A DNA stretch of 64,000 bases from NCBI GenBank assembly GCA_022360715.1, contig JAKSCG010000093.1:1-64000 (forward strand), in the 5' to 3' direction. The translations under genes were made by a program, and so were the position numbers. This document shows positions 1 to 64,000 of this stretch, piece after piece. Source of the DNA: Halanaerobiales bacterium (lineage in GTDB: Bacteria > Bacillota > Halanaerobiia > Halanaerobiales > DTU029). The notes under the pieces are model-generated. The model did not search any database and was not told the origin of the DNA. It saw nothing but the letters and a program-made list of their open reading frames with translations. Position 1 is the stretch's first letter; each line of letters begins with the position of its first letter.

Positions 1-186
1 CGGATAACTTACTGCGCCCTCAAAATCAACAATATTCCCACATAGTATTTTCATCAGGGTGGTCTTACCTGCCCCATTTTTCCCGACAAGTCCCACTATT
101 TCCCCTCGATTTAAATCTAAACTGAGATCTTTAAGTACATAGTTTTGATCGTATTTTTTATAAATATTTCTCATCTTAATCGTCAT
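1..186 (-). CDS. ABC transporter ATP-binding protein, N-terminal part (partial)
   Basis: The reading frame is open to the left window edge, so only the first 62 codons are visible. They show a typical ABC ATPase N-terminus with Walker A GLVGKNGAGKTTLMK near residue 32-46. The ATG at 186-184 follows a purine-rich AGGGGGG stretch. The protein would couple ATP hydrolysis to a transport cycle at the inner face of the membrane. The signature and Walker B motifs lie outside the window, so substrate and direction (import or export) cannot be told. Confidence 0.85.
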   Translation of the reverse strand, partial: MTIKMRNIYKKYDQNYVLKDLSLDLNRGEIVGLVGKNGAGKTTLMKILCGNIVDFEGAVSYP

Positions 187-257
187 AACTCAACCCCCCT
201 GTTCTTTTAACCGCGACACCAAGATCTATCTTACTAAAAACCTAATATAAAGTCAAA

Positions 258-281
258 GAAAAAACCCGTTAAATTTAACGG
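258..281 (-). terminator. Rho-independent terminator of the lon-like gene
   Basis: A perfect 16-base palindrome (CCGTTAAATTTAACGG, 266-281) is followed on the minus strand by a T-rich run at 265-258. It sits 63 bp past the lon-like stop codon and separates that gene from the ABC ATPase. Seen directly; the terminator function is inferred from the hairpin plus T-run. Confidence 0.75.
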
Positions 282-343
282 ATTTATCGAGCAGTTGGCT
301 GCTTGCTGATTTCCCTAAAACACCATACTCTGTTTTGTCGTTA

Positions 344-2707
344 TCACCTGTCTCCACCAAATTCGGCTGTCTTGCGGGCCAACTCCCGCAACGACTCCTG
401 CACCTGATGGTGGACTTCGGCAGCCGGTAATCCGAACATTAATTCAATCACCTCATCGATTGTACTTACCGGATAAATATTAAACTGCTCATTTTGAACG
501 GCAGAAATTACTTCTGATTTTAACATAAGATTATCAACATTTTGTCGAGGGATTACCACCCCTTGCTTGCCGGTTAAACCATTGATCTTACAAACTTTAT
601 AGAAGCCCTCAATTTTTTCGTTGACCCCGCCGATCGGCTGAACATCCCCCTTTTGATTCATTGAACCGGTAAGCGCCAGTTCCTGTTTAAGCGGGAGAGC
701 GGCGATTGACGAAAGTAAGGCAACTAATTCGGCACAGGAAGCACTATCCCCATCTACTCCGCGGTAACTTTGTTCAAAGGCCAGCGCGGCAGAAAGACTC
801 AGCGGTTCGTCTTGGGCATACTTTTCCCCCAGATAACCGGTCAGGATCATCACCCCTTTATTATGGAGTTTACCGCTCAATTTAACCTCACGCTCAATAT
901 TAATAACTCCATCCTGGCCGAGATAGGTAGTGGCGGTAATTCTGCTCGGTCTCCCAAAACTATATTGTCCGCTCTGATAAACAGCCAGTCCGTTAACCTG
1001 TCCGAGTTTCTGACCGGCCAGGGTAATTAAAATATGACCTTTTTCGAGCATCTCCAGAATCTTTTCTTCACTCAGATTGGCCCGTTGTTCTTTTTCTTCA
1101 ATCGCCCTTAACACATCTGTTTCCCCGACATGGCTTTTTTCCGGCGCGTCGGCCCGGGCGGCAGCCTCAAAAATAATCTCTTGAATCTCATTAAAGCGGG
1201 TCGACAGTTTATGCTTATTTGCAGTCAAGCGGCTGCTATACTCGATTAAGCGGCAGACAGCGCCAACCGTAAAATGTTTGAGCCCTTCTCGTCGGCTGAT
1301 AAAGGCAATGACCGAAGCAAACTTCTTCATATTATCTTCTGTTCGTTCCATCTCAATATCAAAGTCAGCCTTGATTTTAAAAAGCTTTTTAAACTCCTGA
1401 TCATAATAATAGAGCAGTTGATAAAGTTCAGGAGTACCAATCAGGATAACCTTAAGCTTGATTAGCAACGGTTCCGGTTTCAAAGAATTAATCGGCATTG
1501 CCCGGTATTGTTCCCCGATATTCTCTACCACTAATTCCTGGTTTAAAAGAGTTCTTTTTAAAGTATCCCAGGATAAGGGTTTTTGCAGCAGATCTCTGGC
1601 ATTAATAATTAAATAACCGCCATTAGCCCGGTGTAAGGCCCCGCCCTTGATCATTGTAAAATCGGTCGAAACAGTTCCAAACTGGCTCTTCCCTTCAATT
1701 TTTCCAAAGAGATTGTAGTAAGTAGGATTGCTTTCAATAATCACCGGTGCTCCTTCGGTACTGCTATTGTTGACCAGTAGATTGACCTGATAGCGGACAA
1801 AAAAAGACTGCTCATCACCCTGCTGGAAAACCTGCAAGGGGTTCTTTTCCTTTTTGTCCCCTTTAAACCTGGCCAGGTGAGCCATGATATCACTTTCCAC
1901 GGAAGCAAGATAGGTGAGCACCTGCGGGGATTGTTGATAATTATCTTGCAGTTTATTAAAAATTGGTTTAATCACCGTACGGCCGATCTCATGGTCCAAC
2001 TGATTAATCTTTTCCCGGGCGGTAAGTTGCAGTTTTCTGACCAGCCGCCTTATTTTTTCTAACTCCTGCTGGATCTCCTGGCTTTTTTCCTTCAGACGCT
2101 TTTTCTCGGCTTCCGGAATCTGCTGATAAATCTCCTGGGTCAGCGGTTTACCTTCCTGATCAATCGGGAGCAGAGCCGGTAATAGATCTTGGCCGGTATT
2201 TTGCAAAATAAAACCCTCCGGGCGAATTTTGCTCTCCAGTTCCTCTAAAAGGCTATTCGATGCTTGTTGATATTCTCCCATAATCTGATTCTTCTTTTTC
2301 TCATATTCCTCACCATCAAATACCCTTGGTATCTCTTCTTTTAAATGATCAATCAGCTTTTCCAGATCATGGCGCAATTGCTGCCCCTTCCCGACCGGAA
2401 GCTCCAGGATAAGGGGACAGGCCGGTTCCTGATAATTAAAGACATAACAGAGATCAGAGGGTACTACTTGCCGGCGGGATTTTTCCAGGGCAATAGTCCG
2501 GGCATAAGTAGTCCGACCAGTCCCGGTTAGCCCGACAATAAAGATATTATAGCCGTCTTGTTTGATCTGCAACCCCAATTCTACCGCTTTAACCGCCTTT
2601 TCCTGTCCGATAATACTTTCAGTCAAGGGCTCAATCTCTTCAGTAGTTTTAAAGTCAAATATTGCTGACCTACAGCTATTGGTCATTTCCGCTGTGGCTA
2701 ATTTCAC
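344..2707 (-). CDS. Lon-like ATP-dependent protease (AAA plus Lon catalytic domain)
   Basis: This 787-residue protein combines an AAA ATPase, Walker A GLTGTGRTT at about 59-67, with a C-terminal Lon-type serine protease domain. The expected Ser-Lys dyad is visible: Ser655 in DGDSAS and Lys698 in GGVNEKI. Between them lies a charged helical region (about 130-250) typical of the LonB/YcbZ-like group, which lacks the N-terminal LAN domain of classical Lon. The start is GTG behind a strong AGGAGG. No transmembrane segment is obvious, so it is probably a cytosolic protein-quality-control protease. It is transcribed alone: the purine operon ends at a terminator upstream and its own terminator follows at 258-281. 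Confidence 0.9.
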   Translation of the reverse strand: MKLATAEMTNSCRSAIFDFKTTEEIEPLTESIIGQEKAVKAVELGLQIKQDGYNIFIVGLTGTGRTTYARTIALEKSRRQVVPSDLCYVFNYQEPACPLILELPVGKGQQLRHDLEKLIDHLKEEIPRVFDGEEYEKKKNQIMGEYQQASNSLLEELESKIRPEGFILQNTGQDLLPALLPIDQEGKPLTQEIYQQIPEAEKKRLKEKSQEIQQELEKIRRLVRKLQLTAREKINQLDHEIGRTVIKPIFNKLQDNYQQSPQVLTYLASVESDIMAHLARFKGDKKEKNPLQVFQQGDEQSFFVRYQVNLLVNNSSTEGAPVIIESNPTYYNLFGKIEGKSQFGTVSTDFTMIKGGALHRANGGYLIINARDLLQKPLSWDTLKRTLLNQELVVENIGEQYRAMPINSLKPEPLLIKLKVILIGTPELYQLLYYYDQEFKKLFKIKADFDIEMERTEDNMKKFASVIAFISRREGLKHFTVGAVCRLIEYSSRLTANKHKLSTRFNEIQEIIFEAAARADAPEKSHVGETDVLRAIEEKEQRANLSEEKILEMLEKGHILITLAGQKLGQVNGLAVYQSGQYSFGRPSRITATTYLGQDGVINIEREVKLSGKLHNKGVMILTGYLGEKYAQDEPLSLSAALAFEQSYRGVDGDSASCAELVALLSSIAALPLKQELALTGSMNQKGDVQPIGGVNEKIEGFYKVCKINGLTGKQGVVIPRQNVDNLMLKSEVISAVQNEQFNIYPVSTIDEVIELMFGLPAAEVHHQVQESLRELARKTAEFGGDR

Positions 2708-2752
2708 ACCAACCCCTCCTTTTCAAGTACTCAGATAGTTTTTTACCCAGCT

Positions 2753-2781
2753 ATTATTATAATTCAAGTAAAAACTGTTAA
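2753..2781 (-). promoter_or_regulatory. Candidate promoter of the lon-like gene
   Basis: On the minus strand TTAACA (2781-2776) and AATAAT (2758-2753) are 17 bp apart. An overlapping TATAAT lies at 2761-2756. It sits between the purine-operon terminator and the GTG start. The -35 match is only moderate. Confidence 0.4.
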
Positions 2782-2797
2782 TTCCTGCTCTGAGCAC

Positions 2798-2843
2798 AAT
2801 AAAATAAGCCATCCCTCCTGTCTTGCTCACTTTGGGGATGGCT
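2798..2843 (-). terminator. Terminator of the purine operon, downstream of purH
   Basis: A 9-bp stem (AGCCATCCC, paired with GGGATGGCT) encloses a loop of about 19 nt. On the minus strand it is followed by TATTTTATT. It begins 25 bp after the purH stop and closes the ten-gene purine transcript. Confidence 0.75.
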
Positions 2844-2868
2844 GTTCCAACCAAAACCGACTGCAATC

Positions 2869-4437
2869 CTAGTGTTTAAAGTGACGAATTCCGGTAAATA
2901 CCATGGCGATCCCCCATTGATTACAGGCTTGAATAACCTCTTGATCACGAACTGACCCCCCGGGCTGAATAACTGCTTTAATCCCCCGGGCTGCTGCCTC
3001 GGTAATCGCATCGGGAAAAGGAAAAAAGGCGTCAGAGGCAACAACCCCTCCCTCCTGGCGTCCTCCGGCTTTACGCCCAGCTATCAACATCGAATCAACC
3101 CGGCTCATTTGGCCGGCTCCCACTCCTACCACCATTCCATCCTTAGCCATTACAATCGCATTAGATTTAACATGCTTGACGACCTTCCAGGCAAAAAGCA
3201 GCTCATCGATCTGCTCGGGGGTAGGTTCACTCTCGGTAACAACCTTCAGCTCTTCCCGACTAACTGCCCTGATATCCCGTTCCTGTACTAATAACCCCCC
3301 TGTTACCTGCTTGAACTCATAGCCCGGGTCATCCTGATTAATGTAAAGTTCTACTGTTTCCAGGAGCCGGACATTTTTCCAGCGTTTTTTAAGAATAGCC
3401 AGTGCTGCCTCACTATAACCCGGGGCAATTACCAGCTCAACAAACTTGTCTTCGGCGGCGATCTCTGCGGCCAGCTCCGCTTTCACTCTCCGATTTAAGG
3501 CCACAATACCGCCAAAAGCGGAGAGGGGATCACCGGCATATGCTTTTTGAAAAGCCTTAAAGATCGATCTACTTACGGCCATACCACAGGGATTGGCGTG
3601 TTTAATCACCGCGACGGCTGCTTGCCCAGTAAACTCTTTGATCAGCTCCAGTGCCCCGTTAGCATCATTAATATTATTAAAAGAAAGGGCTTTGCCGTGG
3701 AGTTGCCGGGCCGTAATCAGCGATGGTTCTTTCCGTTTATTCTCCTGGTAGAAAGCCGCTCGCTGATGGGGGTTCTCACCATAGCGAAGCTCTAATTTCT
3801 TCTGATAACGCTTGAGCATTATGTGCGGCATCGCTCCGCCCTTTTGCTCCGGTTCAGCCAGATATTCGTGGATGAGCTGGTCATATTGAGCAGTATGGGC
3901 AAATGCTTTAGCAGCCAGTTTCAGTCTGAACTTACTGTCAAGTCCCTGCTCGCTATTCCGTAACTTTTCCAGTAATAAATCATAATCAGCAGGGTCAACT
4001 ACTACTGCTACATCCTGGTTATTTTTGGCAGCAGAACGGATCATCGTTGGCCCTCCGATATCAATATTTTCCAGTGCCTCCGCCTGGGTTGAGCCGGCCC
4101 GGGCGATCGTTTCCGCAAAAGGATAAAGGTTACAGACAATCAAATCGATCGTACCAAGACCTGCCTCCTTTAATTCCGCCATGTGTTTTTGATTAGCCCT
4201 GACGGCTAGAATACCTCCGTGAACGGCCGGATGGAGGGTTTTGACCCGGCCGTCCATCATCTCGGGATATTTTGTCAGCTCACTAATACCGGTTACCGGC
4301 AATCCGGCTTCTTTCAATCTACCGGCCGTACCACCGGTTGAAATCAATTGAATTCCCAGTTGGTGTAGCCCCCTGGCCAGTTCTACAATCCCGTCTTTAT
4401 TGGATACACTCAAGAGCGCCCTTTTAATCTTATTCAT
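2869..4437 (-). CDS. purH: Bifunctional AICAR formyltransferase / IMP cyclohydrolase
   Basis: PurH carries out the last two steps of IMP synthesis: formylation of AICAR with 10-formyl-THF, then ring closure. The N-terminal MGS-like cyclohydrolase domain covers about residues 1-145. The transformylase domain follows, with the catalytic Lys-His of IKHANPCG at 279-280 and a C-terminal QPGGSVRD region. At 522 residues it has normal family length. The ATG is preceded by AGGGGAG. It is the last gene of the purine operon, directly before the terminator. Confidence 0.97.
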   Translation of the reverse strand: MNKIKRALLSVSNKDGIVELARGLHQLGIQLISTGGTAGRLKEAGLPVTGISELTKYPEMMDGRVKTLHPAVHGGILAVRANQKHMAELKEAGLGTIDLIVCNLYPFAETIARAGSTQAEALENIDIGGPTMIRSAAKNNQDVAVVVDPADYDLLLEKLRNSEQGLDSKFRLKLAAKAFAHTAQYDQLIHEYLAEPEQKGGAMPHIMLKRYQKKLELRYGENPHQRAAFYQENKRKEPSLITARQLHGKALSFNNINDANGALELIKEFTGQAAVAVIKHANPCGMAVSRSIFKAFQKAYAGDPLSAFGGIVALNRRVKAELAAEIAAEDKFVELVIAPGYSEAALAILKKRWKNVRLLETVELYINQDDPGYEFKQVTGGLLVQERDIRAVSREELKVVTESEPTPEQIDELLFAWKVVKHVKSNAIVMAKDGMVVGVGAGQMSRVDSMLIAGRKAGGRQEGGVVASDAFFPFPDAITEAAARGIKAVIQPGGSVRDQEVIQACNQWGIAMVFTGIRHFKH

Positions 4438-4472
4438 CTGCTCACTCCCCTGTTCAAGTTTTTAATTAATGA

Positions 4473-5075
4473 TCATAAGATCCTGACCCTTCTCCCCTCA
4501 ACCAATAAGCGGCCTTCACTATATAACTGAATAGCCCTGGGATAGAGTTGATGCTCTACTGTCAAAATTCGTTCCGCCAGGGTCTCTTCCGTATCATCTT
4601 CCTTAACCGGTACTGTCTCCTGTAAAATAATCGGTCCGGTATCAATCCCTTCGTCAGCAAAATGGACGGTACAACCACTAATTTTGACGCCATGTTCGAG
4701 GGCCTGCCGTTGGGGATTGAGTCCGGGAAAAGAAGGTAATAAGGAGGGATGGATATTAATTACCCTACGCGAAAAGGCCTTAATAAAAGAGGAACTTAAT
4801 ACTTTCATAAACCCGGCCATCACGACTAAATCAACCTGATACTGTTGCAAGACCCTGCTGATTGCTTCTTCAAAACCCTTTTTATCGGCAAAATCGGCCG
4901 GGTTAACAAAAACCCGCTCCAGGTGATGCCGTTTCGCCCGGGCCAGTGCTCCGGCCTGCTCCTGATCACTGATTACCACCCCGATTTCAGCCGTAAGAGT
5001 CCCGCTTTCGATTTGATCGATTATTGACTGGAGATTACTCCCCCGTCCGGAAGCAAGTATACCTAGCCTTAAAAT
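4473..5075 (-). CDS. purN: Phosphoribosylglycinamide formyltransferase, apparent AUU start
   Basis: PurN formylates GAR with 10-formyl-THF. Family motifs are NIHPSLLP (about 107-114) and ADEGIDTGP (about 140-148). The first ATG/GTG/TTG in frame (GTG at 4979) would remove the substrate-binding N-terminal loop. The frame, however, continues upstream through LRLGILASGRGSN, a classic PurN N-terminus, to an in-frame stop TAG at 5078-5076. The codon next to that stop is ATT (5075-5073), preceded by GAGGGGTGG at ideal distance, giving 200 residues. No ATG, GTG or TTG occurs between the stop and the conserved loop. Assignment of AUU as start is an inference. Its leader abuts the purM stop. Confidence 0.9.
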   Translation of the reverse strand: MLRLGILASGRGSNLQSIIDQIESGTLTAEIGVVISDQEQAGALARAKRHHLERVFVNPADFADKKGFEEAISRVLQQYQVDLVVMAGFMKVLSSSFIKAFSRRVINIHPSLLPSFPGLNPQRQALEHGVKISGCTVHFADEGIDTGPIILQETVPVKEDDTEETLAERILTVEHQLYPRAIQLYSEGRLLVEGRRVRIL

Positions 5076-5089
5076 CTAAACCACCCCTC

Positions 5090-6118
5090 TCACTTTATGG
5101 TCAGTCCTTTTTCACCTTTAATAACTTCACCTAAGCGGTAAGCACTTTCACCCAGATCTTCGGCCGTTTGCCTGATTTCTTCCGCCTGTTCGGCTGCAAC
5201 GATCAATAGTAAGCCTATTCCCATATTAAAGGTACGGTACATTTCCTCTTCCGCGACTCCCCCCATCCGTTCAATCAGATTAAAAATCGGTGGAATCGGC
5301 CAACTTCCCTTTTTAAGCAAAGCCTGACAGCCGGTCGGTAAGATCCGGGGAATATTCTCAATTAACCCCCCGCCGGTGATATGGGCAATCCCTTTTACCC
5401 GGTATTTATTAAGGAGCGCAAGGACCGACTTAACATATATTCGCGTTGGTTTTAGTAACTCCTTTCCCAAATTATCTTCCAGACCATCCGGTCGCTCGGT
5501 CAGTTGATAGTCTCCAACCTCGAAAAAAAGCTTTCTGACCAGGGAATAACCATTACTGTGTAATCCGCTGGAGGCAAGACCAATCAGCTGATCGCCCGGG
5601 CTAATCCCCTGGCCGGTGATTATCTTATCCTGCTCAACTATCCCCACTACAAATCCGGCCAGATCATATTCACTCTTTTGGTAAAAATCGGGTAATTCGG
5701 CTGTTTCGCCCCCGATTAGGGAACAACCCGCTTCCTGGCAGCCCTTACTGATCCCCTGGACGATCTCGGCCACCCGGGCCGGCTGTAATTGACCGATGGC
5801 CAGATAATCCAGAAAAAAGAGGGGTTTTGCCCCCTGGGCCAGGATATCGTTAACACACATCGCCACCAGATCAATCCCGACTGTCGTGTGTTGCTGATGC
5901 ATAAAGGCGATCTTAAGTTTACTGCCCACCCCGTCAGTTCCTGCCACCAGTACCGGTCTTTTCCAGCCGGTTAGCTCCGGGGCAAAGAGTCCGCCAAATC
6001 CCCCCAGACCACCTAAAACAGCAGGACTAAAAGTGGCTTCAACATCCTTTTTAATCATGGCAACTGCTTTTTTACCGGCATCAATATCGACACCGGCACT
6101 TTTATACGTAAACCCCAT
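5090..6118 (-). CDS. purM: Phosphoribosylformylglycinamidine cyclo-ligase (AIR synthetase)
   Basis: PurM closes the imidazole ring, turning FGAM into AIR with ATP. The 342-residue protein begins with the conserved YKSAGVDIDAG segment and has the glycine-rich GGLGGFGGLF stretch. A VAGTDGVGSKLK motif (about 59-70) and LIGGETAELP (about 135-144) mark the PurM ATP-binding fold. Its ATG overlaps the purF stop by one base (TAATG), which points to translational coupling. Confidence 0.97.
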   Translation of the reverse strand: MGFTYKSAGVDIDAGKKAVAMIKKDVEATFSPAVLGGLGGFGGLFAPELTGWKRPVLVAGTDGVGSKLKIAFMHQQHTTVGIDLVAMCVNDILAQGAKPLFFLDYLAIGQLQPARVAEIVQGISKGCQEAGCSLIGGETAELPDFYQKSEYDLAGFVVGIVEQDKIITGQGISPGDQLIGLASSGLHSNGYSLVRKLFFEVGDYQLTERPDGLEDNLGKELLKPTRIYVKSVLALLNKYRVKGIAHITGGGLIENIPRILPTGCQALLKKGSWPIPPIFNLIERMGGVAEEEMYRTFNMGIGLLLIVAAEQAEEIRQTAEDLGESAYRLGEVIKGEKGLTIK

Positions 6119-7542
6119 TACACCCCATCCCCCTCCTTTATTTCAAGTCCTAATGGGTATTCACCGGTAAAACAACCGGTACAGAACCCATAACCGGCTG
6201 CGTTAATTGATTTCAGTAAACCTTCCCGGCTCAAATAAGTCAAAGAGTCAGCCTCAATGTGTCCGGCGATCTCTTCCACTTTCTTTGACTGGGCAATCAG
6301 CTCCTGTCTTTTGGCGGTGTCCAGGCCAAAAAAACAGGGGTGGGTAACCGGGGGCGAAGAAATTGCCACATGTACCTCCCGGGCGCCGGTCTCTCTGACC
6401 CGGTTAATAATCTGTTTACTGGTCGTCCCCCGAACAATTGAATCATCGACCAGGATCACCCGTTTCCCTTTAATAATCTCCCTGATCGGACTAAGTTTAA
6501 TCCTTACCTTCAGATCACGGATTTCCTGGTCAGGCTGGATAAAAGTCCGCCCGACATAGCGATTGCGTAAAATACCTTTGGCAAAAGGGATACCTGATTC
6601 TTCCGCAAAACCCAGGGCAGCTGCTACCCCGGAATCAGGAACCGGAACTACTAGATCCGCCTCTCTCTTCATTTCAACTGCTAACTGCCGGCCCATTTCT
6701 TTGCGGGCCAAATGAATATTCTGACCACCGATATTACTATCCGGTCGCGCAAAATAAATAAACTCAAAAATACAGAATTGATAAGGCCTTTTACTGCAAT
6801 ACTTAATACTCTTAATCCCTTGTTGATTAATTATCACTAACTCCCCAGGCTCTACCTCTTTGATCAAATCTGCCCCGATTAGGTCCAAGGCACAGCTTTC
6901 TGAAGCCACTACATCAATTGAACCGATTTTGCCCAATACCAATGGCCGAAATCCATAAGGGTCTCTTACTGCAACCAAACTATCCCTGGTCATCGCTACA
7001 ATGCTGAAAGCGCCTTTAAGCTGGTGCAGACTCTGGAGCAGAGCATCGATCAGGTTATCTTCAAAGGAATGGGCCACCAGGTGGGCAATTACCTCTGTAT
7101 CTAAGGTTGAGTGAAAAATAGCCCCATGGGATTCCAAATTAAACCTAAGCTCACTGCCGTTGAGCAAATTACCATTATGGGCAAGGGCCAACTCCCCTTT
7201 GATACTGGTGATTAACAGGGGTTGGGCATTGACTAACATGCTTGACCCGGTAGTTGAATAGCGGACATGACCGATTGCCATCTGTCCCGGTAATGAGGCC
7301 AGCTTCTGCTGACTAAAAACGTCGTTAACCAGACCCATCTCTTTATGCAGCTTAAAATCACCCCGGTTATTGACACAAATCCCGGCGCTTTCCTGCCCGC
7401 GGTGTTGCAGGGCCAGTAGCCCCAGATAGGTAAGATTGGCAACATTACAATCTTCCTCCCGGGCCAACACCCCAAAAATCCCACACTCTTCCTCCATTTT
7501 ATCATTTAGTTCTCCATGCGCGCAGATATGCTTTGCTGCCAC
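6118..7542 (-). CDS. purF: Amidophosphoribosyltransferase (glutamine PRPP amidotransferase)
   Basis: PurF makes the first committed step: PRPP plus glutamine to phosphoribosylamine. An N-terminal-nucleophile glutaminase domain starts at Cys20 of EEECGIFGV, so a 19-residue propeptide would be removed. The PRPP-binding site is [13 protein letters not shown]. Four cysteines (YQFCIF, HPCFFG and CTGC near the end) fit the [4Fe-4S] cluster of the B. subtilis-type enzyme, an oxygen-sensitive regulatory feature. I favour GTG at 7542 because AAGGAG lies 11 bases upstream. The start then overlaps purL by 37 bp. The ATG at 7497 (MEEECG) has no clear ribosome-binding site. Confidence 0.96.
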
Positions 7543-9698
7543 TTGTTTTTCATCTCCTTGAGATCACAATCAATCCAGTTATTAATCTGAAATCTCGGCC
7601 GGGAAATCACCTTACCGATAATCTGATAGGGCAGATCATAAGTTGATATTACTTCGGTTAATCTGGCCAGGTCTTTCGGCTCAATTGATATTACTATCCG
7701 GCTGGTCGACTCGCTAAATAACCAGGCCACCGCCGACAGTTTAGTCTGAGCTTCAATCTGCACCCCGAACTCCCGCTCAAAACAGCTTTCGGCCAGACAG
7801 ACCGCCAGACCACCTTCCGAACAGTCATGAGCTGATTTAATCATCCCCAATTTAATTGCCGCTAAACAGGCTCCCTGTACTCTTTGCTCTAGAGCAAGGT
7901 CCAGCTCCGGAACCCGACCCTGCTCCAATCCATAAACCACTTGCAGGTATTCACTGCCACCCAGTTCGTCCCTGGTGGCACCGAGCAGACAGATTAGGTC
8001 CCCCTCAGTTTTAAAATAATGGGTCGTAGCCTGCTTAATATCTTCAAGCAATCCTACCATCCCAATAATCGGCGTTGGATAAATTGCTCCGGCGGGGCTT
8101 TCATTATAAAAACTGACATTACCCCCGGTCACCGGTGTCTCCAGGGCCTGGCAGGCCCGACTGATCCCTTCGACACAGCGGTCAAACTGCCAAAAATTCT
8201 CCGGATTAAGTGGATTGCCGAAATTTAAGCCATCGGTAATCGCCAGTGGTTTACCGCCGGAACAGACAATATTGCGGGCTGCTTCGGCCACCGCAATCGC
8301 CGCTCCCAGCTCCGGATCGAGGTAACAGTAACGGCCATTGCCGTCAATTGTTACCGCTATCCCCTTTTTTGTTCCTTTAATCCGGAGTACTGCTGCGTCA
8401 GAACCCGGCAGTACTACCGTGTTAGTTAAGATCATGTGGTCATATTGCTGATAGACCCATTCTTTACTGGCAATATTGGGTGAGCCAATTAATTCCATTA
8501 AAACCGAACTTAAATCGGTCGGTTCTTTCAATCCGGCTGGTGAAAAGGATTGGACCTGTTCCAGATAAGCCGGTTTCTGCTGCGGCCGTTGATAAACCGG
8601 AGCCTGATCAGTTAATGCACTGACCGGCACCTCGGCCACCAACTCGCCTTGCTCGTAAACCCGGAGGATTTGATCGGCCGTCACCTTGCCGATTACTGCT
8701 GCTTTCAGACCCCACTTATTAAAAATTTTCGCCACCTGTTCCTCCTGACCCTTTTTGGGAACAACCAGCATTCTTTCTTGTGATTCCGATAAAAGGACTT
8801 CATAGGGGGTCATCCCCTCTTCCCTTTTCGGAACAAGCGCAACATCAATCTCAATTCCACTCCGCCCCCGACTGGCCATTTCGGAAGAAGAACTGATTAA
8901 CCCGGCCGCACCCATGTCCTGGATACCGACCAGGGTTCCGCTTTTAATCAGCTCCAGGCTGGCTTCCAGCAGGAGTTTTTCCATAAAGGGATCACCTACC
9001 TGAACCGCCGGTCGATCTGCGACCGATTCTTCGCTAAGCTGGTCGGAAGCAAAACTGGCTCCCTGAATACCGTCCCGGCCAGTTGTAGCACCTACCACCA
9101 TCACTGAATTTCCTACCCCGCTGGCCGTTCCCGTCGCAATATCTTCGTGCTTCATCAAGCCAACACTCATCGCATTAACCAGTGGATTACCCCGGTAGCT
9201 ATCGGAAAAATAGACCTCGCCGGCCACTGTCGGTATCCCGATACAGTTACCATAACCGGCGATACCGGCAACCACCTCTTTAAAAAGATAGCGGACCTGG
9301 GGATGATCTAATTCCCCGAAACGAAGGGAATTAAGCGTAGCAATCGGCCGGGCTCCCATCGTAAAAATATCACGAATAATCCCCCCCACACCGGTTGCTG
9401 CCCCCTGATAGGGTTCAATTGCCGAGGGATGGTTATGACTCTCAACTTTAAAAGATAAGGCCTGTTGATCACCGATATCAATAATTCCGGCGTTTTCACC
9501 CGGTCCCTGTAAGATCCGCTCCCCTTTTGTCGGCAATTTCTTTAGAACCGGTTTGGAGTTTTTATAACTACAATGTTCTGACCACATTACCCCGAATATC
9601 CCCAATTCGGTCTGGTTTGGCTCCCGTCCTAAAATTTCCAAAATCAAATCATATTCTTCCCTGGTTAATCCTTCTTGTTCCCATTGTTTTGCCCTCAT
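7506..9698 (-). CDS. purL: FGAM synthase, large (synthetase) subunit of the PurLQS type
   Basis: PurL aminates FGAR to FGAM using ammonia delivered by PurQ. At 730 residues this is the small, three-subunit form, consistent with separate purS and purQ genes just upstream. Visible motifs include [13 protein letters not shown] near residue 38-50 and two PurM-like ATP-binding halves, the first with [11 protein letters not shown]. The ATG overlaps the purQ stop by four bases (ATGA), so the complex subunits are translationally coupled. Confidence 0.97.
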
Positions 9699-10393
9699 CT
9701 CGCTCCACTCTCTTTCTGCTGATAATTCAATAACGAGTAGAATATCTTCAAACCGTCAGTACCGTTGTTTCCCAAAATGGCTTCCGCGCACCTCTCCGGA
9801 TGGGGCATCATTCCAAAAACATTCCCCGCCTGGTTGCAGATTCCGGCGATATTATCAACTGAACCATTTGGATTTTCCTGTTGATCCCGGTAACGCAAGA
9901 CAACCTGATTGTTAGCCTGTAATAACTCCAGGCCCGGCCGATCAATATAATAATTACCTTCTCCGTGTGCTACCGGGATACTCAGCAGCTCACCGGCCTT
10001 ACAGCAATTGGTAAAAGGTGTTTGATTATTAACAACTGCCAGTTTACTATAACGACAGACAAACTTCAAATTTTGATTTACTTTCATCGCCCCGGGAAGC
10101 AAACCGGCTTCCAGTAAGATTTGAAAACCGTTACAGATCCCCATGACCAGGCCACCATTATTGGCATATTCAATCACCCTTTCCATGATTGGTGCAAAGC
10201 GGGCAATTGCCCCGGAACGAAGATAATCCCCATAGGAAAACCCACCGGGTAAGATTACGCAATCATAGCTAGCAAGGTCGAACTGCTCATCATGCCAAAG
10301 CATTGCTGACGGTTGTTTTAAAATATTACTGGTAACAAAATATACGTCCTGGTCACAATTAGAGCCCGGAAAAGTGATCGTCGCAAATTTCAT
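9695..10393 (-). CDS. purQ: FGAM synthase, glutaminase subunit
   Basis: PurQ is the class I glutamine amidotransferase that feeds ammonia to PurL. The nucleophile is Cys87 in GICNGFQ, and the His/Glu pair is in [10 protein letters not shown] near the C-terminus. The 232-residue length fits the stand-alone PurQ. It overlaps purS by four bases upstream and purL by four bases downstream. Confidence 0.97.
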
Positions 10394-10656
10394 CCGATCC
10401 CTCCGGCACTTTCAACCTGAAAGCTATAATCCTCGATAACCGGATTAGCCAGTAGTCTTTGACACATCTCTTCTACCTGTCTTTCCACCTCATCCTGCTC
10501 TTTGCTACCCTCAATAAGCAATTCCAGATACTTACCGACATGGACATCAACTACATTCTTATAGCCCAGAGAGGTTAAACCGCCCCTGACGGCCTGCCCC
10601 TGTGGGTCGAGAATGCTCTCCTTTAGTTTAATCTCAATCCTGACCACAAATTGCAC
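10390..10656 (-). CDS. purS: FGAM synthase, PurS bridging subunit
   Basis: PurS is the small protein that joins PurQ to PurL. The chain carries KESILDPQG and the conserved [10 protein letters not shown] ending of the family. Two in-frame GTG codons are possible. I chose the one at 10656 (88 residues) because AGGGGA lies nine bases before it and the resulting N-terminus matches the family. The GTG at 10665 overlaps the ribosome-binding site. Either start lies inside the 3' end of purC. Confidence 0.93.
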
Positions 10657-11371
10657 TATGCTCACTCCCCTGTAACCTCTGTAAAATCTCTTGATAAGCC
10701 CCTGCTACATCGCCCAAATCACGACGAAAACGGTCTTTGTCCAATTTCTTTCCACTCCGACTATCCCAGAAACGACATGTATCTGGAGAAATCTCATCAG
10801 CAAGGCAGACTTTACCGTCACTACCGCGACCAAATTCCAGTTTAAAGTCCACCAGAATAATTCCCTTATCTTCCAGATAATCCAGCATAATTTGGTTAAT
10901 CTGAAAAGCCATCTCTTTGATCGCGCTAAGCTCACTTTCGGTAGCCAGACCCTGGGCATAAATATGGTATTCATTAATCATCGGGTCGCCCAGTTCGTCA
11001 CTTTTGTAATAAAACTCCAGGACCGGTTTTGCTAAATTAGTCCCTTCTTCCAAACCCAGCCTTTTGGCTAAACTGCCGGCCACAATATTGCGCATCACTA
11101 CTTCGACCATAATAATATCCAGCTTTCTGACCAGAACCTCTTTTTCACTAAGCTCGGCAATAAAATGAGTCGGGATCCCATTTTCGGCCAGCAGCCGGAA
11201 AAAGATGTTGGAAATAGCATTGTTCAATAACCCCTTATTGCTGATCCGTCCCTTTTTTTCTCCATTAAAAGCAGTGGCATCATCTTTATAGTAGAGCAGC
11301 ACCTGGTCTTGCTCCTCGGTTCGAAAAATTTTTTTGGCTTTGCCCTCATAGAGCATTTCTTTTTTATCCAT
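10634..11371 (-). CDS. purC: SAICAR synthetase
   Basis: PurC joins CAIR and aspartate using ATP. The 245-residue protein has the conserved N-terminal [10 protein letters not shown] and the later VDFKLEFGR and [14 protein letters not shown] motifs that bind ATP and substrate. The ATG follows GAGGGGG with good spacing. Its substrate CAIR needs PurE, or PurK plus PurE, neither of which is in this operon. Confidence 0.97.
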
Positions 11372-11384
11372 AAATTGATCCCCC

Positions 11385-12782
11385 TCAAGTATTTAAAGCT
11401 AATTGCTCTCGCCAGTAGTTAACAACCCGCTCGGTCTTCTCGGCAGCAATCCCGGTATATTTTTCCGGATGGAGTAGTACCTCCCTTTGTTTTGGTGTAA
11501 AAATATCCCAGTAAGGTTTCAATTCTGCTTTGACCTGGACTAACTCTCTTAAAGTAGTTTTGCGCTGGCGGGCCTCCAGGGTCAACTTCCTTACTACTTC
11601 ATGTGCATCAGGGTGGCCGTAAGAAGCCAATAAGATATAGAGGGGCTCCGCTATGATCAACTCTCGATTCAGCTCTAGATTACGCCGAATACTTTGGTGA
11701 TCAACGGCCAGTTGCTGTAAAACCCCGCTCAAGCGCTTAGCTGCCGACAACAGTCCGACGATGATTTCCGGGTTAAACCTACTGGAGGCAGAATTAGTTA
11801 AATCGCGTTGGTGTTCAGAAAGCTGATCCTGATAAAGCGTCAGCATTCTGGGCATAAATTGTTTCCACAGGCTTTTGATGTTCTCATAGTTAACCGGATT
11901 CCGTTTATGGGGCATAGTGGAAGAGCCGACCTGGTCTTCGGCGAAATACTCTCCTATCTCCGCGATCTCCGACCGTTGCAAGTGCCGCATATCATCACTT
12001 AAACTGGCTAATACCCCAAAACAAGAGATCAAGGAATGGAAAAAATCGGTTAAGAACTCTGGTTCAACAATCTGGGTGGAGTGACTGGCCGCTTCCAGAC
12101 CTAGTTCTGCCAAGACCTGGGCTTCAAACTCCTCCGGTTCAACGAAAAATAAGTGGCTGGCATTATAAGCCCCGACCGCACCGGCTATTTTCCCCTTTAA
12201 TCGTTGACTACTTTCTTTAATCGCTTCGATTCGATTACCGAGACGACTAACATACTCGGCGACGGCAAAACCAAAGGTAATTGGCACAGCATGCTGACCG
12301 TGGGTTCGGCCGATCTGCACCGTCTCCTTTTCCCGGATGGCAATTTCCATTAAAATTGTTTGCAATTTTAGTAAAGTCGGGATGATCAACTCCCGGCTAA
12401 CTTCTTTATAACAGAGGGAGTTAGCCGTATCGACAATATCGAACGAAGTAGCGGTAAAATGAACATAAGGGCGCGCCTCACTACTTACTCTTTGCTGAAT
12501 ACAGTTGACCAGGGCCCGGATGTTATGCCTGGTTTTCCCTTCTTCCGCATAAACCTCTTCCGGCCGCAATCCCCGGACCGCTGCTTCGATTTGGTCGGCA
12601 ATCGCTTGCGGACAAATCCCCTGCCGGACTAAGACCTTGACCAAGGCCACCTCTACCCTCGCCTGATACCTTATCTTGGCCTCCTCTGATAGGTATTTCG
12701 AGTACTGTGCATATTCGGCTTGATTTAGTGAGTAACGGTGGTCCAGCGGGCTAAGATTGGCAAAAATATTCCGACTTAACAC
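11385..12782 (-). CDS. purB: Adenylosuccinate lyase
   Basis: PurB splits SAICAR to AICAR and adenylosuccinate to AMP. The fumarase/aspartase-family signature [10 protein letters not shown] (about residue 288-297) is intact, and a [14 protein letters not shown] segment supplies a catalytic His region. The start is GTG with GAGAGG upstream. At 465 residues it is somewhat longer than the roughly 430-residue B. subtilis form. The N-terminal NLSPLDHRY resembles the longer subfamily. Confidence 0.95.
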
Positions 12783-12834
12783 CAGACTGCCTCTCTCATT
12801 ACTTTTAAATCCGAACCACTAGCCATTAAAAATC

Positions 12835-14160
12835 CTACCTTGGCCATGCTAAACCACTCTCCTTTTTATTTTTGCTTACTGAATTAAGCCCTGATTTAAA
12901 GATGCGCCAGCCAATATCTTTGCGGTAACGGACCCCCTTAAAACTGATTTGCCGGACCGCCTGGTAAACATTAGCTTGTGCTAAGTTAAAATCATTGGCT
13001 AAGGCGGTAATCGTCAGCACCCTTCCCCCGGCTGTAAGCAGTTCCTTCCCCGGACAGGCTGTCCCGGCCTGAAAGACCCTGATACCTTTCCGGGCCGAGG
13101 CCTCCGGTATTCCCCTAATTATTTCTCCGGTTTGATATTTTACCGGATAACCCTCCGCAGCCAGCACAACACAGAGGGCTTTTTGGTCCAGCCACTCGAC
13201 CGGCACTTCCGCCAACTTTTCAGTCCTGATCGCTTCAATAATTTCAATTATATCCGTCTTAAGCAGGGGTAAAACTACCTGTGCTTCCGGATCACCAAAA
13301 CGGACGTTATACTCCAGCACCCTGGCCTGGCCGTTACTGATCATCAAACCACAGTACAGAACACCTTGATACTTGATTCCTTCCTCTCTTAAAGCCTGAA
13401 CAGTGGGGAACAATATTTTTGCCGCTATCTCTTCCCTTAGCTCTTTAGTCAATAGTGGCGCCGGGGCATAAGCCCCCATTCCGCCGGTGTTGGGTCCCCG
13501 GTCACCCTCATAAGCAGCTTTATGGTCCTGTGAAGGTAAGAGCGGAATAATCGTCTTCCCGTCGACAAAAGCCATTACGGTTACTTCTTCTCCCGGCAAA
13601 TATTCCTCAATAATGATCCTTTGTCCGGCTTTACCAAAAACTTGCTCAATCAGGAACGCCCGGACAGCCTGGCAAGCTGCCGGTACGCTTTGCGCTACTA
13701 TTACTCCCTTCCCGGCCGCCAGTCCTTCCGCTTTGATCACCAGCGGAGTTCCCTGCTCCTTTATATATGTAATTGCTTGCTCTGCTTGACTAAAAACCTG
13801 AAAATCAGCAGTCGGTATCCGGTATTTTTTCATTAAGTTCTTGGCGAATACCTTACTTCCCTCCAAACGGGCAGCCTTTTGCACCGGTCCAAAAATTTTT
13901 AAACCTTCCTCGGAAAAAGCATCAACTATCCCGGCCACTAAAGGGGCTTCTGGGCCGACCAAGGTTAGATCGATTTTTTTGCTTTTAGCAAACCCAATTA
14001 AACCGGCCAGATCAGTCACCTCGATTGGTACATTCGTGGCCAGTTCAGCCGTACCGGGATTTCCCGGAGCTACATAAATTTCTGTTACCTTTTTACTGGT
14101 GGAAAGCTTCCAGGCTAAGACATGTTCGCGGCCGCCACTTCCGATCACCAATACCCTCAT
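12835..14160 (-). CDS. purD: Phosphoribosylamine-glycine ligase (GAR synthetase)
   Basis: PurD condenses phosphoribosylamine and glycine with ATP. The N-terminal VIGSGGREHVLAWK motif and the ATP-grasp core (KAEGLAAGKGV and RGPNTGGMGAY) are clear. The family usually ends soon after the IGWR motif. Here about 25 extra polar residues follow, giving 441 in all. It is the first gene of the operon, read from the riboswitch leader. In many Bacillota purD is last, so this order is unusual. Confidence 0.97.
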   Translation of the reverse strand: MRVLVIGSGGREHVLAWKLSTSKKVTEIYVAPGNPGTAELATNVPIEVTDLAGLIGFAKSKKIDLTLVGPEAPLVAGIVDAFSEEGLKIFGPVQKAARLEGSKVFAKNLMKKYRIPTADFQVFSQAEQAITYIKEQGTPLVIKAEGLAAGKGVIVAQSVPAACQAVRAFLIEQVFGKAGQRIIIEEYLPGEEVTVMAFVDGKTIIPLLPSQDHKAAYEGDRGPNTGGMGAYAPAPLLTKELREEIAAKILFPTVQALREEGIKYQGVLYCGLMISNGQARVLEYNVRFGDPEAQVVLPLLKTDIIEIIEAIRTEKLAEVPVEWLDQKALCVVLAAEGYPVKYQTGEIIRGIPEASARKGIRVFQAGTACPGKELLTAGGRVLTITALANDFNLAQANVYQAVRQISFKGVRYRKDIGWRIFKSGLNSVSKNKKESGLAWPR

Positions 14161-14173
14161 CAGTATCCCTCCC

Positions 14174-14238
14174 CAAATAAATAAGCCCAGGCAGAAAGAC
14201 CTACTGTCAAAATGAGTAGAACCTCCCCGCCTGGGCTT
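14174..14238 (-). terminator. Leader terminator of the purine operon (riboswitch expression platform)
   Basis: A 10-bp outer stem (AAGCCCAGGC at 14183-14192 pairs with 14229-14238) encloses an inner CTACT/AGTAG hairpin. On the minus strand it is followed by TATTTATTT. It lies between the purine aptamer and purD, the usual place for a transcription-terminating platform. The U-tract is interrupted, so termination strength is uncertain. Confidence 0.65.
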
Positions 14239-14332
14239 TTATCCCTTCGGTGTGATATATAAATACCTGTACCGCTTGGACCTGCCATTACCGTTTTTCA
14301 TCCACTGTAATGCGGAACCCTAAGTACACTTC

Positions 14333-14401
14333 CCCCATAGTCAGGTAGTTTACGGCTACCCGGTAGAGACTTGTGGGCCATATTCCCACGATTATATGAG
14401 G
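14333..14401 (-). promoter_or_regulatory. Purine riboswitch aptamer, guanine type
   Basis: On the minus strand P1 pairs CCTCATA (14401-14395) with TATGGGG (14339-14333). P2 is GTGGG/CCCAC with loop AATATGG. P3 is GGTAG/CTACC, and the conserved core TATAATC, TCTACC and GACTAT is intact. The core pyrimidine in GACTAT is C, as in guanine/hypoxanthine aptamers (adenine aptamers have U). It lies in the leader of purD and should switch off the whole operon when guanine is abundant. The motif is seen directly; ligand choice is from family knowledge. Confidence 0.93.
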
Positions 14402-14436
14402 TTATTATTTATTTTAGTTATTAAACTTCCACCCCT

Positions 14437-14465
14437 ATCATAACAAATCTACTTTCTTTAGTCAA
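14437..14465 (-). promoter_or_regulatory. Promoter of the purine operon
   Basis: TTGACT (14465-14460) and TATGAT (14442-14437) are separated by exactly 17 bp on the minus strand, about 35 bp before the riboswitch. This is a strong sigma-A-like promoter. It begins just past the stop codon of the methyltransferase gene. Confidence 0.85.
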
Positions 14466-14471
14466 ATTAAA

Positions 14472-15068
14472 TTATTGAAAACTGCCTCCGATCAGCACAA
14501 ACATTGCTTGATCATCCACTTCCTTGAGCACTTTTAAGCCAGCCCGATGATAATATTGTCGAATGATTTCCATTGCCGGCAAATTATCTCCTTTAACCGG
14601 GTCAGCTGACCTTTGATGAAGATGGTTGATCATTTCTCTACTTTGGGAATGACAAATGGTAAGTTTACCACCCTTTTTTAATTTCTGTGAAAGTTTAGCA
14701 ATTGCTGTTGCTTTGCATTGGAAATGCGGAAAGCTCGAATAACAAATAATATGATCATAGCTGGCTTGATCCCCGTTGCCTTCCAAAACATCGCCACATT
14801 CAAACTCCACATTATCATACTTGTTTTTTTCCTGAGCAATTTCAATCATTTTTTCGGCCAGATCGATCGCTTTAATATGGCCTAATGAGGTGGTTCTTCG
14901 GTATAGGCTGGGAATCAATACACCGGTACCTGTACCGACATCCAGGACTTTACTACCTTGTTGTATCCCCACTAAGTTCAAAATAAATTCAACTTTATCC
15001 ATATCATGTTGACAGATTTCATCCCATGAGGATGCGAGCCCATTAAAAAAATCTTTTGCTGACTTCAC
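14472..15068 (-). CDS. Class I SAM-dependent methyltransferase
   Basis: The 198-residue protein has motif I VLDVGTGTG at about 41-49, an acidic strand-2 end (AIDLAEKM), and motif II/III-like segments. The fold is therefore the Rossmann methyltransferase type (Methyltransf_11/25-like). The substrate is unknown. It starts at GTG with AGGAGAG upstream, 23 bp after hypA, and is the last gene of the hypB-oxidoreductase-DUF5692-hypA cluster. That position suggests modification of a cofactor, protein or metabolite connected with the cluster. Function inferred only from context. Confidence 0.8.
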   Translation of the reverse strand: MKSAKDFFNGLASSWDEICQHDMDKVEFILNLVGIQQGSKVLDVGTGTGVLIPSLYRRTTSLGHIKAIDLAEKMIEIAQEKNKYDNVEFECGDVLEGNGDQASYDHIICYSSFPHFQCKATAIAKLSQKLKKGGKLTICHSQSREMINHLHQRSADPVKGDNLPAMEIIRQYYHRAGLKVLKEVDDQAMFVLIGGSFQ

Positions 15069-15091
15069 TTAAACTCTCCTATCAATTGTCG

Positions 15092-15433
15092 CTAACATGC
15101 AATAATTTCTTTGATCATAAACTCCTTGCCCCCTAATAACTCCCAGCTTTCGCTTCCACAGTGCAGGCATTTAGAGTTATTGGCCAGCAGATTAAAAACA
15201 CGATTACACTTTTGGCAAATAGCGTTGCCGGGAAGTATTTCAATCTTTAACTTCGTCTCCTGTAATAGCGTACCGTCGACTGCCGCCGGATAACATGCCT
15301 CAACATAATGGGGAATAATTGAGGAGAGTTCTCCGATTTGCAGAACCAATGTATCAATTTTGGATAAACCGTTTTCCCGGGCAAGATCTTCTACTGTCTT
15401 GATGATTTCAATCACAACACCTAATTCATGCAA
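15092..15433 (-). CDS. hypA: HypA-type nickel metallochaperone
   Basis: The 113-residue protein opens with MHEL, whose His2 and Glu3 are nickel ligands in HypA. It carries the two-CxxC zinc site (CQKC at about 73-76 and CLHC at about 90-93). HypA normally delivers nickel, with HypB, to [NiFe]-hydrogenase. Here no hydrogenase or hypCDEF gene is seen, and hypB is four genes upstream in the same operon. The nickel acceptor is unknown. Confidence 0.92.
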   Translation of the reverse strand: MHELGVVIEIIKTVEDLARENGLSKIDTLVLQIGELSSIIPHYVEACYPAAVDGTLLQETKLKIEILPGNAICQKCNRVFNLLANNSKCLHCGSESWELLGGKEFMIKEIIAC

Positions 15434-15470
15434 ATGTACACACCTCTAGTCATCCAGGTTTTAAAACTAA

Positions 15471-16382
15471 CTAATTTCCGCTATGGATTGCTTGCTTGGC
15501 GGCGGTGGTTGCACTCCAGATTTCGTCTTTTAACGGATGACGACGATATTTGACAATCCGGTATAATTGCCAAATCGCCAGCAGTCCATTAAGGGCTAAA
15601 GATATCCCGGCCAGCGTCCAGTTAGCGGCAGGATTATAGCTAAGACCTACGTTAAAAGTGCCGGCGCCAAAGAAATACGGAAAGGTCATTATCCACAACA
15701 TCCAAAAGGATAAAGTATGAGCACGGTTTTGCATCCAGGTTCCTTTCGCCCAGAATAACGCCGGAATAATTGGGGCAATATTCAGCGCTGCCGCCGAATA
15801 AAAAGCATTGGCCGGTGCACAGGAGTAGACATAGGAGATATTCCAGACAGCATAGGCGATTATATACATCATAGTCTGATCAGGCCAGACCATATCTTTA
15901 CGTTTACCCTTAGTTCCGTAAATCCCGCTCCAACCACAGATCAAGAGAATGCTCAAAATGCCGGCGGCCGCATTGAGGTAGTTCCAACCACCGGAGATAT
16001 AATTTACCCCGTCAACTATTCCGTTAAAGCCGGCCAGCCCCACCTGTAATTCCCGGATTGCCGCTTCCAGGATATTAATTCCCAGGATCGCCGGAACCAG
16101 CTTAACGTACCATTTATGCCTTTGCGGGTAATCGGTAAATCTGATTACCATAAAGATAATACTTCCGGCCAGGGCCGAATATACCTTGACCCAGGCAAAC
16201 CAAGATAAAAGTTCACTTCCGTCTTGGATACTCCAAACCACGGTCAGGATTACCGGTAAGACGATAAAAATAGCAATACTTACGCCCTTGCTGAGCCGAA
16301 CCAATTCGTTTAACCCAATCAAAATTACCAAAACACCTATCCACATCACTATATTATACCAAGGAATCGCTTCGAAAAACAT
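15471..16382 (-). CDS. Polytopic membrane protein, DUF5692-like
   Basis: The 303-residue protein is almost wholly hydrophobic, with about eight to nine likely transmembrane helices and a basic C-terminal tail. Glycine- and tryptophan-rich stretches (YISGGWNYLNAAAG) and a cysteine within a segment reading YVYSCAPANAFYSAA stand out. From memory it resembles the uncharacterised DUF5692 family, but I could not check. The start ATG has AGAAAGGAG before it. It sits between a large Fe-S flavoprotein and hypA, so a role in electron transfer or metal/substrate transport for that cluster is possible. Confidence 0.7.
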   Translation of the reverse strand: MFFEAIPWYNIVMWIGVLVILIGLNELVRLSKGVSIAIFIVLPVILTVVWSIQDGSELLSWFAWVKVYSALAGSIIFMVIRFTDYPQRHKWYVKLVPAILGINILEAAIRELQVGLAGFNGIVDGVNYISGGWNYLNAAAGILSILLICGWSGIYGTKGKRKDMVWPDQTMMYIIAYAVWNISYVYSCAPANAFYSAAALNIAPIIPALFWAKGTWMQNRAHTLSFWMLWIMTFPYFFGAGTFNVGLSYNPAANWTLAGISLALNGLLAIWQLYRIVKYRRHPLKDEIWSATTAAKQAIHSGN

Positions 16383-16419
16383 AAATTACACTCCTTTCTG
16401 ATTTTACACCTTTAAAAGA

Positions 16420-19110
16420 TTAACCCTTTTTGAAAAGTCCAGTCAGTGAATTTTTTACTTTTTTAACGGCAATTCTCCCCTTGCGTTTCAGGACATGTTT
16501 CATAATCGTCGGTCGCAGTTCACTCAGCTCAACACTAGCATCATCATATTTTCTGACCAGTGAAATCGCCTCAAATTTACACTTGATCACACAGGCCCCG
16601 CAACCCACACATAGGTATTCATCCGCAACCGTAACTCCACAGCCCAGACAACGTTCCGTTTCCTTAATCACCTGTTCTTCGGTCAGTGTAGTACGTAAAT
16701 CGCGGAAGGTTCCTTTCGATTTACTGGCATCAACATGGCTTGTTCTTTGTCTGGGCAGGCGATCATATCCCCCCAGATCGAGATCGGCCTTATCAAAACT
16801 GTGGTAGGCTCTTTTAGTCCGACCGATCAGTAAACTGTGGCCCGGTTGAACATAGCGATGGATGGAAATCGCCCCTTCTTTGCCCATGGCAATCGCATCA
16901 ATCGCAAACTTGGGTCCGGTTAAGGCATCACCACCGGCAAAGACATCAGGTTCCCCGGTCTGGCCGGTAGTAGCATCGGCTTTAATTGTCTGATTGGAAT
17001 TCAGTTCGATTTTGCTTCCCTGTAGCAAGTTACCCCAGTCCATGGCCTGACCTACTGAGATCAACACATGATCGGCCTTGACGATCTTGGTCTTTTTTTC
17101 ATCATATCGGGGGTTAAACCGGTTATGTTGATCAAAGACGGCAATACATTTTTTGAATTCGATACCGGTGACTCGTCCCTTTTCTACCAAAATGCGCTTG
17201 GGTCCCCATGAATTGTTGACTTTAATTCCCTCAGCCAATGCTTCTTCAATTTCTTCATCCAGGGCCGGCATTTCTTTCCTGCTTTCCAGCGTATACATCT
17301 CAACCGGTGAGGCCCCAATCCGTATAGCTGTTCGAGCTACATCGATTGCAACATTTCCGCCGCCAATCACAATCGTCGTTCCTTCCATTTTCACCGCTTG
17401 TTTGCGATTGACTCTCCGTAAAAATTCAACACCGGTAATAACCCCGGTCGCATCTTCACCTTCGAGCCCCAGCTTTTTACCGTCCTGGGCCCCGATGGCC
17501 AGATAAAATGCTTCGTATCCTTGATTTCTCAGTTCATTCAGGCTTAGATCTTTACCAACTTCAACCCCTGTTTTAAACTCCACTCCCAATTCTCGTAAAA
17601 TATCTATTTCCGCCTCAATTACATCTTTTTCCAAACGGAAGGAGGGGATTCCCAGTGTTAACATCCCACCCAATACTTTTTCTTTCTCAAAGACCGTTAC
17701 TTGATAACCGTCAATCGCTAAGTAGTAAGCACAGGAAAGTCCGCAAGGTCCGGCCCCGATCACGGCAATTTTATTTCCGTATTGATGTTTTATTCTAGGT
17801 AGATAGCGCTGTTCCATGTCCAAATCTTGGGCGGCAATGAATTTCTTGATATCATCAATCGCGATCGGATCATCAATATCGGTTCTGGTACAGGCTGATT
17901 CACAGTTTTTCGGACAGATCCGTCCACAAACTGCCGGGAAAGGATTCTCTTCCTTGATCAGTTCCAGGGCTTCCGTATATCTTCCTTGGGCAGCCAGTTT
18001 AATATAACCCTGAATACCAATATGGGCAGGACATTCTGCTTTACAGGGACTTGTCCCGGTCTCAACCACAACTTGTCTATTTAGCCGATAATCGGGATTC
18101 CATTTGTCCGGACCCCATTCTGTATCATGGGGCAGCTGGCGTTCCTGTTCCACGAACGGAGTTTTGGTACAGAGCTTTTGCCCTAAACGCAGGGCATTAA
18201 CACAACAATTTTCCACACATTCGCCACAGGCCACACATTTATCTTGATCTACCTGGGAAACATAGTTAGAACGCATCATATCAGGATTTAAGAACATCTC
18301 GGCACTTCTTAAAGACAGGCATGCACAGCCACAACAATTACAAATGGCATGGGTTTTGCCGGGGCCGTCTGTATTCGGGATCTGATGCATCAAGCCGTTT
18401 TCTTCGGCTTTTTTGATAATTTCAAAAGCCTCTTCCCGGGTAATCTGGCGACCGCGACCGGTTCGGATATAATATTCAGCAGCATGTCCCATCTGAATAC
18501 ACATATCCTCCTTTAAATGACCGCAACCTTCTCCCATTACTTCTCTTGAGGTCCGGCAAGAACAATCAGAAACGGAAAAAATACTGTTTTCATTGAGGTA
18601 TTTGGACAGTTCTTCATAGGATGCTCGCCTGGTCTCACCCTCAATTGCTTGTTCGATCGGGATAACCCGCATTAAACCCTTACCGACAGGAAAATTACCT
18701 GCTGTCTTCGGCCCTCTGGCTCGGCCGTATTCTTCAAAAGCCTCGGCAATTTGCGGAAACTTTTTAACATTTTCCTTGTTATTGACCATCATTTCCATAT
18801 GGCCGGGAACCCAGAGATCCAGCCAGTATTTATCAACACCATTAATTTTATTGACAAAAGCAACGCCGGCAACTGCTATTTCCCATAAGTATTGCTCTGT
18901 TTCCGCTACCGATTTACCACACAGTAACGCCACTTCTTCCGCACTCTGGGGTTTGCGTAATTCCAGACAAAGGGCTACTTCGGCCATTTCTTCTGTCACA
19001 ACCGGTTCCAGGATTTTATATTCGGGATTTTCCGGTTTAATCTCTGATTTCGACCCCCGTTTTGTTCTACTAATCTTATTGGCAAGATCAAGGACTTTTT
19101 CTTTGACCAT
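16420..19110 (-). CDS. FAD-dependent oxidoreductase with multiple Fe-S clusters (GltD-like)
   Basis: This 896-residue fusion has four parts. Residues 1-270 form a cysteine-rich unit with CSCR (183-186), GCGH, DMC and CNCCGCAC (257-264). Then comes a ferredoxin motif CVACGECVENCC (292-303). A GltD/NADPH-glutamate-synthase-small-subunit-like core follows, with Cys motifs at 356-407, FAD motif IGAGPCG (451-457) and an NAD(P) site IGGGNVAIDVART (about 590-605). The C-terminus has two more Cys clusters (CLGCG, CVGCGACVIKC). The ATG at 19110 has GGGAGG upstream. It probably passes electrons between NAD(P)H and ferredoxin-like centres. The partner is unknown. It lies between hypB and the DUF5692-like gene. 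Confidence 0.85.
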   Translation of the reverse strand: MVKEKVLDLANKISRTKRGSKSEIKPENPEYKILEPVVTEEMAEVALCLELRKPQSAEEVALLCGKSVAETEQYLWEIAVAGVAFVNKINGVDKYWLDLWVPGHMEMMVNNKENVKKFPQIAEAFEEYGRARGPKTAGNFPVGKGLMRVIPIEQAIEGETRRASYEELSKYLNENSIFSVSDCSCRTSREVMGEGCGHLKEDMCIQMGHAAEYYIRTGRGRQITREEAFEIIKKAEENGLMHQIPNTDGPGKTHAICNCCGCACLSLRSAEMFLNPDMMRSNYVSQVDQDKCVACGECVENCCVNALRLGQKLCTKTPFVEQERQLPHDTEWGPDKWNPDYRLNRQVVVETGTSPCKAECPAHIGIQGYIKLAAQGRYTEALELIKEENPFPAVCGRICPKNCESACTRTDIDDPIAIDDIKKFIAAQDLDMEQRYLPRIKHQYGNKIAVIGAGPCGLSCAYYLAIDGYQVTVFEKEKVLGGMLTLGIPSFRLEKDVIEAEIDILRELGVEFKTGVEVGKDLSLNELRNQGYEAFYLAIGAQDGKKLGLEGEDATGVITGVEFLRRVNRKQAVKMEGTTIVIGGGNVAIDVARTAIRIGASPVEMYTLESRKEMPALDEEIEEALAEGIKVNNSWGPKRILVEKGRVTGIEFKKCIAVFDQHNRFNPRYDEKKTKIVKADHVLISVGQAMDWGNLLQGSKIELNSNQTIKADATTGQTGEPDVFAGGDALTGPKFAIDAIAMGKEGAISIHRYVQPGHSLLIGRTKRAYHSFDKADLDLGGYDRLPRQRTSHVDASKSKGTFRDLRTTLTEEQVIKETERCLGCGVTVADEYLCVGCGACVIKCKFEAISLVRKYDDASVELSELRPTIMKHVLKRKGRIAVKKVKNSLTGLFKKG

Positions 19111-19144
19111 CGGTCTTTCCTCCCCCGTTAATTTTGGCAATCAA

Positions 19145-19816
19145 TTATTTTTTGTTCCAGTTTGTAACTTCGCTCCGTAACCAGTCGGTCCACTCCGCAA
19201 TTCCCTCTCCTGTTTTAGCCGATATCGGGATGATCTTGAGCTGGGGATTCAATTTTTTGGCCCGCTGCTGGACTGCCGCTAAATCAAAACTAAAATAGTC
19301 CAGGGCATCGATCTTATTAATTAATAAAAGATCAACCAGTGCAAACATGGCCGGATATTTTAGCGGTTTATCGTCTCCTTCCGGTACACTTAGGATCATG
19401 GCATTTTTGGCTGCCCCGGTATCAAATCCGGCCGGACAGACCAAATTACCTACATTTTCCAGAATAACAAAATCAAGATCTGCTGTCCCCAGTGCTAACA
19501 GGCCTTGCTTCGCCATAACGGCATTAAGATGGCACATCCCACCGGTGTGCAACTGGATAACTTTTATCCCTGTCTTCGCCACCGCAGCAGCATCGACCGC
19601 TGAGTCAATATCGGCTTCTAACACCCCGATCTCCATTTCGTCTTTCAAAGCTTCAATTGTTCTCAAAACAGTTGTGGTCTTACCTGAACCAGGTGATGAC
19701 ATCAAATTTAGCAAAAACGTCTGCTCTTTTCGCATTTCTGTCCGCAGCAAAGCTGCCTGACGATCATTGTCTTCAAAGACCCTTTTTTTAATCTCAATAA
19801 CCTTAAAACTATCCAT
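19145..19816 (-). CDS. hypB: HypB-type nickel-insertion GTPase
   Basis: HypB is a GTPase that drives nickel transfer from HypA. The P-loop is SSPGSGKTT at about 40-48. The metal-binding Cys-His of GGMCHLNA and the Cys of GNLVCPAGFD match the dimer-interface site. A LLINKIDALD guanine-specificity motif follows. No histidine-rich N-terminal tail is present. I place the start at the ATG (19816), giving 223 residues, because GAGGGAG precedes it; the GTG 15 bp upstream has no ribosome-binding site. It is the first gene of a five-gene operon with its own strong promoter. Confidence 0.93.
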   Translation of the reverse strand: MDSFKVIEIKKRVFEDNDRQAALLRTEMRKEQTFLLNLMSSPGSGKTTTVLRTIEALKDEMEIGVLEADIDSAVDAAAVAKTGIKVIQLHTGGMCHLNAVMAKQGLLALGTADLDFVILENVGNLVCPAGFDTGAAKNAMILSVPEGDDKPLKYPAMFALVDLLLINKIDALDYFSFDLAAVQQRAKKLNPQLKIIPISAKTGEGIAEWTDWLRSEVTNWNKK

Positions 19817-19900
19817 CCCATGCTCCCTCACTTCATGATTTTGTTATGCCCTCTGTTCGCCGCGGTACCTGTTCAATCTTGTTATTATTTTCACATCATC

Positions 19901-19929
19901 AGTATATTGAAAAAAACAAAAACTGTCAA
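19901..19929 (-). promoter_or_regulatory. Promoter of the hypB operon
   Basis: TTGACA (19929-19924) and TATACT (19906-19901) lie 17 bp apart on the minus strand. The -35 overlaps the T-run of the upstream terminator. The leader to the hypB ATG would be about 80 nt. Confidence 0.85.
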
Positions 19930-19961
19930 AAAAACAAGAACCTTGATATATCAAGGTTCTT
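19928..19961 (-). terminator. Terminator downstream of the flavin oxidase gene
   Basis: A perfect 26-base palindrome at 19936-19961 (arm AAGAACCTTGATA) is followed on the minus strand by GTTTTTTT. It ends transcription from the flavin-oxidase unit just before the hypB promoter. Confidence 0.8.
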
Positions 19962-19980
19962 TCGACTTTATATTTCAGTA

Positions 19981-20050
19981 ATAGTTTACACTTTTAAATA
20001 CTACAACTCTCTCCTCCAGCCGAATTCAGCCCAAGATAAGTGTAAACTAT
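19981..20050. repeat. 70-bp element bounded by 13-bp perfect inverted repeats
   Basis: ATAGTTTACACTT at 19981-19993 is the exact reverse complement of AAGTGTAAACTAT at 20038-20050. The 44-bp centre holds an additional small dyad around GAATTC. It sits between the flavin-oxidase stop and that gene's terminator. It could be a small MITE-like remnant or a structured 3' UTR. No second copy was noticed in this window. Confidence 0.6.
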
Positions 20051-20089
20051 ACTTGAAAATAAAATAACTACATAAATCCTCAAAAACCA

Positions 20090-21343
20090 TTAAAAATATT
20101 GATTAAGCAAATAGTTGGCATAGCGAAGGCAATTTTCCATCGAAACAGTGCTCATGATCTCTCCCGCCAGGAAAACGTTGTGCTTGCCCTGCATCGCTTC
20201 CATCTTTTGATAGAATCCTCTTTGTAAGGCTACGGAATCAACATAAGGGGATTGCTTCCAGCATTTAAGCTGATATAACCTGGGATTAGCAATACCCAGT
20301 CGCAATAAATCGTTTTCAATAACCTTTAAGGAAGCAAGCCGGGAGTAGTCAGGGTGACGATAGGCATAAACCGTTAACAGATGATCTTGATGGCTTGATT
20401 CCCAACGGGAATTCCAGATCATGATATGACCTTTATTTTGGTTGGACAGGTGCTCGAGTATGACTCCACACCCTTTGGGAAGTTTGTCGACAATAAAGGC
20501 ATAAACGTAATAGTCTTGATATTTTATACCCCCTAAAAAGTTTATCATCTCCTCATCTTGCTCATAAAGATCAGAAAATTGCTCAAGGGGGGCGGTAATT
20601 ACCACCCGTTCGAATTCCAGCTGTTCAAACTCGGTCTGAACAGTTAAGCGCTGACTATTCGACCCGGCAATTTTTATTACTTTTTGTCCTAAGCGTATAT
20701 TTTTAATTTTCTGACTTAACGCATCAATCAAAGTAGAAACACCGGTCTTCCAGGTAAAAAGTTCCGGTAAATCAAGTAATGACATGATTGTATCATAATT
20801 CAAGATCCGTAAAACATACAGGGCCGGAACTTGCTCAATATCTCCCAGTCCGTAACTGGTAAAATGATGCTGATAGATCCTTTTTAAGACCCTAAACCGA
20901 TGGTAATCACACCACTGGGAAAATGGCATCATTAGTGGCTGCTCAAGGTCTTCAATCTTAGCCTTTTCTAAAGAGCTATATTCGGCCAAAGTAACCGGGA
21001 GGCGCTCGACTTCTTCCAGAAAAGCACTGAGTACCTTTTTCGGAATTTGCATGATTTTATTGCCGGATCGATCATAGTAAACCCGCGTCAAATTAGGACC
21101 GTCACTTTTAATGTTAAATTCTTTGAGCAGGGCTTGCAGATGCTGTTGAACCGGCAAACCGAAAATAGCACCTAACTCATATGATTTACCCCGATACCAG
21201 ATCGTAAATAACTTACCGCCTAAGCGATTGTCTTTTTCCAAAACAGTAACATTTCGATAACCTTTTTTCCCCAAACCAACTGCTATAACCAGCCCGGAAA
21301 GACCTCCGCCAATCACTGCCACTCTACAGTCCGCTTTCTTCAA
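20090..21343 (-). CDS. FAD-dependent amine-oxidase / protoporphyrinogen-oxidase-like protein
   Basis: The 417-residue protein begins with a dinucleotide-binding motif AVIGGGLSGLVIAVGLGKKG (about 9-28) followed by VLEKDNRLGGK. It ends with a FAD-closing segment FLAGEIMSTVSMENCLRYA, as in the flavin amine oxidase superfamily. Substrate cannot be told; HemY-like, carotenoid-like and polyamine oxidases share this fold. It starts at TTG, but AAGGAGGT lies eight bases upstream. Only 17 bp separate it from the transposase-derived gene before it, so the two are co-transcribed. Confidence 0.8.
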   Translation of the reverse strand: MKKADCRVAVIGGGLSGLVIAVGLGKKGYRNVTVLEKDNRLGGKLFTIWYRGKSYELGAIFGLPVQQHLQALLKEFNIKSDGPNLTRVYYDRSGNKIMQIPKKVLSAFLEEVERLPVTLAEYSSLEKAKIEDLEQPLMMPFSQWCDYHRFRVLKRIYQHHFTSYGLGDIEQVPALYVLRILNYDTIMSLLDLPELFTWKTGVSTLIDALSQKIKNIRLGQKVIKIAGSNSQRLTVQTEFEQLEFERVVITAPLEQFSDLYEQDEEMINFLGGIKYQDYYVYAFIVDKLPKGCGVILEHLSNQNKGHIMIWNSRWESSHQDHLLTVYAYRHPDYSRLASLKVIENDLLRLGIANPRLYQLKCWKQSPYVDSVALQRGFYQKMEAMQGKHNVFLAGEIMSTVSMENCLRYANYLLNQYF

Positions 21344-21360
21344 TTGGACTTACCTCCTTG

Positions 21361-22464
21361 TTAGGTTGATTTAGTAAAGTCAATGTTATAGTCAATAATC
21401 TTCCCGTTTAAAGCAGGTTTATTTGCTCCCACTAAGACCAAAAGCCAGAGCGGGATAGTGTCAAAATCGACATTGTTTTGAGCGGCTTTTTTTAGAATAA
21501 CTTCTGCCGGCACTTTTCCGGTATTATATCCACTGGTGATCTTTCTGGAGAAATTGTATTCCCTTAAAAACTTGTGAAAGGCCTTTTCAATTTTAATAAA
21601 AGAATCAAACGACCGCTCCCGGCCGATTTTGTTATAAAAATCTTGCAGGAGGAATTGATAAAAATCGTCACCCATACCCAACCGGCAATCTTTTTCCGGT
21701 TCAATAAAACAATGATTGATCTTTAAAGCGGTAATAATTTCTTTATATTTGTTGTTCTTGACAAAATAAGAGATAAACTCTTTGCTTTTCTTAGTAATTA
21801 AATGCTCAATTTTTAAATTGAATGTCTTGAGTAAATAAACGATTTTGCGCTCAAAAAAATACCAAATATCAATATCTTGCTTTTTGTTATATAGTTTTAC
21901 CACCCCTAATTTGGAATAAAGATCATACAAACTGTATTGATAAATTTTACCGATTAACTCGAATTTACCGACAAAATCAATGCGCTGAATGACAAAATGA
22001 CCTGGATAGGTTGCTTTTTGGGCCTGATGATAAAATGGTTTAACCCCTTGACGCTGCTGATTCAACTGGGCATGAATGGCTTTGCTTTTCGAGTAGCTAA
22101 TCCGCTGAACTTTTCTTGATAAATTATGCCGTTTCAAGACATTGTATATGCCCGATTCTCCGATCTCAAAACCTTCAGACTTCAGTTCATAGTAGATCCT
22201 TTTCGGTCCGTCTTCCGGAAAGCGTTGGACATATGCTAAAATCTCATCTTCAATGATCTTACTCACTTTATTAGGCATCTGCGGCTTAAGCGGTTCTTTA
22301 TTTTTCAATCCGGGCATGCCGTGCTTCTGATAAGACCTGTACCAATTATAAAATGTGGTTCGTGAAATACCAAACACCTCGCACGTTCGGGAAACATTAT
22401 TGACTTTCAAAGCATGTTTGATAATCATGTATTTACTGTGGGCATTAAAACCTTCTGATTTCAT
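21361..22464 (-). CDS. Transposase-derived HTH/integrase-fold protein with degenerate catalytic site
   Basis: About residues 10-120 contain tandem helix-turn-helix segments like those of IS481/IS3-type transposases (VSRTCEVFGISRTTFYNWYR; then a second winged part). An RNase-H/integrase-like domain follows, with first-Asp motif IDFVG (Asp about 163). The TDNGSEF motif that holds the second catalytic Asp is TKKSKEF (about 224-230), and no clear third Glu motif remains. So strand transfer is unlikely, and the frame is otherwise intact over 367 residues. No flanking terminal repeats were found. ATG 22464 has AAGGAGG seven bases upstream. Likely a domesticated DNA-binding protein acting with the downstream flavin oxidase. 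Confidence 0.75.
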   Translation of the reverse strand: MKSEGFNAHSKYMIIKHALKVNNVSRTCEVFGISRTTFYNWYRSYQKHGMPGLKNKEPLKPQMPNKVSKIIEDEILAYVQRFPEDGPKRIYYELKSEGFEIGESGIYNVLKRHNLSRKVQRISYSKSKAIHAQLNQQRQGVKPFYHQAQKATYPGHFVIQRIDFVGKFELIGKIYQYSLYDLYSKLGVVKLYNKKQDIDIWYFFERKIVYLLKTFNLKIEHLITKKSKEFISYFVKNNKYKEIITALKINHCFIEPEKDCRLGMGDDFYQFLLQDFYNKIGRERSFDSFIKIEKAFHKFLREYNFSRKITSGYNTGKVPAEVILKKAAQNNVDFDTIPLWLLVLVGANKPALNGKIIDYNIDFTKST

Positions 22465-22508
22465 CACCAGGCCTCCTTGCCATACTATGGTTAACGCTCA
22501 CTAAAAAA

Positions 22509-22530
22509 GTGCACACCTGAAGGTATACAC
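22509..22530. promoter_or_regulatory. Candidate operator dyad upstream of the transposase-derived gene
   Basis: The 22-bp segment reads GTG.A.ACCT..AGGT.T.CAC, an imperfect dyad. It lies 45 bp before the start of the HTH gene. It could be an autoregulatory binding site. Speculative. Confidence 0.35.
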
Positions 22531-22647
22531 ATTTTATTACCGGATAATTAAACTACTTTAATCATGCAAGTATATCTCTATTCTATTTCTATACCATCTT
22601 TTCCTGCTTGCTCTTAGTATTTTTTTGCTGGACATCCGAAAAAAACT

Positions 22648-22683
22648 AAAAAAAGAAAGACCGGAAAATATACCGGTTCTTTT
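22648..22683 (-). terminator. Terminator of the pyrF-pyrE operon
   Basis: On the minus strand AAAGAACCGG and CCGGTCTTT pair (one bulge) around a TATATTTT loop, followed by a T-rich run. It begins 36 bp after the pyrE stop. Confidence 0.75.
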
Positions 22684-22718
22684 CAATAGTAAATCAAATT
22701 AAAGCGATGAGCGGGGTT

Positions 22719-23291
22719 TTAATCCCGACTCCCCGGTTTAACCACTGGACTCCCGGTCTGACAGAGGGGGCAATCTTCCGTTGAATAGACCTCAATATCC
22801 AGGGTAAGCAGTGACTCAAAGGGCACACCAAAGTCTGTCTTGCCGCCGCTCCGGTCGATCAAGGCAGCTACCGCAACCAGTTCTCCTCGCTGTTGCTTGA
22901 TTAAAGCAATTACCTCTTGAACTGAGCGCCCGGTGGTTACAACATCTTCGACCACTACAACCCGTTCACCCGGGGTAATCTGGAAATTCCGGCGCAACTG
23001 CATCCGGCCTGCTTTGCGCTCAGCAAAGATTCCGGACAGTTTAAGCGTCCTGGCAACTTCATATGCAACAATAATCCCGCCCATGGCCGGACCAATAATT
23101 ACTTCCGGCCGATATTGCCGGACCTTGCCGGCCAGTTCCTGACATAGTTTACCGGCTAAATCGGGTTGTTTTAACAGAGCGGCACACTGGATATACTGGG
23201 CACTATGCAAACCGGAGGTCAGTAAAAAATGGCCGTTTAACAAAGCCCCTGCTCCGGTTAAATCTTCTAAAATTTCATCTCGGCTTAACAA
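22719..23291 (-). CDS. pyrE: Orotate phosphoribosyltransferase
   Basis: PyrE makes OMP from orotate and PRPP. The PRPP-binding motif VVVVEDVVTTGRSV is at about 111-124, and GPAMGGIIVAYEVA marks the PRTase core. A CPLC pair near the C-terminus could bind a metal, as seen in some long PyrE proteins. The start is TTG, supported by GGAGGGG nine bases upstream. pyrF ends one base before this start, so the two are tightly coupled. Confidence 0.95.
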   Translation of the reverse strand: MLSRDEILEDLTGAGALLNGHFLLTSGLHSAQYIQCAALLKQPDLAGKLCQELAGKVRQYRPEVIIGPAMGGIIVAYEVARTLKLSGIFAERKAGRMQLRRNFQITPGERVVVVEDVVTTGRSVQEVIALIKQQRGELVAVAALIDRSGGKTDFGVPFESLLTLDIEVYSTEDCPLCQTGSPVVKPGSRD

Positions 23292-23292
23292 T

Positions 23293-24015
23293 TTAAATCC
23301 CCTCCATCTCTTTGATGATCATTTCTACGGCCTGTTCCGGCTGCTCGGCCCGGGTAATTGCTCTCCCGATTACCAGGTAATCGGCTCCGTTCTTCAGGGC
23401 CGCTGCTGGAGAAAGTACTCGCTTCTGGTCCCCTTTAACCGACCAATCAGGTCGGATTCCCGGACAGACGGTTAAAAAATCTCGACCACACGCTTCTTTG
23501 ATCTTCCTTGCTTCCCGGGCTGAAGCAACCACACCGTTAAGACCGACTTCCCGGGCCAACAAAGCCCGCTTAACAACCAACTCTTCCGCTGTCAGCTCAA
23601 TTCCCAGTTCGGACAGGTCTTGCTCGGCCAGAGAAGTTAATACTGTTACTCCGATTAGCAGGGGTTGCTCCCCCCCGCGCTTTGCTGTTTCATCAACAAC
23701 GGCCTCAACTACCCATTGCAAGGCTTCCCGCCCGGTAATATGAAGATTAAACATCCAGACCCCTGCAGCAACAGCCTGTCTGGCCGCCGCAGCCATCGTA
23801 TTGGGGATATCGTGAAATTTCAGGTCAAGGAAGATTCCTTTACCCCTGGAGCTTAAAAAATCTAATACCTTGCCGCGGCTGGCTAAGTATTGCTCTAAAC
23901 CTACCTTAAAAAAATCCACTTGTCCGTCCAGCCTTGCCACCAGCTCTCGTACTCTAAGTTCTTCCGAAGTATCCAAAGCTACGATCAGTTTCTTGCCGGG
24001 TTTTTCTTCCATCAT
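23293..24015 (-). CDS. pyrF: Orotidine 5'-phosphate decarboxylase
   Basis: PyrF decarboxylates OMP to UMP. The Asp-Lys-x-x-Asp motif is LDLKFHDIPNT, and the N-terminal strand KLIVALD carries the other active-site Asp. A further frame runs upstream to 24060, but it lies inside the attenuator hairpin, so the ATG at 24015 (or 24012) behind AAGGGGG is the real start, giving 240 residues. Confidence 0.95.
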   Translation of the reverse strand: MMEEKPGKKLIVALDTSEELRVRELVARLDGQVDFFKVGLEQYLASRGKVLDFLSSRGKGIFLDLKFHDIPNTMAAAARQAVAAGVWMFNLHITGREALQWVVEAVVDETAKRGGEQPLLIGVTVLTSLAEQDLSELGIELTAEELVVKRALLAREVGLNGVVASAREARKIKEACGRDFLTVCPGIRPDWSVKGDQKRVLSPAAALKNGADYLVIGRAITRAEQPEQAVEMIIKEMEGI

Positions 24016-24042
24016 CCTACCCCCTTTTCTTTTGACAACAGG

Positions 24043-24073
24043 AAAAAAGCCCCTCACCATCCGGTAAGCGGCC
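24043..24073 (-). terminator. Attenuator terminator of the pyr operon
   Basis: On the minus strand GCC(G)CTTACC pairs with GGTGAG(G)GGC around a four-base loop, then six T. It lies between the pyr promoter and the pyrF start codon, so it is a conditional terminator rather than an end-of-operon one. Confidence 0.8.
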
Positions 24074-24101
24074 TGTCAATTCAATCATTAATCATGGTAG
24101 C

Positions 24102-24132
24102 TAACCCTTTTCGACCTCACCGGACCGGATTA
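24102..24132 (-). promoter_or_regulatory. PyrR-binding (anti-antiterminator) hairpin
   Basis: The stem TAATCC/GGGTTA encloses GTCCGGTGAGGTC (24125-24113). That segment fits the Bacillus PyrR recognition consensus (UCCNGNGAGGY) at nearly every position. With the downstream terminator this is a classic PyrR attenuator: UMP-bound PyrR would stabilise the hairpin and allow termination. pyrR itself is not in the window. Confidence 0.8.
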
Positions 24133-24155
24133 AAGGAAATATTTTTACCATCCTT

Positions 24156-24184
24156 ATTATATTATATCCACCCTGACCTGTCAA
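24156..24184 (-). promoter_or_regulatory. Promoter of the pyrF-pyrE operon
   Basis: A perfect consensus promoter on the minus strand: TTGACA (24184-24179), 17-bp spacer, TATAAT (24161-24156). Transcription would start about 20 bp before the PyrR hairpin. Confidence 0.9.
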
Positions 24185-24214
24185 CTCAATCGCAACAGTG
24201 AGCAGGCAATTTAT

Positions 24215-25939
24215 TTATTTCAAAACCCTTTTCTCCCCTTCTTTTAAATCAAGGGCCAGTGTCCCCCCGGGGTTCATAATGTTATTAGGATCAAAATGGC
24301 GCTTCAAGGTCCGAAATACTTCCAACTGGTTACGACCGATCTGACCCTCCAGCCAGGGGGCAATCATTTTACCGATGCCATGATGATGGCTCATCGTGGC
24401 CCCTGATTTCTGGATATGATCCAGGATTCCCCGGTGGTATTCCATATACTCTTCAATACTGTCAATCCGGGCAATAAAGATAAAATAGAGGTTAGCCCCC
24501 TGGGGATAGGCATGCGAAAGATGGGTCATGCAGATGGTATTAGGCCTACTTTTGCAAAACTCCCGGACGACACGGTGCACTTCTCCCATATTATCCCAAT
24601 TAACTGAACACTCCAGGGTATCGGTCATAATTCCAAAGTCCTGGATCGAATCACGGAGATAAGGGTCTCTGAACCGGCCTTTTTCCCAGCTTTTAGTAGG
24701 ATAACCGGTTAAATACATCCCACCATATTTTTTACATATTCGCTGCAAACGCCGTTTCATATTTTTGGTAAAAGCCTTTTCCCCGTCGGTAAACCCTAAA
24801 AAGAGACAACGTTCCATCGCTTTATAACCAAACAAACTCATCGCTTTATCGAGGATCGTACCCTCAATCCCGTAGAGTTTCAGGACTACATCGGTCTCTT
24901 CCGGATCAGAGAGCCTGAACACCGAAGGATAACCAAACTGTCCCTGCATTATTTCCCGGGTAGCTTCACGGGCATCTTCCCACGATTTAAAAATATAACT
25001 AAACTTTCGCTGATTTTCCGGCATATATCGGAATATTTTTAAGGTAACATGGGTTAAGATCCCATACGCCCCTTCACTCCCCATCATAATTTGGTCAATA
25101 GACGGACCGGTGGCCGCAGCCGGATATGGATCACTTTGAATAATTCCGCTCGGAGTTATATATTCCTGGGATATTACCAGATCTTCGATTTTCCCAAAAT
25201 AGGTAGAATTTTGACCGGCCCCTCTGGTTACGACCCAGCCCCCCACTACCGAATACTCAAAAGACTGGGGGAAATGGCCACAGGTATATCGTCTTTTGGC
25301 CCCAAATAATTCCGGCGCTTGATTGAGCACCCTTTCTAACTCTGGTCCTGACATACCGGCTTCTACCGTAATCGTCTGATTAACTTCGTTAAATTCAATG
25401 ACATCTTTCAGATGAACTCTAATATCTAAGGAGACCCCACCTTTAGTGCACTCAACACCCCTGGTAACTGTGGAACCACCACCATACACATAAAGCGGTA
25501 TCTGTTCTTGATTACAATAATCGACTATCCCGATAATATCATTTCTGTCGCGGGGATAGAGGACCAGATCAGGTATATTTTCGACGATTTTTTCCCGGAG
25601 CCGCATTACATCCAGCATCGTCTTCCCATAAGCAACTTCCAGTCTGGTATAGTCATCTACCTTCACATTCTCTGCCCCGACAATTTTTTCAAAGGCGGCA
25701 ATCTGTTCTGCCGTCAAGCTGATCTCCTGTTCAAATGATACCTTTTCTAACCCTTGATTTTTCTTCTGCTTAAAGTCCTGATCAGTTAAGTTAAACTTGG
25801 CCTTGATCATTTGATATAGCCGCTCATTGGGATTCTTAAACTCAGCCGGATTACCCCATTTAAAAATAGAGCGGTAAGATTTGGCCGGTGGAGCTTCATG
25901 TTCCCATTCAGGTCGAAATCCTTGATATTTTTTACTCAT
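24215..25939 (-). CDS. FAD-linked oxidase, alkyl-DHAP-synthase / GlcD-like
   Basis: The 574-residue protein has a PCMH-type FAD-binding domain (YPRDRNDIIGIVDYCNQ and VYGGGSTVTRGVE, about 128-162). The C-terminal substrate domain contains the His-rich SHHHGIGKMIAPW typical of alkyldihydroxyacetonephosphate synthases, and ends NIMNPGG. AGPS makes ether lipids, but bacterial relatives also oxidise hydroxyacids. Being the last gene of an operon with an FGGY kinase and a glycerol-3-phosphate-dehydrogenase-like system, it may act on a phosphorylated polyol. ATG 25939 is preferred because AAGGAG lies eight bases upstream. Confidence 0.8.
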   Translation of the reverse strand: MSKKYQGFRPEWEHEAPPAKSYRSIFKWGNPAEFKNPNERLYQMIKAKFNLTDQDFKQKKNQGLEKVSFEQEISLTAEQIAAFEKIVGAENVKVDDYTRLEVAYGKTMLDVMRLREKIVENIPDLVLYPRDRNDIIGIVDYCNQEQIPLYVYGGGSTVTRGVECTKGGVSLDIRVHLKDVIEFNEVNQTITVEAGMSGPELERVLNQAPELFGAKRRYTCGHFPQSFEYSVVGGWVVTRGAGQNSTYFGKIEDLVISQEYITPSGIIQSDPYPAAATGPSIDQIMMGSEGAYGILTHVTLKIFRYMPENQRKFSYIFKSWEDAREATREIMQGQFGYPSVFRLSDPEETDVVLKLYGIEGTILDKAMSLFGYKAMERCLFLGFTDGEKAFTKNMKRRLQRICKKYGGMYLTGYPTKSWEKGRFRDPYLRDSIQDFGIMTDTLECSVNWDNMGEVHRVVREFCKSRPNTICMTHLSHAYPQGANLYFIFIARIDSIEEYMEYHRGILDHIQKSGATMSHHHGIGKMIAPWLEGQIGRNQLEVFRTLKRHFDPNNIMNPGGTLALDLKEGEKRVLK

Positions 25940-25954
25940 GATCATCTCTCCTTT

Positions 25955-27499
25955 TTAATAGTTAATAATCGTCTTGATTTCGCGATATAACTTCTGTAAA
26001 CGGGGATAAATCTTTTTATAAACCCGTTTGTACAGCCGGGAATACACCTTAACATGGTCAGGCTCGGCCTCAAATACCTTGTGATAATAAACCATATTTT
26101 TGATGGCCTGATCAAAACTCCGGAAAAGCTTCAAGCCGACAAAACCGGCGATAGCAGCTCCTAATCCGGATGTTTCATAGGTCTGGATCCGATAAACCGG
26201 GCGGTTAAACATATTGGCCGTAATCTGACAAATAACGTCGCTCTGGGAACCTCCCCCGGAGACAGCTATTTTTTTAATCTGTTGTCCGGAACGGGCTTCA
26301 ATCTTTTCTAACCCGTCGAGCAGGGCATAATTGATCCCCTCAATGATCGAACGATAAATATGGGCGCGGGTGTGGACATCCCCAAAACCAATGATTGCCC
26401 CTTTGGCTTCCGGATTTTTCAGACCTGGCCCCCAGTATGGTTGCAGGAAAAGACCCTGGGAACCGGCCGGTACTTCCTTTAATCTCAGGTTTAGCAATTG
26501 TTCGGCCAGAATTCCCTTTTTCTTCGCTTCGATCATCTCCCGGGTGGAAAATTCCTGCTTAAACCAACTGATCATCCAGTAGCCCCGAAATATTTCGACC
26601 TCTGGGTTATATTTTCCGGGAATAACCGCCGGATAGGACGGAAAAAATTTTAAGGGTTCAAAATAATAGTCAGATGTTGTCTGAATGGTGGCGGTAGAGC
26701 CAAAGCTCAGGCTGGCCCATTCCAGATTTGAACAACCGACCGCCAGTGTCTCACACCCTTTATCTGAGCCGGAAGAAACGACCGGCAGTCCCTTTTTTAT
26801 TCCGGTTTTTTCGGAAGCCGCACCGGAAATATACCCTAGAATCTGCCCGGAGTCGACCAGAGTCGGCAGTTTATCGCGCTCAACCCCGAACACTTCCCAT
26901 TTAAAACTCCGACTGCTTAACCATTTTTTATTTTTATAATCAAAGGGAATATGTCCGATCTGGGCCGCGATCGAATCGACCGTTTCACCGGTCAGTTTAT
27001 AGTTAAAATAACCGGATAGCAGCAGGTATTTATCGGTTTTTTCCCAGAGCTGAGGCTGATTCTCTTTGATCCAGTTCGCACAGGACTTCTTCCGGACTAA
27101 TTCCATTGAATCCTTCATTCCAACCGCCGACAGCATTAACTGTACCCATAATGGTAAAGGTTTTTTACATTCGGCGTGGCGCTGGTCCAGCCAGAGGATG
27201 GCCGCTCTTAATACCTGGCCCTTTTTATCCAGACAGACACAAGTATCCCGCTGGGTTGTAACGGAAACACCGATTATTCTGGCCCACTCTTCCGGGTATT
27301 CAGTTTTCAAGATTTGACAGGCCTGGATCAAACCCTGCCAGTATAATTCCGGGTCCTGTTCCGCCCAGCCCGGCAAATCAGAAAAATAGGGCTCAAACTC
27401 GACCTTTGCTTTGGCAATAATTTGCCCGGTCGGATCAATCAAAATCCCTCTAATACTTTGAGTTCCACAATCTATTGCCAGCATAAGGGATTTAGCCAT
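25955..27499 (-). CDS. FGGY-family carbohydrate kinase
   Basis: FGGY kinases phosphorylate polyols, pentuloses or hexuloses. The phosphate-1 motif LAIDCGTQSIRGI is at about 7-19, and the C-terminal ATP-binding region IAVSGGGSQSDVICQITANM is near 405-424. The 514-residue length fits. Substrate class cannot be read from the sequence: it is not an obvious glycerol kinase or xylulokinase. Its ATG overlaps the DUF1667 gene by eight bases, so it belongs to the same operon as the GlpA-like oxidoreductases. Confidence 0.85.
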   Translation of the reverse strand: MAKSLMLAIDCGTQSIRGILIDPTGQIIAKAKVEFEPYFSDLPGWAEQDPELYWQGLIQACQILKTEYPEEWARIIGVSVTTQRDTCVCLDKKGQVLRAAILWLDQRHAECKKPLPLWVQLMLSAVGMKDSMELVRKKSCANWIKENQPQLWEKTDKYLLLSGYFNYKLTGETVDSIAAQIGHIPFDYKNKKWLSSRSFKWEVFGVERDKLPTLVDSGQILGYISGAASEKTGIKKGLPVVSSGSDKGCETLAVGCSNLEWASLSFGSTATIQTTSDYYFEPLKFFPSYPAVIPGKYNPEVEIFRGYWMISWFKQEFSTREMIEAKKKGILAEQLLNLRLKEVPAGSQGLFLQPYWGPGLKNPEAKGAIIGFGDVHTRAHIYRSIIEGINYALLDGLEKIEARSGQQIKKIAVSGGGSQSDVICQITANMFNRPVYRIQTYETSGLGAAIAGFVGLKLFRSFDQAIKNMVYYHKVFEAEPDHVKVYSRLYKRVYKKIYPRLQKLYREIKTIINY

Positions 27500-27872
27500 T
27501 AATACCCTCCTCCTCTAACAGGTAATATAAATCGGCCGTAGCAACAATATCAGCACCAGTCCCCAGCACCTTAGCGACGATTACTTCACCACGCCGGACC
27601 GGATGGTCCAGTCTGACCTGATTAATCACTTTCATTACCGGGAAAATATCTTCTTTTGGGATCTTTTGGCTTGTTTTTACTGGTAATCTGGGTACCGCCG
27701 GATAGATTGTCTTAATCGTTGAACAGACGATCCTTTTGGGATTAATCATTTCATCAACCGCATACACCTCACCCCGGGGACACAAATTCCCGTTCACGGT
27801 CCACTCCCCATTGCTCTTGCTAATTTGCAGTTGACAGCCGCTCGGACAAAGAATACAGGTTAACTCTCGCAT
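27492..27872 (-). CDS. DUF1667 cysteine-motif protein (G3P-dehydrogenase accessory subunit)
   Basis: A 126-residue protein with four cysteines in CILCPSGC and NLCPRG, a small redox- or metal-binding domain of the DUF1667 family. In anaerobes such as Thermotoga this gene follows two flavoproteins to make a putative glycerol-3-phosphate dehydrogenase complex, the same order as here. The ATG at 27872 has GGAGGAGGG upstream; a longer frame to 27932 is not needed. It overlaps the neighbouring genes by 13 bp and 8 bp. Confidence 0.8.
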   Translation of the reverse strand: MRELTCILCPSGCQLQISKSNGEWTVNGNLCPRGEVYAVDEMINPKRIVCSTIKTIYPAVPRLPVKTSQKIPKEDIFPVMKVINQVRLDHPVRRGEVIVAKVLGTGADIVATADLYYLLEEEGING

Positions 27873-29146
27873 TTTGCTCCCTCCTCCATCTCTACCCTTA
27901 AATCCCTGATCCCGTTGAGCGGTTTGGGACAAGAATCAATCTCAATCCTTTTCATTTCCGGGGGTATTAATTTTTGATAGCGCTGCTGATAAATCACTTG
28001 ATGATCGGCCAGCACCTTGACCTGGACATTTTCCCGGTTTTCCCTGGAGCGGAAATAAAGAATCAGGCGTTGCTCAACAGCATTAATATTAAAACACTGG
28101 GGAATCAGATACAGAAAATCCGCTTCGTTTTTTTCGATCGGGATCAACTCCTGGGCCGGTAAATCCTTAACAAAGCTGGCAGCACTTGCCCCCGCATATT
28201 TACCGGTTTCGGAAACATAATCGACCAGGTCACTGACCGTTAGCGCATTACCACAAGAAAAGACCCCGGGTATTCCGGTCATAAAACTCTGGTCAACATA
28301 TGGGCCGCCACTCCGGGGATCAATCCTAACCCCCAGGGATTCGGCCAGTTCGTTTTCCGGTATTAAACCAACCGATAGGATCACCCCGTCACATTCGATC
28401 ACCTGCTCGGTCCCTTTGAGGGGAGACATCGTTTGATCAACCCGGGAAACCTCAACCGCTTCGACCCTGTCTTCACCGATTATTCTGGTTATGGTGTGGG
28501 ATAATTTCAGGGGAATATCATAATCATCCAGACACTGGACAATATTCCGCTCCAGACCGGAAGGAGTTGCTTTGGCTTCGTAAACTCCAACCACTTTGGC
28601 CCCCTCCAGGGTTAACCTCCGGGCCATGATCAAACCAATATCACCGCTCCCCAGAATAACACAGCGTTTAGTCGGCAAATAACCCAAAATATTGACCAGA
28701 TACTGGGCCGTTCCGGCCGTATAAACTCCGGCCGGTCTGGAGCCGTGAATGAAGATCTGCCTGGCTGTTCGCTCGCGACAACCATTGGCTAGCACTATTG
28801 ACTTGCTAATTACTTGATAAAGACCCTCGCTCGAATTGACTAAACTGAGCCGAAAGCCATCTCCCCTTTGTTCGATCTCCGTAACAAAGGTTTTGGTTAA
28901 AAGGGGAATCCCTCTTTTTTTAACCATCTCAATATACCAACCGGCGTATTCAGGACCGGTCAGGGCCTGATTAAACCGGATAATACCAAATCCATCGTGG
29001 ATACACTGTTTCAAAATCCCGCCCAGTCTTTTTTCTCGTTCGATCATTAAGGTCTCGGCCCCGGCTTCAAATGCGGACAGAGCAGCCGCCAGACCGGCCG
29101 GTCCGCCTCCAATAACGATTGTATCATATGCTTTGATCGCTCTCAC
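27860..29146 (-). CDS. NAD(P)/FAD-dependent oxidoreductase (GlpB-like partner subunit)
   Basis: The 428-residue flavoprotein has an FAD motif IVIGGGPAGLAAALSAFEAG (about 10-29). A second Rossmann motif, VILGSGDIGLIMARRLTLEG, lies near 160-180, and the closing segment is GVFSCGNALTVSDLVDYVSE. This is the pyridine-nucleotide-disulfide oxidoreductase fold without a CxxxxC active site. It lies between the GlpA-like and DUF1667 genes, as in anaerobic glycerol-3-phosphate dehydrogenase clusters. GTG at 29146 is chosen: it directly follows the upstream gene and yields the normal N-terminus. Its ribosome-binding site is weak, suggesting coupling. Confidence 0.85.
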   Translation of the reverse strand: MRAIKAYDTIVIGGGPAGLAAALSAFEAGAETLMIEREKRLGGILKQCIHDGFGIIRFNQALTGPEYAGWYIEMVKKRGIPLLTKTFVTEIEQRGDGFRLSLVNSSEGLYQVISKSIVLANGCRERTARQIFIHGSRPAGVYTAGTAQYLVNILGYLPTKRCVILGSGDIGLIMARRLTLEGAKVVGVYEAKATPSGLERNIVQCLDDYDIPLKLSHTITRIIGEDRVEAVEVSRVDQTMSPLKGTEQVIECDGVILSVGLIPENELAESLGVRIDPRSGGPYVDQSFMTGIPGVFSCGNALTVSDLVDYVSETGKYAGASAASFVKDLPAQELIPIEKNEADFLYLIPQCFNINAVEQRLILYFRSRENRENVQVKVLADHQVIYQQRYQKLIPPEMKRIEIDSCPKPLNGIRDLRVEMEEGAKCES

Positions 29147-29150
29147 CCCC

Positions 29151-30851
29151 TCACCCTTTGGTCTCTTCAAGCAACAGATAGGAATTATTCCCCTTTTTGG
29201 TAATCTCCATGATATCAAAACCCTCTTCTTCCATAATTTTTATCAGCAAGGGGGTACAGAACTCCCCCTGACAGCGACCCATTCCCGCCCTGACCCTCCT
29301 TTTGATTGCATCAAGGGTGGTAGCCGGAATTGGCGATTGAAGGGCATCAATCACTTCACCCCTGCTGATCTCTTCACAGCGACAGACAATTTCACCATAG
29401 GCCGGTTTTTTCCGGATTAATTCCCCCCTGCTCCTTGCTCCCATTTTACTCAACTCCGGGATAGCTTTTCTGACCGGATTCCATCCTACTCTCGCCTTCA
29501 CTCTTTTTTGACCGCTCAGCAGTTCCAGGGTTAACTTCTCTATTTCTTCGGCAATGGCCGGAGCAGAGGCCAGACCGGGGGATTGAATCCCGGCCGCATG
29601 AATCAAATTCTGGACATACTCCGACTTCTCGATAATGAAATCCTCCTCATAAGTGGCCGCCCTGATCCCGGAAAAATAGGTAATCACATCCTTGGCGGAA
29701 AGCTCCGGGAAAATGGGTAGGAAACGCTCCAGCAAGGCTAAGATATTTTCCCGGTTGGTGGTAAAATCTTCCCGGTAGGGTTGTTCATAGGCATCCGGTC
29801 CAATTAAAACATTACCTTCAATGGTCTTGATTATCCCTCCTCCCTTGCTGCTGCCTTTGATTCGATTAAACTCAGGTCGGGAATAAATAGCCTTGATCAG
29901 CTCACCCTTTTTCCGATCCAACAGGATGATCTCCCCTTTACGGGGATGAATAGTAAAGAACTGATCACCGGCCAGATCGGCAATTACATCGCTAAAGACC
30001 CCGGCCGCATTAATAATTATCCGGGGAAATACTTTCCCGCGGTTTGTTTTAACCGCTGTTATCTCATCCCCTTTTTTCTCCATCGCCTCCACCATTGTAT
30101 TTAAAGATACTTCGGCCCCGTTGGCAACTGCATTTTCAGCATAGGCAATCGTCATTTTATAAGGAGAAAGTACCCCGGCGGAAGGAATATACAGGGCGCC
30201 CCGGATCTCCGGAGCTAAACCGGGCTCAAGCTGCTGTAGTTCATCCCGGCCGATCAGTCTTAAATCTTTTACTTTATTTCGTCTGGCCCGGAGTTTAATC
30301 AACGGATAGAGCAACTTCATCGCCCATTGATCATAGAGAATGAAGGAACCGGGTCTGGTAAAATCTACATTTAACTCCTTGGTAACCCTTGAATACAACT
30401 CATTTCCCCTTACATTAAAATAGGCCTTCCGCGAGCCGGGTTTGGGCAGCAGCCCGGGATGGATCATCCCGTCATTCCGTGAAGATGTATGCATTGCCAG
30501 GTCCCCTTCTTTATCAACTAATAAAACTGATAGCTCCCATTTTGCCAATTCCCGGATGATTGCACTGCCGATTATTCCACCCCCAATTACTAATACATCA
30601 ACCCGTCGCTGATTAAGGTGATGATCCCGCCAATCCGGTTTTCTGATTCTTTCCGTCGGCAAGCCTTTGACTTCAATCCGGTTAACAACCCCCTTATAAC
30701 CCTTACCGGCAGCCAGGTTCCCGGCAGCAACAACCTGCTCCCAGCTATTAACTATCCCTTCCAACACTATGGAGGAACGCCATTCCCGACATTCGATCGC
30801 TGTGCCGAACAACCGGGTCATCTTCTTTTTAATTCTGCTCAGCTTGCTCAT
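29151..30851 (-). CDS. GlpA-like FAD oxidoreductase with N-terminal BON-like domain
   Basis: The 566-residue protein begins with about 85 residues resembling a BON domain (SSIVLEGIVNSWEQVVAAG). Then comes a DAO-type FAD domain with LVIGGGIIGSAIIRELAKW near 86-104 and a GlpA-type catalytic region. It ends with a BFD-like [2Fe-2S] domain: CRCEE, followed by GMGRCQGEFC. It probably oxidises glycerol-3-phosphate or a related sugar phosphate. The ATG has AAAGGAGGGG upstream. A palindromic operator lies directly before it. Confidence 0.85.
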   Translation of the reverse strand: MSKLSRIKKKMTRLFGTAIECREWRSSIVLEGIVNSWEQVVAAGNLAAGKGYKGVVNRIEVKGLPTERIRKPDWRDHHLNQRRVDVLVIGGGIIGSAIIRELAKWELSVLLVDKEGDLAMHTSSRNDGMIHPGLLPKPGSRKAYFNVRGNELYSRVTKELNVDFTRPGSFILYDQWAMKLLYPLIKLRARRNKVKDLRLIGRDELQQLEPGLAPEIRGALYIPSAGVLSPYKMTIAYAENAVANGAEVSLNTMVEAMEKKGDEITAVKTNRGKVFPRIIINAAGVFSDVIADLAGDQFFTIHPRKGEIILLDRKKGELIKAIYSRPEFNRIKGSSKGGGIIKTIEGNVLIGPDAYEQPYREDFTTNRENILALLERFLPIFPELSAKDVITYFSGIRAATYEEDFIIEKSEYVQNLIHAAGIQSPGLASAPAIAEEIEKLTLELLSGQKRVKARVGWNPVRKAIPELSKMGARSRGELIRKKPAYGEIVCRCEEISRGEVIDALQSPIPATTLDAIKRRVRAGMGRCQGEFCTPLLIKIMEEEGFDIMEITKKGNNSYLLLEETKG

Positions 30852-30870
30852 AAAACCCCTCCTTTCATAA

Positions 30871-30890
30871 TCAGGACGTCCTGACGTCCT
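30871..30890. promoter_or_regulatory. Palindromic operator before the GlpA-like gene
   Basis: AGGACGT (30873-30879) and ACGTCCT (30884-30890) form an inverted repeat with a 4-bp gap. An overlapping 14-bp perfect palindrome TCAGGACGTCCTGA covers 30871-30884. It sits 20-40 bp before the start codon, where the neighbouring GntR protein would be expected to bind. The promoter itself was not clearly found. Confidence 0.65.
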
Positions 30891-31001
30891 TATGTTAAAT
30901 AATAGTCGTTTGCTGCTCTTGTCGGCGCAATCTGTTGGCTCAATTGTCAAAATTCCGTTAATTTAAAGGTTAGCTCTCCTTGTCTGGCCGGCCTAAATTA
31001 A

Positions 31002-31715
31002 TTAATAGGAATAAGAGTAAATATCACCGGGGATAATAAATTTCAGGTAATAAAAAGGATCTGCTTGATCTTCGATGTAAATCCATCTTTCCATATTTAA
31101 GATTAGTTTATCCTGCTCAATCTGTAGTTCCTGTTGTTCTTTAGTTGAGGGCAAACGGGGAGTTACGATCTGTTCGATCTTGCTAATTACAATTTTCAGA
31201 TCCTGAAGCAATATTTTGGCCAGTGAACCGCTTAAATCAAAACCCTTTTGATTAAGCTGATATTTTTTTGAAAAATAAGACTCTTCGATTGCCAGCGGCA
31301 TCTCTTTGACCAGACGTAATCTTTTTAGGTAGAAGCAGCTGTCCTGCTCCTTCCAGCGAAGTTTTTTTAATAATTTCCGATTCGGTACAATAACTTCTCT
31401 TTTTTCAACCCTATTTTTAGCCTGGATCCCTCTCGCTTCCAGGGAATAAGTTAAACTAATCAACGGTTCAAATCCGATCGCCGGATGCTTTCTGGCCACA
31501 AATGTACCGATCCCTTTTTTAATATAGAGATAACCCTCATTAATTAAGATCTCAACAGCTTTTCTGACCGTAGCCCTGCTCAAGTCATAGATTTCAATTA
31601 ATTCCTTTTCGGTCGGAATTTGATACCCCCGTTCCCAGATCTCGTTTTTAATTTTATCGAGTAACTCTTCTTTAAGTTGTATATATAGAGGAACCGGATT
31701 CCTGCGATTGATCAC
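31002..31715 (-). CDS. GntR-family transcriptional regulator, HutC-type
   Basis: The N-terminal winged helix carries PLYIQLKEELLDKIKNEIW and the recognition helix LSRATVRKAVEIL (about 45-57), followed by GTFVA. The C-terminal part is a UTRA-like effector domain, as in the HutC subfamily. Its own promoter lies upstream at 31783-31811. It stands directly before the polyol oxidation operon on the same strand and is its likely regulator through the inverted repeat at 30871-30890. The start is GTG. Confidence 0.88.
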   Translation of the reverse strand: MINRRNPVPLYIQLKEELLDKIKNEIWERGYQIPTEKELIEIYDLSRATVRKAVEILINEGYLYIKKGIGTFVARKHPAIGFEPLISLTYSLEARGIQAKNRVEKREVIVPNRKLLKKLRWKEQDSCFYLKRLRLVKEMPLAIEESYFSKKYQLNQKGFDLSGSLAKILLQDLKIVISKIEQIVTPRLPSTKEQQELQIEQDKLILNMERWIYIEDQADPFYYLKFIIPGDIYSYSY

Positions 31716-31782
31716 CTCGACTCATCCCCTAACCAAATCTCCGTCCGTTTTCTCAGCTATGATCCGTAACCAGTTTATTAAA

Positions 31783-31811
31783 ATTATATCATTTTGTTGC
31801 CCGCAGGTCAA
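31783..31811 (-). promoter_or_regulatory. Promoter of the GntR regulator gene
   Basis: TTGACC (31811-31806), 17-bp spacer and TATAAT (31788-31783) on the minus strand, about 60 bp before the GTG start. Confidence 0.8.
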
Positions 31812-31824
31812 TCACCTTCCCAGA

Positions 31825-32295
31825 CTAAAACTCGCTTATTTTATGATAGAACATCCTCATTTCCGGACAGGCTTTATACTCCTCAAAACCGAGCGAACGA
31901 TAAATCTCCTTCCCCATTTCGGAAGCATTTAAGTGAATAAATCCAATCCCTTTTTCCGCGCAATGCTTGATCACCACCCGCAGCAATCTTCGTCCGATTC
32001 CGTGGGATCTAGCGTCAGCAGTTACAGATACATCAAAGATTAAGGCACACTTGCCCGTAGGATTTTGGGTCGAAGGCAGTCCGGGAAAAAAAGAAACAGC
32101 GGCCATTCCCCTAATCCCGGCTCCATCTTCATAAACAAAGTAAAGCGGATTTTTAAAGTCCCATTTTTCGGTGAAAAAACGCTTAATTATTTCCTGACCG
32201 TCCCGGGTAGTTCTGTTGCCGGAAATACTCTCCAGCATCTCACAACGCAGAGCTACCAACCGGTCGATATCCCTTGATTCTGCCTTTCTAATCAC
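31825..32295 (-). CDS. GNAT-family N-acetyltransferase
   Basis: The 156-residue protein shows the GNAT acetyl-CoA loop in DARSHGIGRRLLRVVIKHC (R-x-x-G-x-G/A type, about 94-112) and the late NASEMGKEIYRSLGFEEY motif. The acceptor is unknown. Its GTG start overlaps the queT stop by four bases (GTGA), so it is coupled to that gene. Confidence 0.88.
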   Translation of the reverse strand: MIRKAESRDIDRLVALRCEMLESISGNRTTRDGQEIIKRFFTEKWDFKNPLYFVYEDGAGIRGMAAVSFFPGLPSTQNPTGKCALIFDVSVTADARSHGIGRRLLRVVIKHCAEKGIGFIHLNASEMGKEIYRSLGFEEYKACPEMRMFYHKISEF

Positions 32296-32759
32296 TGGAT
32301 TTCCGCCTTTCCTAAACCCCTTTTTTTCAAATAATAGATCAGGGGATAGCCGAGCAGAAAAACTACAGCTGCTTCACTAATAGAAATCTGAATAACGGTT
32401 AGCCAGTAGGGCAAATCAAATAAAATCTTTAAATAGATACTAATTAAAAATCCGTTAAAGACGATCGGGCTTAAATAGGCCAGGATACTGGCCCGGAAAT
32501 AATAAGTAAAATAGGCGGCAATTAAGGTAACCAGGCTACCACCAATTATATCGACCAGGCCTAGTCCACCAAAGATATTGGAGATTAGTACCCCAATAAA
32601 AAGGGCGGGGATGGCCTCCGGATAAAGAATCGGTAAAACTGTCAGCGCCTCAGCCGCCCTAAACTGTAGGGGACCGAAACTAACCGGAGCCAAAAGATAG
32701 GTAATAACGATATAGATGCCGGCAATCATAGCCCCCCGGGTTATTTTTAACGAATTCAT
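32292..32759 (-). CDS. queT: QueT-type queuosine-precursor transporter, putative
   Basis: A 155-residue hydrophobic protein with five to six predicted membrane helices. The conserved LQFRAAEALTVLPILYPEA segment near residue 31-49 is typical of QueT, the ECF-type substrate-specificity component thought to import a queuine/preQ1-type precursor. No preQ1 riboswitch is possible: the gene follows rnhB by only nine bases and depends on upstream transcription. Confidence 0.85.
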   Translation of the reverse strand: MNSLKITRGAMIAGIYIVITYLLAPVSFGPLQFRAAEALTVLPILYPEAIPALFIGVLISNIFGGLGLVDIIGGSLVTLIAAYFTYYFRASILAYLSPIVFNGFLISIYLKILFDLPYWLTVIQISISEAAVVFLLGYPLIYYLKKRGLGKAEIQ

Positions 32760-32768
32760 TTTATTCTT

Positions 32769-33704
32769 TTAACCCCCTTTACTGATCTTTTTGAACTGTT
32801 TTCGATATACTTTTCTCAATTCAACCAGGTTTTCGGCGGTAAAAATACTGGAAGCAGCGAGTGTTTCACCCAGTTGGATCAGTTCTTTGGGCTGATCAGT
32901 CTGTAAAATTTGATTTTTTGTCTTGATATAATTATATTTATTAACAATGGAAAAGGTAAAACGGTGCAGAGAAGAAGGACCATACTGCTTCAAGGCTTCA
33001 ATATGTTCTTTGGTTCCATAACCCTTGTTTCTGATTAACCCATACTGGGGATATTGCTGGTGATACTCTTCCAACAAACGATCCCTGGTCACTTTGGCAA
33101 CAATTGAGGCCGCAGCGATTGCATTTACTTTTCGATCTCCATCAATTACTGTTTCTTGCTTGAGCGAACAATGGGGAATTTTGCAATTACCATCAATTAA
33201 AAGATATTCCGGTAAGGGCACCAAGCTCCGTACCGCTTTTCTCATCGCCTCAAAGGTTGCCTGAAGTATATTGAGCTGATCGATCGTGTGATTATCAACT
33301 ATTCCCGTCCCTACTGCCAGTGCTTGCTGACTAATTAAAGCAAAAAGTCTTTCCCGTTCTTCAACGGTCAGGTTTTTGGAATCGTCAAGTCCGAGCAAAG
33401 TCTCAGCCGGATCTAGAATAACGGCCGCCGCTACCACCGGTCCGGCTAACGGTCCCCGCCCTGCTTCATCGACACCGGCAATCAACTCAAATCCATTCTT
33501 TCTTAAAAATGCCTCTTTTTTATTTAATAAGTGCCATCGCTCGACCTTAACTCTTTCCAGCTCAATTAAACGACGATATTTTTTCGCTAAATCCCGGACC
33601 CCTTTGCGGGGGTCCTTTTGTAGGTTAGATATTACCTTTTCATCAACTTCAATCGTCTCTAAATACTTTTCCAACTGTTTAATACTATATTTGGCACAAT
33701 CCAA
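32769..33704 (-). CDS. rnhB: Ribonuclease HII
   Basis: RNase HII nicks RNA in RNA-DNA hybrids and removes misincorporated ribonucleotides. The catalytic core has GVDEAGRGPLAGP (about 77-89), LDDSKNL and a later Asp in YLLIDGN, plus AAASIVAKVTRD. A roughly 70-residue N-terminal extension is shared with Bacillus RnhB. Unusual is a tail of about 60 residues after HRFTFSIV. The start is TTG with GGAGG ten bases upstream, overlapping... the end of rbgA is six bases away from this start. Total 311 residues. Confidence 0.94.
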   Translation of the reverse strand: MDCAKYSIKQLEKYLETIEVDEKVISNLQKDPRKGVRDLAKKYRRLIELERVKVERWHLLNKKEAFLRKNGFELIAGVDEAGRGPLAGPVVAAAVILDPAETLLGLDDSKNLTVEERERLFALISQQALAVGTGIVDNHTIDQLNILQATFEAMRKAVRSLVPLPEYLLIDGNCKIPHCSLKQETVIDGDRKVNAIAAASIVAKVTRDRLLEEYHQQYPQYGLIRNKGYGTKEHIEALKQYGPSSLHRFTFSIVNKYNYIKTKNQILQTDQPKELIQLGETLAASSIFTAENLVELRKVYRKQFKKISKGG

Positions 33705-33709
33705 TTTTT

Positions 33710-34558
33710 TTAAGCCTCCATAACTGGTTTTTCCAGTGTTACCGGTCCTAATTTACCTTTTCTAAACTCATTAATGAGGGTTTTACTGGCCCGGTCACGG
33801 TCAATCCGGCCCCCACTGCACAAACAGCCCCGTTTTTTCCCGATCAGCGCAAGGATATCATCAGGTTGATTGCTCACCAACTTAATTTGATAGGTCCGGG
33901 ACAAGATATCCGGATCGATATTAAGTAAATACTCGATCAGCTTATAGGCAGCCAGTTCCTGATCAAAAATATCATCACTGATCGCACCGGTCAGCGCCAA
34001 TTTATAGCCGACATCTTCATCACCAAATTTAGGCCAGAGGATACCGGGAGTATCGAGAAGCTGGATCTCGTCCCCGACCCCAATCCATTGTCTCCCCCGG
34101 GTAACACCCGGCTTATTACCGGTTTTAGCCATACTGCTTCCTGTTAAAGTATTGATCAAAGCAGATTTGCCGACATTGGGGATCCCGATGATCATGATCC
34201 GGATCTCCCTGCTTTTTCTCCCTTTTTTAAGGACCCGGCTGTTGATTTGAGCCCCGGTTTGCCTAATTAAGGCCAGTAAACTGCTAATCCCTTCCCCTTT
34301 GAGCGCATTAACGGCAATCGAAGGATATTTTTGCTGAAAATGCCGTAACCATAAACACGTCAGGTCATCAGCAGCCAAATCCTTTTTGTTTAGTGCAATT
34401 ATTCGTTCTTTAGTATGTAAAAGTTCATCGAGGGCAGGATTCTGACTGCTGCCCGGAATCCTGGCATCCAGTATCTCAATTACCAGATCAACCAGTTTAA
34501 GATCAGCACGCAAAATTCTCTTGGCCTTGGCCATATGGCCCGGATACCATTGGATCAT
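33710..34558 (-). CDS. rbgA: Ribosome biogenesis GTPase RbgA (YlqF)
   Basis: RbgA is a circularly permuted GTPase that completes assembly of the 50S subunit. The order of motifs is permuted as expected: NKKD (G4) near residue 57-60, then the P-loop IIGIPNVGKSALINTL, then DTPGI (G3). The protein begins IQWYPGHMAKAKR, the family hallmark. ATG 34558 with GGAGGG upstream gives 282 residues; the upstream extension is not needed. Confidence 0.95.
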   Translation of the reverse strand: MIQWYPGHMAKAKRILRADLKLVDLVIEILDARIPGSSQNPALDELLHTKERIIALNKKDLAADDLTCLWLRHFQQKYPSIAVNALKGEGISSLLALIRQTGAQINSRVLKKGRKSREIRIMIIGIPNVGKSALINTLTGSSMAKTGNKPGVTRGRQWIGVGDEIQLLDTPGILWPKFGDEDVGYKLALTGAISDDIFDQELAAYKLIEYLLNIDPDILSRTYQIKLVSNQPDDILALIGKKRGCLCSGGRIDRDRASKTLINEFRKGKLGPVTLEKPVMEA

Positions 34559-34582
34559 CAAATCCCTCCACATAATCTAAGA

Positions 34583-34610
34583 AAAAAGGGTGAAAGGAAA
34601 CCCTCACCCC
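34583..34610 (-). terminator. Terminator downstream of rplS
   Basis: On the minus strand GGGTGA and TCACCC pair around a 10-nt loop, followed by six T. It lies between rplS and rbgA and would reduce or end read-through into rbgA-rnhB-queT. Confidence 0.8.
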
Positions 34611-34616
34611 TGTTTC

Positions 34617-34964
34617 TTAATTCCGTTTTTCCTTAATTCGGGCCGCTTTCCCTTTTCTGTCCCTTAAGTAATACAATTTGGCTCTTCTGACCGCACCACG
34701 TCGAAGGACTGTTATACTGGCAATTTTGGGAGAGTGAACCGGGAAGGTCCTTTCTACACCAAAGCCGTGCGAAACCTTACGGACTGTAAAGGATTCTCTT
34801 GCTCCCCCCCCTTGACGTTTTATCACAACACCTTCATAAGGCTGTAAACGTTCTTTTCCACCTTCAACAACCTTAACCATTAAGCGAAGGGTATCACCAG
34901 GGGCAAATTCAGGAATATCATCTCGAAGCTGTGCTTTTTCAATATCGTTAATAATATCGCTCAT
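34617..34964 (-). CDS. rplS: 50S ribosomal protein L19
   Basis: The 115-residue protein has the L19 motifs [20 protein letters not shown] and [17 protein letters not shown]. The ATG at 34964 follows AAGGAGGT. The upstream frame to 34988 is not needed. It has a separate promoter at 35037-35065 and is followed by a terminator, so it can be transcribed apart from the trmD operon. Confidence 0.97.
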
Positions 34965-35036
34965 CCAGCAACTACCTCCTTCCATCAAGCTCTTCCTCTA
35001 TCTACAATATTAGAAAAGTCATTTTACACAAATGGT

Positions 35037-35065
35037 ATTATACCATATCAACCAATAAAAAACAA
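35037..35065 (-). promoter_or_regulatory. Promoter of rplS
   Basis: TTGTTT (35065-35060), 17-bp spacer and TATAAT (35042-35037), with TG one base before the -10. The -10 lies inside a 15-bp palindrome-like segment (ATGGTATTATACCAT). Confidence 0.75.
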
Positions 35066-35069
35066 TATT

Positions 35070-35660
35070 TCAGGCCCACCATTCTTCAGCAAGCAGCCGA
35101 TCCAGGATTATGGAAACGGCACTCCGGACAGAAAGGTGGTTAAAATTACCCCGGCCATAAACTGGTTCCAAAATATAATTACATAAAGCAAGGGTTTCTT
35201 CGGTTAACCCCCAGCCAGTTCCAAATATTAGCAAAAAAGCCCGGGTGGAATTAAAGATACTCTTCCGAATCTCTCGATAAGATACAGCATGCTCCAAGGG
35301 TTTGGCATCAGTAGCAATTAAGATGGGTTTTTGTGCTGTCTCCGCTTCGATCTTTTTAACGACCTCATCCAGGCTACTGGCGATTTTCAGCACTGAAAAA
35401 GCTTCCTGCCGATTAACATTATATTCAGCGCCATAATCACTTGTCCAGTACTTGCTCATTCTTCTAATCAATGCCTGCTGTGATTTTAAGGGGTTGACCA
35501 CATAATAACCTTTGATATTATAGGTTTTACCGGCCCTGGCAATATCATGAAGGTCCATATTTGTAACGGTAGTTGTGATCTTCTCCCCCCGTTTGTTATA
35601 GATCGGGGAGTGTAACAATCCTACATAAACATTAGCTTCCAATCTTCCCATCATTTTCAC
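35070..35660 (-). CDS. SPOUT-type RNA methyltransferase (Methyltrn_RNA_4-like)
   Basis: The 196-residue protein has a SPOUT-like C-terminal knot with [13 protein letters not shown] (about 142-154) and [17 protein letters not shown] near the end. In many Bacillota this gene lies between trmD and rplS, as here, and it is presumed to methylate tRNA or rRNA; the target is not known to me. Possible starts are GTG 35660 and ATG 35654 or 35651, all inside the 3' end of trmD. Confidence 0.85.
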
Positions 35661-36396
35661 CTGCTAATTCTTCCTTAAGCTCTTGCAGGAGTTCTCGCTC
35701 CTCAACAGTAAGTTTTTTAATTTTGACCAACTCCGGCCGTCTCAATAGTGTCCGCTTTAGGGCTTGCTTGCGTCGCCATCTTTCTATTCGGGCATGATGA
35801 CCGCTTAATAGGATATCAGGAACTTCTCTCCCCCGGAAAGCCCTGGGTCTAGTGTAATGAGGGTAATCGAGCAACCCATTATAAAAGGAATCTTCAATCC
35901 TGGATTGCTGGGCGCCGAGAACCCCCGGAATCATCCGGGCGATAGCATCTACCAGAACAATCGCCGCCGGCTCACCACCGGTCAAGACATAATCCCCCAG
36001 GGAAATCTCCTCACTGACAATCAGCTCACGAACCCGTTCGTCCACTCCTTCATAGTGACCACAGATTAAGATTAATCCCGAACGGTTACTTAACTCCTTC
36101 ACTAACCCCTGCTCCAGTTTTCTCCCCTGTGGACTCAATAAGATTACTGGGGTTTCCTGTCCCCGTTGCTGGGATCTTTCTTCCCAAGCCCGGTAAATTG
36201 GGGGTACTTTCATCACCATACCGGCCCCACCGCCATATGGAGTATCATCGGTGGTCTGGTGTTTATCCAAAGTATAATCCCTGATATTAATTAAGTTTAT
36301 TTCAATCAAACCTTTTTCCTGTGCCTTTGCTAACATACTGTGATTAAACGGACCGGAAAACATTGCCGGAAACAGTGTGAGTATATCAAAAAACAT
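35632..36396 (-). CDS. trmD: tRNA (guanine-N1-)-methyltransferase
   Basis: TrmD methylates G37 of tRNAs with SAM, preventing frameshifts. The trefoil-knot SAM site is visible: [14 protein letters not shown] (about 107-120) and [14 protein letters not shown] (about 132-145). The catalytic Asp follows in [19 protein letters not shown]. The ATG at 36396 with GAGGTG upstream gives 254 residues. It overlaps the SPOUT gene downstream. Confidence 0.97.
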
Positions 36397-36414
36397 CAAT
36401 TTACACCTCAATAC

Positions 36415-36933
36415 CTATAGCTCTAGCAAACCAGGGGGCGGATTGATCATTATCCGGGCAGCAGTTTGATCTATTTTGGTGATAATCGCCCGGGCTGCCG
36501 GAATCATGTATTCAGCTGATTCCCCCTTAACCAAAAATATGTCAGTACCGGCATTTTTGATCACTTCGGTTAAACTGCCGAGTTCCCGACCATCTTCGGT
36601 CAAGACCTTAAAACCAAGCAAATCGTCAATATAGTACTCGCCTTCGGGTAAAGGTAACTTCTCTTCTTCCGGAATCTGAATCAGGTAATTTCGATAGTTC
36701 GAAGCCTGCTCCAGGTCATCTACTCCGTCTAATTTAAGGATGATAAAATTCTTATAAAAACGAATATATTCGATCTCTTTGCTAATTATCCGGTCACCTT
36801 TAACCAGCAAAACCTTGTCCAGCAACTCAAATCTCTTCGGGTTATCGGTGAGTGGAATCGCCCTAATTTCACCTTTATTACCCTGGTGTTTGGTTATTTT
36901 TCCAATACTCACCCGTGTCTTATTATTATTCAT
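36415..36933 (-). CDS. rimM: 16S rRNA processing protein RimM
   Basis: RimM helps mature the 30S head and binds S19. The N-terminal RimM domain has IGKITKHQGNKGEIRAIPLTD, and a PRC-barrel domain follows with YYIDDLLGFKVLTEDGRELG. At 172 residues it is of normal length. It lies in the standard order rpsP-khpA-rimM-trmD. Confidence 0.96.
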   Translation of the reverse strand: MNNNKTRVSIGKITKHQGNKGEIRAIPLTDNPKRFELLDKVLLVKGDRIISKEIEYIRFYKNFIILKLDGVDDLEQASNYRNYLIQIPEEEKLPLPEGEYYIDDLLGFKVLTEDGRELGSLTEVIKNAGTDIFLVKGESAEYMIPAARAIITKIDQTAARIMINPPPGLLEL

Positions 36934-36963
36934 TAATTACTCACGGCTCTCTTCAGCAACAGG

Positions 36964-37197
36964 CTAATTTTCCTGAATATCAACAATTACTTTTTTGCCT
37001 TCTTTGGTAGCTGCAGCTTTTACTACCGTCCGGATCGCCCGGGCAATCCTGCCCTGTTTTCCGATAATTTTACCCATATCATCGTTAGCCACAGTTACTT
37101 CCAATATAACTGACTTTTCACCTTCTACTTCATTAATACGAACCATATCTGGCTGATCAACTATTGCTCTGGCGATCGTTGCAACCAATTCTTTCAT
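36964..37197 (-). CDS. khpA: KH-domain RNA-binding protein KhpA
   Basis: A 77-residue single KH domain with the signature GKIIGKQGRIARAIRT. KhpA binds RNA, often with KhpB/Jag, and affects cell division and translation in Bacillota. It lies between rpsP and rimM, the usual location. Confidence 0.95.
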   Translation of the reverse strand: MKELVATIARAIVDQPDMVRINEVEGEKSVILEVTVANDDMGKIIGKQGRIARAIRTVVKAAATKEGKKVIVDIQEN

Positions 37198-37216
37198 CGG
37201 AGTAATTCAACCCCCC

Positions 37217-37483
37217 CTATGCTTTTTGCTCAATAAATTTGGCTAAAATACCTTCCTTTTTTAACAGGCTTTTGACTGTATTAGAAGGGATGGCACCTTC
37301 CTTCAGCCATTTCAACGCTTTTTCTTCATTAATATTGACGGTAGCAGGTTCAGTCGTAGGATTATAGTAGCCCAATTCCTCAATAAAACGGCCGTCACGA
37401 GGCTTTCTGGAATCAGCGACCACCAGGCGGTACGAAGCATTCCGCTTACTCCCCATTCGTCTTAAACGGATCTTAACTGACAA
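37217..37483 (-). CDS. rpsP: 30S ribosomal protein S16
   Basis: The protein has the S16 opening [17 protein letters not shown] and [23 protein letters not shown] set the start at TTG 37483 (88 residues) because GGGAGG lies eight bases before it and the N-terminus then matches S16. The GTG at 37492 overlaps that ribosome-binding site. Confidence 0.95.
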
Positions 37484-37514
37484 TTTTTTCACCTCCCTTC
37501 AAAAGTAACGACGA

Positions 37515-38858
37515 TTAATTAAAAAAAGGTAACTTTCTCAACCCTTTCATCTTGCCATTCGACATATCACTAAATTGTTTCATCATCTTTTTAGTCTGTT
37601 TAAATTGCTTTAATAAACGGTTGATTTCCTGGATACTGGTTCCGCTCCCCCGGGCAATCCGTTTTCTCCGGCTGCCGTTAATAATCTCCGGGCTCCGCCT
37701 TTCCTGGGGAGTCATTGAGTTTATAATGGCCGCAATATGATCAAGCTGTTTTTCATCAACCTGAAGATTCTTAAGCTGATTGGCCCCTGCAATTCCCGGT
37801 ATCATCCCGAGGATTTGGTCAAGGGGACCCATATTGCGGACCTGTTCCATCTGTTCAATAAAATCCTCCAGGGTAAATTCATTCTGGCGCAGCTTTTCCT
37901 CCAGACTCAAAGCCTTTTGTAAATCCATATTGGCCTCAGCCTTTTCAATCAAACTAAGTACATCCCCCATCCCCAGGATCCGCGAGGACATTCGATCAGG
38001 ATGGAAAGCCTCAAGGGCATCCATTTTCTCGCCCATTCCCACAAATTTAATCGGTTTCCCGGTAACAGCCTTAATTGACAGGGCGGCGCCACCACGGGCA
38101 TCACCATCTAGTTTGGTTAAAATTACCCCATCGATCCCGAGGGTTTGATCAAAGTTTTGAGCTACATTGACCGCATCTTGACCGGTCATTGAATCCACTA
38201 CCAGTAAGATTTGATCGGGATTAATTTTCGCTTTAATCCCCTTCAGCTCATCCATCATCTTCTGATCAATATGAAGCCTACCGGCCGTATCCAGGATCAC
38301 CAGATCGTGATTATTGGAAGTAGCATAGCTGAGCGCTGCTTTTGCAATATCAATTGGATTTTTCTGATCACCCATCGTAAAAACAGGGATGGCCAGCCGT
38401 TCTCCTAATATCTGCAACTGTTTAATCGCAGCCGGTCGATAAATATCTCCCGCTACCAACAGGGGCTGTTTCCCTTGTTTTTGTAAATATTTACCGAGTT
38501 TACCAACACTGGTCGTTTTACCGGCTCCCTGTAATCCAACCAGCATCAGGATAGTCGGCGATTTAGCGGCAAACTCTAGCTCGCTTTTACTCCCACCCAT
38601 TAACTGGGTTAATTCATCATTAACTATCTTGATGACCTGTTGTCCCGGTGTCAGGCTTTCCATTACCGTTGAACCAACTGCCCTTTCCTGAACCTTCCCA
38701 ACAAAGTCTTTGACAACTTTATAATTAACATCAGCTTCCAGCAGGGCTAACTTAACTTCTTTCAGGGCCGCCTGAACATCTTTTTCGGTCAGTTTACCTT
38801 TACCCCGTAGTTTTTTAAAGGTAGCCTGAAGTTTTTCGGCCAGGTTCTGAAAAACCAT
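37515..38858 (-). CDS. ffh: Signal recognition particle protein Ffh (SRP54)
   Basis: Ffh binds signal peptides and SRP RNA to target membrane proteins. The N and G domains show the P-loop GLQGAGKTTSVGKLG (about 109-123), DTAGRLH and TKLDGDARGG. The C-terminal M domain is methionine-rich and contains GSGTSIQEINRLLKQF, the SRP-RNA binding helix-turn-helix. At 447 residues it is full length. It follows ylxM by 24 bp. Confidence 0.97.
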   Translation of the reverse strand: MVFQNLAEKLQATFKKLRGKGKLTEKDVQAALKEVKLALLEADVNYKVVKDFVGKVQERAVGSTVMESLTPGQQVIKIVNDELTQLMGGSKSELEFAAKSPTILMLVGLQGAGKTTSVGKLGKYLQKQGKQPLLVAGDIYRPAAIKQLQILGERLAIPVFTMGDQKNPIDIAKAALSYATSNNHDLVILDTAGRLHIDQKMMDELKGIKAKINPDQILLVVDSMTGQDAVNVAQNFDQTLGIDGVILTKLDGDARGGAALSIKAVTGKPIKFVGMGEKMDALEAFHPDRMSSRILGMGDVLSLIEKAEANMDLQKALSLEEKLRQNEFTLEDFIEQMEQVRNMGPLDQILGMIPGIAGANQLKNLQVDEKQLDHIAAIINSMTPQERRSPEIINGSRRKRIARGSGTSIQEINRLLKQFKQTKKMMKQFSDMSNGKMKGLRKLPFFN

Positions 38859-38882
38859 ACTTTCCCCTCCTCAACTCGCTTT

Positions 38883-39224
38883 TTATAAAGCTTCTTTGAT
38901 TCCTTTCAGCTTCTTGGTTAACTCTTCTCTGATCTGGGGGTTAATCTCCTGTCCCTGTATATATTCGGCAAAGCCTTCCAGCCCTTCCTTAAGATTGGTA
39001 TATTTTTTAACTAACTGTAGTTTTTTCTCATAATCCCTGAGCAGTTCTTCTCCCCGCTGGAGGTGATCATATACCCCCTGCCGACTGATCGCCAGCCGTT
39101 CGGCAATCTCACCGAGGGAGAGGTCGTCATAATAATAAAGCGTCATTGTCTCTTGCTGTTTATCGGTAAGGAGTTTCCCATAAAAATCAAATAAAAAACC
39201 AATTTCAACCATCTTTTCTAACAA
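38883..39224 (-). CDS. ylxM: YlxM-family HTH protein, SRP-associated
   Basis: The protein has a sigma-region-4-like HTH: SLGEIAERLAISRQGVYDHL at about 41-60. YlxM proteins affect SRP GTPase activity. TTG 39224 is preferred: the N-terminus LEKMVEIGFLFDFY then aligns with Bacillus YlxM, and AGGTG lies seven bases upstream. This gives 113 residues. It is the first gene of the ylxM-ffh-rpsP-khpA-rimM-trmD transcript. Confidence 0.93.
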   Translation of the reverse strand: MLEKMVEIGFLFDFYGKLLTDKQQETMTLYYYDDLSLGEIAERLAISRQGVYDHLQRGEELLRDYEKKLQLVKKYTNLKEGLEGFAEYIQGQEINPQIREELTKKLKGIKEAL

Positions 39225-39269
39225 AAAAATCACCTGCTGAGTGTTAAGGATAATAGCTTTACAGATGAT

Positions 39270-39298
39270 AGTTTACTATATTAGCGGTATTCTGTCAA
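39270..39298 (-). promoter_or_regulatory. Promoter of the ylxM-ffh operon
   Basis: TTGACA (39298-39293), 17-bp spacer, TAAACT (39275-39270) on the minus strand. The -35 lies within the downstream copy of a 10-bp direct repeat that borders an inserted segment. Confidence 0.8.
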
Positions 39299-39680
39299 GA
39301 AAAAAATCATCCGGTCAAAATACAACTTTACACTCTCAGCATTAAAGACGGTTCCGTCGGAAAATTTAACATCATCACGGAGATGAAAGGTATAGACCAG
39401 ACCGTCAGCAGAAACTGCCCATCTCTCCGCAAGACAGGGGGAAATTTGGCCGTCCCTATACTCAACTAAATGGCTGATAAAAATTATTGATGTAATAATG
39501 GTAAGTGAATGAATTACCATACTCCGGACCGTAGATTGCGGCAAAGCCCCCGTCAAAACTAGAGCTCTCACCGATAACGATCATTTTTTCCCGGACTGAC
39601 TCTTCGCGATTGGTGCATCCGGCCACTATACTGATCATAAGTACAAGCACGATTACCAGAGTAAGTAGTTTTTTGTTCAT
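39281..39680 (-). pseudogene. Truncated, frameshifted family-5 solute-binding lipoprotein gene
   Basis: ATG 39680 with AAAGGAG upstream opens a lipoprotein signal peptide (VIVLVLMISIVAGC lipobox). About 66 codons follow the cleavage point. The frame then ends at TGA, while homology continues in another frame (LVEYRDGQISPCLAERW and then FHLRDDVKFSDGTVFNAESV). That is the N-terminus of a peptide/nickel-type SBP_bac_5 protein, normally about 530 residues. The shift lies near 39465-39470, and everything after about residue 135 is deleted. The remnant runs into the ylxM promoter. It is not functional. Confidence 0.85.
39293..39302. repeat. 10-bp direct repeat, left copy
   Basis: TGTCAAGAAA here matches exactly the sequence at 39932-39941. 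The two copies flank the segment that holds the decayed binding-protein gene and a 78-codon frame, between ftsY and ylxM. Confidence 0.6.
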
Positions 39681-39700
39681 AATGAAATTTCTCCTTTCAA

Positions 39701-39937
39701 TCACTCCTTAGCATTTAAAATAAAATCCCAACCGGCAATAAAGAATCTTCTCCACTGTCTGATGTAAGTCTCTGCTGCTGCCTTGCTCATATCATGAATA
39801 ACAGTTTCAAATTCCCGTTTAATATCCTGGGGCAGGGCATCAAAACCGGTCTGTCCGGCTAAAAAAAGCTCTTTTAACCCCTGCACAACCGGCTCGACTA
39901 AGGACTTAAATAATGATTCTTTAGCCGGATTTGTCAA
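39701..39937 (-). CDS. Hypothetical 78-residue protein, possibly a remnant
   Basis: A frame of 78 codons that ends 21 bp before the decayed binding-protein gene. The predicted chain is amphipathic and helical with an aromatic end (YIRQWRRFFIAGWDFIL). I recognise no family. The TTG start at 39937 lies inside a TTGACA that could be a -35, just after the ftsY terminator, and has no clear ribosome-binding site. The GTG at codon 18 is an alternative. It may be real, or the tail of a larger lost gene carried in with the inserted segment. Confidence 0.35.
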   Translation of the reverse strand: MTNPAKESLFKSLVEPVVQGLKELFLAGQTGFDALPQDIKREFETVIHDMSKAAAETYIRQWRRFFIAGWDFILNAKE

Positions 39938-39941
39938 GAAA
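39932..39941. repeat. 10-bp direct repeat, right copy
   Basis: TGTCAAGAAA, identical to 39293-39302. It lies directly after the ftsY terminator. See the left copy. Confidence 0.6.
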
Positions 39942-39945
39942 CCCT

Positions 39946-39969
39946 AAAAAAAAGCCCCCGTTGCCGGGG
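39946..39969 (-). terminator. Terminator of ftsY
   Basis: On the minus strand CCCCG-GCAA-CGGGG is followed by GCTTTTTTTT. It lies a few bases after the ftsY stop. On the plus strand it also resembles a terminator. Confidence 0.85.
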
Positions 39970-39974
39970 TTTTT

Positions 39975-40955
39975 TTATTCACTAAAAAGTGCTTCAATAA
40001 ATTCATCTGGTTTGAAATCCTGTAAATCCTCTGCTTGCTCTCCGACACCAATAAGTTTGATCGGAATACCGAGTTCATTCTTAATGGCAATTACGATCCC
40101 GCCTTTAGCCGTACCGTCAAGTTTAGTCAAGGCTATTCCGTCTACATTGACTGCCTCATTAAAAATTTTAGCCTGGTTCATCGCATTTTGACCCGTAGTA
40201 GCATCAAGAACAAGCAATACCTGAGTTTGTGCCGCTACTGCTTCCCGTTCGATTATCCTTCTAACTTTCTTTAATTCTTCCATTAAATTTTTCTGGGTAT
40301 GGAGCCGGCCGGCCGTATCAACGATCAACAACTCTACCTCCCTGGCCCGGGCTGACTGGATCGCATCAAAGGTCACCGCCGCGGCATCAGCGCCCTCCTG
40401 TTGAGCAATTATATTGACTCCTACTCTCTCTCCCCAGACTTTGAGTTGATCAATCGCCGCAGCTCTAAAGGTATCACCGGCAGCAAGGAGAACCTGTTTG
40501 CCCTGACTTTTATAACGCTGAGCAATTTTAGCAATAGTGGTTGTTTTCCCGGCGCCATTCACCCCTACAACCATTAATATATTGAGACCTGGCTTAATAT
40601 CAAGCCCGGTAGCTTCATCCTGTAGTAAGCGGCTCAATTCTTCCTTAAAGACGGAACTAAGCTCAGCCGCTTCACTGATCTTATCCTGCTTTACCCTTTC
40701 CTTAAGTTCTTCGATTAGTTTAATCGTGGTAGCAACGCCTACATCAGCCTGAATCAAGATCTCTTCAAGTTGCTCAAATAGGTCCTCATTAATTTTACCA
40801 GATGAGCTAAATAAGGTTGTAACCTGATTAATAAAGTCATTTTTAGTTTTACTCAAGCCCTTTTTTAGTCTGGAAAAAAATCCCTCTTGTTCATTCTTTT
40901 CTACTTTAAGCTGCTCTTGCTCCTGAGCATTTTTTCCTTTAAAAAAATCGATCAT
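39975..40955 (-). CDS. ftsY: Signal recognition particle receptor FtsY
   Basis: FtsY is the membrane-associated GTPase that receives SRP-ribosome complexes. An acidic/charged N-terminal stretch of about 30 residues precedes the NG domain. The P-loop is GVNGAGKTTTIAKIA (about 132-146), with DTAGRLHTQ and LTKLDGTAKGG further on. The short A domain is normal for Bacillota. ftsY follows the JAMM-like gene and smc on the same strand. Confidence 0.97.
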   Translation of the reverse strand: MIDFFKGKNAQEQEQLKVEKNEQEGFFSRLKKGLSKTKNDFINQVTTLFSSSGKINEDLFEQLEEILIQADVGVATTIKLIEELKERVKQDKISEAAELSSVFKEELSRLLQDEATGLDIKPGLNILMVVGVNGAGKTTTIAKIAQRYKSQGKQVLLAAGDTFRAAAIDQLKVWGERVGVNIIAQQEGADAAAVTFDAIQSARAREVELLIVDTAGRLHTQKNLMEELKKVRRIIEREAVAAQTQVLLVLDATTGQNAMNQAKIFNEAVNVDGIALTKLDGTAKGGIVIAIKNELGIPIKLIGVGEQAEDLQDFKPDEFIEALFSE

Positions 40956-40975
40956 CTCCTGACACCCCTTTTAAC

Positions 40976-42112
40976 TCACTTGATCACAATTTCCCGGCAT
41001 AAATCGGTAAACTCCTGCGCAATCTGGTAGCGCCGTTTTCTCAATCGGGTTTCCTCTTGGGCCGTATTAACCATAAAAAAGTGCTGTTCTATTTCCTCAT
41101 ATTCGTCAATCAACCGGCTGATCTCTTCGCTAGCGTCAATCACCGAAGCCCCCTTTATCTGTCCGGCTTTATCATGACCGATCGCAATGATCGATCGACC
41201 CCAGGTTCCGGGGGCAGCAATCGCATCCCCCATATGCATTACACCGGTTCCACCGGGATGGGTATGGACAATTACGGCCTTCTCCGGGATAATCCTCGTA
41301 TAGGCCTCCCGCAGCGAAATCTCTGATATATCAACAAAACTGTTTACCAATAAGCGGGAAGGGACATACCCCATTCCACCTACAACGATTTCCCCGGCCT
41401 GTTCCACCAAACCGCTATCATTGATCATTCCGATCGCAGCAACCTCTCTACCCTGTTCGATCTCAACCGACTTGTTAACCAGGCGACTGGCCAAATCAAG
41501 GCTAAGCCCTTGAACTTTCTCGCGCGGCAAAGTCCACTCTTGCTCAGTATTTGAGATAAAATATCCTCCCTGGGCCGGGATATCCAGCACCGGAAGTTTC
41601 TCGGAAATTCCCAGGTACTCTAAACGCAGCTCACTTGATTCGCGGAGGGCTTTCCTTTCTTCTTCCATATTTAAAGCAGCCAGGATGTTTAATTCTACCC
41701 GTTCTGATCTGGTGGCAAGTTCAAATAAAGACTTATCAGGGTAAATAATTCCTACTCCGACTGCCTTTTTATCCTTAACTCCAATTTTTACGATTGGTAC
41801 ATCAAATATATTAATTCCTCCCGTACTAATTATTATGCCTGTTTTTCCGGGAGAAGTAGAAATAACAACTGCGTTAGCCGGTAATCGATTAATCAATTCC
41901 AGTAATGAAACCCTTTTTTGTTCCATTACCCCGCCCAGCAGTCGGCGGAAAGGAAGGCCCGACAGACCACCGTCGATAATCTTTCCATATTCACTAATAT
42001 AGCCTTGTTTACTAATAAATCCGATTACCCCGACGGTTCGTCCCTGACCTAGCTTATTGCTTCTCTCTAATAATAAATTAACGATTTCCCTGGAAATCCC
42101 TTTGACCTTCAT
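40976..42112 (-). CDS. Duplicated JAMM-like (MPN/JAB) metalloprotease-like protein
   Basis: The 378-residue protein consists of two similar halves (about 25-130 and 220-330). The C-terminal half has HTHPGGTGVMHMGD at 283-296, close to the JAMM motif HxHP-x6-S-x2-D, but with His in place of the Ser. The N-terminal half shows the matching segment STSPGKTG at 85-92 without the histidines, so it is a degenerate copy. From memory some related proteins are labelled peptidase S7, which does not fit these motifs. ATG 42112 follows AAGGGG at eight bases. It lies 12 bp after smc and 20 bp before ftsY, so it is co-transcribed with both. Its role is unknown. Confidence 0.75.
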   Translation of the reverse strand: MKVKGISREIVNLLLERSNKLGQGRTVGVIGFISKQGYISEYGKIIDGGLSGLPFRRLLGGVMEQKRVSLLELINRLPANAVVISTSPGKTGIIISTGGINIFDVPIVKIGVKDKKAVGVGIIYPDKSLFELATRSERVELNILAALNMEEERKALRESSELRLEYLGISEKLPVLDIPAQGGYFISNTEQEWTLPREKVQGLSLDLASRLVNKSVEIEQGREVAAIGMINDSGLVEQAGEIVVGGMGYVPSRLLVNSFVDISEISLREAYTRIIPEKAVIVHTHPGGTGVMHMGDAIAAPGTWGRSIIAIGHDKAGQIKGASVIDASEEISRLIDEYEEIEQHFFMVNTAQEETRLRKRRYQIAQEFTDLCREIVIK

Positions 42113-42124
42113 TGTCAACACCCC

Positions 42125-45100
42125 TTATGCTATTTCCTCATCAAGTCTCAGTGAAACTAATTTTGATATACCCGGTTCTTCCATGGTAATACCGTAGATA
42201 ATATTGGCCTCCATCATCATACTTTTATTATGGGTAATAATCAAGAACTGCACAGTATTAGAATACTCCTTAACAAAGCGAGCAAAGCGTATTACATTGG
42301 CATCATCAAGCGAGGCATCGATCTCATCAAGGATATAAACCGGACTGGGATTAACCTTTAAAAAAGCAAAGACCAGGGCTATGGCCGTAAGTGCCCGCTC
42401 ACCACCGGACATCAATGTTAGTTTTTTCAATTGCTTACCGGGTGGTTGTGCCTCAATTTCCACTCCTGTTTCCAATAAGTTAGCGGGAGAAGTCAAACTA
42501 AGTTCCGCCTTTCCCCCATTAAAGAGTTGACCGAAAATCTTCTCAAAATGACCTTTCACTTCGCTAAAGGTATTATAAAACTGTTGACTCATATTTTTCT
42601 CTATTTCTTCAATAACCGTTATAATCGAGTCTTCCGCTTTCAAGAGATCGGCCTGTTGTTCGATAAGATAATCCAGCCGTTTTTTAAGTTCGCGATGTTC
42701 ATCGATAGCTCCCGGATTAACCGGTTCCAGGCCTTCCATCGCCTGCTTAAATTCATTGATCTTTTGCTTAACCAGCTGATAGTTTTCGATTTTAATCTTA
42801 TGGTGATAGCCTTGGCGAGGATCAACTCCATATTCGCCGCTTAACTTTTCGCCAAGCTGTTCCAATTTATCCTCCAACCGGGTGACCTTGAGATCCTGCT
42901 GATGGTTTTTCTCTTTTAAATCATTGATGGTCTGTTGGCTTTGGGCCATTTGCTCCCGGAGCTGTTCTAACTGCTGCTGTTTATCTTTAATTTGCTTGCT
43001 TTTCTGCTGATAATCTTCCCGGGCTTTTTCAGCATCAGCCGTAAAATATTCACACCGCTCAATTAAATGTTTTTCCCGTTCACCGATCTTGGCAATAGTT
43101 TCTTCTACATGGTCCAGTTGCTGGTGTAATTCCTCCATCTTATTATTACTATTTTCTAACCTGCTATTAATACCTTCTCGCTCTTTGAGCAGACCGTCTT
43201 TTTTTTGCCTAATCGTTGCTAAAGCGATCTTTAATTCAGTCAGCTCAGTATTAAAGATTTCTTCCTGTTGTTCCAATAACTTGATATCCTCTTCCATTTG
43301 CTCGATCTGGTCTTTTTCCTTAAAATATTCGTTATTAATCAGCTCAATCCTTTGTTCCAGGCGAGCAATCTCCTGATCATTATCTTCCAGTTGTTGATGA
43401 TATTCCAGAAAATCCTGATTAATTCCGGCTAACTCCCGATCTAAAGCAACCTGTTCCCTTTTCAAATTATCAATCTCGTTATTTACGGCCTTTTTATCCA
43501 AATCCAATTGAGCGAGTCTCTCTCTCTGCTCAGCAATCAAGGCAAGATTATCCGCTAAATCGGCCCGCTTCTCTTTTTCGTTTCGGACTAATTGCTCTCT
43601 TGTTTGCGCAAAGCTGGTGATCGCCCGCTTTAATTCCTTGATCTCTCGGGAACGGCTTAATAGACCTTTATTTGTACCAGTCTGACTGCCCCCGGTAATC
43701 GCTCCGCCCGGAGAAATAAGTTCACCTTCCAGGGTCACTATCTTATAGACGGCATTACTATATTTGGCAATCGCGGTCGCCTCCTTCAAGCTGCTGACCA
43801 TGAGTGTTCTTCCCAGCAAATAATCGATAACCGGCTGGAGGGTTTGATCGAATTTAACAAAGTTAGCAGCCTGACCTAAATAACCAGACAACTGACTGAT
43901 TCCGCGTTGTTCCGGCCGGCTCTCTCTCCCTTTGACCAGATTAAGCGGCAGAAAGGTAGCTCTTCCCCCTTTATTGTCTTTTAAGTATTTAACACACTGG
44001 CGGGCTGTATCATCATCTTCAACAACCACATGCTGCAAACGGCTTCCCAGCGCGGTTTCTATCGCTAATTCATATTTCTCCTCCACTTTTATCAAATCGG
44101 CTACAACCCCGATCAGGCCGGAAAAATCGGCTTTTTGGGGTAAAATACTTCTCACACCCCGAAAATAACCCTGATATTCCTCTTCCATCTCCTGCAGCAC
44201 AGTCAACCTGGATTGATTTTTATTTAACTTGCTATTTATCCCGGCCTGCTCCTCTTGAGTTCGATTTATCTCATTTTCCAGGATTATCTGTTGCTCCTTT
44301 AATTGATTAAGCTGCATACAAACTGACTTGCTCTCCTGCTCAAGCGAGTTTAAGCTCTGCTCTAAATCATCCTGGCCGAGCAATTTATGTTCTAGTTCGA
44401 CAACTACCTCTTTCTTTTTCAACAACAGTTTGTCCAAACCTGATTCAAGGTAGTGGTTTTTACCGCGCAATTTTTCCAGTTCTGCCTGGACATCAGTTAA
44501 TTCAATATTCTCTCCCATCACAGAATTTCGGCGCAAAAAGAGTTTTTCTTTCCTTTCCTGGAGTAACTTCCTCTTCTCTACCAGCAGCTCACTTTTTTCG
44601 GTAAGTTTCCGGTCAATACCGGCTTCATGTTCTTTATTTTCCAGCAAGGTTACTGCTACCTGATCCCCGATCGCAATCAACTTTCCCTTGGTCTCCAACT
44701 CATCGCCAATCTGTTCTTCCAGTACCCCTTTTTCCCGTAATAAGCTATTATTACGTTCCTTTAGAACCTTCAAATTGCTTGTTGTTTCCTCACTTTTTGC
44801 CTTGAGATTATAGTAACTCTCCTGGAGAACTTCACTTATCTCCTGTTCCTGTTCCAGCTTTTTCTGCTCAGCTTGAACCTTATTTTCAGCTGCTTCCAGT
44901 TCTGCTTCCGCCTGAGCAAGCCCTTTTTCCAGCAATTTTTTTTTAGCTTCGGCCTTGGCCAGGTTTTTCCGATTACGCTCCCAGTCTTCCAGGAACAGAT
45001 TTATTGCCAGCACTTCAAGTTCTTCTTTTAAATGCAAATACTTTCTGGTTTTCTCGGCCGCCTTTTCCAGGGGCGTTAGCTGGTTTTCCAGTTCCCAGAC

Positions 45101-45685
45101 CAGATCCTGAACTCGCTGCAGATTCAATCTGGTTTTTTCCAATCGCTTGGCAGCTTCTTCCCGCCGCAACTTATGTTTACTGATCCCGGCAGCTTTCTCA
45201 AAAAAAACCCTTAGTTTTTCCGGTTTACTGTTCAAAATCGTCTCGATCTCTCCCTGGCTGACAACAGAATAAGCATCTCTGCCGATACTGGTATCCAAAA
45301 AAAGCTCTTCAATATCCTTTAAGCGACATGACCGTCCATTAATTGAATAATCACTCTGACCACTATCAGTCACCCGGCGACAAATTCTAACTTCCCCGCT
45401 CTCTAAGGGTAGAATTTGAGCCGTGTTGTCCAGATAAAGGGTTACGCTCGCTTTATGTAAAGGTTTATAGTGATCACTTCCCGCAAAGATAATATCGGAC
45501 ATCCGACTACCCCGCAAGGATTTAGCACTCTGTTCCCCCAGCACCCAACGGTAAGCATCCAGAATATTACTCTTTCCGCTCCCGTTAGGACCTACAATCG
45601 TTGTTAGAGGCGATTCAAAATTGATCACTATCGGTTTAGCAAAAGATTTAAACCCATCAATCTTCATTTTTTTCAAAAACACCAT
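42125..45685 (-). CDS. smc: Chromosome segregation ATPase SMC
   Basis: SMC condenses and aligns the chromosome together with ScpA and ScpB, both found at the right of this window. The N-terminal head has Walker A VGPNGSGKSNIL near residue 31-42. Two long coiled coils flank a hinge around 500-660. The C-terminal head has the signature LMSGGERALTAIAL and Walker B VYILDEIDASLDD. ATG 45685 yields 1186 residues, the same length as B. subtilis Smc. The short GAGGTG-to-ATG distance leaves GTG 45682 as an alternative. Confidence 0.97.
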   Translation of the reverse strand: MVFLKKMKIDGFKSFAKPIVINFESPLTTIVGPNGSGKSNILDAYRWVLGEQSAKSLRGSRMSDIIFAGSDHYKPLHKASVTLYLDNTAQILPLESGEVRICRRVTDSGQSDYSINGRSCRLKDIEELFLDTSIGRDAYSVVSQGEIETILNSKPEKLRVFFEKAAGISKHKLRREEAAKRLEKTRLNLQRVQDLVWELENQLTPLEKAAEKTRKYLHLKEELEVLAINLFLEDWERNRKNLAKAEAKKKLLEKGLAQAEAELEAAENKVQAEQKKLEQEQEISEVLQESYYNLKAKSEETTSNLKVLKERNNSLLREKGVLEEQIGDELETKGKLIAIGDQVAVTLLENKEHEAGIDRKLTEKSELLVEKRKLLQERKEKLFLRRNSVMGENIELTDVQAELEKLRGKNHYLESGLDKLLLKKKEVVVELEHKLLGQDDLEQSLNSLEQESKSVCMQLNQLKEQQIILENEINRTQEEQAGINSKLNKNQSRLTVLQEMEEEYQGYFRGVRSILPQKADFSGLIGVVADLIKVEEKYELAIETALGSRLQHVVVEDDDTARQCVKYLKDNKGGRATFLPLNLVKGRESRPEQRGISQLSGYLGQAANFVKFDQTLQPVIDYLLGRTLMVSSLKEATAIAKYSNAVYKIVTLEGELISPGGAITGGSQTGTNKGLLSRSREIKELKRAITSFAQTREQLVRNEKEKRADLADNLALIAEQRERLAQLDLDKKAVNNEIDNLKREQVALDRELAGINQDFLEYHQQLEDNDQEIARLEQRIELINNEYFKEKDQIEQMEEDIKLLEQQEEIFNTELTELKIALATIRQKKDGLLKEREGINSRLENSNNKMEELHQQLDHVEETIAKIGEREKHLIERCEYFTADAEKAREDYQQKSKQIKDKQQQLEQLREQMAQSQQTINDLKEKNHQQDLKVTRLEDKLEQLGEKLSGEYGVDPRQGYHHKIKIENYQLVKQKINEFKQAMEGLEPVNPGAIDEHRELKKRLDYLIEQQADLLKAEDSIITVIEEIEKNMSQQFYNTFSEVKGHFEKIFGQLFNGGKAELSLTSPANLLETGVEIEAQPPGKQLKKLTLMSGGERALTAIALVFAFLKVNPSPVYILDEIDASLDDANVIRFARFVKEYSNTVQFLIITHNKSMMMEANIIYGITMEEPGISKLVSLRLDEEIA

Positions 45686-45754
45686 TTTCACCTCATTCCA
45701 CTGATAACTAACTTCTATTTTATCAATCAATCTTTGAAAATACAAGGGAAAAAC

Positions 45755-46471
45755 CTACCCTGATGGCAGGTTTTTCTTTAATTTATTCACTTCAGCCGGA
45801 CTTAAAAAACGATACTCTCCTTCTTGCAATCCGTCCAGGTCTAAAAAGGCATATTTTATTCTCTGTAGCTGTTCGACCGGAAATCCAATCGACTGACACA
45901 TTCGCCTAACCTGTCGGTTTCTCCCTTCATGGATCGCCAGATTAAAAAGAGTATTGGCCTTTAATCGCACGATCTTACTGACCTTAGCCGGAGCAGTAAG
46001 CCCATCTTCCAGACAAATTCCTTTTTCCAATTGTCGGAAATCACTCTGTTTTGGGTACCCTTTAACCAATACCTGATAAGTTTTATCAATTAGAAAGGAA
46101 GGATGAGTCAATTGAAAGGTCAGCTTACCATCATTAGTCATCAACAAAAGTCCGCTGGTATTATAATCTAACCGACCGACCGGATAAATTCTCGCCGTAA
46201 TCCCCTTGATCAGGTCGAACACAGTTTTTCGGCCCTGCGGGTCATCAACCGTAGTAATAAAACCTACCGGCTTATATAAAAGAAGGTAGACCTTTTTCTC
46301 CCGCTTAATTACTTTTCCATCAACCTCGATCCGATCATCAGCCGATACCTTGCTCCCTTGTTTGCTGATCACCCGTCCGTTAACCTTAACCCTACCCTGA
46401 CTGATCATCTCCTCTGCTCTCCGTCGTGAAGCAATCCCGGCTTCAGCCATCACCTTCTGTAACCTGTCCAT
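45755..46471 (-). CDS. rluB: Pseudouridine synthase, RsuA/RluB family
   Basis: The 238-residue enzyme starts with an S4 RNA-binding domain (IASRRRAEEMISQGRVKVNG). The catalytic Asp is in PVGRLDYNTSGLLLMTND (about 97-114), and the C-terminus has HEGRNRQVRRMC. It converts a uridine of 23S or 16S rRNA to pseudouridine; the exact site cannot be decided, so the symbol is by similarity. It lies between the carboxypeptidase gene and smc, transcribed the same way. Confidence 0.9.
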   Translation of the reverse strand: MDRLQKVMAEAGIASRRRAEEMISQGRVKVNGRVISKQGSKVSADDRIEVDGKVIKREKKVYLLLYKPVGFITTVDDPQGRKTVFDLIKGITARIYPVGRLDYNTSGLLLMTNDGKLTFQLTHPSFLIDKTYQVLVKGYPKQSDFRQLEKGICLEDGLTAPAKVSKIVRLKANTLFNLAIHEGRNRQVRRMCQSIGFPVEQLQRIKYAFLDLDGLQEGEYRFLSPAEVNKLKKNLPSG

Positions 46472-46498
46472 CCAGTTAACACCCCATTATCTCCTTAA

Positions 46499-47632
46499 TC
46501 ACTGCTCATTAAAATAACTGATCATCCAGTGCCAAAATCTTAAAAAAATCGAATTATAATTTAAATCATTCTGGGCAATTAAATCAGTCCGATTCAACAG
46601 CCGGTCATCGACCGATATTTGGAGTGAGCCGACCAGCTCCCCTTTCATTATCGGTAATTCCAGCTCTGACTTTATATACAACTCTTTTTTGACGATCGTT
46701 CGATCTCCTTGTGGTACCAATACTGTAATCGGGCTTTCGGTAATCAGCCCCAGTCTTCCCTCGCGGGAACCGGCCCAGTCAATTTCATGAATAAGTTCAC
46801 CTTTTTCCAGCAGGGTTACCTGTTTAAAATGATCCAGTCCATAATCCAGTAAATTCCTGCTCTCCAACCAATCATTGGAAGAATTAAGCAGTACTGCTAC
46901 TACCTCCCGGTTATCTCTACCGGCCGAAGCGATTAAGCAACGTCCGGCCGCCCTGGTATAGCCTGTCTTTCCTCCGCTTATATCAGAATATCGCCACAGC
47001 AGTTTATTATGGTTTCTTAATCCTCTACCCCAGTCATTGCCAGCCCAGGAGATCGTCTTATATTTAGTAGCCGTAATCCTTCGAAAGACTTCATTATTCA
47101 TGGCATAACACATTATCATTGCCAGATCATAGGCTGTTGAATAATGGTCAGCCTGAGGTAGTCCGTGGGGATTAACAAAATTGCTGTTCTGTGCGCCCAT
47201 TTCCCTGGCCCGCCGGTTCATTAAATCACAAAATTTTTCTACTGTCCCGGCAATATGTTCGGCTACGGCGACTGAGGCGTCATTACCGGAAGAAAGCATT
47301 ATTCCGTATAATAATTCTTCCAGACTAATTTTCTCTCCTTCTGCTAAGTAAATTGAAGACCCCTCCTGATAAACTGCCCGACGGCTAACTGTTACCAGCT
47401 CTTCCGGCGCCGCCTCTTCCAATGCAATAATTGTGGTTAATATTTTAGTTATACTGGCGGGAGGACGACGGAGATGCATGTGCTTATTGTATAAGACCTG
47501 CCCGCTTGCCAGGTCAAGAACGGCTGCCGCTGTAGCAGAGACCATCGGCAGTTGCTCTGTCCTGCCTATTCCGTTAATAAACAGGAGGATCACGAAAGTA
47601 ATACTTAAAAAGCGCAACTTCTTTTTTTTCAT
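46499..47632 (-). CDS. dacF: D-alanyl-D-alanine carboxypeptidase (DacF/DacB-like)
   Basis: A penicillin-binding protein of the S11 family that trims peptidoglycan stem peptides. All three active-site motifs are present: SITK (about 60-63), SGN (about 114-116) and KTG in GGKTGYT (about 222-228). A Sec signal peptide (KKKKLRFLSITFVILLFI) starts the chain, and an amphipathic C-terminus (IFLRFWHWMISYF) could anchor it to the membrane. ATG 47632 follows GGTGAG. In many spore formers the gene beside ytfJ is the sporulation carboxypeptidase; that role is inferred. Confidence 0.92.
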   Translation of the reverse strand: MKKKKLRFLSITFVILLFINGIGRTEQLPMVSATAAAVLDLASGQVLYNKHMHLRRPPASITKILTTIIALEEAAPEELVTVSRRAVYQEGSSIYLAEGEKISLEELLYGIMLSSGNDASVAVAEHIAGTVEKFCDLMNRRAREMGAQNSNFVNPHGLPQADHYSTAYDLAMIMCYAMNNEVFRRITATKYKTISWAGNDWGRGLRNHNKLLWRYSDISGGKTGYTRAAGRCLIASAGRDNREVVAVLLNSSNDWLESRNLLDYGLDHFKQVTLLEKGELIHEIDWAGSREGRLGLITESPITVLVPQGDRTIVKKELYIKSELELPIMKGELVGSLQISVDDRLLNRTDLIAQNDLNYNSIFLRFWHWMISYFNEQ

Positions 47633-47841
47633 ATTCTCACCCATTTGTGAAGTTATTACTTTTTAAGTATATGCACCATGGACAGGAATTATTAATCGAT
47701 CCAAGATTAGTGCTTTGTTTGAACCAAAACCCTTTTTAAGTAAATGAGATCAGTCTCCTGCTCCTTGAGAAAATCTCCTCCTCCCCTGACCGGGCCTTTT
47801 TTATAATTCGCTATTTTTTAGTAATCTCCTGCTGCTTATCT
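47633..47841. other. Intergenic region between ytfJ and dacF
   Basis: About 210 bp between the ytfJ stop and the carboxypeptidase start. I see no convincing hairpin terminator or consensus promoter. Read on the minus strand it contains several purine-rich AGGAG stretches but no open frame of note. A sporulation-sigma promoter could be hidden here. Confidence 0.5.
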
Positions 47842-48237
47842 TTATCGACTTCGCCCGTTCAGGAGCTCTTTAATCTGTTGGAGCAATTCCGGAGCAATAT
47901 TGACCAATCTTTCGGCCACGGCATTACTGGAAACCGGTAATAGTCGAACCTGTTCTTTATTAACCACCAGAAAGGCCATCGGATTCAACATCACTCCTGC
48001 CCCACTACCACCCGCAAACGGTTTAGCTCCATTTCCGTTATCATCTTTTTTGGCTTTACCGCCCGACATAATCTCCCCACCCCCGGCCGCAAAACCAAAA
48101 CTAACTCTGGAAATAGGAATAATTACACTCCCATCAGGCGTTTCTACCGGATCGCCGACAATTGTATTGACATCAACCATGCTTTTAATATTACTCATTG
48201 CCGTATCCATTAACTTTTCAATTGGATGTTCGCCCAT
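47842..48237 (-). CDS. ytfJ: GerW-family sporulation protein YtfJ
   Basis: The 131-residue protein matches YtfJ/GerW: VGDPVETPDGSVIIPISRV (about 28-46), SFGFAAGGGE, a glycine-rich stretch and a C-terminal GVMLNPMAFLVV block. It is a spore-associated protein needed for germination with certain nutrients in Bacillus. Its start lies 28 bp inside the upstream DUF2953 gene, as with the ytfI-ytfJ pair. Its presence suggests a spore former or a descendant of one. Confidence 0.93.
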   Translation of the reverse strand: MGEHPIEKLMDTAMSNIKSMVDVNTIVGDPVETPDGSVIIPISRVSFGFAAGGGEIMSGGKAKKDDNGNGAKPFAGGSGAGVMLNPMAFLVVNKEQVRLLPVSSNAVAERLVNIAPELLQQIKELLNGRSR

Positions 48238-48878
48238 TTTTTAGAACCCCCTTTTATTTTATAGATCATAACCCGTATCACCGTTAATATAATATTGCCG
48301 ATTAATACGGAAAATATACCATTAAACCGGAGCAATAATATCTCCTGTTTAAAGTTAGGTTTAACCGAAATAAGCGGTTCTTCGACAAAATCGATCTTTA
48401 ATTCAAGTGAGCGAAGCAGCATCCCGAGTATTGCCCAGATCAAACCGTTGGAGATTCCGGTTAAAGCCGGATCGGCCCAACCAAATTCTATTTCCCACCC
48501 CATTCTTTGGCATTTGATTTTCAGGGTTTTAAAAATGAGATCACTTAATTTAAAATCAAAAGCTGATCCCAATATTTTTTTGAGCTTATTCAGTTTGAGC
48601 TGCCGCCAGTTGATCTCTTTTTCCAAGGAGATTACTCGATGGCCGGGCCAGATTTTAAAAATAAGCGAATCAATCTTGACCCAAAATTCGGTAAGCAGTT
48701 TTAAAAGACTGCTCCGGATCAAGGGTATTCTGATCCTTATTCCTAAAAACCTAAGCAGGGGATATACATCCAGTTTAAAGCTGTCATCTTCAGCCTGGCG
48801 TTTATAGTCAATCTTAATCTCCAGTGGCAAAAAAATTAATAACAAAAAAAGGAGAATTATTATGATAAGTAAGATCAT
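48210..48878 (-). CDS. ytfI: DUF2953-family membrane protein YtfI
   Basis: The N-terminal 20 residues form a transmembrane segment (ILLIIIILLFLLLIFLPLE), and a second hydrophobic helix lies near the C-terminus (IFSVLIGNIILTVIRVMI). The middle has the DUF2953 pattern ending in a FGWADPALTG segment. Function unknown; the gene is often paired with ytfJ in spore formers, as here. ATG 48878 is favoured over GTG 48893 because GGGGTG precedes it. Confidence 0.88.
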   Translation of the reverse strand: MILLIIIILLFLLLIFLPLEIKIDYKRQAEDDSFKLDVYPLLRFLGIRIRIPLIRSSLLKLLTEFWVKIDSLIFKIWPGHRVISLEKEINWRQLKLNKLKKILGSAFDFKLSDLIFKTLKIKCQRMGWEIEFGWADPALTGISNGLIWAILGMLLRSLELKIDFVEEPLISVKPNFKQEILLLRFNGIFSVLIGNIILTVIRVMIYKIKGGSKKWANIQLKS

Positions 48879-48928
48879 TATCCCACACCCCACTTACTTA
48901 CCTTTATTAATTCCCGACTGAAAAGAAT

Positions 48929-48937
48929 ATTATACCA
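48929..48937 (-). promoter_or_regulatory. Extended -10 promoter before ytfI
   Basis: TGGTATAAT on the minus strand fits an extended -10 (TGnTATAAT). No good -35 lies at the usual distance. It is placed at the border between the sugar island and the ytfI-ytfJ genes, so it would give them transcription independent of the island. Confidence 0.45.
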
Positions 48938-48968
48938 GATTATAGATTATTTATGTTCACGAAGATAA

Positions 48969-49793
48969 TTACCCCTTCATCATACCTTCCGTAAAAGTAC
49001 TAATAAATTGTTTAAAAAAAATTATAAACAGAAAGACTACCGGCAAAGAAACCATTACCGATGCAGCCATAATTGCTCCCCAATTCACCCCATATTGTCC
49101 AATAAAATTGGCAATCCCAATCGGAACTGTTCTAACACTTTTCGAATTGGTAAAACTGAGGGCAAAAAGGAATTCCTGCCAGGCGACAATAAACGAGTAA
49201 ATACCTGTTGCAAAAATTGCCGGAGTTGAAACAGGAATTACCACTCTAAGTAATGCTTGAAAACGGGTACAACCATCAACCATGGCAACCTCTTCCAATT
49301 CTCTGGGTATACTGGCCAAAAATCCTCTGATTAACCAGGTAGTCAATGGAATTGTGAACATTAAATAGGTCAAAATCAATCCCGGATAGGTATCCAGTAA
49401 ATTCATCCTAGATAACAGCATATATAAAGGGACCAGTAACACCGCCAGAGGTAACATCTGACTAAATAAAATTGCCACCGAAAAAATACTTTTCCCTTTA
49501 AACTTAAATCGAGCAAAGCCATATCCGCCTAATACTGCTATCCCCAAAGAGAACAGTGTTGTTAGACCGGCCACGATGATACTATTCCAAAAATAACGAA
49601 GCATATGGGTATCAAACAAAACATACTTATAATGCTCAAAAGTAAGTGCGGTTAGCCCAAATTGTGGTGGCATCGAGTATATTTCTCCAGCCGGTTTTAA
49701 CGAACTACTGATCATCCATAAAATTGGCAGGATACTAAAAAAGATAAAGAATAAAATTAAAATAAAGCTTGCAAAACCGATTATTTTTTTCAC
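48969..49793 (-). CDS. Carbohydrate ABC transporter permease, MalG-type (system 1)
   Basis: A 274-residue inner-membrane permease with about six transmembrane helices. The cytoplasmic EAA loop IPRELEEVAMVDGCTRFQAL (about 157-176) contacts the ATPase. It is the CUT1-family partner of the adjacent MalF-type protein; its GTG start overlaps that gene by four bases. Last gene of the island operon. No ATPase gene is near. Confidence 0.93.
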   Translation of the reverse strand: MKKIIGFASFILILFFIFFSILPILWMISSSLKPAGEIYSMPPQFGLTALTFEHYKYVLFDTHMLRYFWNSIIVAGLTTLFSLGIAVLGGYGFARFKFKGKSIFSVAILFSQMLPLAVLLVPLYMLLSRMNLLDTYPGLILTYLMFTIPLTTWLIRGFLASIPRELEEVAMVDGCTRFQALLRVVIPVSTPAIFATGIYSFIVAWQEFLFALSFTNSKSVRTVPIGIANFIGQYGVNWGAIMAASVMVSLPVVFLFIIFFKQFISTFTEGMMKG

Positions 49794-50662
49794 CTTGATT
49801 CCTCTCTCCAGTTATAAGTGTAATATAAGTATACTATGGAAAAGATCAACATCATAGCAAACAAAACTAAGGCCTCTGAAGCGGCTTGACCAAACATCAT
49901 ATTTTTTAACGCATCACGGTATATTTTTAAGCCGATTATTTCAGAACTTCGGGCCGGTCCTCCCCCGGTCATGGCATAAATAAATGTAAAGGAATTAAAT
50001 GCCCAGATCGATAATAATAATGTTAAAACAGATAATATACTTCTGATCATCGGTAACGTAATATGAAAGAAAATTTGCCAGAAGTTACCCCCATCAATAT
50101 GGGCTGCTTCGTAGACCGATTTCGGAATAGCCTGCAATCTAGCTAAAATCATTAAAGCGACAAACGGATACATTTTCCATACATTAACTACTATTACCGC
50201 AGCCAAAGCCAAATCCGGATCACCCAGCCATAAAATTGATTTAAAACCAAATAACGAAAAAATATAATTAATCAAACCAAAATCTGGATGATACAGCCAG
50301 CGCCAACTTGCTGCTGCCGCAATTCCCGGAACAATCCACGGCAACATGATAATTGTCTGAATAACTCTCTTTCCATAATTAATCCGCCATAGTAATAAAG
50401 CGGCAATCAGTCCCAACAAAATCTGGAAAAAAACTGACCCAATCGTCCACACTATTGTATTTTTAAACCCGGCAATAAAACTTTGATCATTAAATAATTT
50501 TATATAATTATTTAACCCGACAAAATTTAAGTCTGGCGAATAAATACTGGACTGGTGAAAAGAAAGATAAATATTATAGACCAGAGGGAACAAAACGATA
50601 AATGCAATGATTAACAGAACCGGCAATATATAAATAATCCCTTTTTCATAACCCCATTTCAT
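49790..50662 (-). CDS. Carbohydrate ABC transporter permease, MalF-type (system 1)
   Basis: A 290-residue permease with about six helices. The EAA loop IPKSVYEAAHIDGGNFWQIF lies in the last third, followed by FTFIYAMTGGGPARSSE, typical of MalF/UgpA-like proteins. ATG 50662 with AAGGAGAG upstream is clearly better than the first in-frame start at 50722, which lies inside the stem-loop at 50701-50735. Confidence 0.93.
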   Translation of the reverse strand: MKWGYEKGIIYILPVLLIIAFIVLFPLVYNIYLSFHQSSIYSPDLNFVGLNNYIKLFNDQSFIAGFKNTIVWTIGSVFFQILLGLIAALLLWRINYGKRVIQTIIMLPWIVPGIAAAASWRWLYHPDFGLINYIFSLFGFKSILWLGDPDLALAAVIVVNVWKMYPFVALMILARLQAIPKSVYEAAHIDGGNFWQIFFHITLPMIRSILSVLTLLLSIWAFNSFTFIYAMTGGGPARSSEIIGLKIYRDALKNMMFGQAASEALVLFAMMLIFSIVYLYYTYNWREESR

Positions 50663-50700
50663 TTGAACTCTCCTTAATAACCTTAATATGTTATTGTGCT

Positions 50701-50735
50701 GAGAAGAAGAAAGTAAACTCACCTTTCTTCTTCTC
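50701..50735 (-). promoter_or_regulatory. Stem-loop between binding-protein and permease genes (system 1)
   Basis: A perfect 13-bp stem (GAGAAGAAGAAAG with its complement) around a 9-nt loop, 16 bp past the binding-protein stop codon. There is no T-run, so it is more likely an mRNA-stabilising or processing hairpin that raises binding-protein expression than a full terminator. Confidence 0.65.
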
Positions 50736-50751
50736 GCTCATAATAAATAAG

Positions 50752-52005
50752 TTATCGATTTATTATCTCTTCAATTCTTATGGCGGCGTCATCCATTGCT
50801 TTTTGAACCCCTTTTCTTCCGATCAGAATATTTTGTATTTCTTCGGCAATGATAGTTTTAGCCTGCTGCTTATAGGGAATATTAATTAAAATCCCGTAAT
50901 TAAGCTGTTCTTTGTTAACTAAATATAATGGATCTGTCTCATATTTCTTATTAATGTACTGAGACTTATAGGCGGCAGCTCTGGCCGGAAGTGCAATGGT
51001 TAATCTCGCCATATTATCAGCCCGGCTTAAAAATTCAATAAATTTAAAGGCTGACTCCGGACTTTCGGCATCTTTGGTTATGGTCAGGTTCCACCCCCCC
51101 ATTAAAACCGTGCGCTTCCCGGTTGTGGGATTTTTCGGTAATAAGGCGGTACCTAAATTGATCTCCGTTTGATTTAACACCTGCGGAATATTATATTGTC
51201 CCCCCATCACCATGGCAATTTTTCCCTCTTTAAATAATTCCATAATACTTTCTGCATCATTTTGGATATTACTTTTTGGTTCAACCTGATATTTTGTGTA
51301 TAACTCGGTAACCCATTTGATGGCATCAACAGCCGGTTTCTGGTTGATGACCGCCTCAGTTTTACTATTATTTAATATTGAGCCATTATTTTGATAAACA
51401 AATGGTAATACTCGAGTAGCCAGATTAAGGGGTTCACCGGCAGTAATCAGACCCGAACCATAAATTCCGTCGACTTTTTTTGTCAGCTGGATCGCATAAT
51501 CTAAATATTGATTCCAGTCTTGCGGGGGTTGTTCGGGGTCCAGGCCGGCTTTGACAAACAGATCCTTATTATAAAATAAAGCAATACAGTCGCTTCGATA
51601 GGGAATACCATACACTGCATCTTCAATTACCCCGGTATTCCAAGCTCCGGCCATCCAATCACCAAAATCGGTTGACGAATTATTAATAAATTGATCTAAT
51701 GGAAGCAAAAAGCCGGCTTTAGACCATTCGTATCCCCATCCTACGGCAATACTTAAGATATCGGGAGCATTACCGGTTTTTAGGGCAATTAGATATTTCC
51801 CATGCATCCCGTCCCAGGGGATAAAGCTAGTTTTAATCTTTATTCCCGGGTTCTGTTCTTCGAATTCTTGAACCAACTGAGTAGCAGCCTTTTCTTGCCA
51901 TGTACCCATCCACCATTCAAGTGTTTCAGCCATAGCGGAAAATGTGAACAGACTGATCAATAACAAAGCACTTCCCAACACAATACTAAACCTAATCTTT
52001 TTCAT
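50752..52005 (-). CDS. Sugar ABC transporter binding protein (system 1)
   Basis: A family-1 extracellular solute-binding protein. It has a Sec signal peptide ending FSAMAETLEWW (AxA cleavage, no lipobox Cys), then EEQNPGIKIKTSFIPWDGM, typical of sugar-binding proteins. The mature part of about 390 residues should bind a sugar or oligosaccharide; the ligand cannot be read. Absence of a lipid anchor suggests a true periplasm. ATG 52005 follows AGGAGG at good spacing. Confidence 0.92.
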   Translation of the reverse strand: MKKIRFSIVLGSALLLISLFTFSAMAETLEWWMGTWQEKAATQLVQEFEEQNPGIKIKTSFIPWDGMHGKYLIALKTGNAPDILSIAVGWGYEWSKAGFLLPLDQFINNSSTDFGDWMAGAWNTGVIEDAVYGIPYRSDCIALFYNKDLFVKAGLDPEQPPQDWNQYLDYAIQLTKKVDGIYGSGLITAGEPLNLATRVLPFVYQNNGSILNNSKTEAVINQKPAVDAIKWVTELYTKYQVEPKSNIQNDAESIMELFKEGKIAMVMGGQYNIPQVLNQTEINLGTALLPKNPTTGKRTVLMGGWNLTITKDAESPESAFKFIEFLSRADNMARLTIALPARAAAYKSQYINKKYETDPLYLVNKEQLNYGILINIPYKQQAKTIIAEEIQNILIGRKGVQKAMDDAAIRIEEIINR

Positions 52006-52021
52006 TATCACCCTCCTTTTT

Positions 52022-52780
52022 TTATTCCCCTACTGATAAACCCCCGTCGACGATCAGCACATGTCCGGTAATATAAGATGCTTGCTCAGAAGCAAGGAAG
52101 ATAACCGCATTAGCGATGTCATCGGGTCTTCCTACTCTATTTAAAGGTATCCCCTTCATTTCAGCAGCATTTTCCTGTTGATCAATCCATGCTCCGGTGG
52201 ACGGTGTAGCGATTAACCCCGGTGCTACGGCGTTAACCCGGATATTATCTGTTGCATGATCTAAAGCCAGCGCTTTGGTTAAAGTAATGATACTCCCTTT
52301 CGAAACCGAGTAGGCGGTAAAACCTTTGGCACCTAGACCCATTGTTGAGCTGACATTAACAATCGAGCCTTGCTTGCGCTTAATCATCGCGGGAAGAAAA
52401 CCCTGAATACAGTAAATATAACTATACAAATTAATCTTAAACGTATTGCTTAGCTCTTCATTACTATGTTCTAAAATATTTCCACTTCTTAAATTAACAC
52501 CGACATTATTAACTAAAACATCAATAAACCCGGCTTTACCCAGTATTTGCTCAATTAAGTTATCGATATCTTGCTGACAGGAAAAATCAGTCCTGATGAA
52601 TTCTATTTTTTTATTACCGGTAAAGGAAGTGATATCTTTTTTGGTATTGATACCCATCTCTGAATTAATATCAGCAAAATATACGGTAGCACCTTCCAAT
52701 GCAAAAGCCTGAACAATGCCTTTTCCAATGCCGGACGCTCCACCTGATACCAAAACATTTTTGTTGTTAAATTTTTTCAT
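52022..52780 (-). CDS. Short-chain dehydrogenase/reductase
   Basis: A 252-residue classical SDR. The cofactor motif GGASGIGKG is at about 13-21, NNVG near 90-93, catalytic Ser in VNVSSTMG and YSVSK near 158-162. VDGGLSVGE closes the chain. It oxidises or reduces a hydroxyl group, probably on a sugar or sugar acid, with NAD(P). It lies between the enolase-superfamily gene and the system-1 binding protein, so it probably acts in the same sugar pathway. Confidence 0.9.
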   Translation of the reverse strand: MKKFNNKNVLVSGGASGIGKGIVQAFALEGATVYFADINSEMGINTKKDITSFTGNKKIEFIRTDFSCQQDIDNLIEQILGKAGFIDVLVNNVGVNLRSGNILEHSNEELSNTFKINLYSYIYCIQGFLPAMIKRKQGSIVNVSSTMGLGAKGFTAYSVSKGSIITLTKALALDHATDNIRVNAVAPGLIATPSTGAWIDQQENAAEMKGIPLNRVGRPDDIANAVIFLASEQASYITGHVLIVDGGLSVGE

Positions 52781-52800
52781 TAACGGTCCTTCCTTTTATA

Positions 52801-53922
52801 TTATCTATTTATATCTAAAAACCTAAGCTTATCCTGATCAACTTCAACACCCAAACCCGGTCCGTTAGGAATGAGATAAAATCCATCTTTAATCTGAACT
52901 CTTTCCTGAAGTACATCGTCTCCGTGGGCCTGGTAGGTACTATCCATCGGATAAGTAAAAGCAGGCATAGTACTGGTAGCATGTAATATTGCCGCTAATT
53001 TAACTCCCATATCCCAACCACAATGATGGGCTAATGGTAGGTCTGCTTCTTCCGCTATACTGGCTAGTCGCATTAGTTCACTGATCCCGCCCAAAGGTTC
53101 AAAATCTATAATCGCAATATCGATACAATCAGACTTAATCGCTTCCAATAAGTTATTGGGAATATAACAATCTTCATTGATTCCAATTGGGGTAGCGGTC
53201 CTTTCCCTTAACGACCTTAGATCTTTCAGCTTATTGACTTTAATTGGTTGTTCAATATACTGCAAATCATATTGCTCAACTTGTTTTAAGTATCTTAAAG
53301 CTTGCGGTGTATCATACCCCTGATTCATATCTACCCTTATCTCAAAATCTGGACCACCGGCTGCTCTCATCGCTTTGACCCTGGCCACATCAAAAACAAT
53401 ATTTTCTCCACCTTTGGTCTTTAAAGTTTTAAAGCCCGCTTCCTTAACCTGAATAACTTTATCTTTAGTCTCTTCCAGTCCCATAATGCCGAGAGCATAA
53501 GCAATCTCAATCTTATCTCTAAGCCGCCCTCCTAACAACTGGTATAACGGTTTATTTAAGCTCTTACCGATTATATCCCAACAGGCCACTTCGATCCCGG
53601 TTAAAAACGCTTTGGTATTTAATTGCGGATTATAAACAGGACTAAACTGATTGAGCATTTCCTTAATATTAAAAGGGTCCATTCCGATCACTATTGGTTT
53701 GATATATTCCTCCAGTAAGGTCTCCATAATCTGATGGGATATAATCGGATTCATTTCCCCCCAACCGGTTATTCCCTGATCGGTCGAAACCTTAAATATT
53801 GTACTACGGGCTTTCGTTGTTCCAATTTTATCTTGACTTCCTCGATATGGAGCAATACCCCCGTCCTGAAAAGGAATAACCGGAATTTCAACTGTAGTAA
53901 TCTCAATTTGATTTATTTTCAT
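52801..53922 (-). CDS. Enolase-superfamily enzyme, mandelate-racemase-like (sugar acid dehydratase?)
   Basis: The 373-residue protein has a capping domain (about 1-125) and a barrel with the KxK motif TLKTKGG (about 165-171). Metal ligands are in RVDMNQGY, YIEQP and INEDCY. A His-rich LAHHCGWDMG at the seventh strand could supply a base with an Asp of the sixth strand, as in the mandelate-racemase subgroup (acid-sugar dehydratases). The actual substrate is unknown. Neighbouring transport and SDR genes suggest a sugar acid or lactone. Confidence 0.85.
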   Translation of the reverse strand: MKINQIEITTVEIPVIPFQDGGIAPYRGSQDKIGTTKARSTIFKVSTDQGITGWGEMNPIISHQIMETLLEEYIKPIVIGMDPFNIKEMLNQFSPVYNPQLNTKAFLTGIEVACWDIIGKSLNKPLYQLLGGRLRDKIEIAYALGIMGLEETKDKVIQVKEAGFKTLKTKGGENIVFDVARVKAMRAAGGPDFEIRVDMNQGYDTPQALRYLKQVEQYDLQYIEQPIKVNKLKDLRSLRERTATPIGINEDCYIPNNLLEAIKSDCIDIAIIDFEPLGGISELMRLASIAEEADLPLAHHCGWDMGVKLAAILHATSTMPAFTYPMDSTYQAHGDDVLQERVQIKDGFYLIPNGPGLGVEVDQDKLRFLDINR

Positions 53923-53962
53923 TTTGCTCTCCCTCTTAGTGGTATTTTAGTTGAACTTTCAT

Positions 53963-54811
53963 CTACCCTTTAACAGCCCCTTGCGATAAACCCTGAACAA
54001 AGTGTTTCTGTAACCATAGAAAAAATATGATCACCGGTAAAGAAATTAAAGTAGCGGCAGCCATTGTACTTCCCCAATCAACTTCAAACATAATGGAAAA
54101 CTCCGTTAATCCAATCGGCAGCGTTCTTGCTGTTGCTGAAGATGTTAGGACTGAAGCAAGTACAAACTCATTCCATGACATAATAAAGGCGTAAATTCCT
54201 GTTGCGGCAATCCCGGGGGCGGCGATTGGTATAATTACTTTAAATAAAGCCTTTAAAGGTGAACAGCCATCAACTAAAGCTGCTTCTTCCAGTTCTTTCG
54301 GAATAGCTATAAAATAACTTCTTGTCATCCAGGTTACCAGAGGCATCGTCAGGATTAAATGAGCAAGAGCCAGTCCAAAAATTGAATCAAGCAAATTCAA
54401 CCGCAGCATTAAAAAATAGATCGGAATCATTAAAACCGTAAGGGGGAGCATTTGACTGAGCAGCATAAATAATGATAGACTTTTATTTCCCTTAAATTTG
54501 TATCGGGCAAAACCATATCCGGCAGCTCCCCCTAAAATTAACGAAAGCACAGTTGCTAACAGACCGGTTACCAAGCTGTTGATAAAGTATTTGGGAATAG
54601 CAGATGCAAACAGAACATTTGTATAATTTTGTAATGTAAGATTATTCGGTATCCAGCGCGACGGAATTGCAAAAATTTCTGAAGACGGCTTAATTGATGT
54701 GCTAATAATCCAGAGCAGTGGAAAAAGAACAAATCCTGCTAGAAAAATAAGCAATAGATATGTGATCAGCACCAATAACCTTTTTTGATAGCTTTTTTTG
54801 TTTGGCCTCAA
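53963..54811 (-). CDS. Carbohydrate ABC transporter permease, MalG-type (system 2)
   Basis: A 282-residue permease with about six helices and the EAA loop IPKELEEAALVDGCSPLKAL (about 168-187). It closely resembles the system-1 MalG-type protein, so the two importers probably arose by duplication. The start is TTG, supported by AAAGGAGG; the ribosome-binding site lies in the 3' end of the MalF-type gene just upstream. Confidence 0.92.
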   Translation of the reverse strand: MRPNKKSYQKRLLVLITYLLLIFLAGFVLFPLLWIISTSIKPSSEIFAIPSRWIPNNLTLQNYTNVLFASAIPKYFINSLVTGLLATVLSLILGGAAGYGFARYKFKGNKSLSLFMLLSQMLPLTVLMIPIYFLMLRLNLLDSIFGLALAHLILTMPLVTWMTRSYFIAIPKELEEAALVDGCSPLKALFKVIIPIAAPGIAATGIYAFIMSWNEFVLASVLTSSATARTLPIGLTEFSIMFEVDWGSTMAAATLISLPVIIFFLWLQKHFVQGLSQGAVKG

Positions 54812-54813
54812 AA

Positions 54814-55692
54814 TTATACCTCCTTTTTAGCTTGATAGACATAGCAGACTGCAAAGACCAAACTAATGCTTAATTGTAAAACTGCCGTGGCCGCAGCACC
54901 ATTAATATTAAAAGAACGGAACTTATCATAGATTGACAATGATAGAATTTGTGAACTCCCGGCTGGTCCACCCTGAGTAATTATCCAGATTAAGGCAAAT
55001 TCATTTAAAGACCATATTATCAAGATCAAGATAGTTATAAAAGCAACATCTTTTAATAAAGGCATAAAAATATAATAAAATTTAGTCAATCCGGCCGCTC
55101 CATCCAGTTCAGCCACTTCAGACAGCTCCTTGGGAATAGATTGAAGACCCGCACTAATCATTAGCATTGCAAAGGGAAAAGTAGCCCAAATCTGCACCAA
55201 GATAACCGTTCCCATCACCAGATTTGTGTTGCTCAACCAGCCTACCGGTTGACTAATCATACCAATTCTTTCCAACAAATGATTAAGCATACCAAAATCA
55301 TAACTATAAAGCCATTTCCAAACTGTCGCTTTAACTACTCCCGGGATGATCCATGATAACATCAAGACTGCTCGCCACAGTCCGGGCAGTTTAACAAAAT
55401 CTTGATTAAGGAGCAAAGCTGCCCCTGTACCAAGCAAAAACGCCAGCACCACCGTTCCCGAAGTCCAGATAAAGGTATTTTTTATTATTTGGGCAAATTG
55501 ATGGGACTGAAAAACATTGATAAAATTATTTAGACCGACAAATTCTGTAACATTAAAGCCGGACCGGACAAAGCTCAAATAGATAACTGCTAAAATTGGG
55601 TAGATAATTAGCAGGGCTATGACCATTACTCCAGGAGCTACAAAGGCATATCCCCTGCTTTCTCCTTTATTCAAATTAAGATTAAATTGCAC
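54814..55692 (-). CDS. Carbohydrate ABC transporter permease, MalF-type (system 2)
   Basis: A 292-residue permease with about six membrane helices. The EAA loop is IPKELSEVAELDGAAGLTKF, and FALIWIITQGGPAGSSQI marks the final region. The start codon is GTG. It follows a stem-loop after the binding-protein gene, the same layout as in system 1. Confidence 0.92.
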   Translation of the reverse strand: MQFNLNLNKGESRGYAFVAPGVMVIALLIIYPILAVIYLSFVRSGFNVTEFVGLNNFINVFQSHQFAQIIKNTFIWTSGTVVLAFLLGTGAALLLNQDFVKLPGLWRAVLMLSWIIPGVVKATVWKWLYSYDFGMLNHLLERIGMISQPVGWLSNTNLVMGTVILVQIWATFPFAMLMISAGLQSIPKELSEVAELDGAAGLTKFYYIFMPLLKDVAFITILILIIWSLNEFALIWIITQGGPAGSSQILSLSIYDKFRSFNINGAAATAVLQLSISLVFAVCYVYQAKKEV

Positions 55693-55724
55693 GGCAAGGA
55701 CTCACCACCTATTAGAAAAATACC

Positions 55725-55759
55725 AGCTTCCCAGAAAAGGAATAACTTTCTGGGAGGCT
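55725..55759 (-). promoter_or_regulatory. Stem-loop between binding-protein and permease genes (system 2)
   Basis: TCCCAGAAA pairs with TTTCTGGGA around a short loop, and flanking AGC/GCT bases extend the stem. The hairpin lies 12 bp after the binding-protein stop and has no T-run directly behind it. It matches in position the stem-loop of system 1 and probably shapes mRNA levels. Confidence 0.6.
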
Positions 55760-55770
55760 AGTGTTTATAG

Positions 55771-57021
55771 TTAATTTTTTAATATTTTATTTATTTCAAC
55801 GGTGACACTCTTCATGGCCTGCTCTACATCCATCTCGTCCAGGATAACCTTTTGTAAATAATAATACAATACTTTCTCCATTTCCGGCCAGTCATTAAAA
55901 GACGGTTCAGACTTCCCTTTTTCTAACTGTCTGGCAAATGGTTTGAGCAGCTCCTGATTAAATTTTGCTAACTCTAAAGCACTCTTCCGGCCGGGGAAAG
56001 TATCGGTCAATCTGGCCATATTCTCTGGTTCGGCAACAAACTTAATTAGTCGCCAGGCTTCTTCCGGGTGTTTAGCCTCTTGCGGTAAGATCAAGGAAAA
56101 ACCGTTAACAGTTGTTGTGCCCATTCCTCCCGGACCAGGGATCACGGCTGTACCAAGGTCAATATCCGGTGCCTCTTTTTGAATAGGGGCAATGTCAAAC
56201 TGGCCGCCAACATACATTGCTATCTTTTGATTAATAAATAATCCCCTTAAAGTAGTATTATCCAGTTCCATCGAACTGCGCGGAGCAACTTTGGATTTTA
56301 CAATAGTATCTCTGAGCTGCTGCATCGCTTTAATGGCTTGCTCGGAATCAAGCAAACATCTGCTCCCGTCTTCACTAAGAATATCTCCACCAAAACTATA
56401 TAATAATTGAATATAGCGGGTTGCCGCATTTGCTTGATTACCTAAAGGCCAGGCCAATCCATACTGGTCAATTCGACCGTCTTGGTCAGTATCAATTGTT
56501 AGTTTGTTCGCTACTTCCAAATATTCCTGCCAGGTCTTAGGGAACTCGTCCGGATCTAGCCCGGCTTTTCTAAACATATCCTTATTATATAACATACCGG
56601 AACCATCATGTCTAAATGGCATGCCGTAAATACTTCCATTATAACTGTTTAATTCAAGCGCTGAACTGATAAAGTCATCTTGGTTTAAATCCTTAGCATA
56701 ATAAGGATCTAAATTTGTTAAAAGGCCTCTTGCCGCATAAAGTTTTATTCGCGATTCCAGCTCAGTAATCAGATCAGGGGTATTCCCGCTCATTAAGGCC
56801 AATAGAATTTTATTAGCCATCGTATCCCAGGTAGTAATTACAATCTTTACGGCAATATCCGGATTTTTTTCTTCAAACTCAGCTACTAGTTCTCTAACCA
56901 CCGGCTCATCCCAATTGGGAACCCACCAACTGATCGTAGTCTTTCCGGCTGTCCAACCCTTCAAGCCAAGACCAAAAACAAGACACAACACTATAGTCCA
57001 TGTTAACCATTTTTTAATCAT
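55771..57021 (-). CDS. Sugar ABC transporter binding protein (system 2)
   Basis: A family-1 solute-binding protein of 416 residues. The signal peptide WLTWTIVLCLVFGLGLKGW ends before TAGKTTISWW, again without a lipobox (the Cys lies inside the hydrophobic core). The mature protein shows FEEKNPDIAVKIVITTWD and GMPFRHDGSGMLYNKDMFRK, typical of sugar-binding proteins. DTDQDGRIDQYG (about 167-178) resembles a calcium-binding loop. The ligand is unknown. ATG is preceded by GGGGGA. Confidence 0.92.
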   Translation of the reverse strand: MIKKWLTWTIVLCLVFGLGLKGWTAGKTTISWWVPNWDEPVVRELVAEFEEKNPDIAVKIVITTWDTMANKILLALMSGNTPDLITELESRIKLYAARGLLTNLDPYYAKDLNQDDFISSALELNSYNGSIYGMPFRHDGSGMLYNKDMFRKAGLDPDEFPKTWQEYLEVANKLTIDTDQDGRIDQYGLAWPLGNQANAATRYIQLLYSFGGDILSEDGSRCLLDSEQAIKAMQQLRDTIVKSKVAPRSSMELDNTTLRGLFINQKIAMYVGGQFDIAPIQKEAPDIDLGTAVIPGPGGMGTTTVNGFSLILPQEAKHPEEAWRLIKFVAEPENMARLTDTFPGRKSALELAKFNQELLKPFARQLEKGKSEPSFNDWPEMEKVLYYYLQKVILDEMDVEQAMKSVTVEINKILKN

Positions 57022-57068
57022 TTTTTTCTTCCCCCTTTAATTTAATTGTAGTGTGATTTAATCAATAA

Positions 57069-57794
57069 CTAAAGACTGATTAGATAGTCTATTAGCTCTT
57101 TAAGGTTTTCGGTCGATTTAATCAACATTTTTTTCCCGTTCTCAACATCAGTTGCCGTTGGGTCGCCGGTTGCACCACTTTTCGAGAAATCTCTAACCTC
57201 TTGCGACACCATCGTGCCTGCATAATATTGACCCCAAACCTTAGACCCTTGCTTATAAGATTCTTCCAACTGTTCTTCAACAATCAGTTCCGGGGCAATT
57301 GCCATCAACATCGCTGTTTCGGCTTGATCTGCGTGCAACGGGGGGCGGTGCCCGAATATTTTAATAATTTCATTTTCAATACTCTCAAACCAGGTCCAGA
57401 CTACCATATTAATCTTTTCTTCCATTTTAAGATATCGCGCCAGTTCCTTTAAAGGTTCCCTATTACCACCGTGTCCGTTGACGATTATGACCTTACGCCA
57501 TCCATGATAACTAAAACTTTTAACTATTTCACCAACATAATCTTTGAATATTTCCGGTTTAACCCAAAGTGTTCCGGTAAAATGGCGATGATATTCGGCC
57601 ACACCGACCGGTACTGCCGGACCAATAATTGTATTCTGATATGATTCTACTTTTTCGGCTAACGCCTTGGCAATAATTAAATCAGTTCCCAGCGGTGCAT
57701 GTAAACCATGCTGTTCGATGCTTCCCACCGGAATAATTACCACTGTATTCTGTTCTATTTCATCTTTCATCTGTCGCCAGGTTTTCTCCAGCAT
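57069..57794 (-). CDS. Creatininase-family amidohydrolase
   Basis: The 241-residue protein has the metal-binding motifs of this family: PVGSIEQHGLHAPLGTD (about 22-38), VNGHGGN (about 104-110) and HADQAETAMLM (about 154-164). Members hydrolyse cyclic amides, formamides or act on lactam/lactone-like rings, so the substrate could be a cyclic derivative of the imported sugar. ATG 57794 has GAGGTG seven bases upstream. It lies between the unknown TIM-barrel-like gene and the system-2 binding protein. Confidence 0.88.
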   Translation of the reverse strand: MLEKTWRQMKDEIEQNTVVIIPVGSIEQHGLHAPLGTDLIIAKALAEKVESYQNTIIGPAVPVGVAEYHRHFTGTLWVKPEIFKDYVGEIVKSFSYHGWRKVIIVNGHGGNREPLKELARYLKMEEKINMVVWTWFESIENEIIKIFGHRPPLHADQAETAMLMAIAPELIVEEQLEESYKQGSKVWGQYYAGTMVSQEVRDFSKSGATGDPTATDVENGKKMLIKSTENLKELIDYLISL

Positions 57795-57809
57795 CAAACT
57801 TCACCTCAA

Positions 57810-59153
57810 TTATTTGATCTCTCCTAGTTCTCTTAATTGTTCACCAAAAGCAACAATATTTTCTTTGGGGGCATTATGATACCACAAATGCAACATATAA
57901 CCATCAGCCCCGCCCTGATGTGCCATTTTAACAGCTGCCCGGACATCATCTGGGGTTGCCGGTAAATCCCCGACCAAACCGGCAATTACGTCATGGCCTT
58001 GACCAACCTCCATTTTTGCTTTTCTAACCTCATAATAAACATTTTCTACATCGATCCCTTCTTTTTCAAACTGAGCTAAGCTCAAAGGACCAGAAAACCC
58101 TTTTAACCGATAATACTGTTCCATTAGCTCTTGATCATCAATTTCCGGTATGGCTTTTTGAATTCTTTTGAGCGGTTTTACCTCAAAAGAACCAATTCTT
58201 TTATGATATAGCATTAACTTGGTCATATCTGTAAGTCTATGTTGATTACTATATAATTGGCCTAATGTCCAGGAAAAACTTGGGGCGACCAGATCATTAG
58301 AAATTATAATAGTAGGATCAATCGCTTTTACCAATTTTCTAATTCCGAGAATAAAGTCTTCCACCACACTGGCCCGATATTTTAGCCAGTCAATCAGTTC
58401 GGCATGATTGATTATAAATCTTACAATATCAAATAATCCTCTCATTGTATCTGTTTGCTTTTTAAATTGCTCATAATTTAAAGTTATTGCTTCATTATAG
58501 ATTGTTTTTATTTTTTCACGGATCTTTTTTAAATTCAAGCCTTGATTCTCAGCTTTACCCACACAATATTCGCAGAAACAGTTGCCAATAGCTAATTGGC
58601 GGAGGGGATATAGTTCGGGCAAGACCCAATCAGGTACAACCTGGGGGTCATAAAAATCGAGACTTACTACATCAAGTTCTACTTCTTTGATCATTTGATG
58701 GTGTTTTAAGATATCTTCAACTCTTTTATAAAAATATTCTTTCACATCCGGGTTAGCGGGACACATCCAGTGACCACTTCTTCTTCCTTCAATATCAACA
58801 ACCGCTGTTGATGGATATTCCTTAACGATCGGCTCACTTACTCCTGGAGTAATATCAAAATCTAAACTCAATCCATATTTATTAGCTAACAAATATATTT
58901 CATCAAAATTGCTATTGATTAAATGACTTTTGGTACCAAATAAATCACCTTGATTTTTTTCAAAATCGATCTGGATCCAGGGATCGATGATCGTATTTTG
59001 GTAATACTCTTCGTGAACAGCAAAAGTGTGCGCAATTCCGGCATACATTATATGGGTAATTCCCGCTTCCTTATAACGATTAAAGGCTTTTTCTAATCCC
59101 TCTTCATAATCTTCATCAAATATTGCCCATACTCCAACATATTTTTTGGCCAT
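57810..59153 (-). CDS. Unrecognised protein, possible glycoside-hydrolase-like TIM barrel
   Basis: A 447-residue soluble protein without signal peptide. The pattern of strands and acidic ends (GLSLDFDITPG, VVSLDFYDPQ), a MCPANPDVKEY segment and an FCEYC cysteine pair resemble uncharacterised glycoside-hydrolase-like (alpha/beta)8 proteins of Clostridia. I could not place it in a named family. As the first gene of the island operon, in front of a creatininase-family gene and two importers, it may split or rearrange a cytosolic carbohydrate. ATG 59153 has GGAGGG upstream; a longer frame to 59291 runs into the promoter. Confidence 0.6.
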   Translation of the reverse strand: MAKKYVGVWAIFDEDYEEGLEKAFNRYKEAGITHIMYAGIAHTFAVHEEYYQNTIIDPWIQIDFEKNQGDLFGTKSHLINSNFDEIYLLANKYGLSLDFDITPGVSEPIVKEYPSTAVVDIEGRRSGHWMCPANPDVKEYFYKRVEDILKHHQMIKEVELDVVSLDFYDPQVVPDWVLPELYPLRQLAIGNCFCEYCVGKAENQGLNLKKIREKIKTIYNEAITLNYEQFKKQTDTMRGLFDIVRFIINHAELIDWLKYRASVVEDFILGIRKLVKAIDPTIIISNDLVAPSFSWTLGQLYSNQHRLTDMTKLMLYHKRIGSFEVKPLKRIQKAIPEIDDQELMEQYYRLKGFSGPLSLAQFEKEGIDVENVYYEVRKAKMEVGQGHDVIAGLVGDLPATPDDVRAAVKMAHQGGADGYMLHLWYHNAPKENIVAFGEQLRELGEIK

Positions 59154-59279
59154 TTGTTTTCCTCCCTCTAAGACTTGATCCCTTAGCTGATAATTGTTAA
59201 AACTCTTTTTATGTATCCACCCCCTAATCATAATTTCTTTTATAGAAATTTTTTCTCGAAATATTTTCTTGATATAACT

Positions 59280-59308
59280 AGTATAACTCATTTTTTTGCC
59301 AATTTCAA
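59280..59308 (-). promoter_or_regulatory. Promoter of the sugar-island operon
   Basis: TTGAAA (59308-59303), 17-bp spacer, TATACT (59285-59280) on the minus strand. The direct repeat GTTATA-CTA-GTTATA overlaps and follows the -10 and could be part of a regulator site, perhaps for the divergent LacI protein. Confidence 0.7.
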
Positions 59309-59347
59309 ATATTATTTAAAAAAATTATAATTATTTATTCTTAAGAT

Positions 59348-59370
59348 TAAAGCCTTATTTCAGGGCTTTA
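59348..59370. other. Hairpin in the divergent intergenic region
   Basis: TAAAGCC (59348-59354) pairs with GGCTTTA (59364-59370) around a 9-nt loop. It lies in the AT-rich 377-bp gap between the two divergent genes of the island. It may be a leftover terminator or a leader structure. The rest of this gap shows only the minus-strand promoter and no frame. I could not place a convincing plus-strand promoter. Confidence 0.4.
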
Positions 59371-59530
59371 TTTAGCAAAGAAATTAGTCTAAGCAACATA
59401 TACAAATCTTTTTAAAAGAAAACATAACGAAATTTTTTTTTAGGAAAAGAGGATTTCTAGCTGTTAACTAGAATAATTATTAAAGATAGCAAGATCAAAA
59501 TATCCGTAAAACCAGAAAAGAGGGTCTGTT

Positions 59531-60334
59531 ATGTCAAATCGACTTGCCTGTGCAACCAGTTGCTATGGAGAAAAAAATAATCTTGAGCAAATATTAAAGC
59601 AAATATCATCCCTGGGATTTAAAGGAGTAGAAATCATGTCTATTCCCAACTGGTTTGAACATGTCGTTCCGGAAGAGATGCATAAAAAGGATATTGATGA
59701 TTTAAAGAAAAATTTAGCTTCTTTAAATCTTAAACCGTTAGCGATTAGCGGTCATTGTGAATTAGGGAAAAAGGAAGGGCTTCGGCAGTTAATTGAGCGG
59801 ATAAAATTCACCTCAGCCATGGGGGTTAAAATAATTAGTACTGGCTCAGGTATGATAAAAAATAATGATCAGGAAAAAAATTTTTTTTATGCGATTAACC
59901 AGGCTGCTGAATTGGCCCAAGACTTAAAAATACTAATTGCTTTAGAAACAGGTGGGAATTATCTGCCTACCGGAAAAAAAACCAGCAATATAATTAAAAA
60001 TATAAAATCTAACAATGTTGGAGTTAATTATGATCCGGCTAATACAAAAGCTTGGGGAAAAGTTAATCCTGCTGAAGATATCAAATATATCCTGGCTGAT
60101 TTAATCCATTTCCACATCAAGGATTATCAAGCAGATTCAAAAATATTTCCTCCTTTAGGAGCAGGAAATATTAACTTTAGTCAACTATTTGATCTAATTA
60201 GCAACGCTGGGTATTCAGGGTATTTTGGGATTGAGGTTGATTATAGGAATGATATCTCCACCACCAATCTTAATATGAAAAAATCTTTGGATTTTCTATA
60301 TAATAAAACAAATTTTATAAATTTATTTACCTAA
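59531..60334 (+). CDS. Sugar phosphate isomerase/epimerase-like TIM barrel
   Basis: A 267-residue AP-endonuclease-2-type TIM barrel. Metal-site elements can be seen: GVEIMSIP (Glu), ALETGG (Glu), VNYDPANT (Asp), IHFHIKDY (His) and FGIEVDYR (Glu). Such enzymes isomerise or epimerise sugars or sugar acids (IolE/IolI-like, xylose-isomerase-like). The ATG has AGAGGG upstream. It is the first gene of a two-gene plus-strand unit with the LacI regulator. Confidence 0.87.
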   Translation: MSNRLACATSCYGEKNNLEQILKQISSLGFKGVEIMSIPNWFEHVVPEEMHKKDIDDLKKNLASLNLKPLAISGHCELGKKEGLRQLIERIKFTSAMGVKIISTGSGMIKNNDQEKNFFYAINQAAELAQDLKILIALETGGNYLPTGKKTSNIIKNIKSNNVGVNYDPANTKAWGKVNPAEDIKYILADLIHFHIKDYQADSKIFPPLGAGNINFSQLFDLISNAGYSGYFGIEVDYRNDISTTNLNMKKSLDFLYNKTNFINLFT

Positions 60335-60363
60335 CCAACCGTACTTATAAAGGAGAGATTTCA

Positions 60364-61356
60364 ATGAGTATTACCTTAAAAGACATTGCTAAAAAAGTTG
60401 GAGTATCAACTTCTACCATCTCCAAGGCAGTTAATAACCGACCAGGGGTTAGTAATCAACTTCGCAATCGGATTTTGGAAACAATTAGCCAGATGAATCT
60501 TCAGCCCAAGCAGCATGTTGGCGGATTAATCAAAAATAACATTATCAGTGTTAACCTGTTAGTGCGGATTAATCAATCAATTAATGATGACCCTTTTTAT
60601 TCACTGATTACCGAAGGTCTTTCTAAAGAATTACAGGATAGTAAAATAAATCTACTCTATAACGTATTAAGGGAAAATAAACTAAGTGACTCGATCTTTA
60701 ACGAGTTATTTAAAGAGAAGGAAATAAGTGGAGCAATCTTGATTGGCGCAGATTATGACTCAGAATTATTAAATCAAATTAGCCAAATGGAGATTCCTGC
60801 TATCCTGATCGACAATAAACACCCTGGTTTCAGTTGGGTCAATTCTAATAATTATCATGGGGCCGTCCAAGCAATCAATCATTTAAATAAGCTAGGTCAT
60901 AGCAAAATTGCTTTTCTGGCAGGACCTTTAAACCACAACAGTATAGCTGAACGTTTCCAAGGATATAGTGATCTAGTTAATAACAAACCAAATTTAATCG
61001 AAAGTAGCGGGGTAAGTGTCGATGATGGCTATCAAGCAATTAAGTCCTATCAGAAAATAGATTTTACTGCATTATTCGCGGCTACCGATAAATTAGCAAT
61101 TGGGGCGATTAAATCTTTGAAAGAACGGGGATTTAAAGTTCCAGCAGATATTAGCATCATCGGTTTTGATGACATTGAATGGGCCGTTCATACCGAACCA
61201 TCATTAACTACGATTAAAGTGGCAAAACAGCAAATAGGCATGCTGGCTGCTCAGCTTTTTAAAGATCTGTATCAAAATAATAACTTTCATCAAGTTGAGA
61301 TAAATGTGCAAACAAAACTGATTAAACGAAATTCTACGGGACCGTTACTCAAATAG
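60364..61356 (+). CDS. LacI-family transcriptional regulator
   Basis: The N-terminal DNA-binding domain reads TLKDIAKKVGVSTSTISKAV, with the hinge-helix region near 45-58. The periplasmic-binding-protein-like effector domain has ALIDNKHPGFSWVNSNN and ISIIGFDDIEWAV. It is the probable regulator of the island. The last 12 bp overlap the 3' end of scpB tail to tail, which marks the right border of the island. Confidence 0.92.
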   Translation: MSITLKDIAKKVGVSTSTISKAVNNRPGVSNQLRNRILETISQMNLQPKQHVGGLIKNNIISVNLLVRINQSINDDPFYSLITEGLSKELQDSKINLLYNVLRENKLSDSIFNELFKEKEISGAILIGADYDSELLNQISQMEIPAILIDNKHPGFSWVNSNNYHGAVQAINHLNKLGHSKIAFLAGPLNHNSIAERFQGYSDLVNNKPNLIESSGVSVDDGYQAIKSYQKIDFTALFAATDKLAIGAIKSLKERGFKVPADISIIGFDDIEWAVHTEPSLTTIKVAKQQIGMLAAQLFKDLYQNNNFHQVEINVQTKLIKRNSTGPLLK

Positions 61357-61863
61357 CGGGTCTTCCGGTTCGGGTAGTTGAGAAAGGTCCTGTAGATCAA
61401 AATGTTGCAGGAATTTTTTGGTGGTCCCATAGACAATCGGATTACCGATGCTATCCTTCCGGCCCAGTTCCTGAATTAAACCATACTTGCTAAGAGTCAA
61501 GAGGGTCTTTTCGGCCTTGACCCCGCGGATCTCTTCGATCTCTGCCCTGGTAACCGGTTGTTTATAAGCGATAATAGCCAGGGTCTCTAAGGCGGCAGGT
61601 GATAAGCTGCTGGACTGACTCTGAGCATGTAGTTCCTGAATGGCCCCGGCAAAACACTCTTTAGTAACCAGCAGATAACCTCCATCGTATTCTTTTAACA
61701 TAATCCCCCGGGATTGGTCACGATATCTTTCGGTCATAATCTGTAAATATTCCTTAACTTCATCTTCGGAAAGTCCGGTCACCCCAGCTAAATCCTTTAA
61801 CGATAATGTTTGATCTTTTGAGAACAACAGGGCTTCCAGCATTGCTACTATATTCAGATCCAT
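61345..61863 (-). CDS. scpB: Segregation and condensation protein B
   Basis: ScpB is a winged-helix dimer that, with ScpA, bridges the Smc heads. Visible are AMLEALLFSKDQTLSLKDLA (about 8-27), the ETLAIIAYKQPVTRAEIEEI core and a VYGTTKKFLQHF segment. At 172 residues it is of normal length. The 3' end overlaps the convergent lacI gene by 12 bp. Confidence 0.95.
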   Translation of the reverse strand: MDLNIVAMLEALLFSKDQTLSLKDLAGVTGLSEDEVKEYLQIMTERYRDQSRGIMLKEYDGGYLLVTKECFAGAIQELHAQSQSSSLSPAALETLAIIAYKQPVTRAEIEEIRGVKAEKTLLTLSKYGLIQELGRKDSIGNPIVYGTTKKFLQHFDLQDLSQLPEPEDPLFE

Positions 61864-61883
61864 TTTATCACCAGTCTCTCCGG

Positions 61884-62603
61884 TTAATATAGTTTGATCG
61901 CCGAGAAAATCCTGCGCTGACTAAGCTGAACCTTTTTTAGTTTAGCGAGTTCCAGGATACTCAAAAAAGTTACTACGACTTCCAGGCGATTACTTTTATT
62001 ATTAATAAACTCATCAAAGGACAAACCACCCTTACTGGCGGCCATCTTTTTTAATATTTCTTTGGTTTTATCGGCGATCTTGATCTTTTCCATTGCCACT
62101 TGTTTCCATTGCTCTCTTGCTACCGGCTCGTCTGTTTTTACCTGTTTTTCCAGCGCTGATAAAACCTTTTGATATATTTCAACAAATTCCGGTAAATCTA
62201 ACTCCAAATTAAGAGTAATTTCGGGAGGTCCTTCCCTCGTAAAACCACCGGGCCGACTATAAAAAGAACTCCCCTTCTGTTCATATTCCTGTAAGAGCTG
62301 GGAAAGATTTTTAAAAAAATGGTATTCCTTCAGTCGATTAATCAGTTTACTTGCTCCTGCGTCCGCCTCTTTCTCCTCAGTTCTGGGCAGGAGTGCCCTT
62401 GCTTTTATTTCAAGGAGTTCAGCCGCGATAACCATAAACTCACTGGCCAGATCAAGATTAAAAACCTTAAGCTGATTGATATGATCGAGATATTGACCGG
62501 TTATTTCCGCCAGGGAGATCTCACTTATCTCAATTTGATTCTTCTTGACCAGCTGATACAACAATTCCAACGGTCCCTGAAAAGTATCCAATCTTAATTT
62601 CAT
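61884..62603 (-). CDS. scpA: Segregation and condensation protein A
   Basis: ScpA is the kleisin subunit of the Smc complex. The N-terminal FQGPLELLYQLVKKNQIEI is a family hallmark. A helical linker follows, and the C-terminal winged helix (FLSILELAKLKKVQLSQ) binds the Smc head. At 239 residues it fits the family. It is 20 bp upstream of scpB and 18 bp after the M50 protease gene. Confidence 0.95.
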   Translation of the reverse strand: MKLRLDTFQGPLELLYQLVKKNQIEISEISLAEITGQYLDHINQLKVFNLDLASEFMVIAAELLEIKARALLPRTEEKEADAGASKLINRLKEYHFFKNLSQLLQEYEQKGSSFYSRPGGFTREGPPEITLNLELDLPEFVEIYQKVLSALEKQVKTDEPVAREQWKQVAMEKIKIADKTKEILKKMAASKGGLSFDEFINNKSNRLEVVVTFLSILELAKLKKVQLSQRRIFSAIKLY

Positions 62604-62621
62604 AATTGCTCTAACCCTACC

Positions 62622-63275
62622 TTACAATAATAAGTTGAGTAAAAAAGAGATAATTGGCCCAATAATATTTCCCAATATCCCGGAAATAGCCATGATTATT
62701 ATAATAAACATTCCCAGCGGACCTTCCAGTTGATAAAAATATCGGTTAAAACGGGGGGGAAGAAATCCCGCTAATATTTTCGAACCATCCAGGGGAGGGA
62801 TCGGCAAAAGGTTAAAAACAAACAGACTCAAATTAATAATAATCGCTAAAAAAATAAAATTAATCGTAACCTCGGTAAAGACCGAGATCGGATGACTCCC
62901 GTAAATCTTGAGTTCACTATCAATATTTAATCCGGCGGCATTAAACACGATTTTCAATAGAATCGAAAAAAGGAGGGCTAAGATGGCATTGGCAGCAGGA
63001 CCGGCCAGTCCTACCAGCATCATCCCCTGCTTTGGATTTTTATAATAACGGGGATTAATCGGTACAGGTTTAGCCCAGCCAATCCGCCGGGTAATTATTA
63101 AAGTCAAACTACCCACTAGATCCAGGTGAGCAAGGGGGTTAAGGGTAAGCCTTCCCATAATTTTAGGGGTTGGATCACCCAGCATATTTGAAACTTTCCC
63201 ATGCGAATATTCATGAAAAGACAAAGATAATAACAATATCGGTATTAGCAAAATAATTTCCATAATCGTATCCAC
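62622..63275 (-). CDS. M50-family site-2-type membrane metalloprotease
   Basis: The 217-residue protein has about five to six membrane helices. The zinc motif SFHEYSHG (HExxH, about 19-26) lies in an N-terminal helix and the third ligand region is LLPIPPLDGSK (about 158-168). This small FtsL/RseP-distant type, lacking a PDZ domain, often precedes scpA in Bacillota; its substrate is unknown. I keep the GTG at 63275, but ATG 63263 is possible; neither has a strong ribosome-binding site. Confidence 0.9.
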   Translation of the reverse strand: MDTIMEIILLIPILLLSLSFHEYSHGKVSNMLGDPTPKIMGRLTLNPLAHLDLVGSLTLIITRRIGWAKPVPINPRYYKNPKQGMMLVGLAGPAANAILALLFSILLKIVFNAAGLNIDSELKIYGSHPISVFTEVTINFIFLAIIINLSLFVFNLLPIPPLDGSKILAGFLPPRFNRYFYQLEGPLGMFIIIIMAISGILGNIIGPIISFLLNLLL

Positions 63276-63280
63276 TTCTA

Positions 63281-64000
63281 CTAATCACTCCCATCTTCAG
63301 CTCTGATCATTTTTGCTGCTAAAGCAAGCTCTTCCTGCCGGTTGCTAATTTCACCGCGTAATTTAGCCTGAAAGACCCGCTCCAGGACATATTTGATCCG
63401 CGGACCTGGTTTCAACCCCATTTCCTGTAGGTCAAAACCATTAATCGTCAGTTCGATCGTCATGAAATTGTCCAGATAGTCCTGTAGGTTTTCGGCAACC
63501 TGTTTTTGTTCCGCTTTAACCAGCAACAAAATAACCATCTCAATTGATAATCCGGCCAGTATCTCTACCAGTTGGACCGGGTCCAGTTTATCGTTTAATT
63601 TTTCCCGAATAGACTTATGCTCCCGGAAAAAGGCCAGCACCTTTCTCTCCGCCAAAATAATATTCCATTTATCTGTTTCCGACCAGGAGAGATCTTCCAG
63701 AAATAGGGCTAAGCGCACAAGCCATTCTTTTATATTATAATTCTTTTCACGAAAATATTCAAGCCATCCTTCCAGGCTAGCTGCCTGTTGATAGTAGTTA
63801 TCCGGAATATCCAGGCTAAGATTAAGCAGATTAAAGACTGGGATTACTTTCAATAAATCAAGCAATCGGGCGGACAACTTGTTTTCAAATAATAGTTTTA
63901 ATTCTTTAATGACTCTACTCGGAGCCAGGCCGGAAAAATCCCCCATGATCAGCGCTTCATTACTCAAATTCTCGGTCTCTTGCTCAAAACTAAAACCCAG
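63281..64000 (-). CDS. cca: CCA-adding / poly(A) polymerase family protein, C-terminal part (partial)
   Basis: The frame is open to the right window edge; 239 codons plus the stop are visible, so the N-terminal nucleotidyltransferase head lies outside. The first visible residues LGFSFEQET match the neck-domain motif following RAIRFA in bacterial CCA enzymes, and the rest is helical with a late GLKPGPRIKYVLERVFQAKL, typical of the tail. It would add or repair CCA ends of tRNAs. A shorter frame starting at 63967 (TTG) is internal to the gene. It lies just before the M50 gene on the same strand. Confidence 0.85.
   Translation of the reverse strand: MGFSFEQETENLSNEALIMGDFSGLAPSRVIKELKLLFENKLSARLLDLLKVIPVFNLLNLSLDIPDNYYQQAASLEGWLEYFREKNYNIKEWLVRLALFLEDLSWSETDKWNIILAERKVLAFFREHKSIREKLNDKLDPVQLVEILAGLSIEMVILLLVKAEQKQVAENLQDYLDNFMTIELTINGFDLQEMGLKPGPRIKYVLERVFQAKLRGEISNRQEELALAAKMIRAEDGSD

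Follow-up and report, generated by a model that had tools for sequence, protein, structure and literature searches.

Why would the nickel-delivery proteins HypA and HypB be encoded in an operon with no hydrogenase, and which protein would receive the metal? This question is raised by a locus in the window, by which we mean the whole stretch of 64,000 nucleotides that was analyzed. The features of the locus are as follows.

14472–15068, minus strand: class I SAM-dependent methyltransferase, last gene (domain match)
15092–15433, minus strand: HypA, with a TTG start leading into the (M)HE nickel motif (PF01155 E 6.7e-30; TIGR00100 75 bits)
15471–16382, minus strand: DUF5692 polytopic membrane protein, 303 aa (PF18948 E 7.6e-97)
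16420–19110, minus strand: putative IsrA-like Fe-S flavoprotein, 896 aa from ATG (Fer4_20, Pyr_redox_2 and Fer4)
19145–19831, minus strand: HypB, Ni-GTPase chaperone (TIGR00073 237 bits, cut-off 121)
19901–19929, minus strand: sigma-70-type promoter, TTGACA-17-TATACT (11/12 consensus positions)
19936–19961, no strand assigned: terminator-like element, a perfect 26-bp palindrome and, next to it on the minus strand, a T run (sequence)
20038–20054, no strand assigned: operator-like dyad, 17 bp, AAGTGTAAACTATACTT (comparison among loci)
20090–21343, minus strand: putative PAI-like FAD fatty-acid double-bond isomerase, 417 aa (match to PDB 2b9w/2bab E 1.6e-56)
21361–22467, minus strand: c4, IS481-transposase-derived protein, 368 aa (NF033577 137.5 bits)

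The genes for HypB, the Fe-S flavoprotein, the DUF5692 protein, HypA and the methyltransferase follow one another on the minus strand, with gaps of 34, 37, 37 and 23 bp in this order. The initial annotation had placed these five genes behind one promoter, which is near-consensus, and this arrangement is confirmed. The boundaries it gave to the operon, 14472–19929, were too narrow, as they left out two further genes at 22467–20090 that belong to the unit, among them the gene for the putative fatty-acid isomerase. The palindrome with its T run is terminator-like and separates the isomerase gene from the hypB operon. The methyltransferase is an optional part: homologs follow hypA in the loci L026, L031 and L032 and hypAB in L143, and in three relatives an ECF S component lies between hypA and the methyltransferase. 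The core association, that of hypA, hypB and DUF5692 with an IsrA-type flavoprotein, is already published (PMC10134865), whereas the upstream extension is new here.

HypB contains a P-loop which, together with C100, H101 and C132, is invariant among 14 homologs. HypA falls below the TIGR00100 cut-off of 88 bits, and its residues H2 and E3 and four zinc cysteines (C73, C76, C89 and C92) are invariant among 17 homologs. The metal motifs and the P-loop place both proteins in the HypA/HypB nickel chaperone family. They resemble the HypA and HypB of [NiFe]-hydrogenase maturation in their metal-binding and GTPase motifs, but a search of the organism's own assembly found no HypD, NiFe large subunit or urease and no CODH above cut-off. 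With the assembly 92% complete, the absence of hydrogenase, HypD, CODH and urease is likely, short of proof. As first supposed, this is a HypA/HypB operon without hydrogenase. HypA and HypB appear unconnected with hydrogenase here and most likely serve something in their own operon. The genome also encodes eight LarA-like nickel enzymes, which are possible other users of the pair.

The flavoprotein consists of an N-terminal Cys6 domain, a ferredoxin cluster, a GltD/NfnB-like NAD(P)H/FAD module and C-terminal ferredoxin clusters. It shares the Fer4_20 and Pyr_redox_2 core with the NfnB/GltD flavoprotein subunits but differs from them in the added N-terminal domain and C-terminal clusters, and the operon contains neither a glutamate synthase nor an NfnA partner. 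The six cysteines C184, C186, C205, C258, C260 and C265 are invariant in an alignment of 23 sequences. The CxC motifs at 184/186 and 258/260 correspond, at a constant offset of 4, to 180/182 and 254/256 of IsrA (VUZ27132.1), with which the architecture and motif spacing agree. Judged by its architecture, its Cys6 motifs and its hypA/hypB neighbors, the flavoprotein is probably an IsrA relative of the clade-9 type. A predicted model of the N-terminal domain (pLDDT 73) gave only weak fold matches to winged-helix regulators, at E 0.01 or worse, and therefore says little about the metal site.

IsrA of Acetobacterium wieringae is a putative isoprene reductase; it is induced by isoprene, a conjugated diene, and is the sole likely redox candidate among the induced proteins (PMC10134865). 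The same study proposes IsrA, rather than the membrane protein, as the likely nickel client through its six-cysteine site, and reports HypA, HypB and DUF5692 as neighbors of 73%, 56% and 40% of 988 IsrA homologs (PMC10134865). Among the homologs, support for activity comes from the proteogenomic case for IsrA only; Acetobacterium strains with homologs at 47–49% identity did not reduce isoprene, and the homolog of A. woodii adjoins an oleate hydratase (PMC10134865). The isr operon of A. wieringae ISORED-2 and strain Y resembles the operon studied here in its IsrA-type flavoprotein of about 900 aa, its HypA, HypB and Cys6 site, and its lack of NiFe hydrogenase and hypCDEF (PMC10134865). It carries a second hypA and encodes a ferredoxin as a separate protein, whereas the window has one hypA. 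The window in turn has DUF5692, a common neighbor of IsrA homologs, within the operon, a methyltransferase and, upstream, the PAI-like protein and the transposase-derived protein; of these extra genes the study treats DUF5692 alone (PMC10134865).

The initial annotation called the membrane protein DUF5692-like, and it is a true member of PF18948 (324.6 bits, cut-off 27). Its AlphaFold2 model is confident (pLDDT 90.5), and a fold search of the PDB with this model gave no match below E 0.1. The family has hundreds of loci. Unlike the window, most of those sampled lack hypAB, and the gene mostly stands alone there, often with a TetR-type regulator nearby.

The upstream protein matches over its full length the polyunsaturated fatty acid isomerase of P. 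acnes, PAI (PDB 2BAB; PMC6162330). The next amine-oxidase-fold family reaches only E 7.6e-7. Both proteins have the FAD fold, and R87, the equivalent of PAI R88, is invariant among 13 homologs; R88 is the substrate-gate arginine. The position of PAI F193, a gate residue too, holds L189 in the window protein, and at least 90% of the aligned sequences have F there. The protein probably acts as a double-bond isomerase, with a fatty acid as its likely substrate, although its identity to PAI is low, its activity is predicted, and it is linked here to a reductase operon.

The transposase-derived protein scores below the NF033577 cut-off of 224 bits. It keeps its HTH, and in an alignment by eye the catalytic TDNG is replaced by TKKS-type residues, so it has neither the score nor the intact catalytic motif of an active IS481 transposase. 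Its gene adjoins the isomerase gene in 15 of the 15 loci having it. The protein is conserved, apparently catalytically dead, and a candidate regulator. It may pair with the dyad upstream of hypB, whose 13-bp core is repeated in inverted orientation at 19981–19993. Copies of the dyad with 1–2 mismatches occupy the equivalent position in L030, L031, L032 and L033, and AGTGTAAA is the top 8-mer, present in 9 of 11 loci, a count reached by none of 200 shuffles.

The neighborhood is not random, as it recurs in Clostridia, Tissierellia, Spirochaetia, Anaerolineae and Bacteroidia; Subdoligranulum variabile, among the few plasmid matches, has the order hypB–flavoprotein–hypA–DUF5692. The PAI-like family occurs in seven of the 289 genomes of the phylum sample; all seven carry DUF5692 (hypergeometric 1e-11), and the flavoprotein is present in six of them. 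DUF5692 is present in 7/8 genomes with the flavoprotein versus 11/398 overall (p 9e-12). Within the stretch examined, the PAI-like gene was not seen in about a third of the module loci (e.g. L074, L092, L107 and L108). In nine of the 11 genomes that lack HypD and have a strong HypB (E<1e-50), HypB neighbors the flavoprotein or a protein related to its N-terminal domain, and in the genome G124 this domain lies in a cluster with NicO, a nickel transporter, and with hypA and hypB, without a GltD-like module. The notion that relatives of the N-terminal domain are always accompanied by HypAB was rejected: most standalone relatives, including 20 of 20 unselected loci, had no hypAB close by, and HypAB cannot be predicted from the domain by itself. 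Of the 18 module genomes, 15 have neither HypD nor NiFe hydrogenase, and nine have no CODH. The initial annotation had asked whether the neighborhood occurs without hydrogenase, CODH and urease; all three, as well as HypD, are missing from five or six of the 18.

We propose, at a probability of just under one half, that the module serves the hydrogenation of unsaturated lipids and is built on an IsrA-type reductase with a metal site matured by HypA and HypB. The PAI-like flavoenzyme would convert a polyunsaturated fatty acid, or a lipid like it, to a conjugated diene by moving one of its double bonds. In the flavoprotein, NAD(P)H would donate hydride to the FAD, and a chain of [4Fe-4S] clusters would carry the electrons on to the N-terminal Cys6 site for reduction of the conjugated C=C bond, presumably in this direction. 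HypB and HypA would bring the metal, most likely nickel, to this site; DUF5692 would hold, import or present the lipid at the membrane, and the transposase-derived protein at the dyad would set expression. This proposal is supported by the IsrA-like architecture with its CxC offset, by the neighbors and isoprene induction of IsrA, by the PAI-type protein and its link with DUF5692 and the flavoprotein, by the place of HypB in HypD-less genomes, and by the G124 cluster and the A. woodii oleate hydratase. It is weakened by the 47–49% homologs, the loci without a PAI-like gene, the standalone N-terminal relatives and the eight LarA-like enzymes.

The metal might go to another client. HypA and HypB could feed nickel enzymes elsewhere, their place in the operon being a regulatory convenience; the LarA family is present in 12 of the 18 module genomes, with eight copies in this one, and CODH in nine. 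However, G404 has the module without hydrogenase, HypD, CODH, urease or LarA, as has G400 save for a 36-residue urease-like match, adjacency to the flavoprotein is kept across several phyla, and the IsrA host has LarE and AcsF for other nickel enzymes (PMC10134865), which makes this explanation improbable. LarA as the sole client is ruled out for at least one module genome. The initial annotation favored DUF5692, which closely adjoins hypA and the flavoprotein, as a nickel client or nickel-handling membrane redox protein. This is very improbable, since its 62 homologs share no invariant Cys or His, most sampled DUF5692 loci lack hypAB, and G167 has the flavoprotein and HypAB without it; the membrane redox system is conjectural. 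The suggestion that nickel goes to something of the operon gains support, with the flavoprotein and its invariant Cys6 site as the probable better client. The least likely alternative is that HypA and HypB load zinc or cobalt, which the zinc site and low TIGR00100 score of HypA would allow, whereas the MHE motif and the three HypB metal residues are invariant and NicO, annotated as a nickel transporter, adjoins hypAB in G124.

The same reductase and nickel supply could also act on an isoprene-like hydrocarbon, a terpene or another unsaturated metabolite, with the isomerase working on it or being a mere neighbor. IsrA is tied to isoprene, strain Y also reduces 1,3-butadiene (PMC10134865), and the isomerase family is missing from several module loci. 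We nevertheless consider this unlikely, as PAI is an enzyme of C18 free fatty acids, the isomerase occurs only in DUF5692 genomes of the phylum sample, and the membrane protein suits a lipid more than a volatile. Lipid hydrogenation remains the preferred reading. A tentative and rather doubtful elaboration is nickel-dependent fatty-acid biohydrogenation, in which the isomerase makes conjugated dienes, their saturation by an IsrA-type Ni-Fe-S enzyme serves as an electron sink or for detoxification, and DUF5692 is a lipid-handler or a membrane linoleate isomerase. Membrane-bound linoleate isomerase activity is long known from the biochemistry of Clostridium and Butyrivibrio; a search for literature that identifies DUF5692 with BBI, the linoleate isomerase of Bifidobacterium, found none.

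Nickel enzymes are few in number. If the proposal is true, one of them hydrogenates unactivated conjugated C=C bonds, which would represent a novel form of nickel catalysis. The anaerobic hydrogenation of conjugated linoleate by Clostridia and rumen bacteria has been studied biochemically since the 1960s–70s, and we know of no gene established for its reductase step. Candidates for the isomerase as well as the reductase of this process come from the module, which also offers a concrete substrate hypothesis for IsrA homologs and DUF5692. With Subdoligranulum variabile, the module reaches a gut organism.

The five genes named in the initial annotation were all found on the minus strand, with intergenic gaps of 34, 37, 37 and 23 bp from hypB to the methyltransferase, and the promoter claimed there was confirmed. 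The gene unit is larger than these five genes, as it extends upstream to a gene similar to the polyunsaturated fatty acid isomerase (PAI) of P. acnes. The features are as follows.

20090-21343: PAI-like FAD isomerase gene directly upstream of the operon, full-length match to PDB 2b9w/2bab
20038-20054: 17-bp dyad AAGTGTAAACTATACTT, between the isomerase gene and hypB
19936-19961: perfect 26-bp palindrome followed by a T run, between the isomerase gene and hypB
19929-19901, minus: promoter TTGACA-17-TATACT, 11/12 consensus positions
19831-19145, minus: hypB, TIGR00073 237 bits (cut-off 121)
19110-16420, minus: Fe-S flavoprotein, 896 aa counted from ATG, with Fer4_20, Pyr_redox_2 and two Fer4 regions
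16382-15471, minus: DUF5692, PF18948 E 7.6e-97
15433-15092, minus: hypA, PF01155 E 6.7e-30; TIGR00100 75 bits, under the cut-off of 88
15068-14472, minus: class I SAM methyltransferase (family match), the final gene

Both HypA and HypB look functional from their sequences, since HypA keeps H2, E3 and the four zinc cysteines and HypB keeps the P-loop, C100, H101 and C132, all invariant among relatives. A purine riboswitch (RF00167, 94 bits; 14318-14419, minus strand) lies between the operon and downstream purine genes, among them a purD-like gene (14160-12835), and marks the downstream boundary of the operon. In three compared loci (L026, L031 and L032) hypA is followed first by a gene for an ECF transporter S component (PF12822) and then by the methyltransferase, whereas the window has the methyltransferase and no ECF gene. 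A compact hypB-flavoprotein-hypA-DUF5692 set is also present at L203, a plasmid record of the gut species Subdoligranulum variabile (OY725877.1) whose replicon is typed as mobilizable.

The association of an IsrA-type flavoprotein with hypA, hypB and DUF5692 is already published as the IsrA neighbourhood. IsrA is a putative isoprene reductase of about 900 aa from Acetobacterium wieringae. Its N-terminal Cys6 site, which contains two CxC motifs (180/182 and 254/256) and is the proposed destination of the nickel, is combined with two pairs of [4Fe-4S] clusters and a FAD/NAD(P)H module (Kronen et al. 2023, PMC10134865). HypA, HypB and a ferredoxin are encoded in the same operon, and the genome lacks hypCDEF and NiFe hydrogenase. 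The genes near 988 IsrA homologues include HypA (73%), HypB (56%), DUF5692 (40%) and TetR (21%) (PMC10134865). The window flavoprotein, compared by architecture and motif positions rather than by alignment with VUZ27132.1, is alike in architecture, with CxC motifs at 184/186 and 258/260, four residues beyond those of IsrA. Together with C205 and C265 these make six cysteines invariant in 23 sequences, including standalone N-terminal-domain relatives that are about 25% identical. Because of this architecture and the invariant Cys6 cysteines, the flavoprotein appears to be the best candidate for the nickel client, rather than DUF5692, the membrane protein favoured by the initial annotation. Across 62 DUF5692 sequences, no Cys or His is invariant. 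The surmise of a nickel role outside hydrogenase was half right: hydrogenase maturation is probably absent, and the proposed client is unsupported.

The host assembly (G000; 4.03 Mb, 92% complete) has one HypA and no HypD, NiFe large subunit or urease alpha, and its only CODH-family match is a partial one of 31 bits (cut-off 478). Among 18 genomes carrying genes of this module, HypD and hydrogenase are missing from 15, CODH from nine and a convincing urease from 17, with matches of 36-40 residues (26-30 bits) in two others. All four are missing from G000, G136, G398, G404 and G405, and thereby from six of the 18 if the 36-residue urease match of G400 is discounted. G405 has the flavoprotein and DUF5692, with no hypAB seen in the locus stretch examined. 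LarA-family nickel enzymes could be additional HypAB clients, because they occur in 12/18 of these genomes and the host has eight such nickel-pincer racemase homologues (including G000:C175, C92, C88 and C115), the highest number among the 18. The LarA family is also missing from G404 and, with the same urease caveat, from G400.

Across the phylum sample, strong HypB (E<1e-50) without HypD was found in 11 genomes, and in nine of them HypB adjoins the flavoprotein or a standalone N-terminal-domain relative, with neighbours read by hand from tables. The lower curated HypB cut-off adds about five divergent HypB-like genes, without that neighbour where inspected, and the HypB of G143 lies on a 3.4-kb contig. 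G056 and G095 each have three flavoprotein copies served by a single HypB, located by the third copy. Beside this third copy and the sole strong HypB (L140/L141) lies a distant relative of DUF5692 (24% identity), followed at L140 by an Old-Yellow-Enzyme-like reductase. One cluster of G124 (L147, 7531-13325) combines a standalone Cys6-domain relative, an amine-oxidase-fold flavoprotein, hypA, hypB, a NicO nickel transporter and a 256-aa protein without a Pfam family. At 20 further unselected standalone-domain loci hypAB was found in none, and the HypAB link should therefore not be over-read. Four Cys6-domain relatives, two of them followed by hypA, lie at L154 of G147 (62-18646) among acyl-CoA dehydrogenase, CoA-transferase and ETF-QO-like genes.

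The product of the isomerase gene matches PDB 2b9w/2bab at E 1.6e-56, against 7.6e-7 for the next family; 2bab is PAI (PMC6162330). Its R87, invariant in 13 relatives, aligns with R88, the substrate-gate arginine of PAI. PAI is a cytoplasmic FAD enzyme converting linoleate to trans-10,cis-12 CLA. The isomerase profile has matches in 7/289 genomes of the phylum. DUF5692 is present in all seven, compared with 11/398 genomes overall (hypergeometric 1e-11), and the full flavoprotein in six, compared with 8/398 (3e-10), taking the 289 genomes as a subset of the 398, as shared handles suggest. The isomerase is tied to DUF5692 in particular, because Paenibacillus-type loci (L041, L064 and L066) and G022 hold both with neither hypAB nor the flavoprotein. 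The isomerase goes unmentioned by Kronen et al., who report an oleate hydratase adjoining the A. woodii homologue (PMC10134865), which is a second, independent lipid link.

The gene upstream of the isomerase encodes a protein descended from an IS481 transposase (137 bits, cut-off 224) that adjoins the isomerase in 15/15 loci and retains the HTH while the TDNG catalytic motif is gone. Near copies of the 17-bp dyad occur at the equivalent place in four loci (L030-L033), and AGTGTAAA is the commonest shared 8-mer of these intergenic regions (9/11; equalled in 0/200 shuffles). We infer that this protein and the dyad are a candidate regulator and operator. A 13-bp inverted repeat, ATAGTTTACACTT / AAGTGTAAACTAT (19981-19993 and 20038-20050, 44 bp between), also lies between the isomerase gene and hypB, its second arm falling within the dyad. 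As far as our literature search could find, it is new for this neighbourhood to be coupled to a fatty-acid isomerase and a domesticated transposase.

DUF5692 is encoded at more than 577 loci in GTDB representatives, mostly without hypAB, and often adjoins a TetR regulator in Actinobacteria, lactobacilli and Exiguobacterium. Its confident structure model (pLDDT 90.5) matched no PDB fold (best E 0.11). Its gene neighbours point to lipids, and it might act as a transporter, as a partner that presents the lipid, or as an isomerase bound to the membrane. Membrane-bound linoleate isomerases are biochemically known from Clostridium and Butyrivibrio, and our literature search found no paper connecting them to DUF5692.

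In the proposed pathway, the isomerase would produce a conjugated diene, presumably from a polyunsaturated fatty acid. The IsrA-like enzyme would then reduce it, with electrons passing from NAD(P)H through FAD and the [4Fe-4S] chain to a Cys6 site matured by HypA/HypB and probably occupied by nickel, while DUF5692 might act at the membrane. Gene families, synteny, co-occurrence, invariant residues and the lack of hydrogenase maturation are observed in the sequences; the substrate, the direction of the reaction, nickel occupancy, regulation and the part played by DUF5692 are proposals. Such a reduction might serve either as an electron sink for energy use or in polyunsaturated fatty acid detoxification. 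Through its coupling to the isomerase and the domesticated transposase, a so far uncharacterised family gains a fatty-acid hydrogenation hypothesis that can be tested directly.
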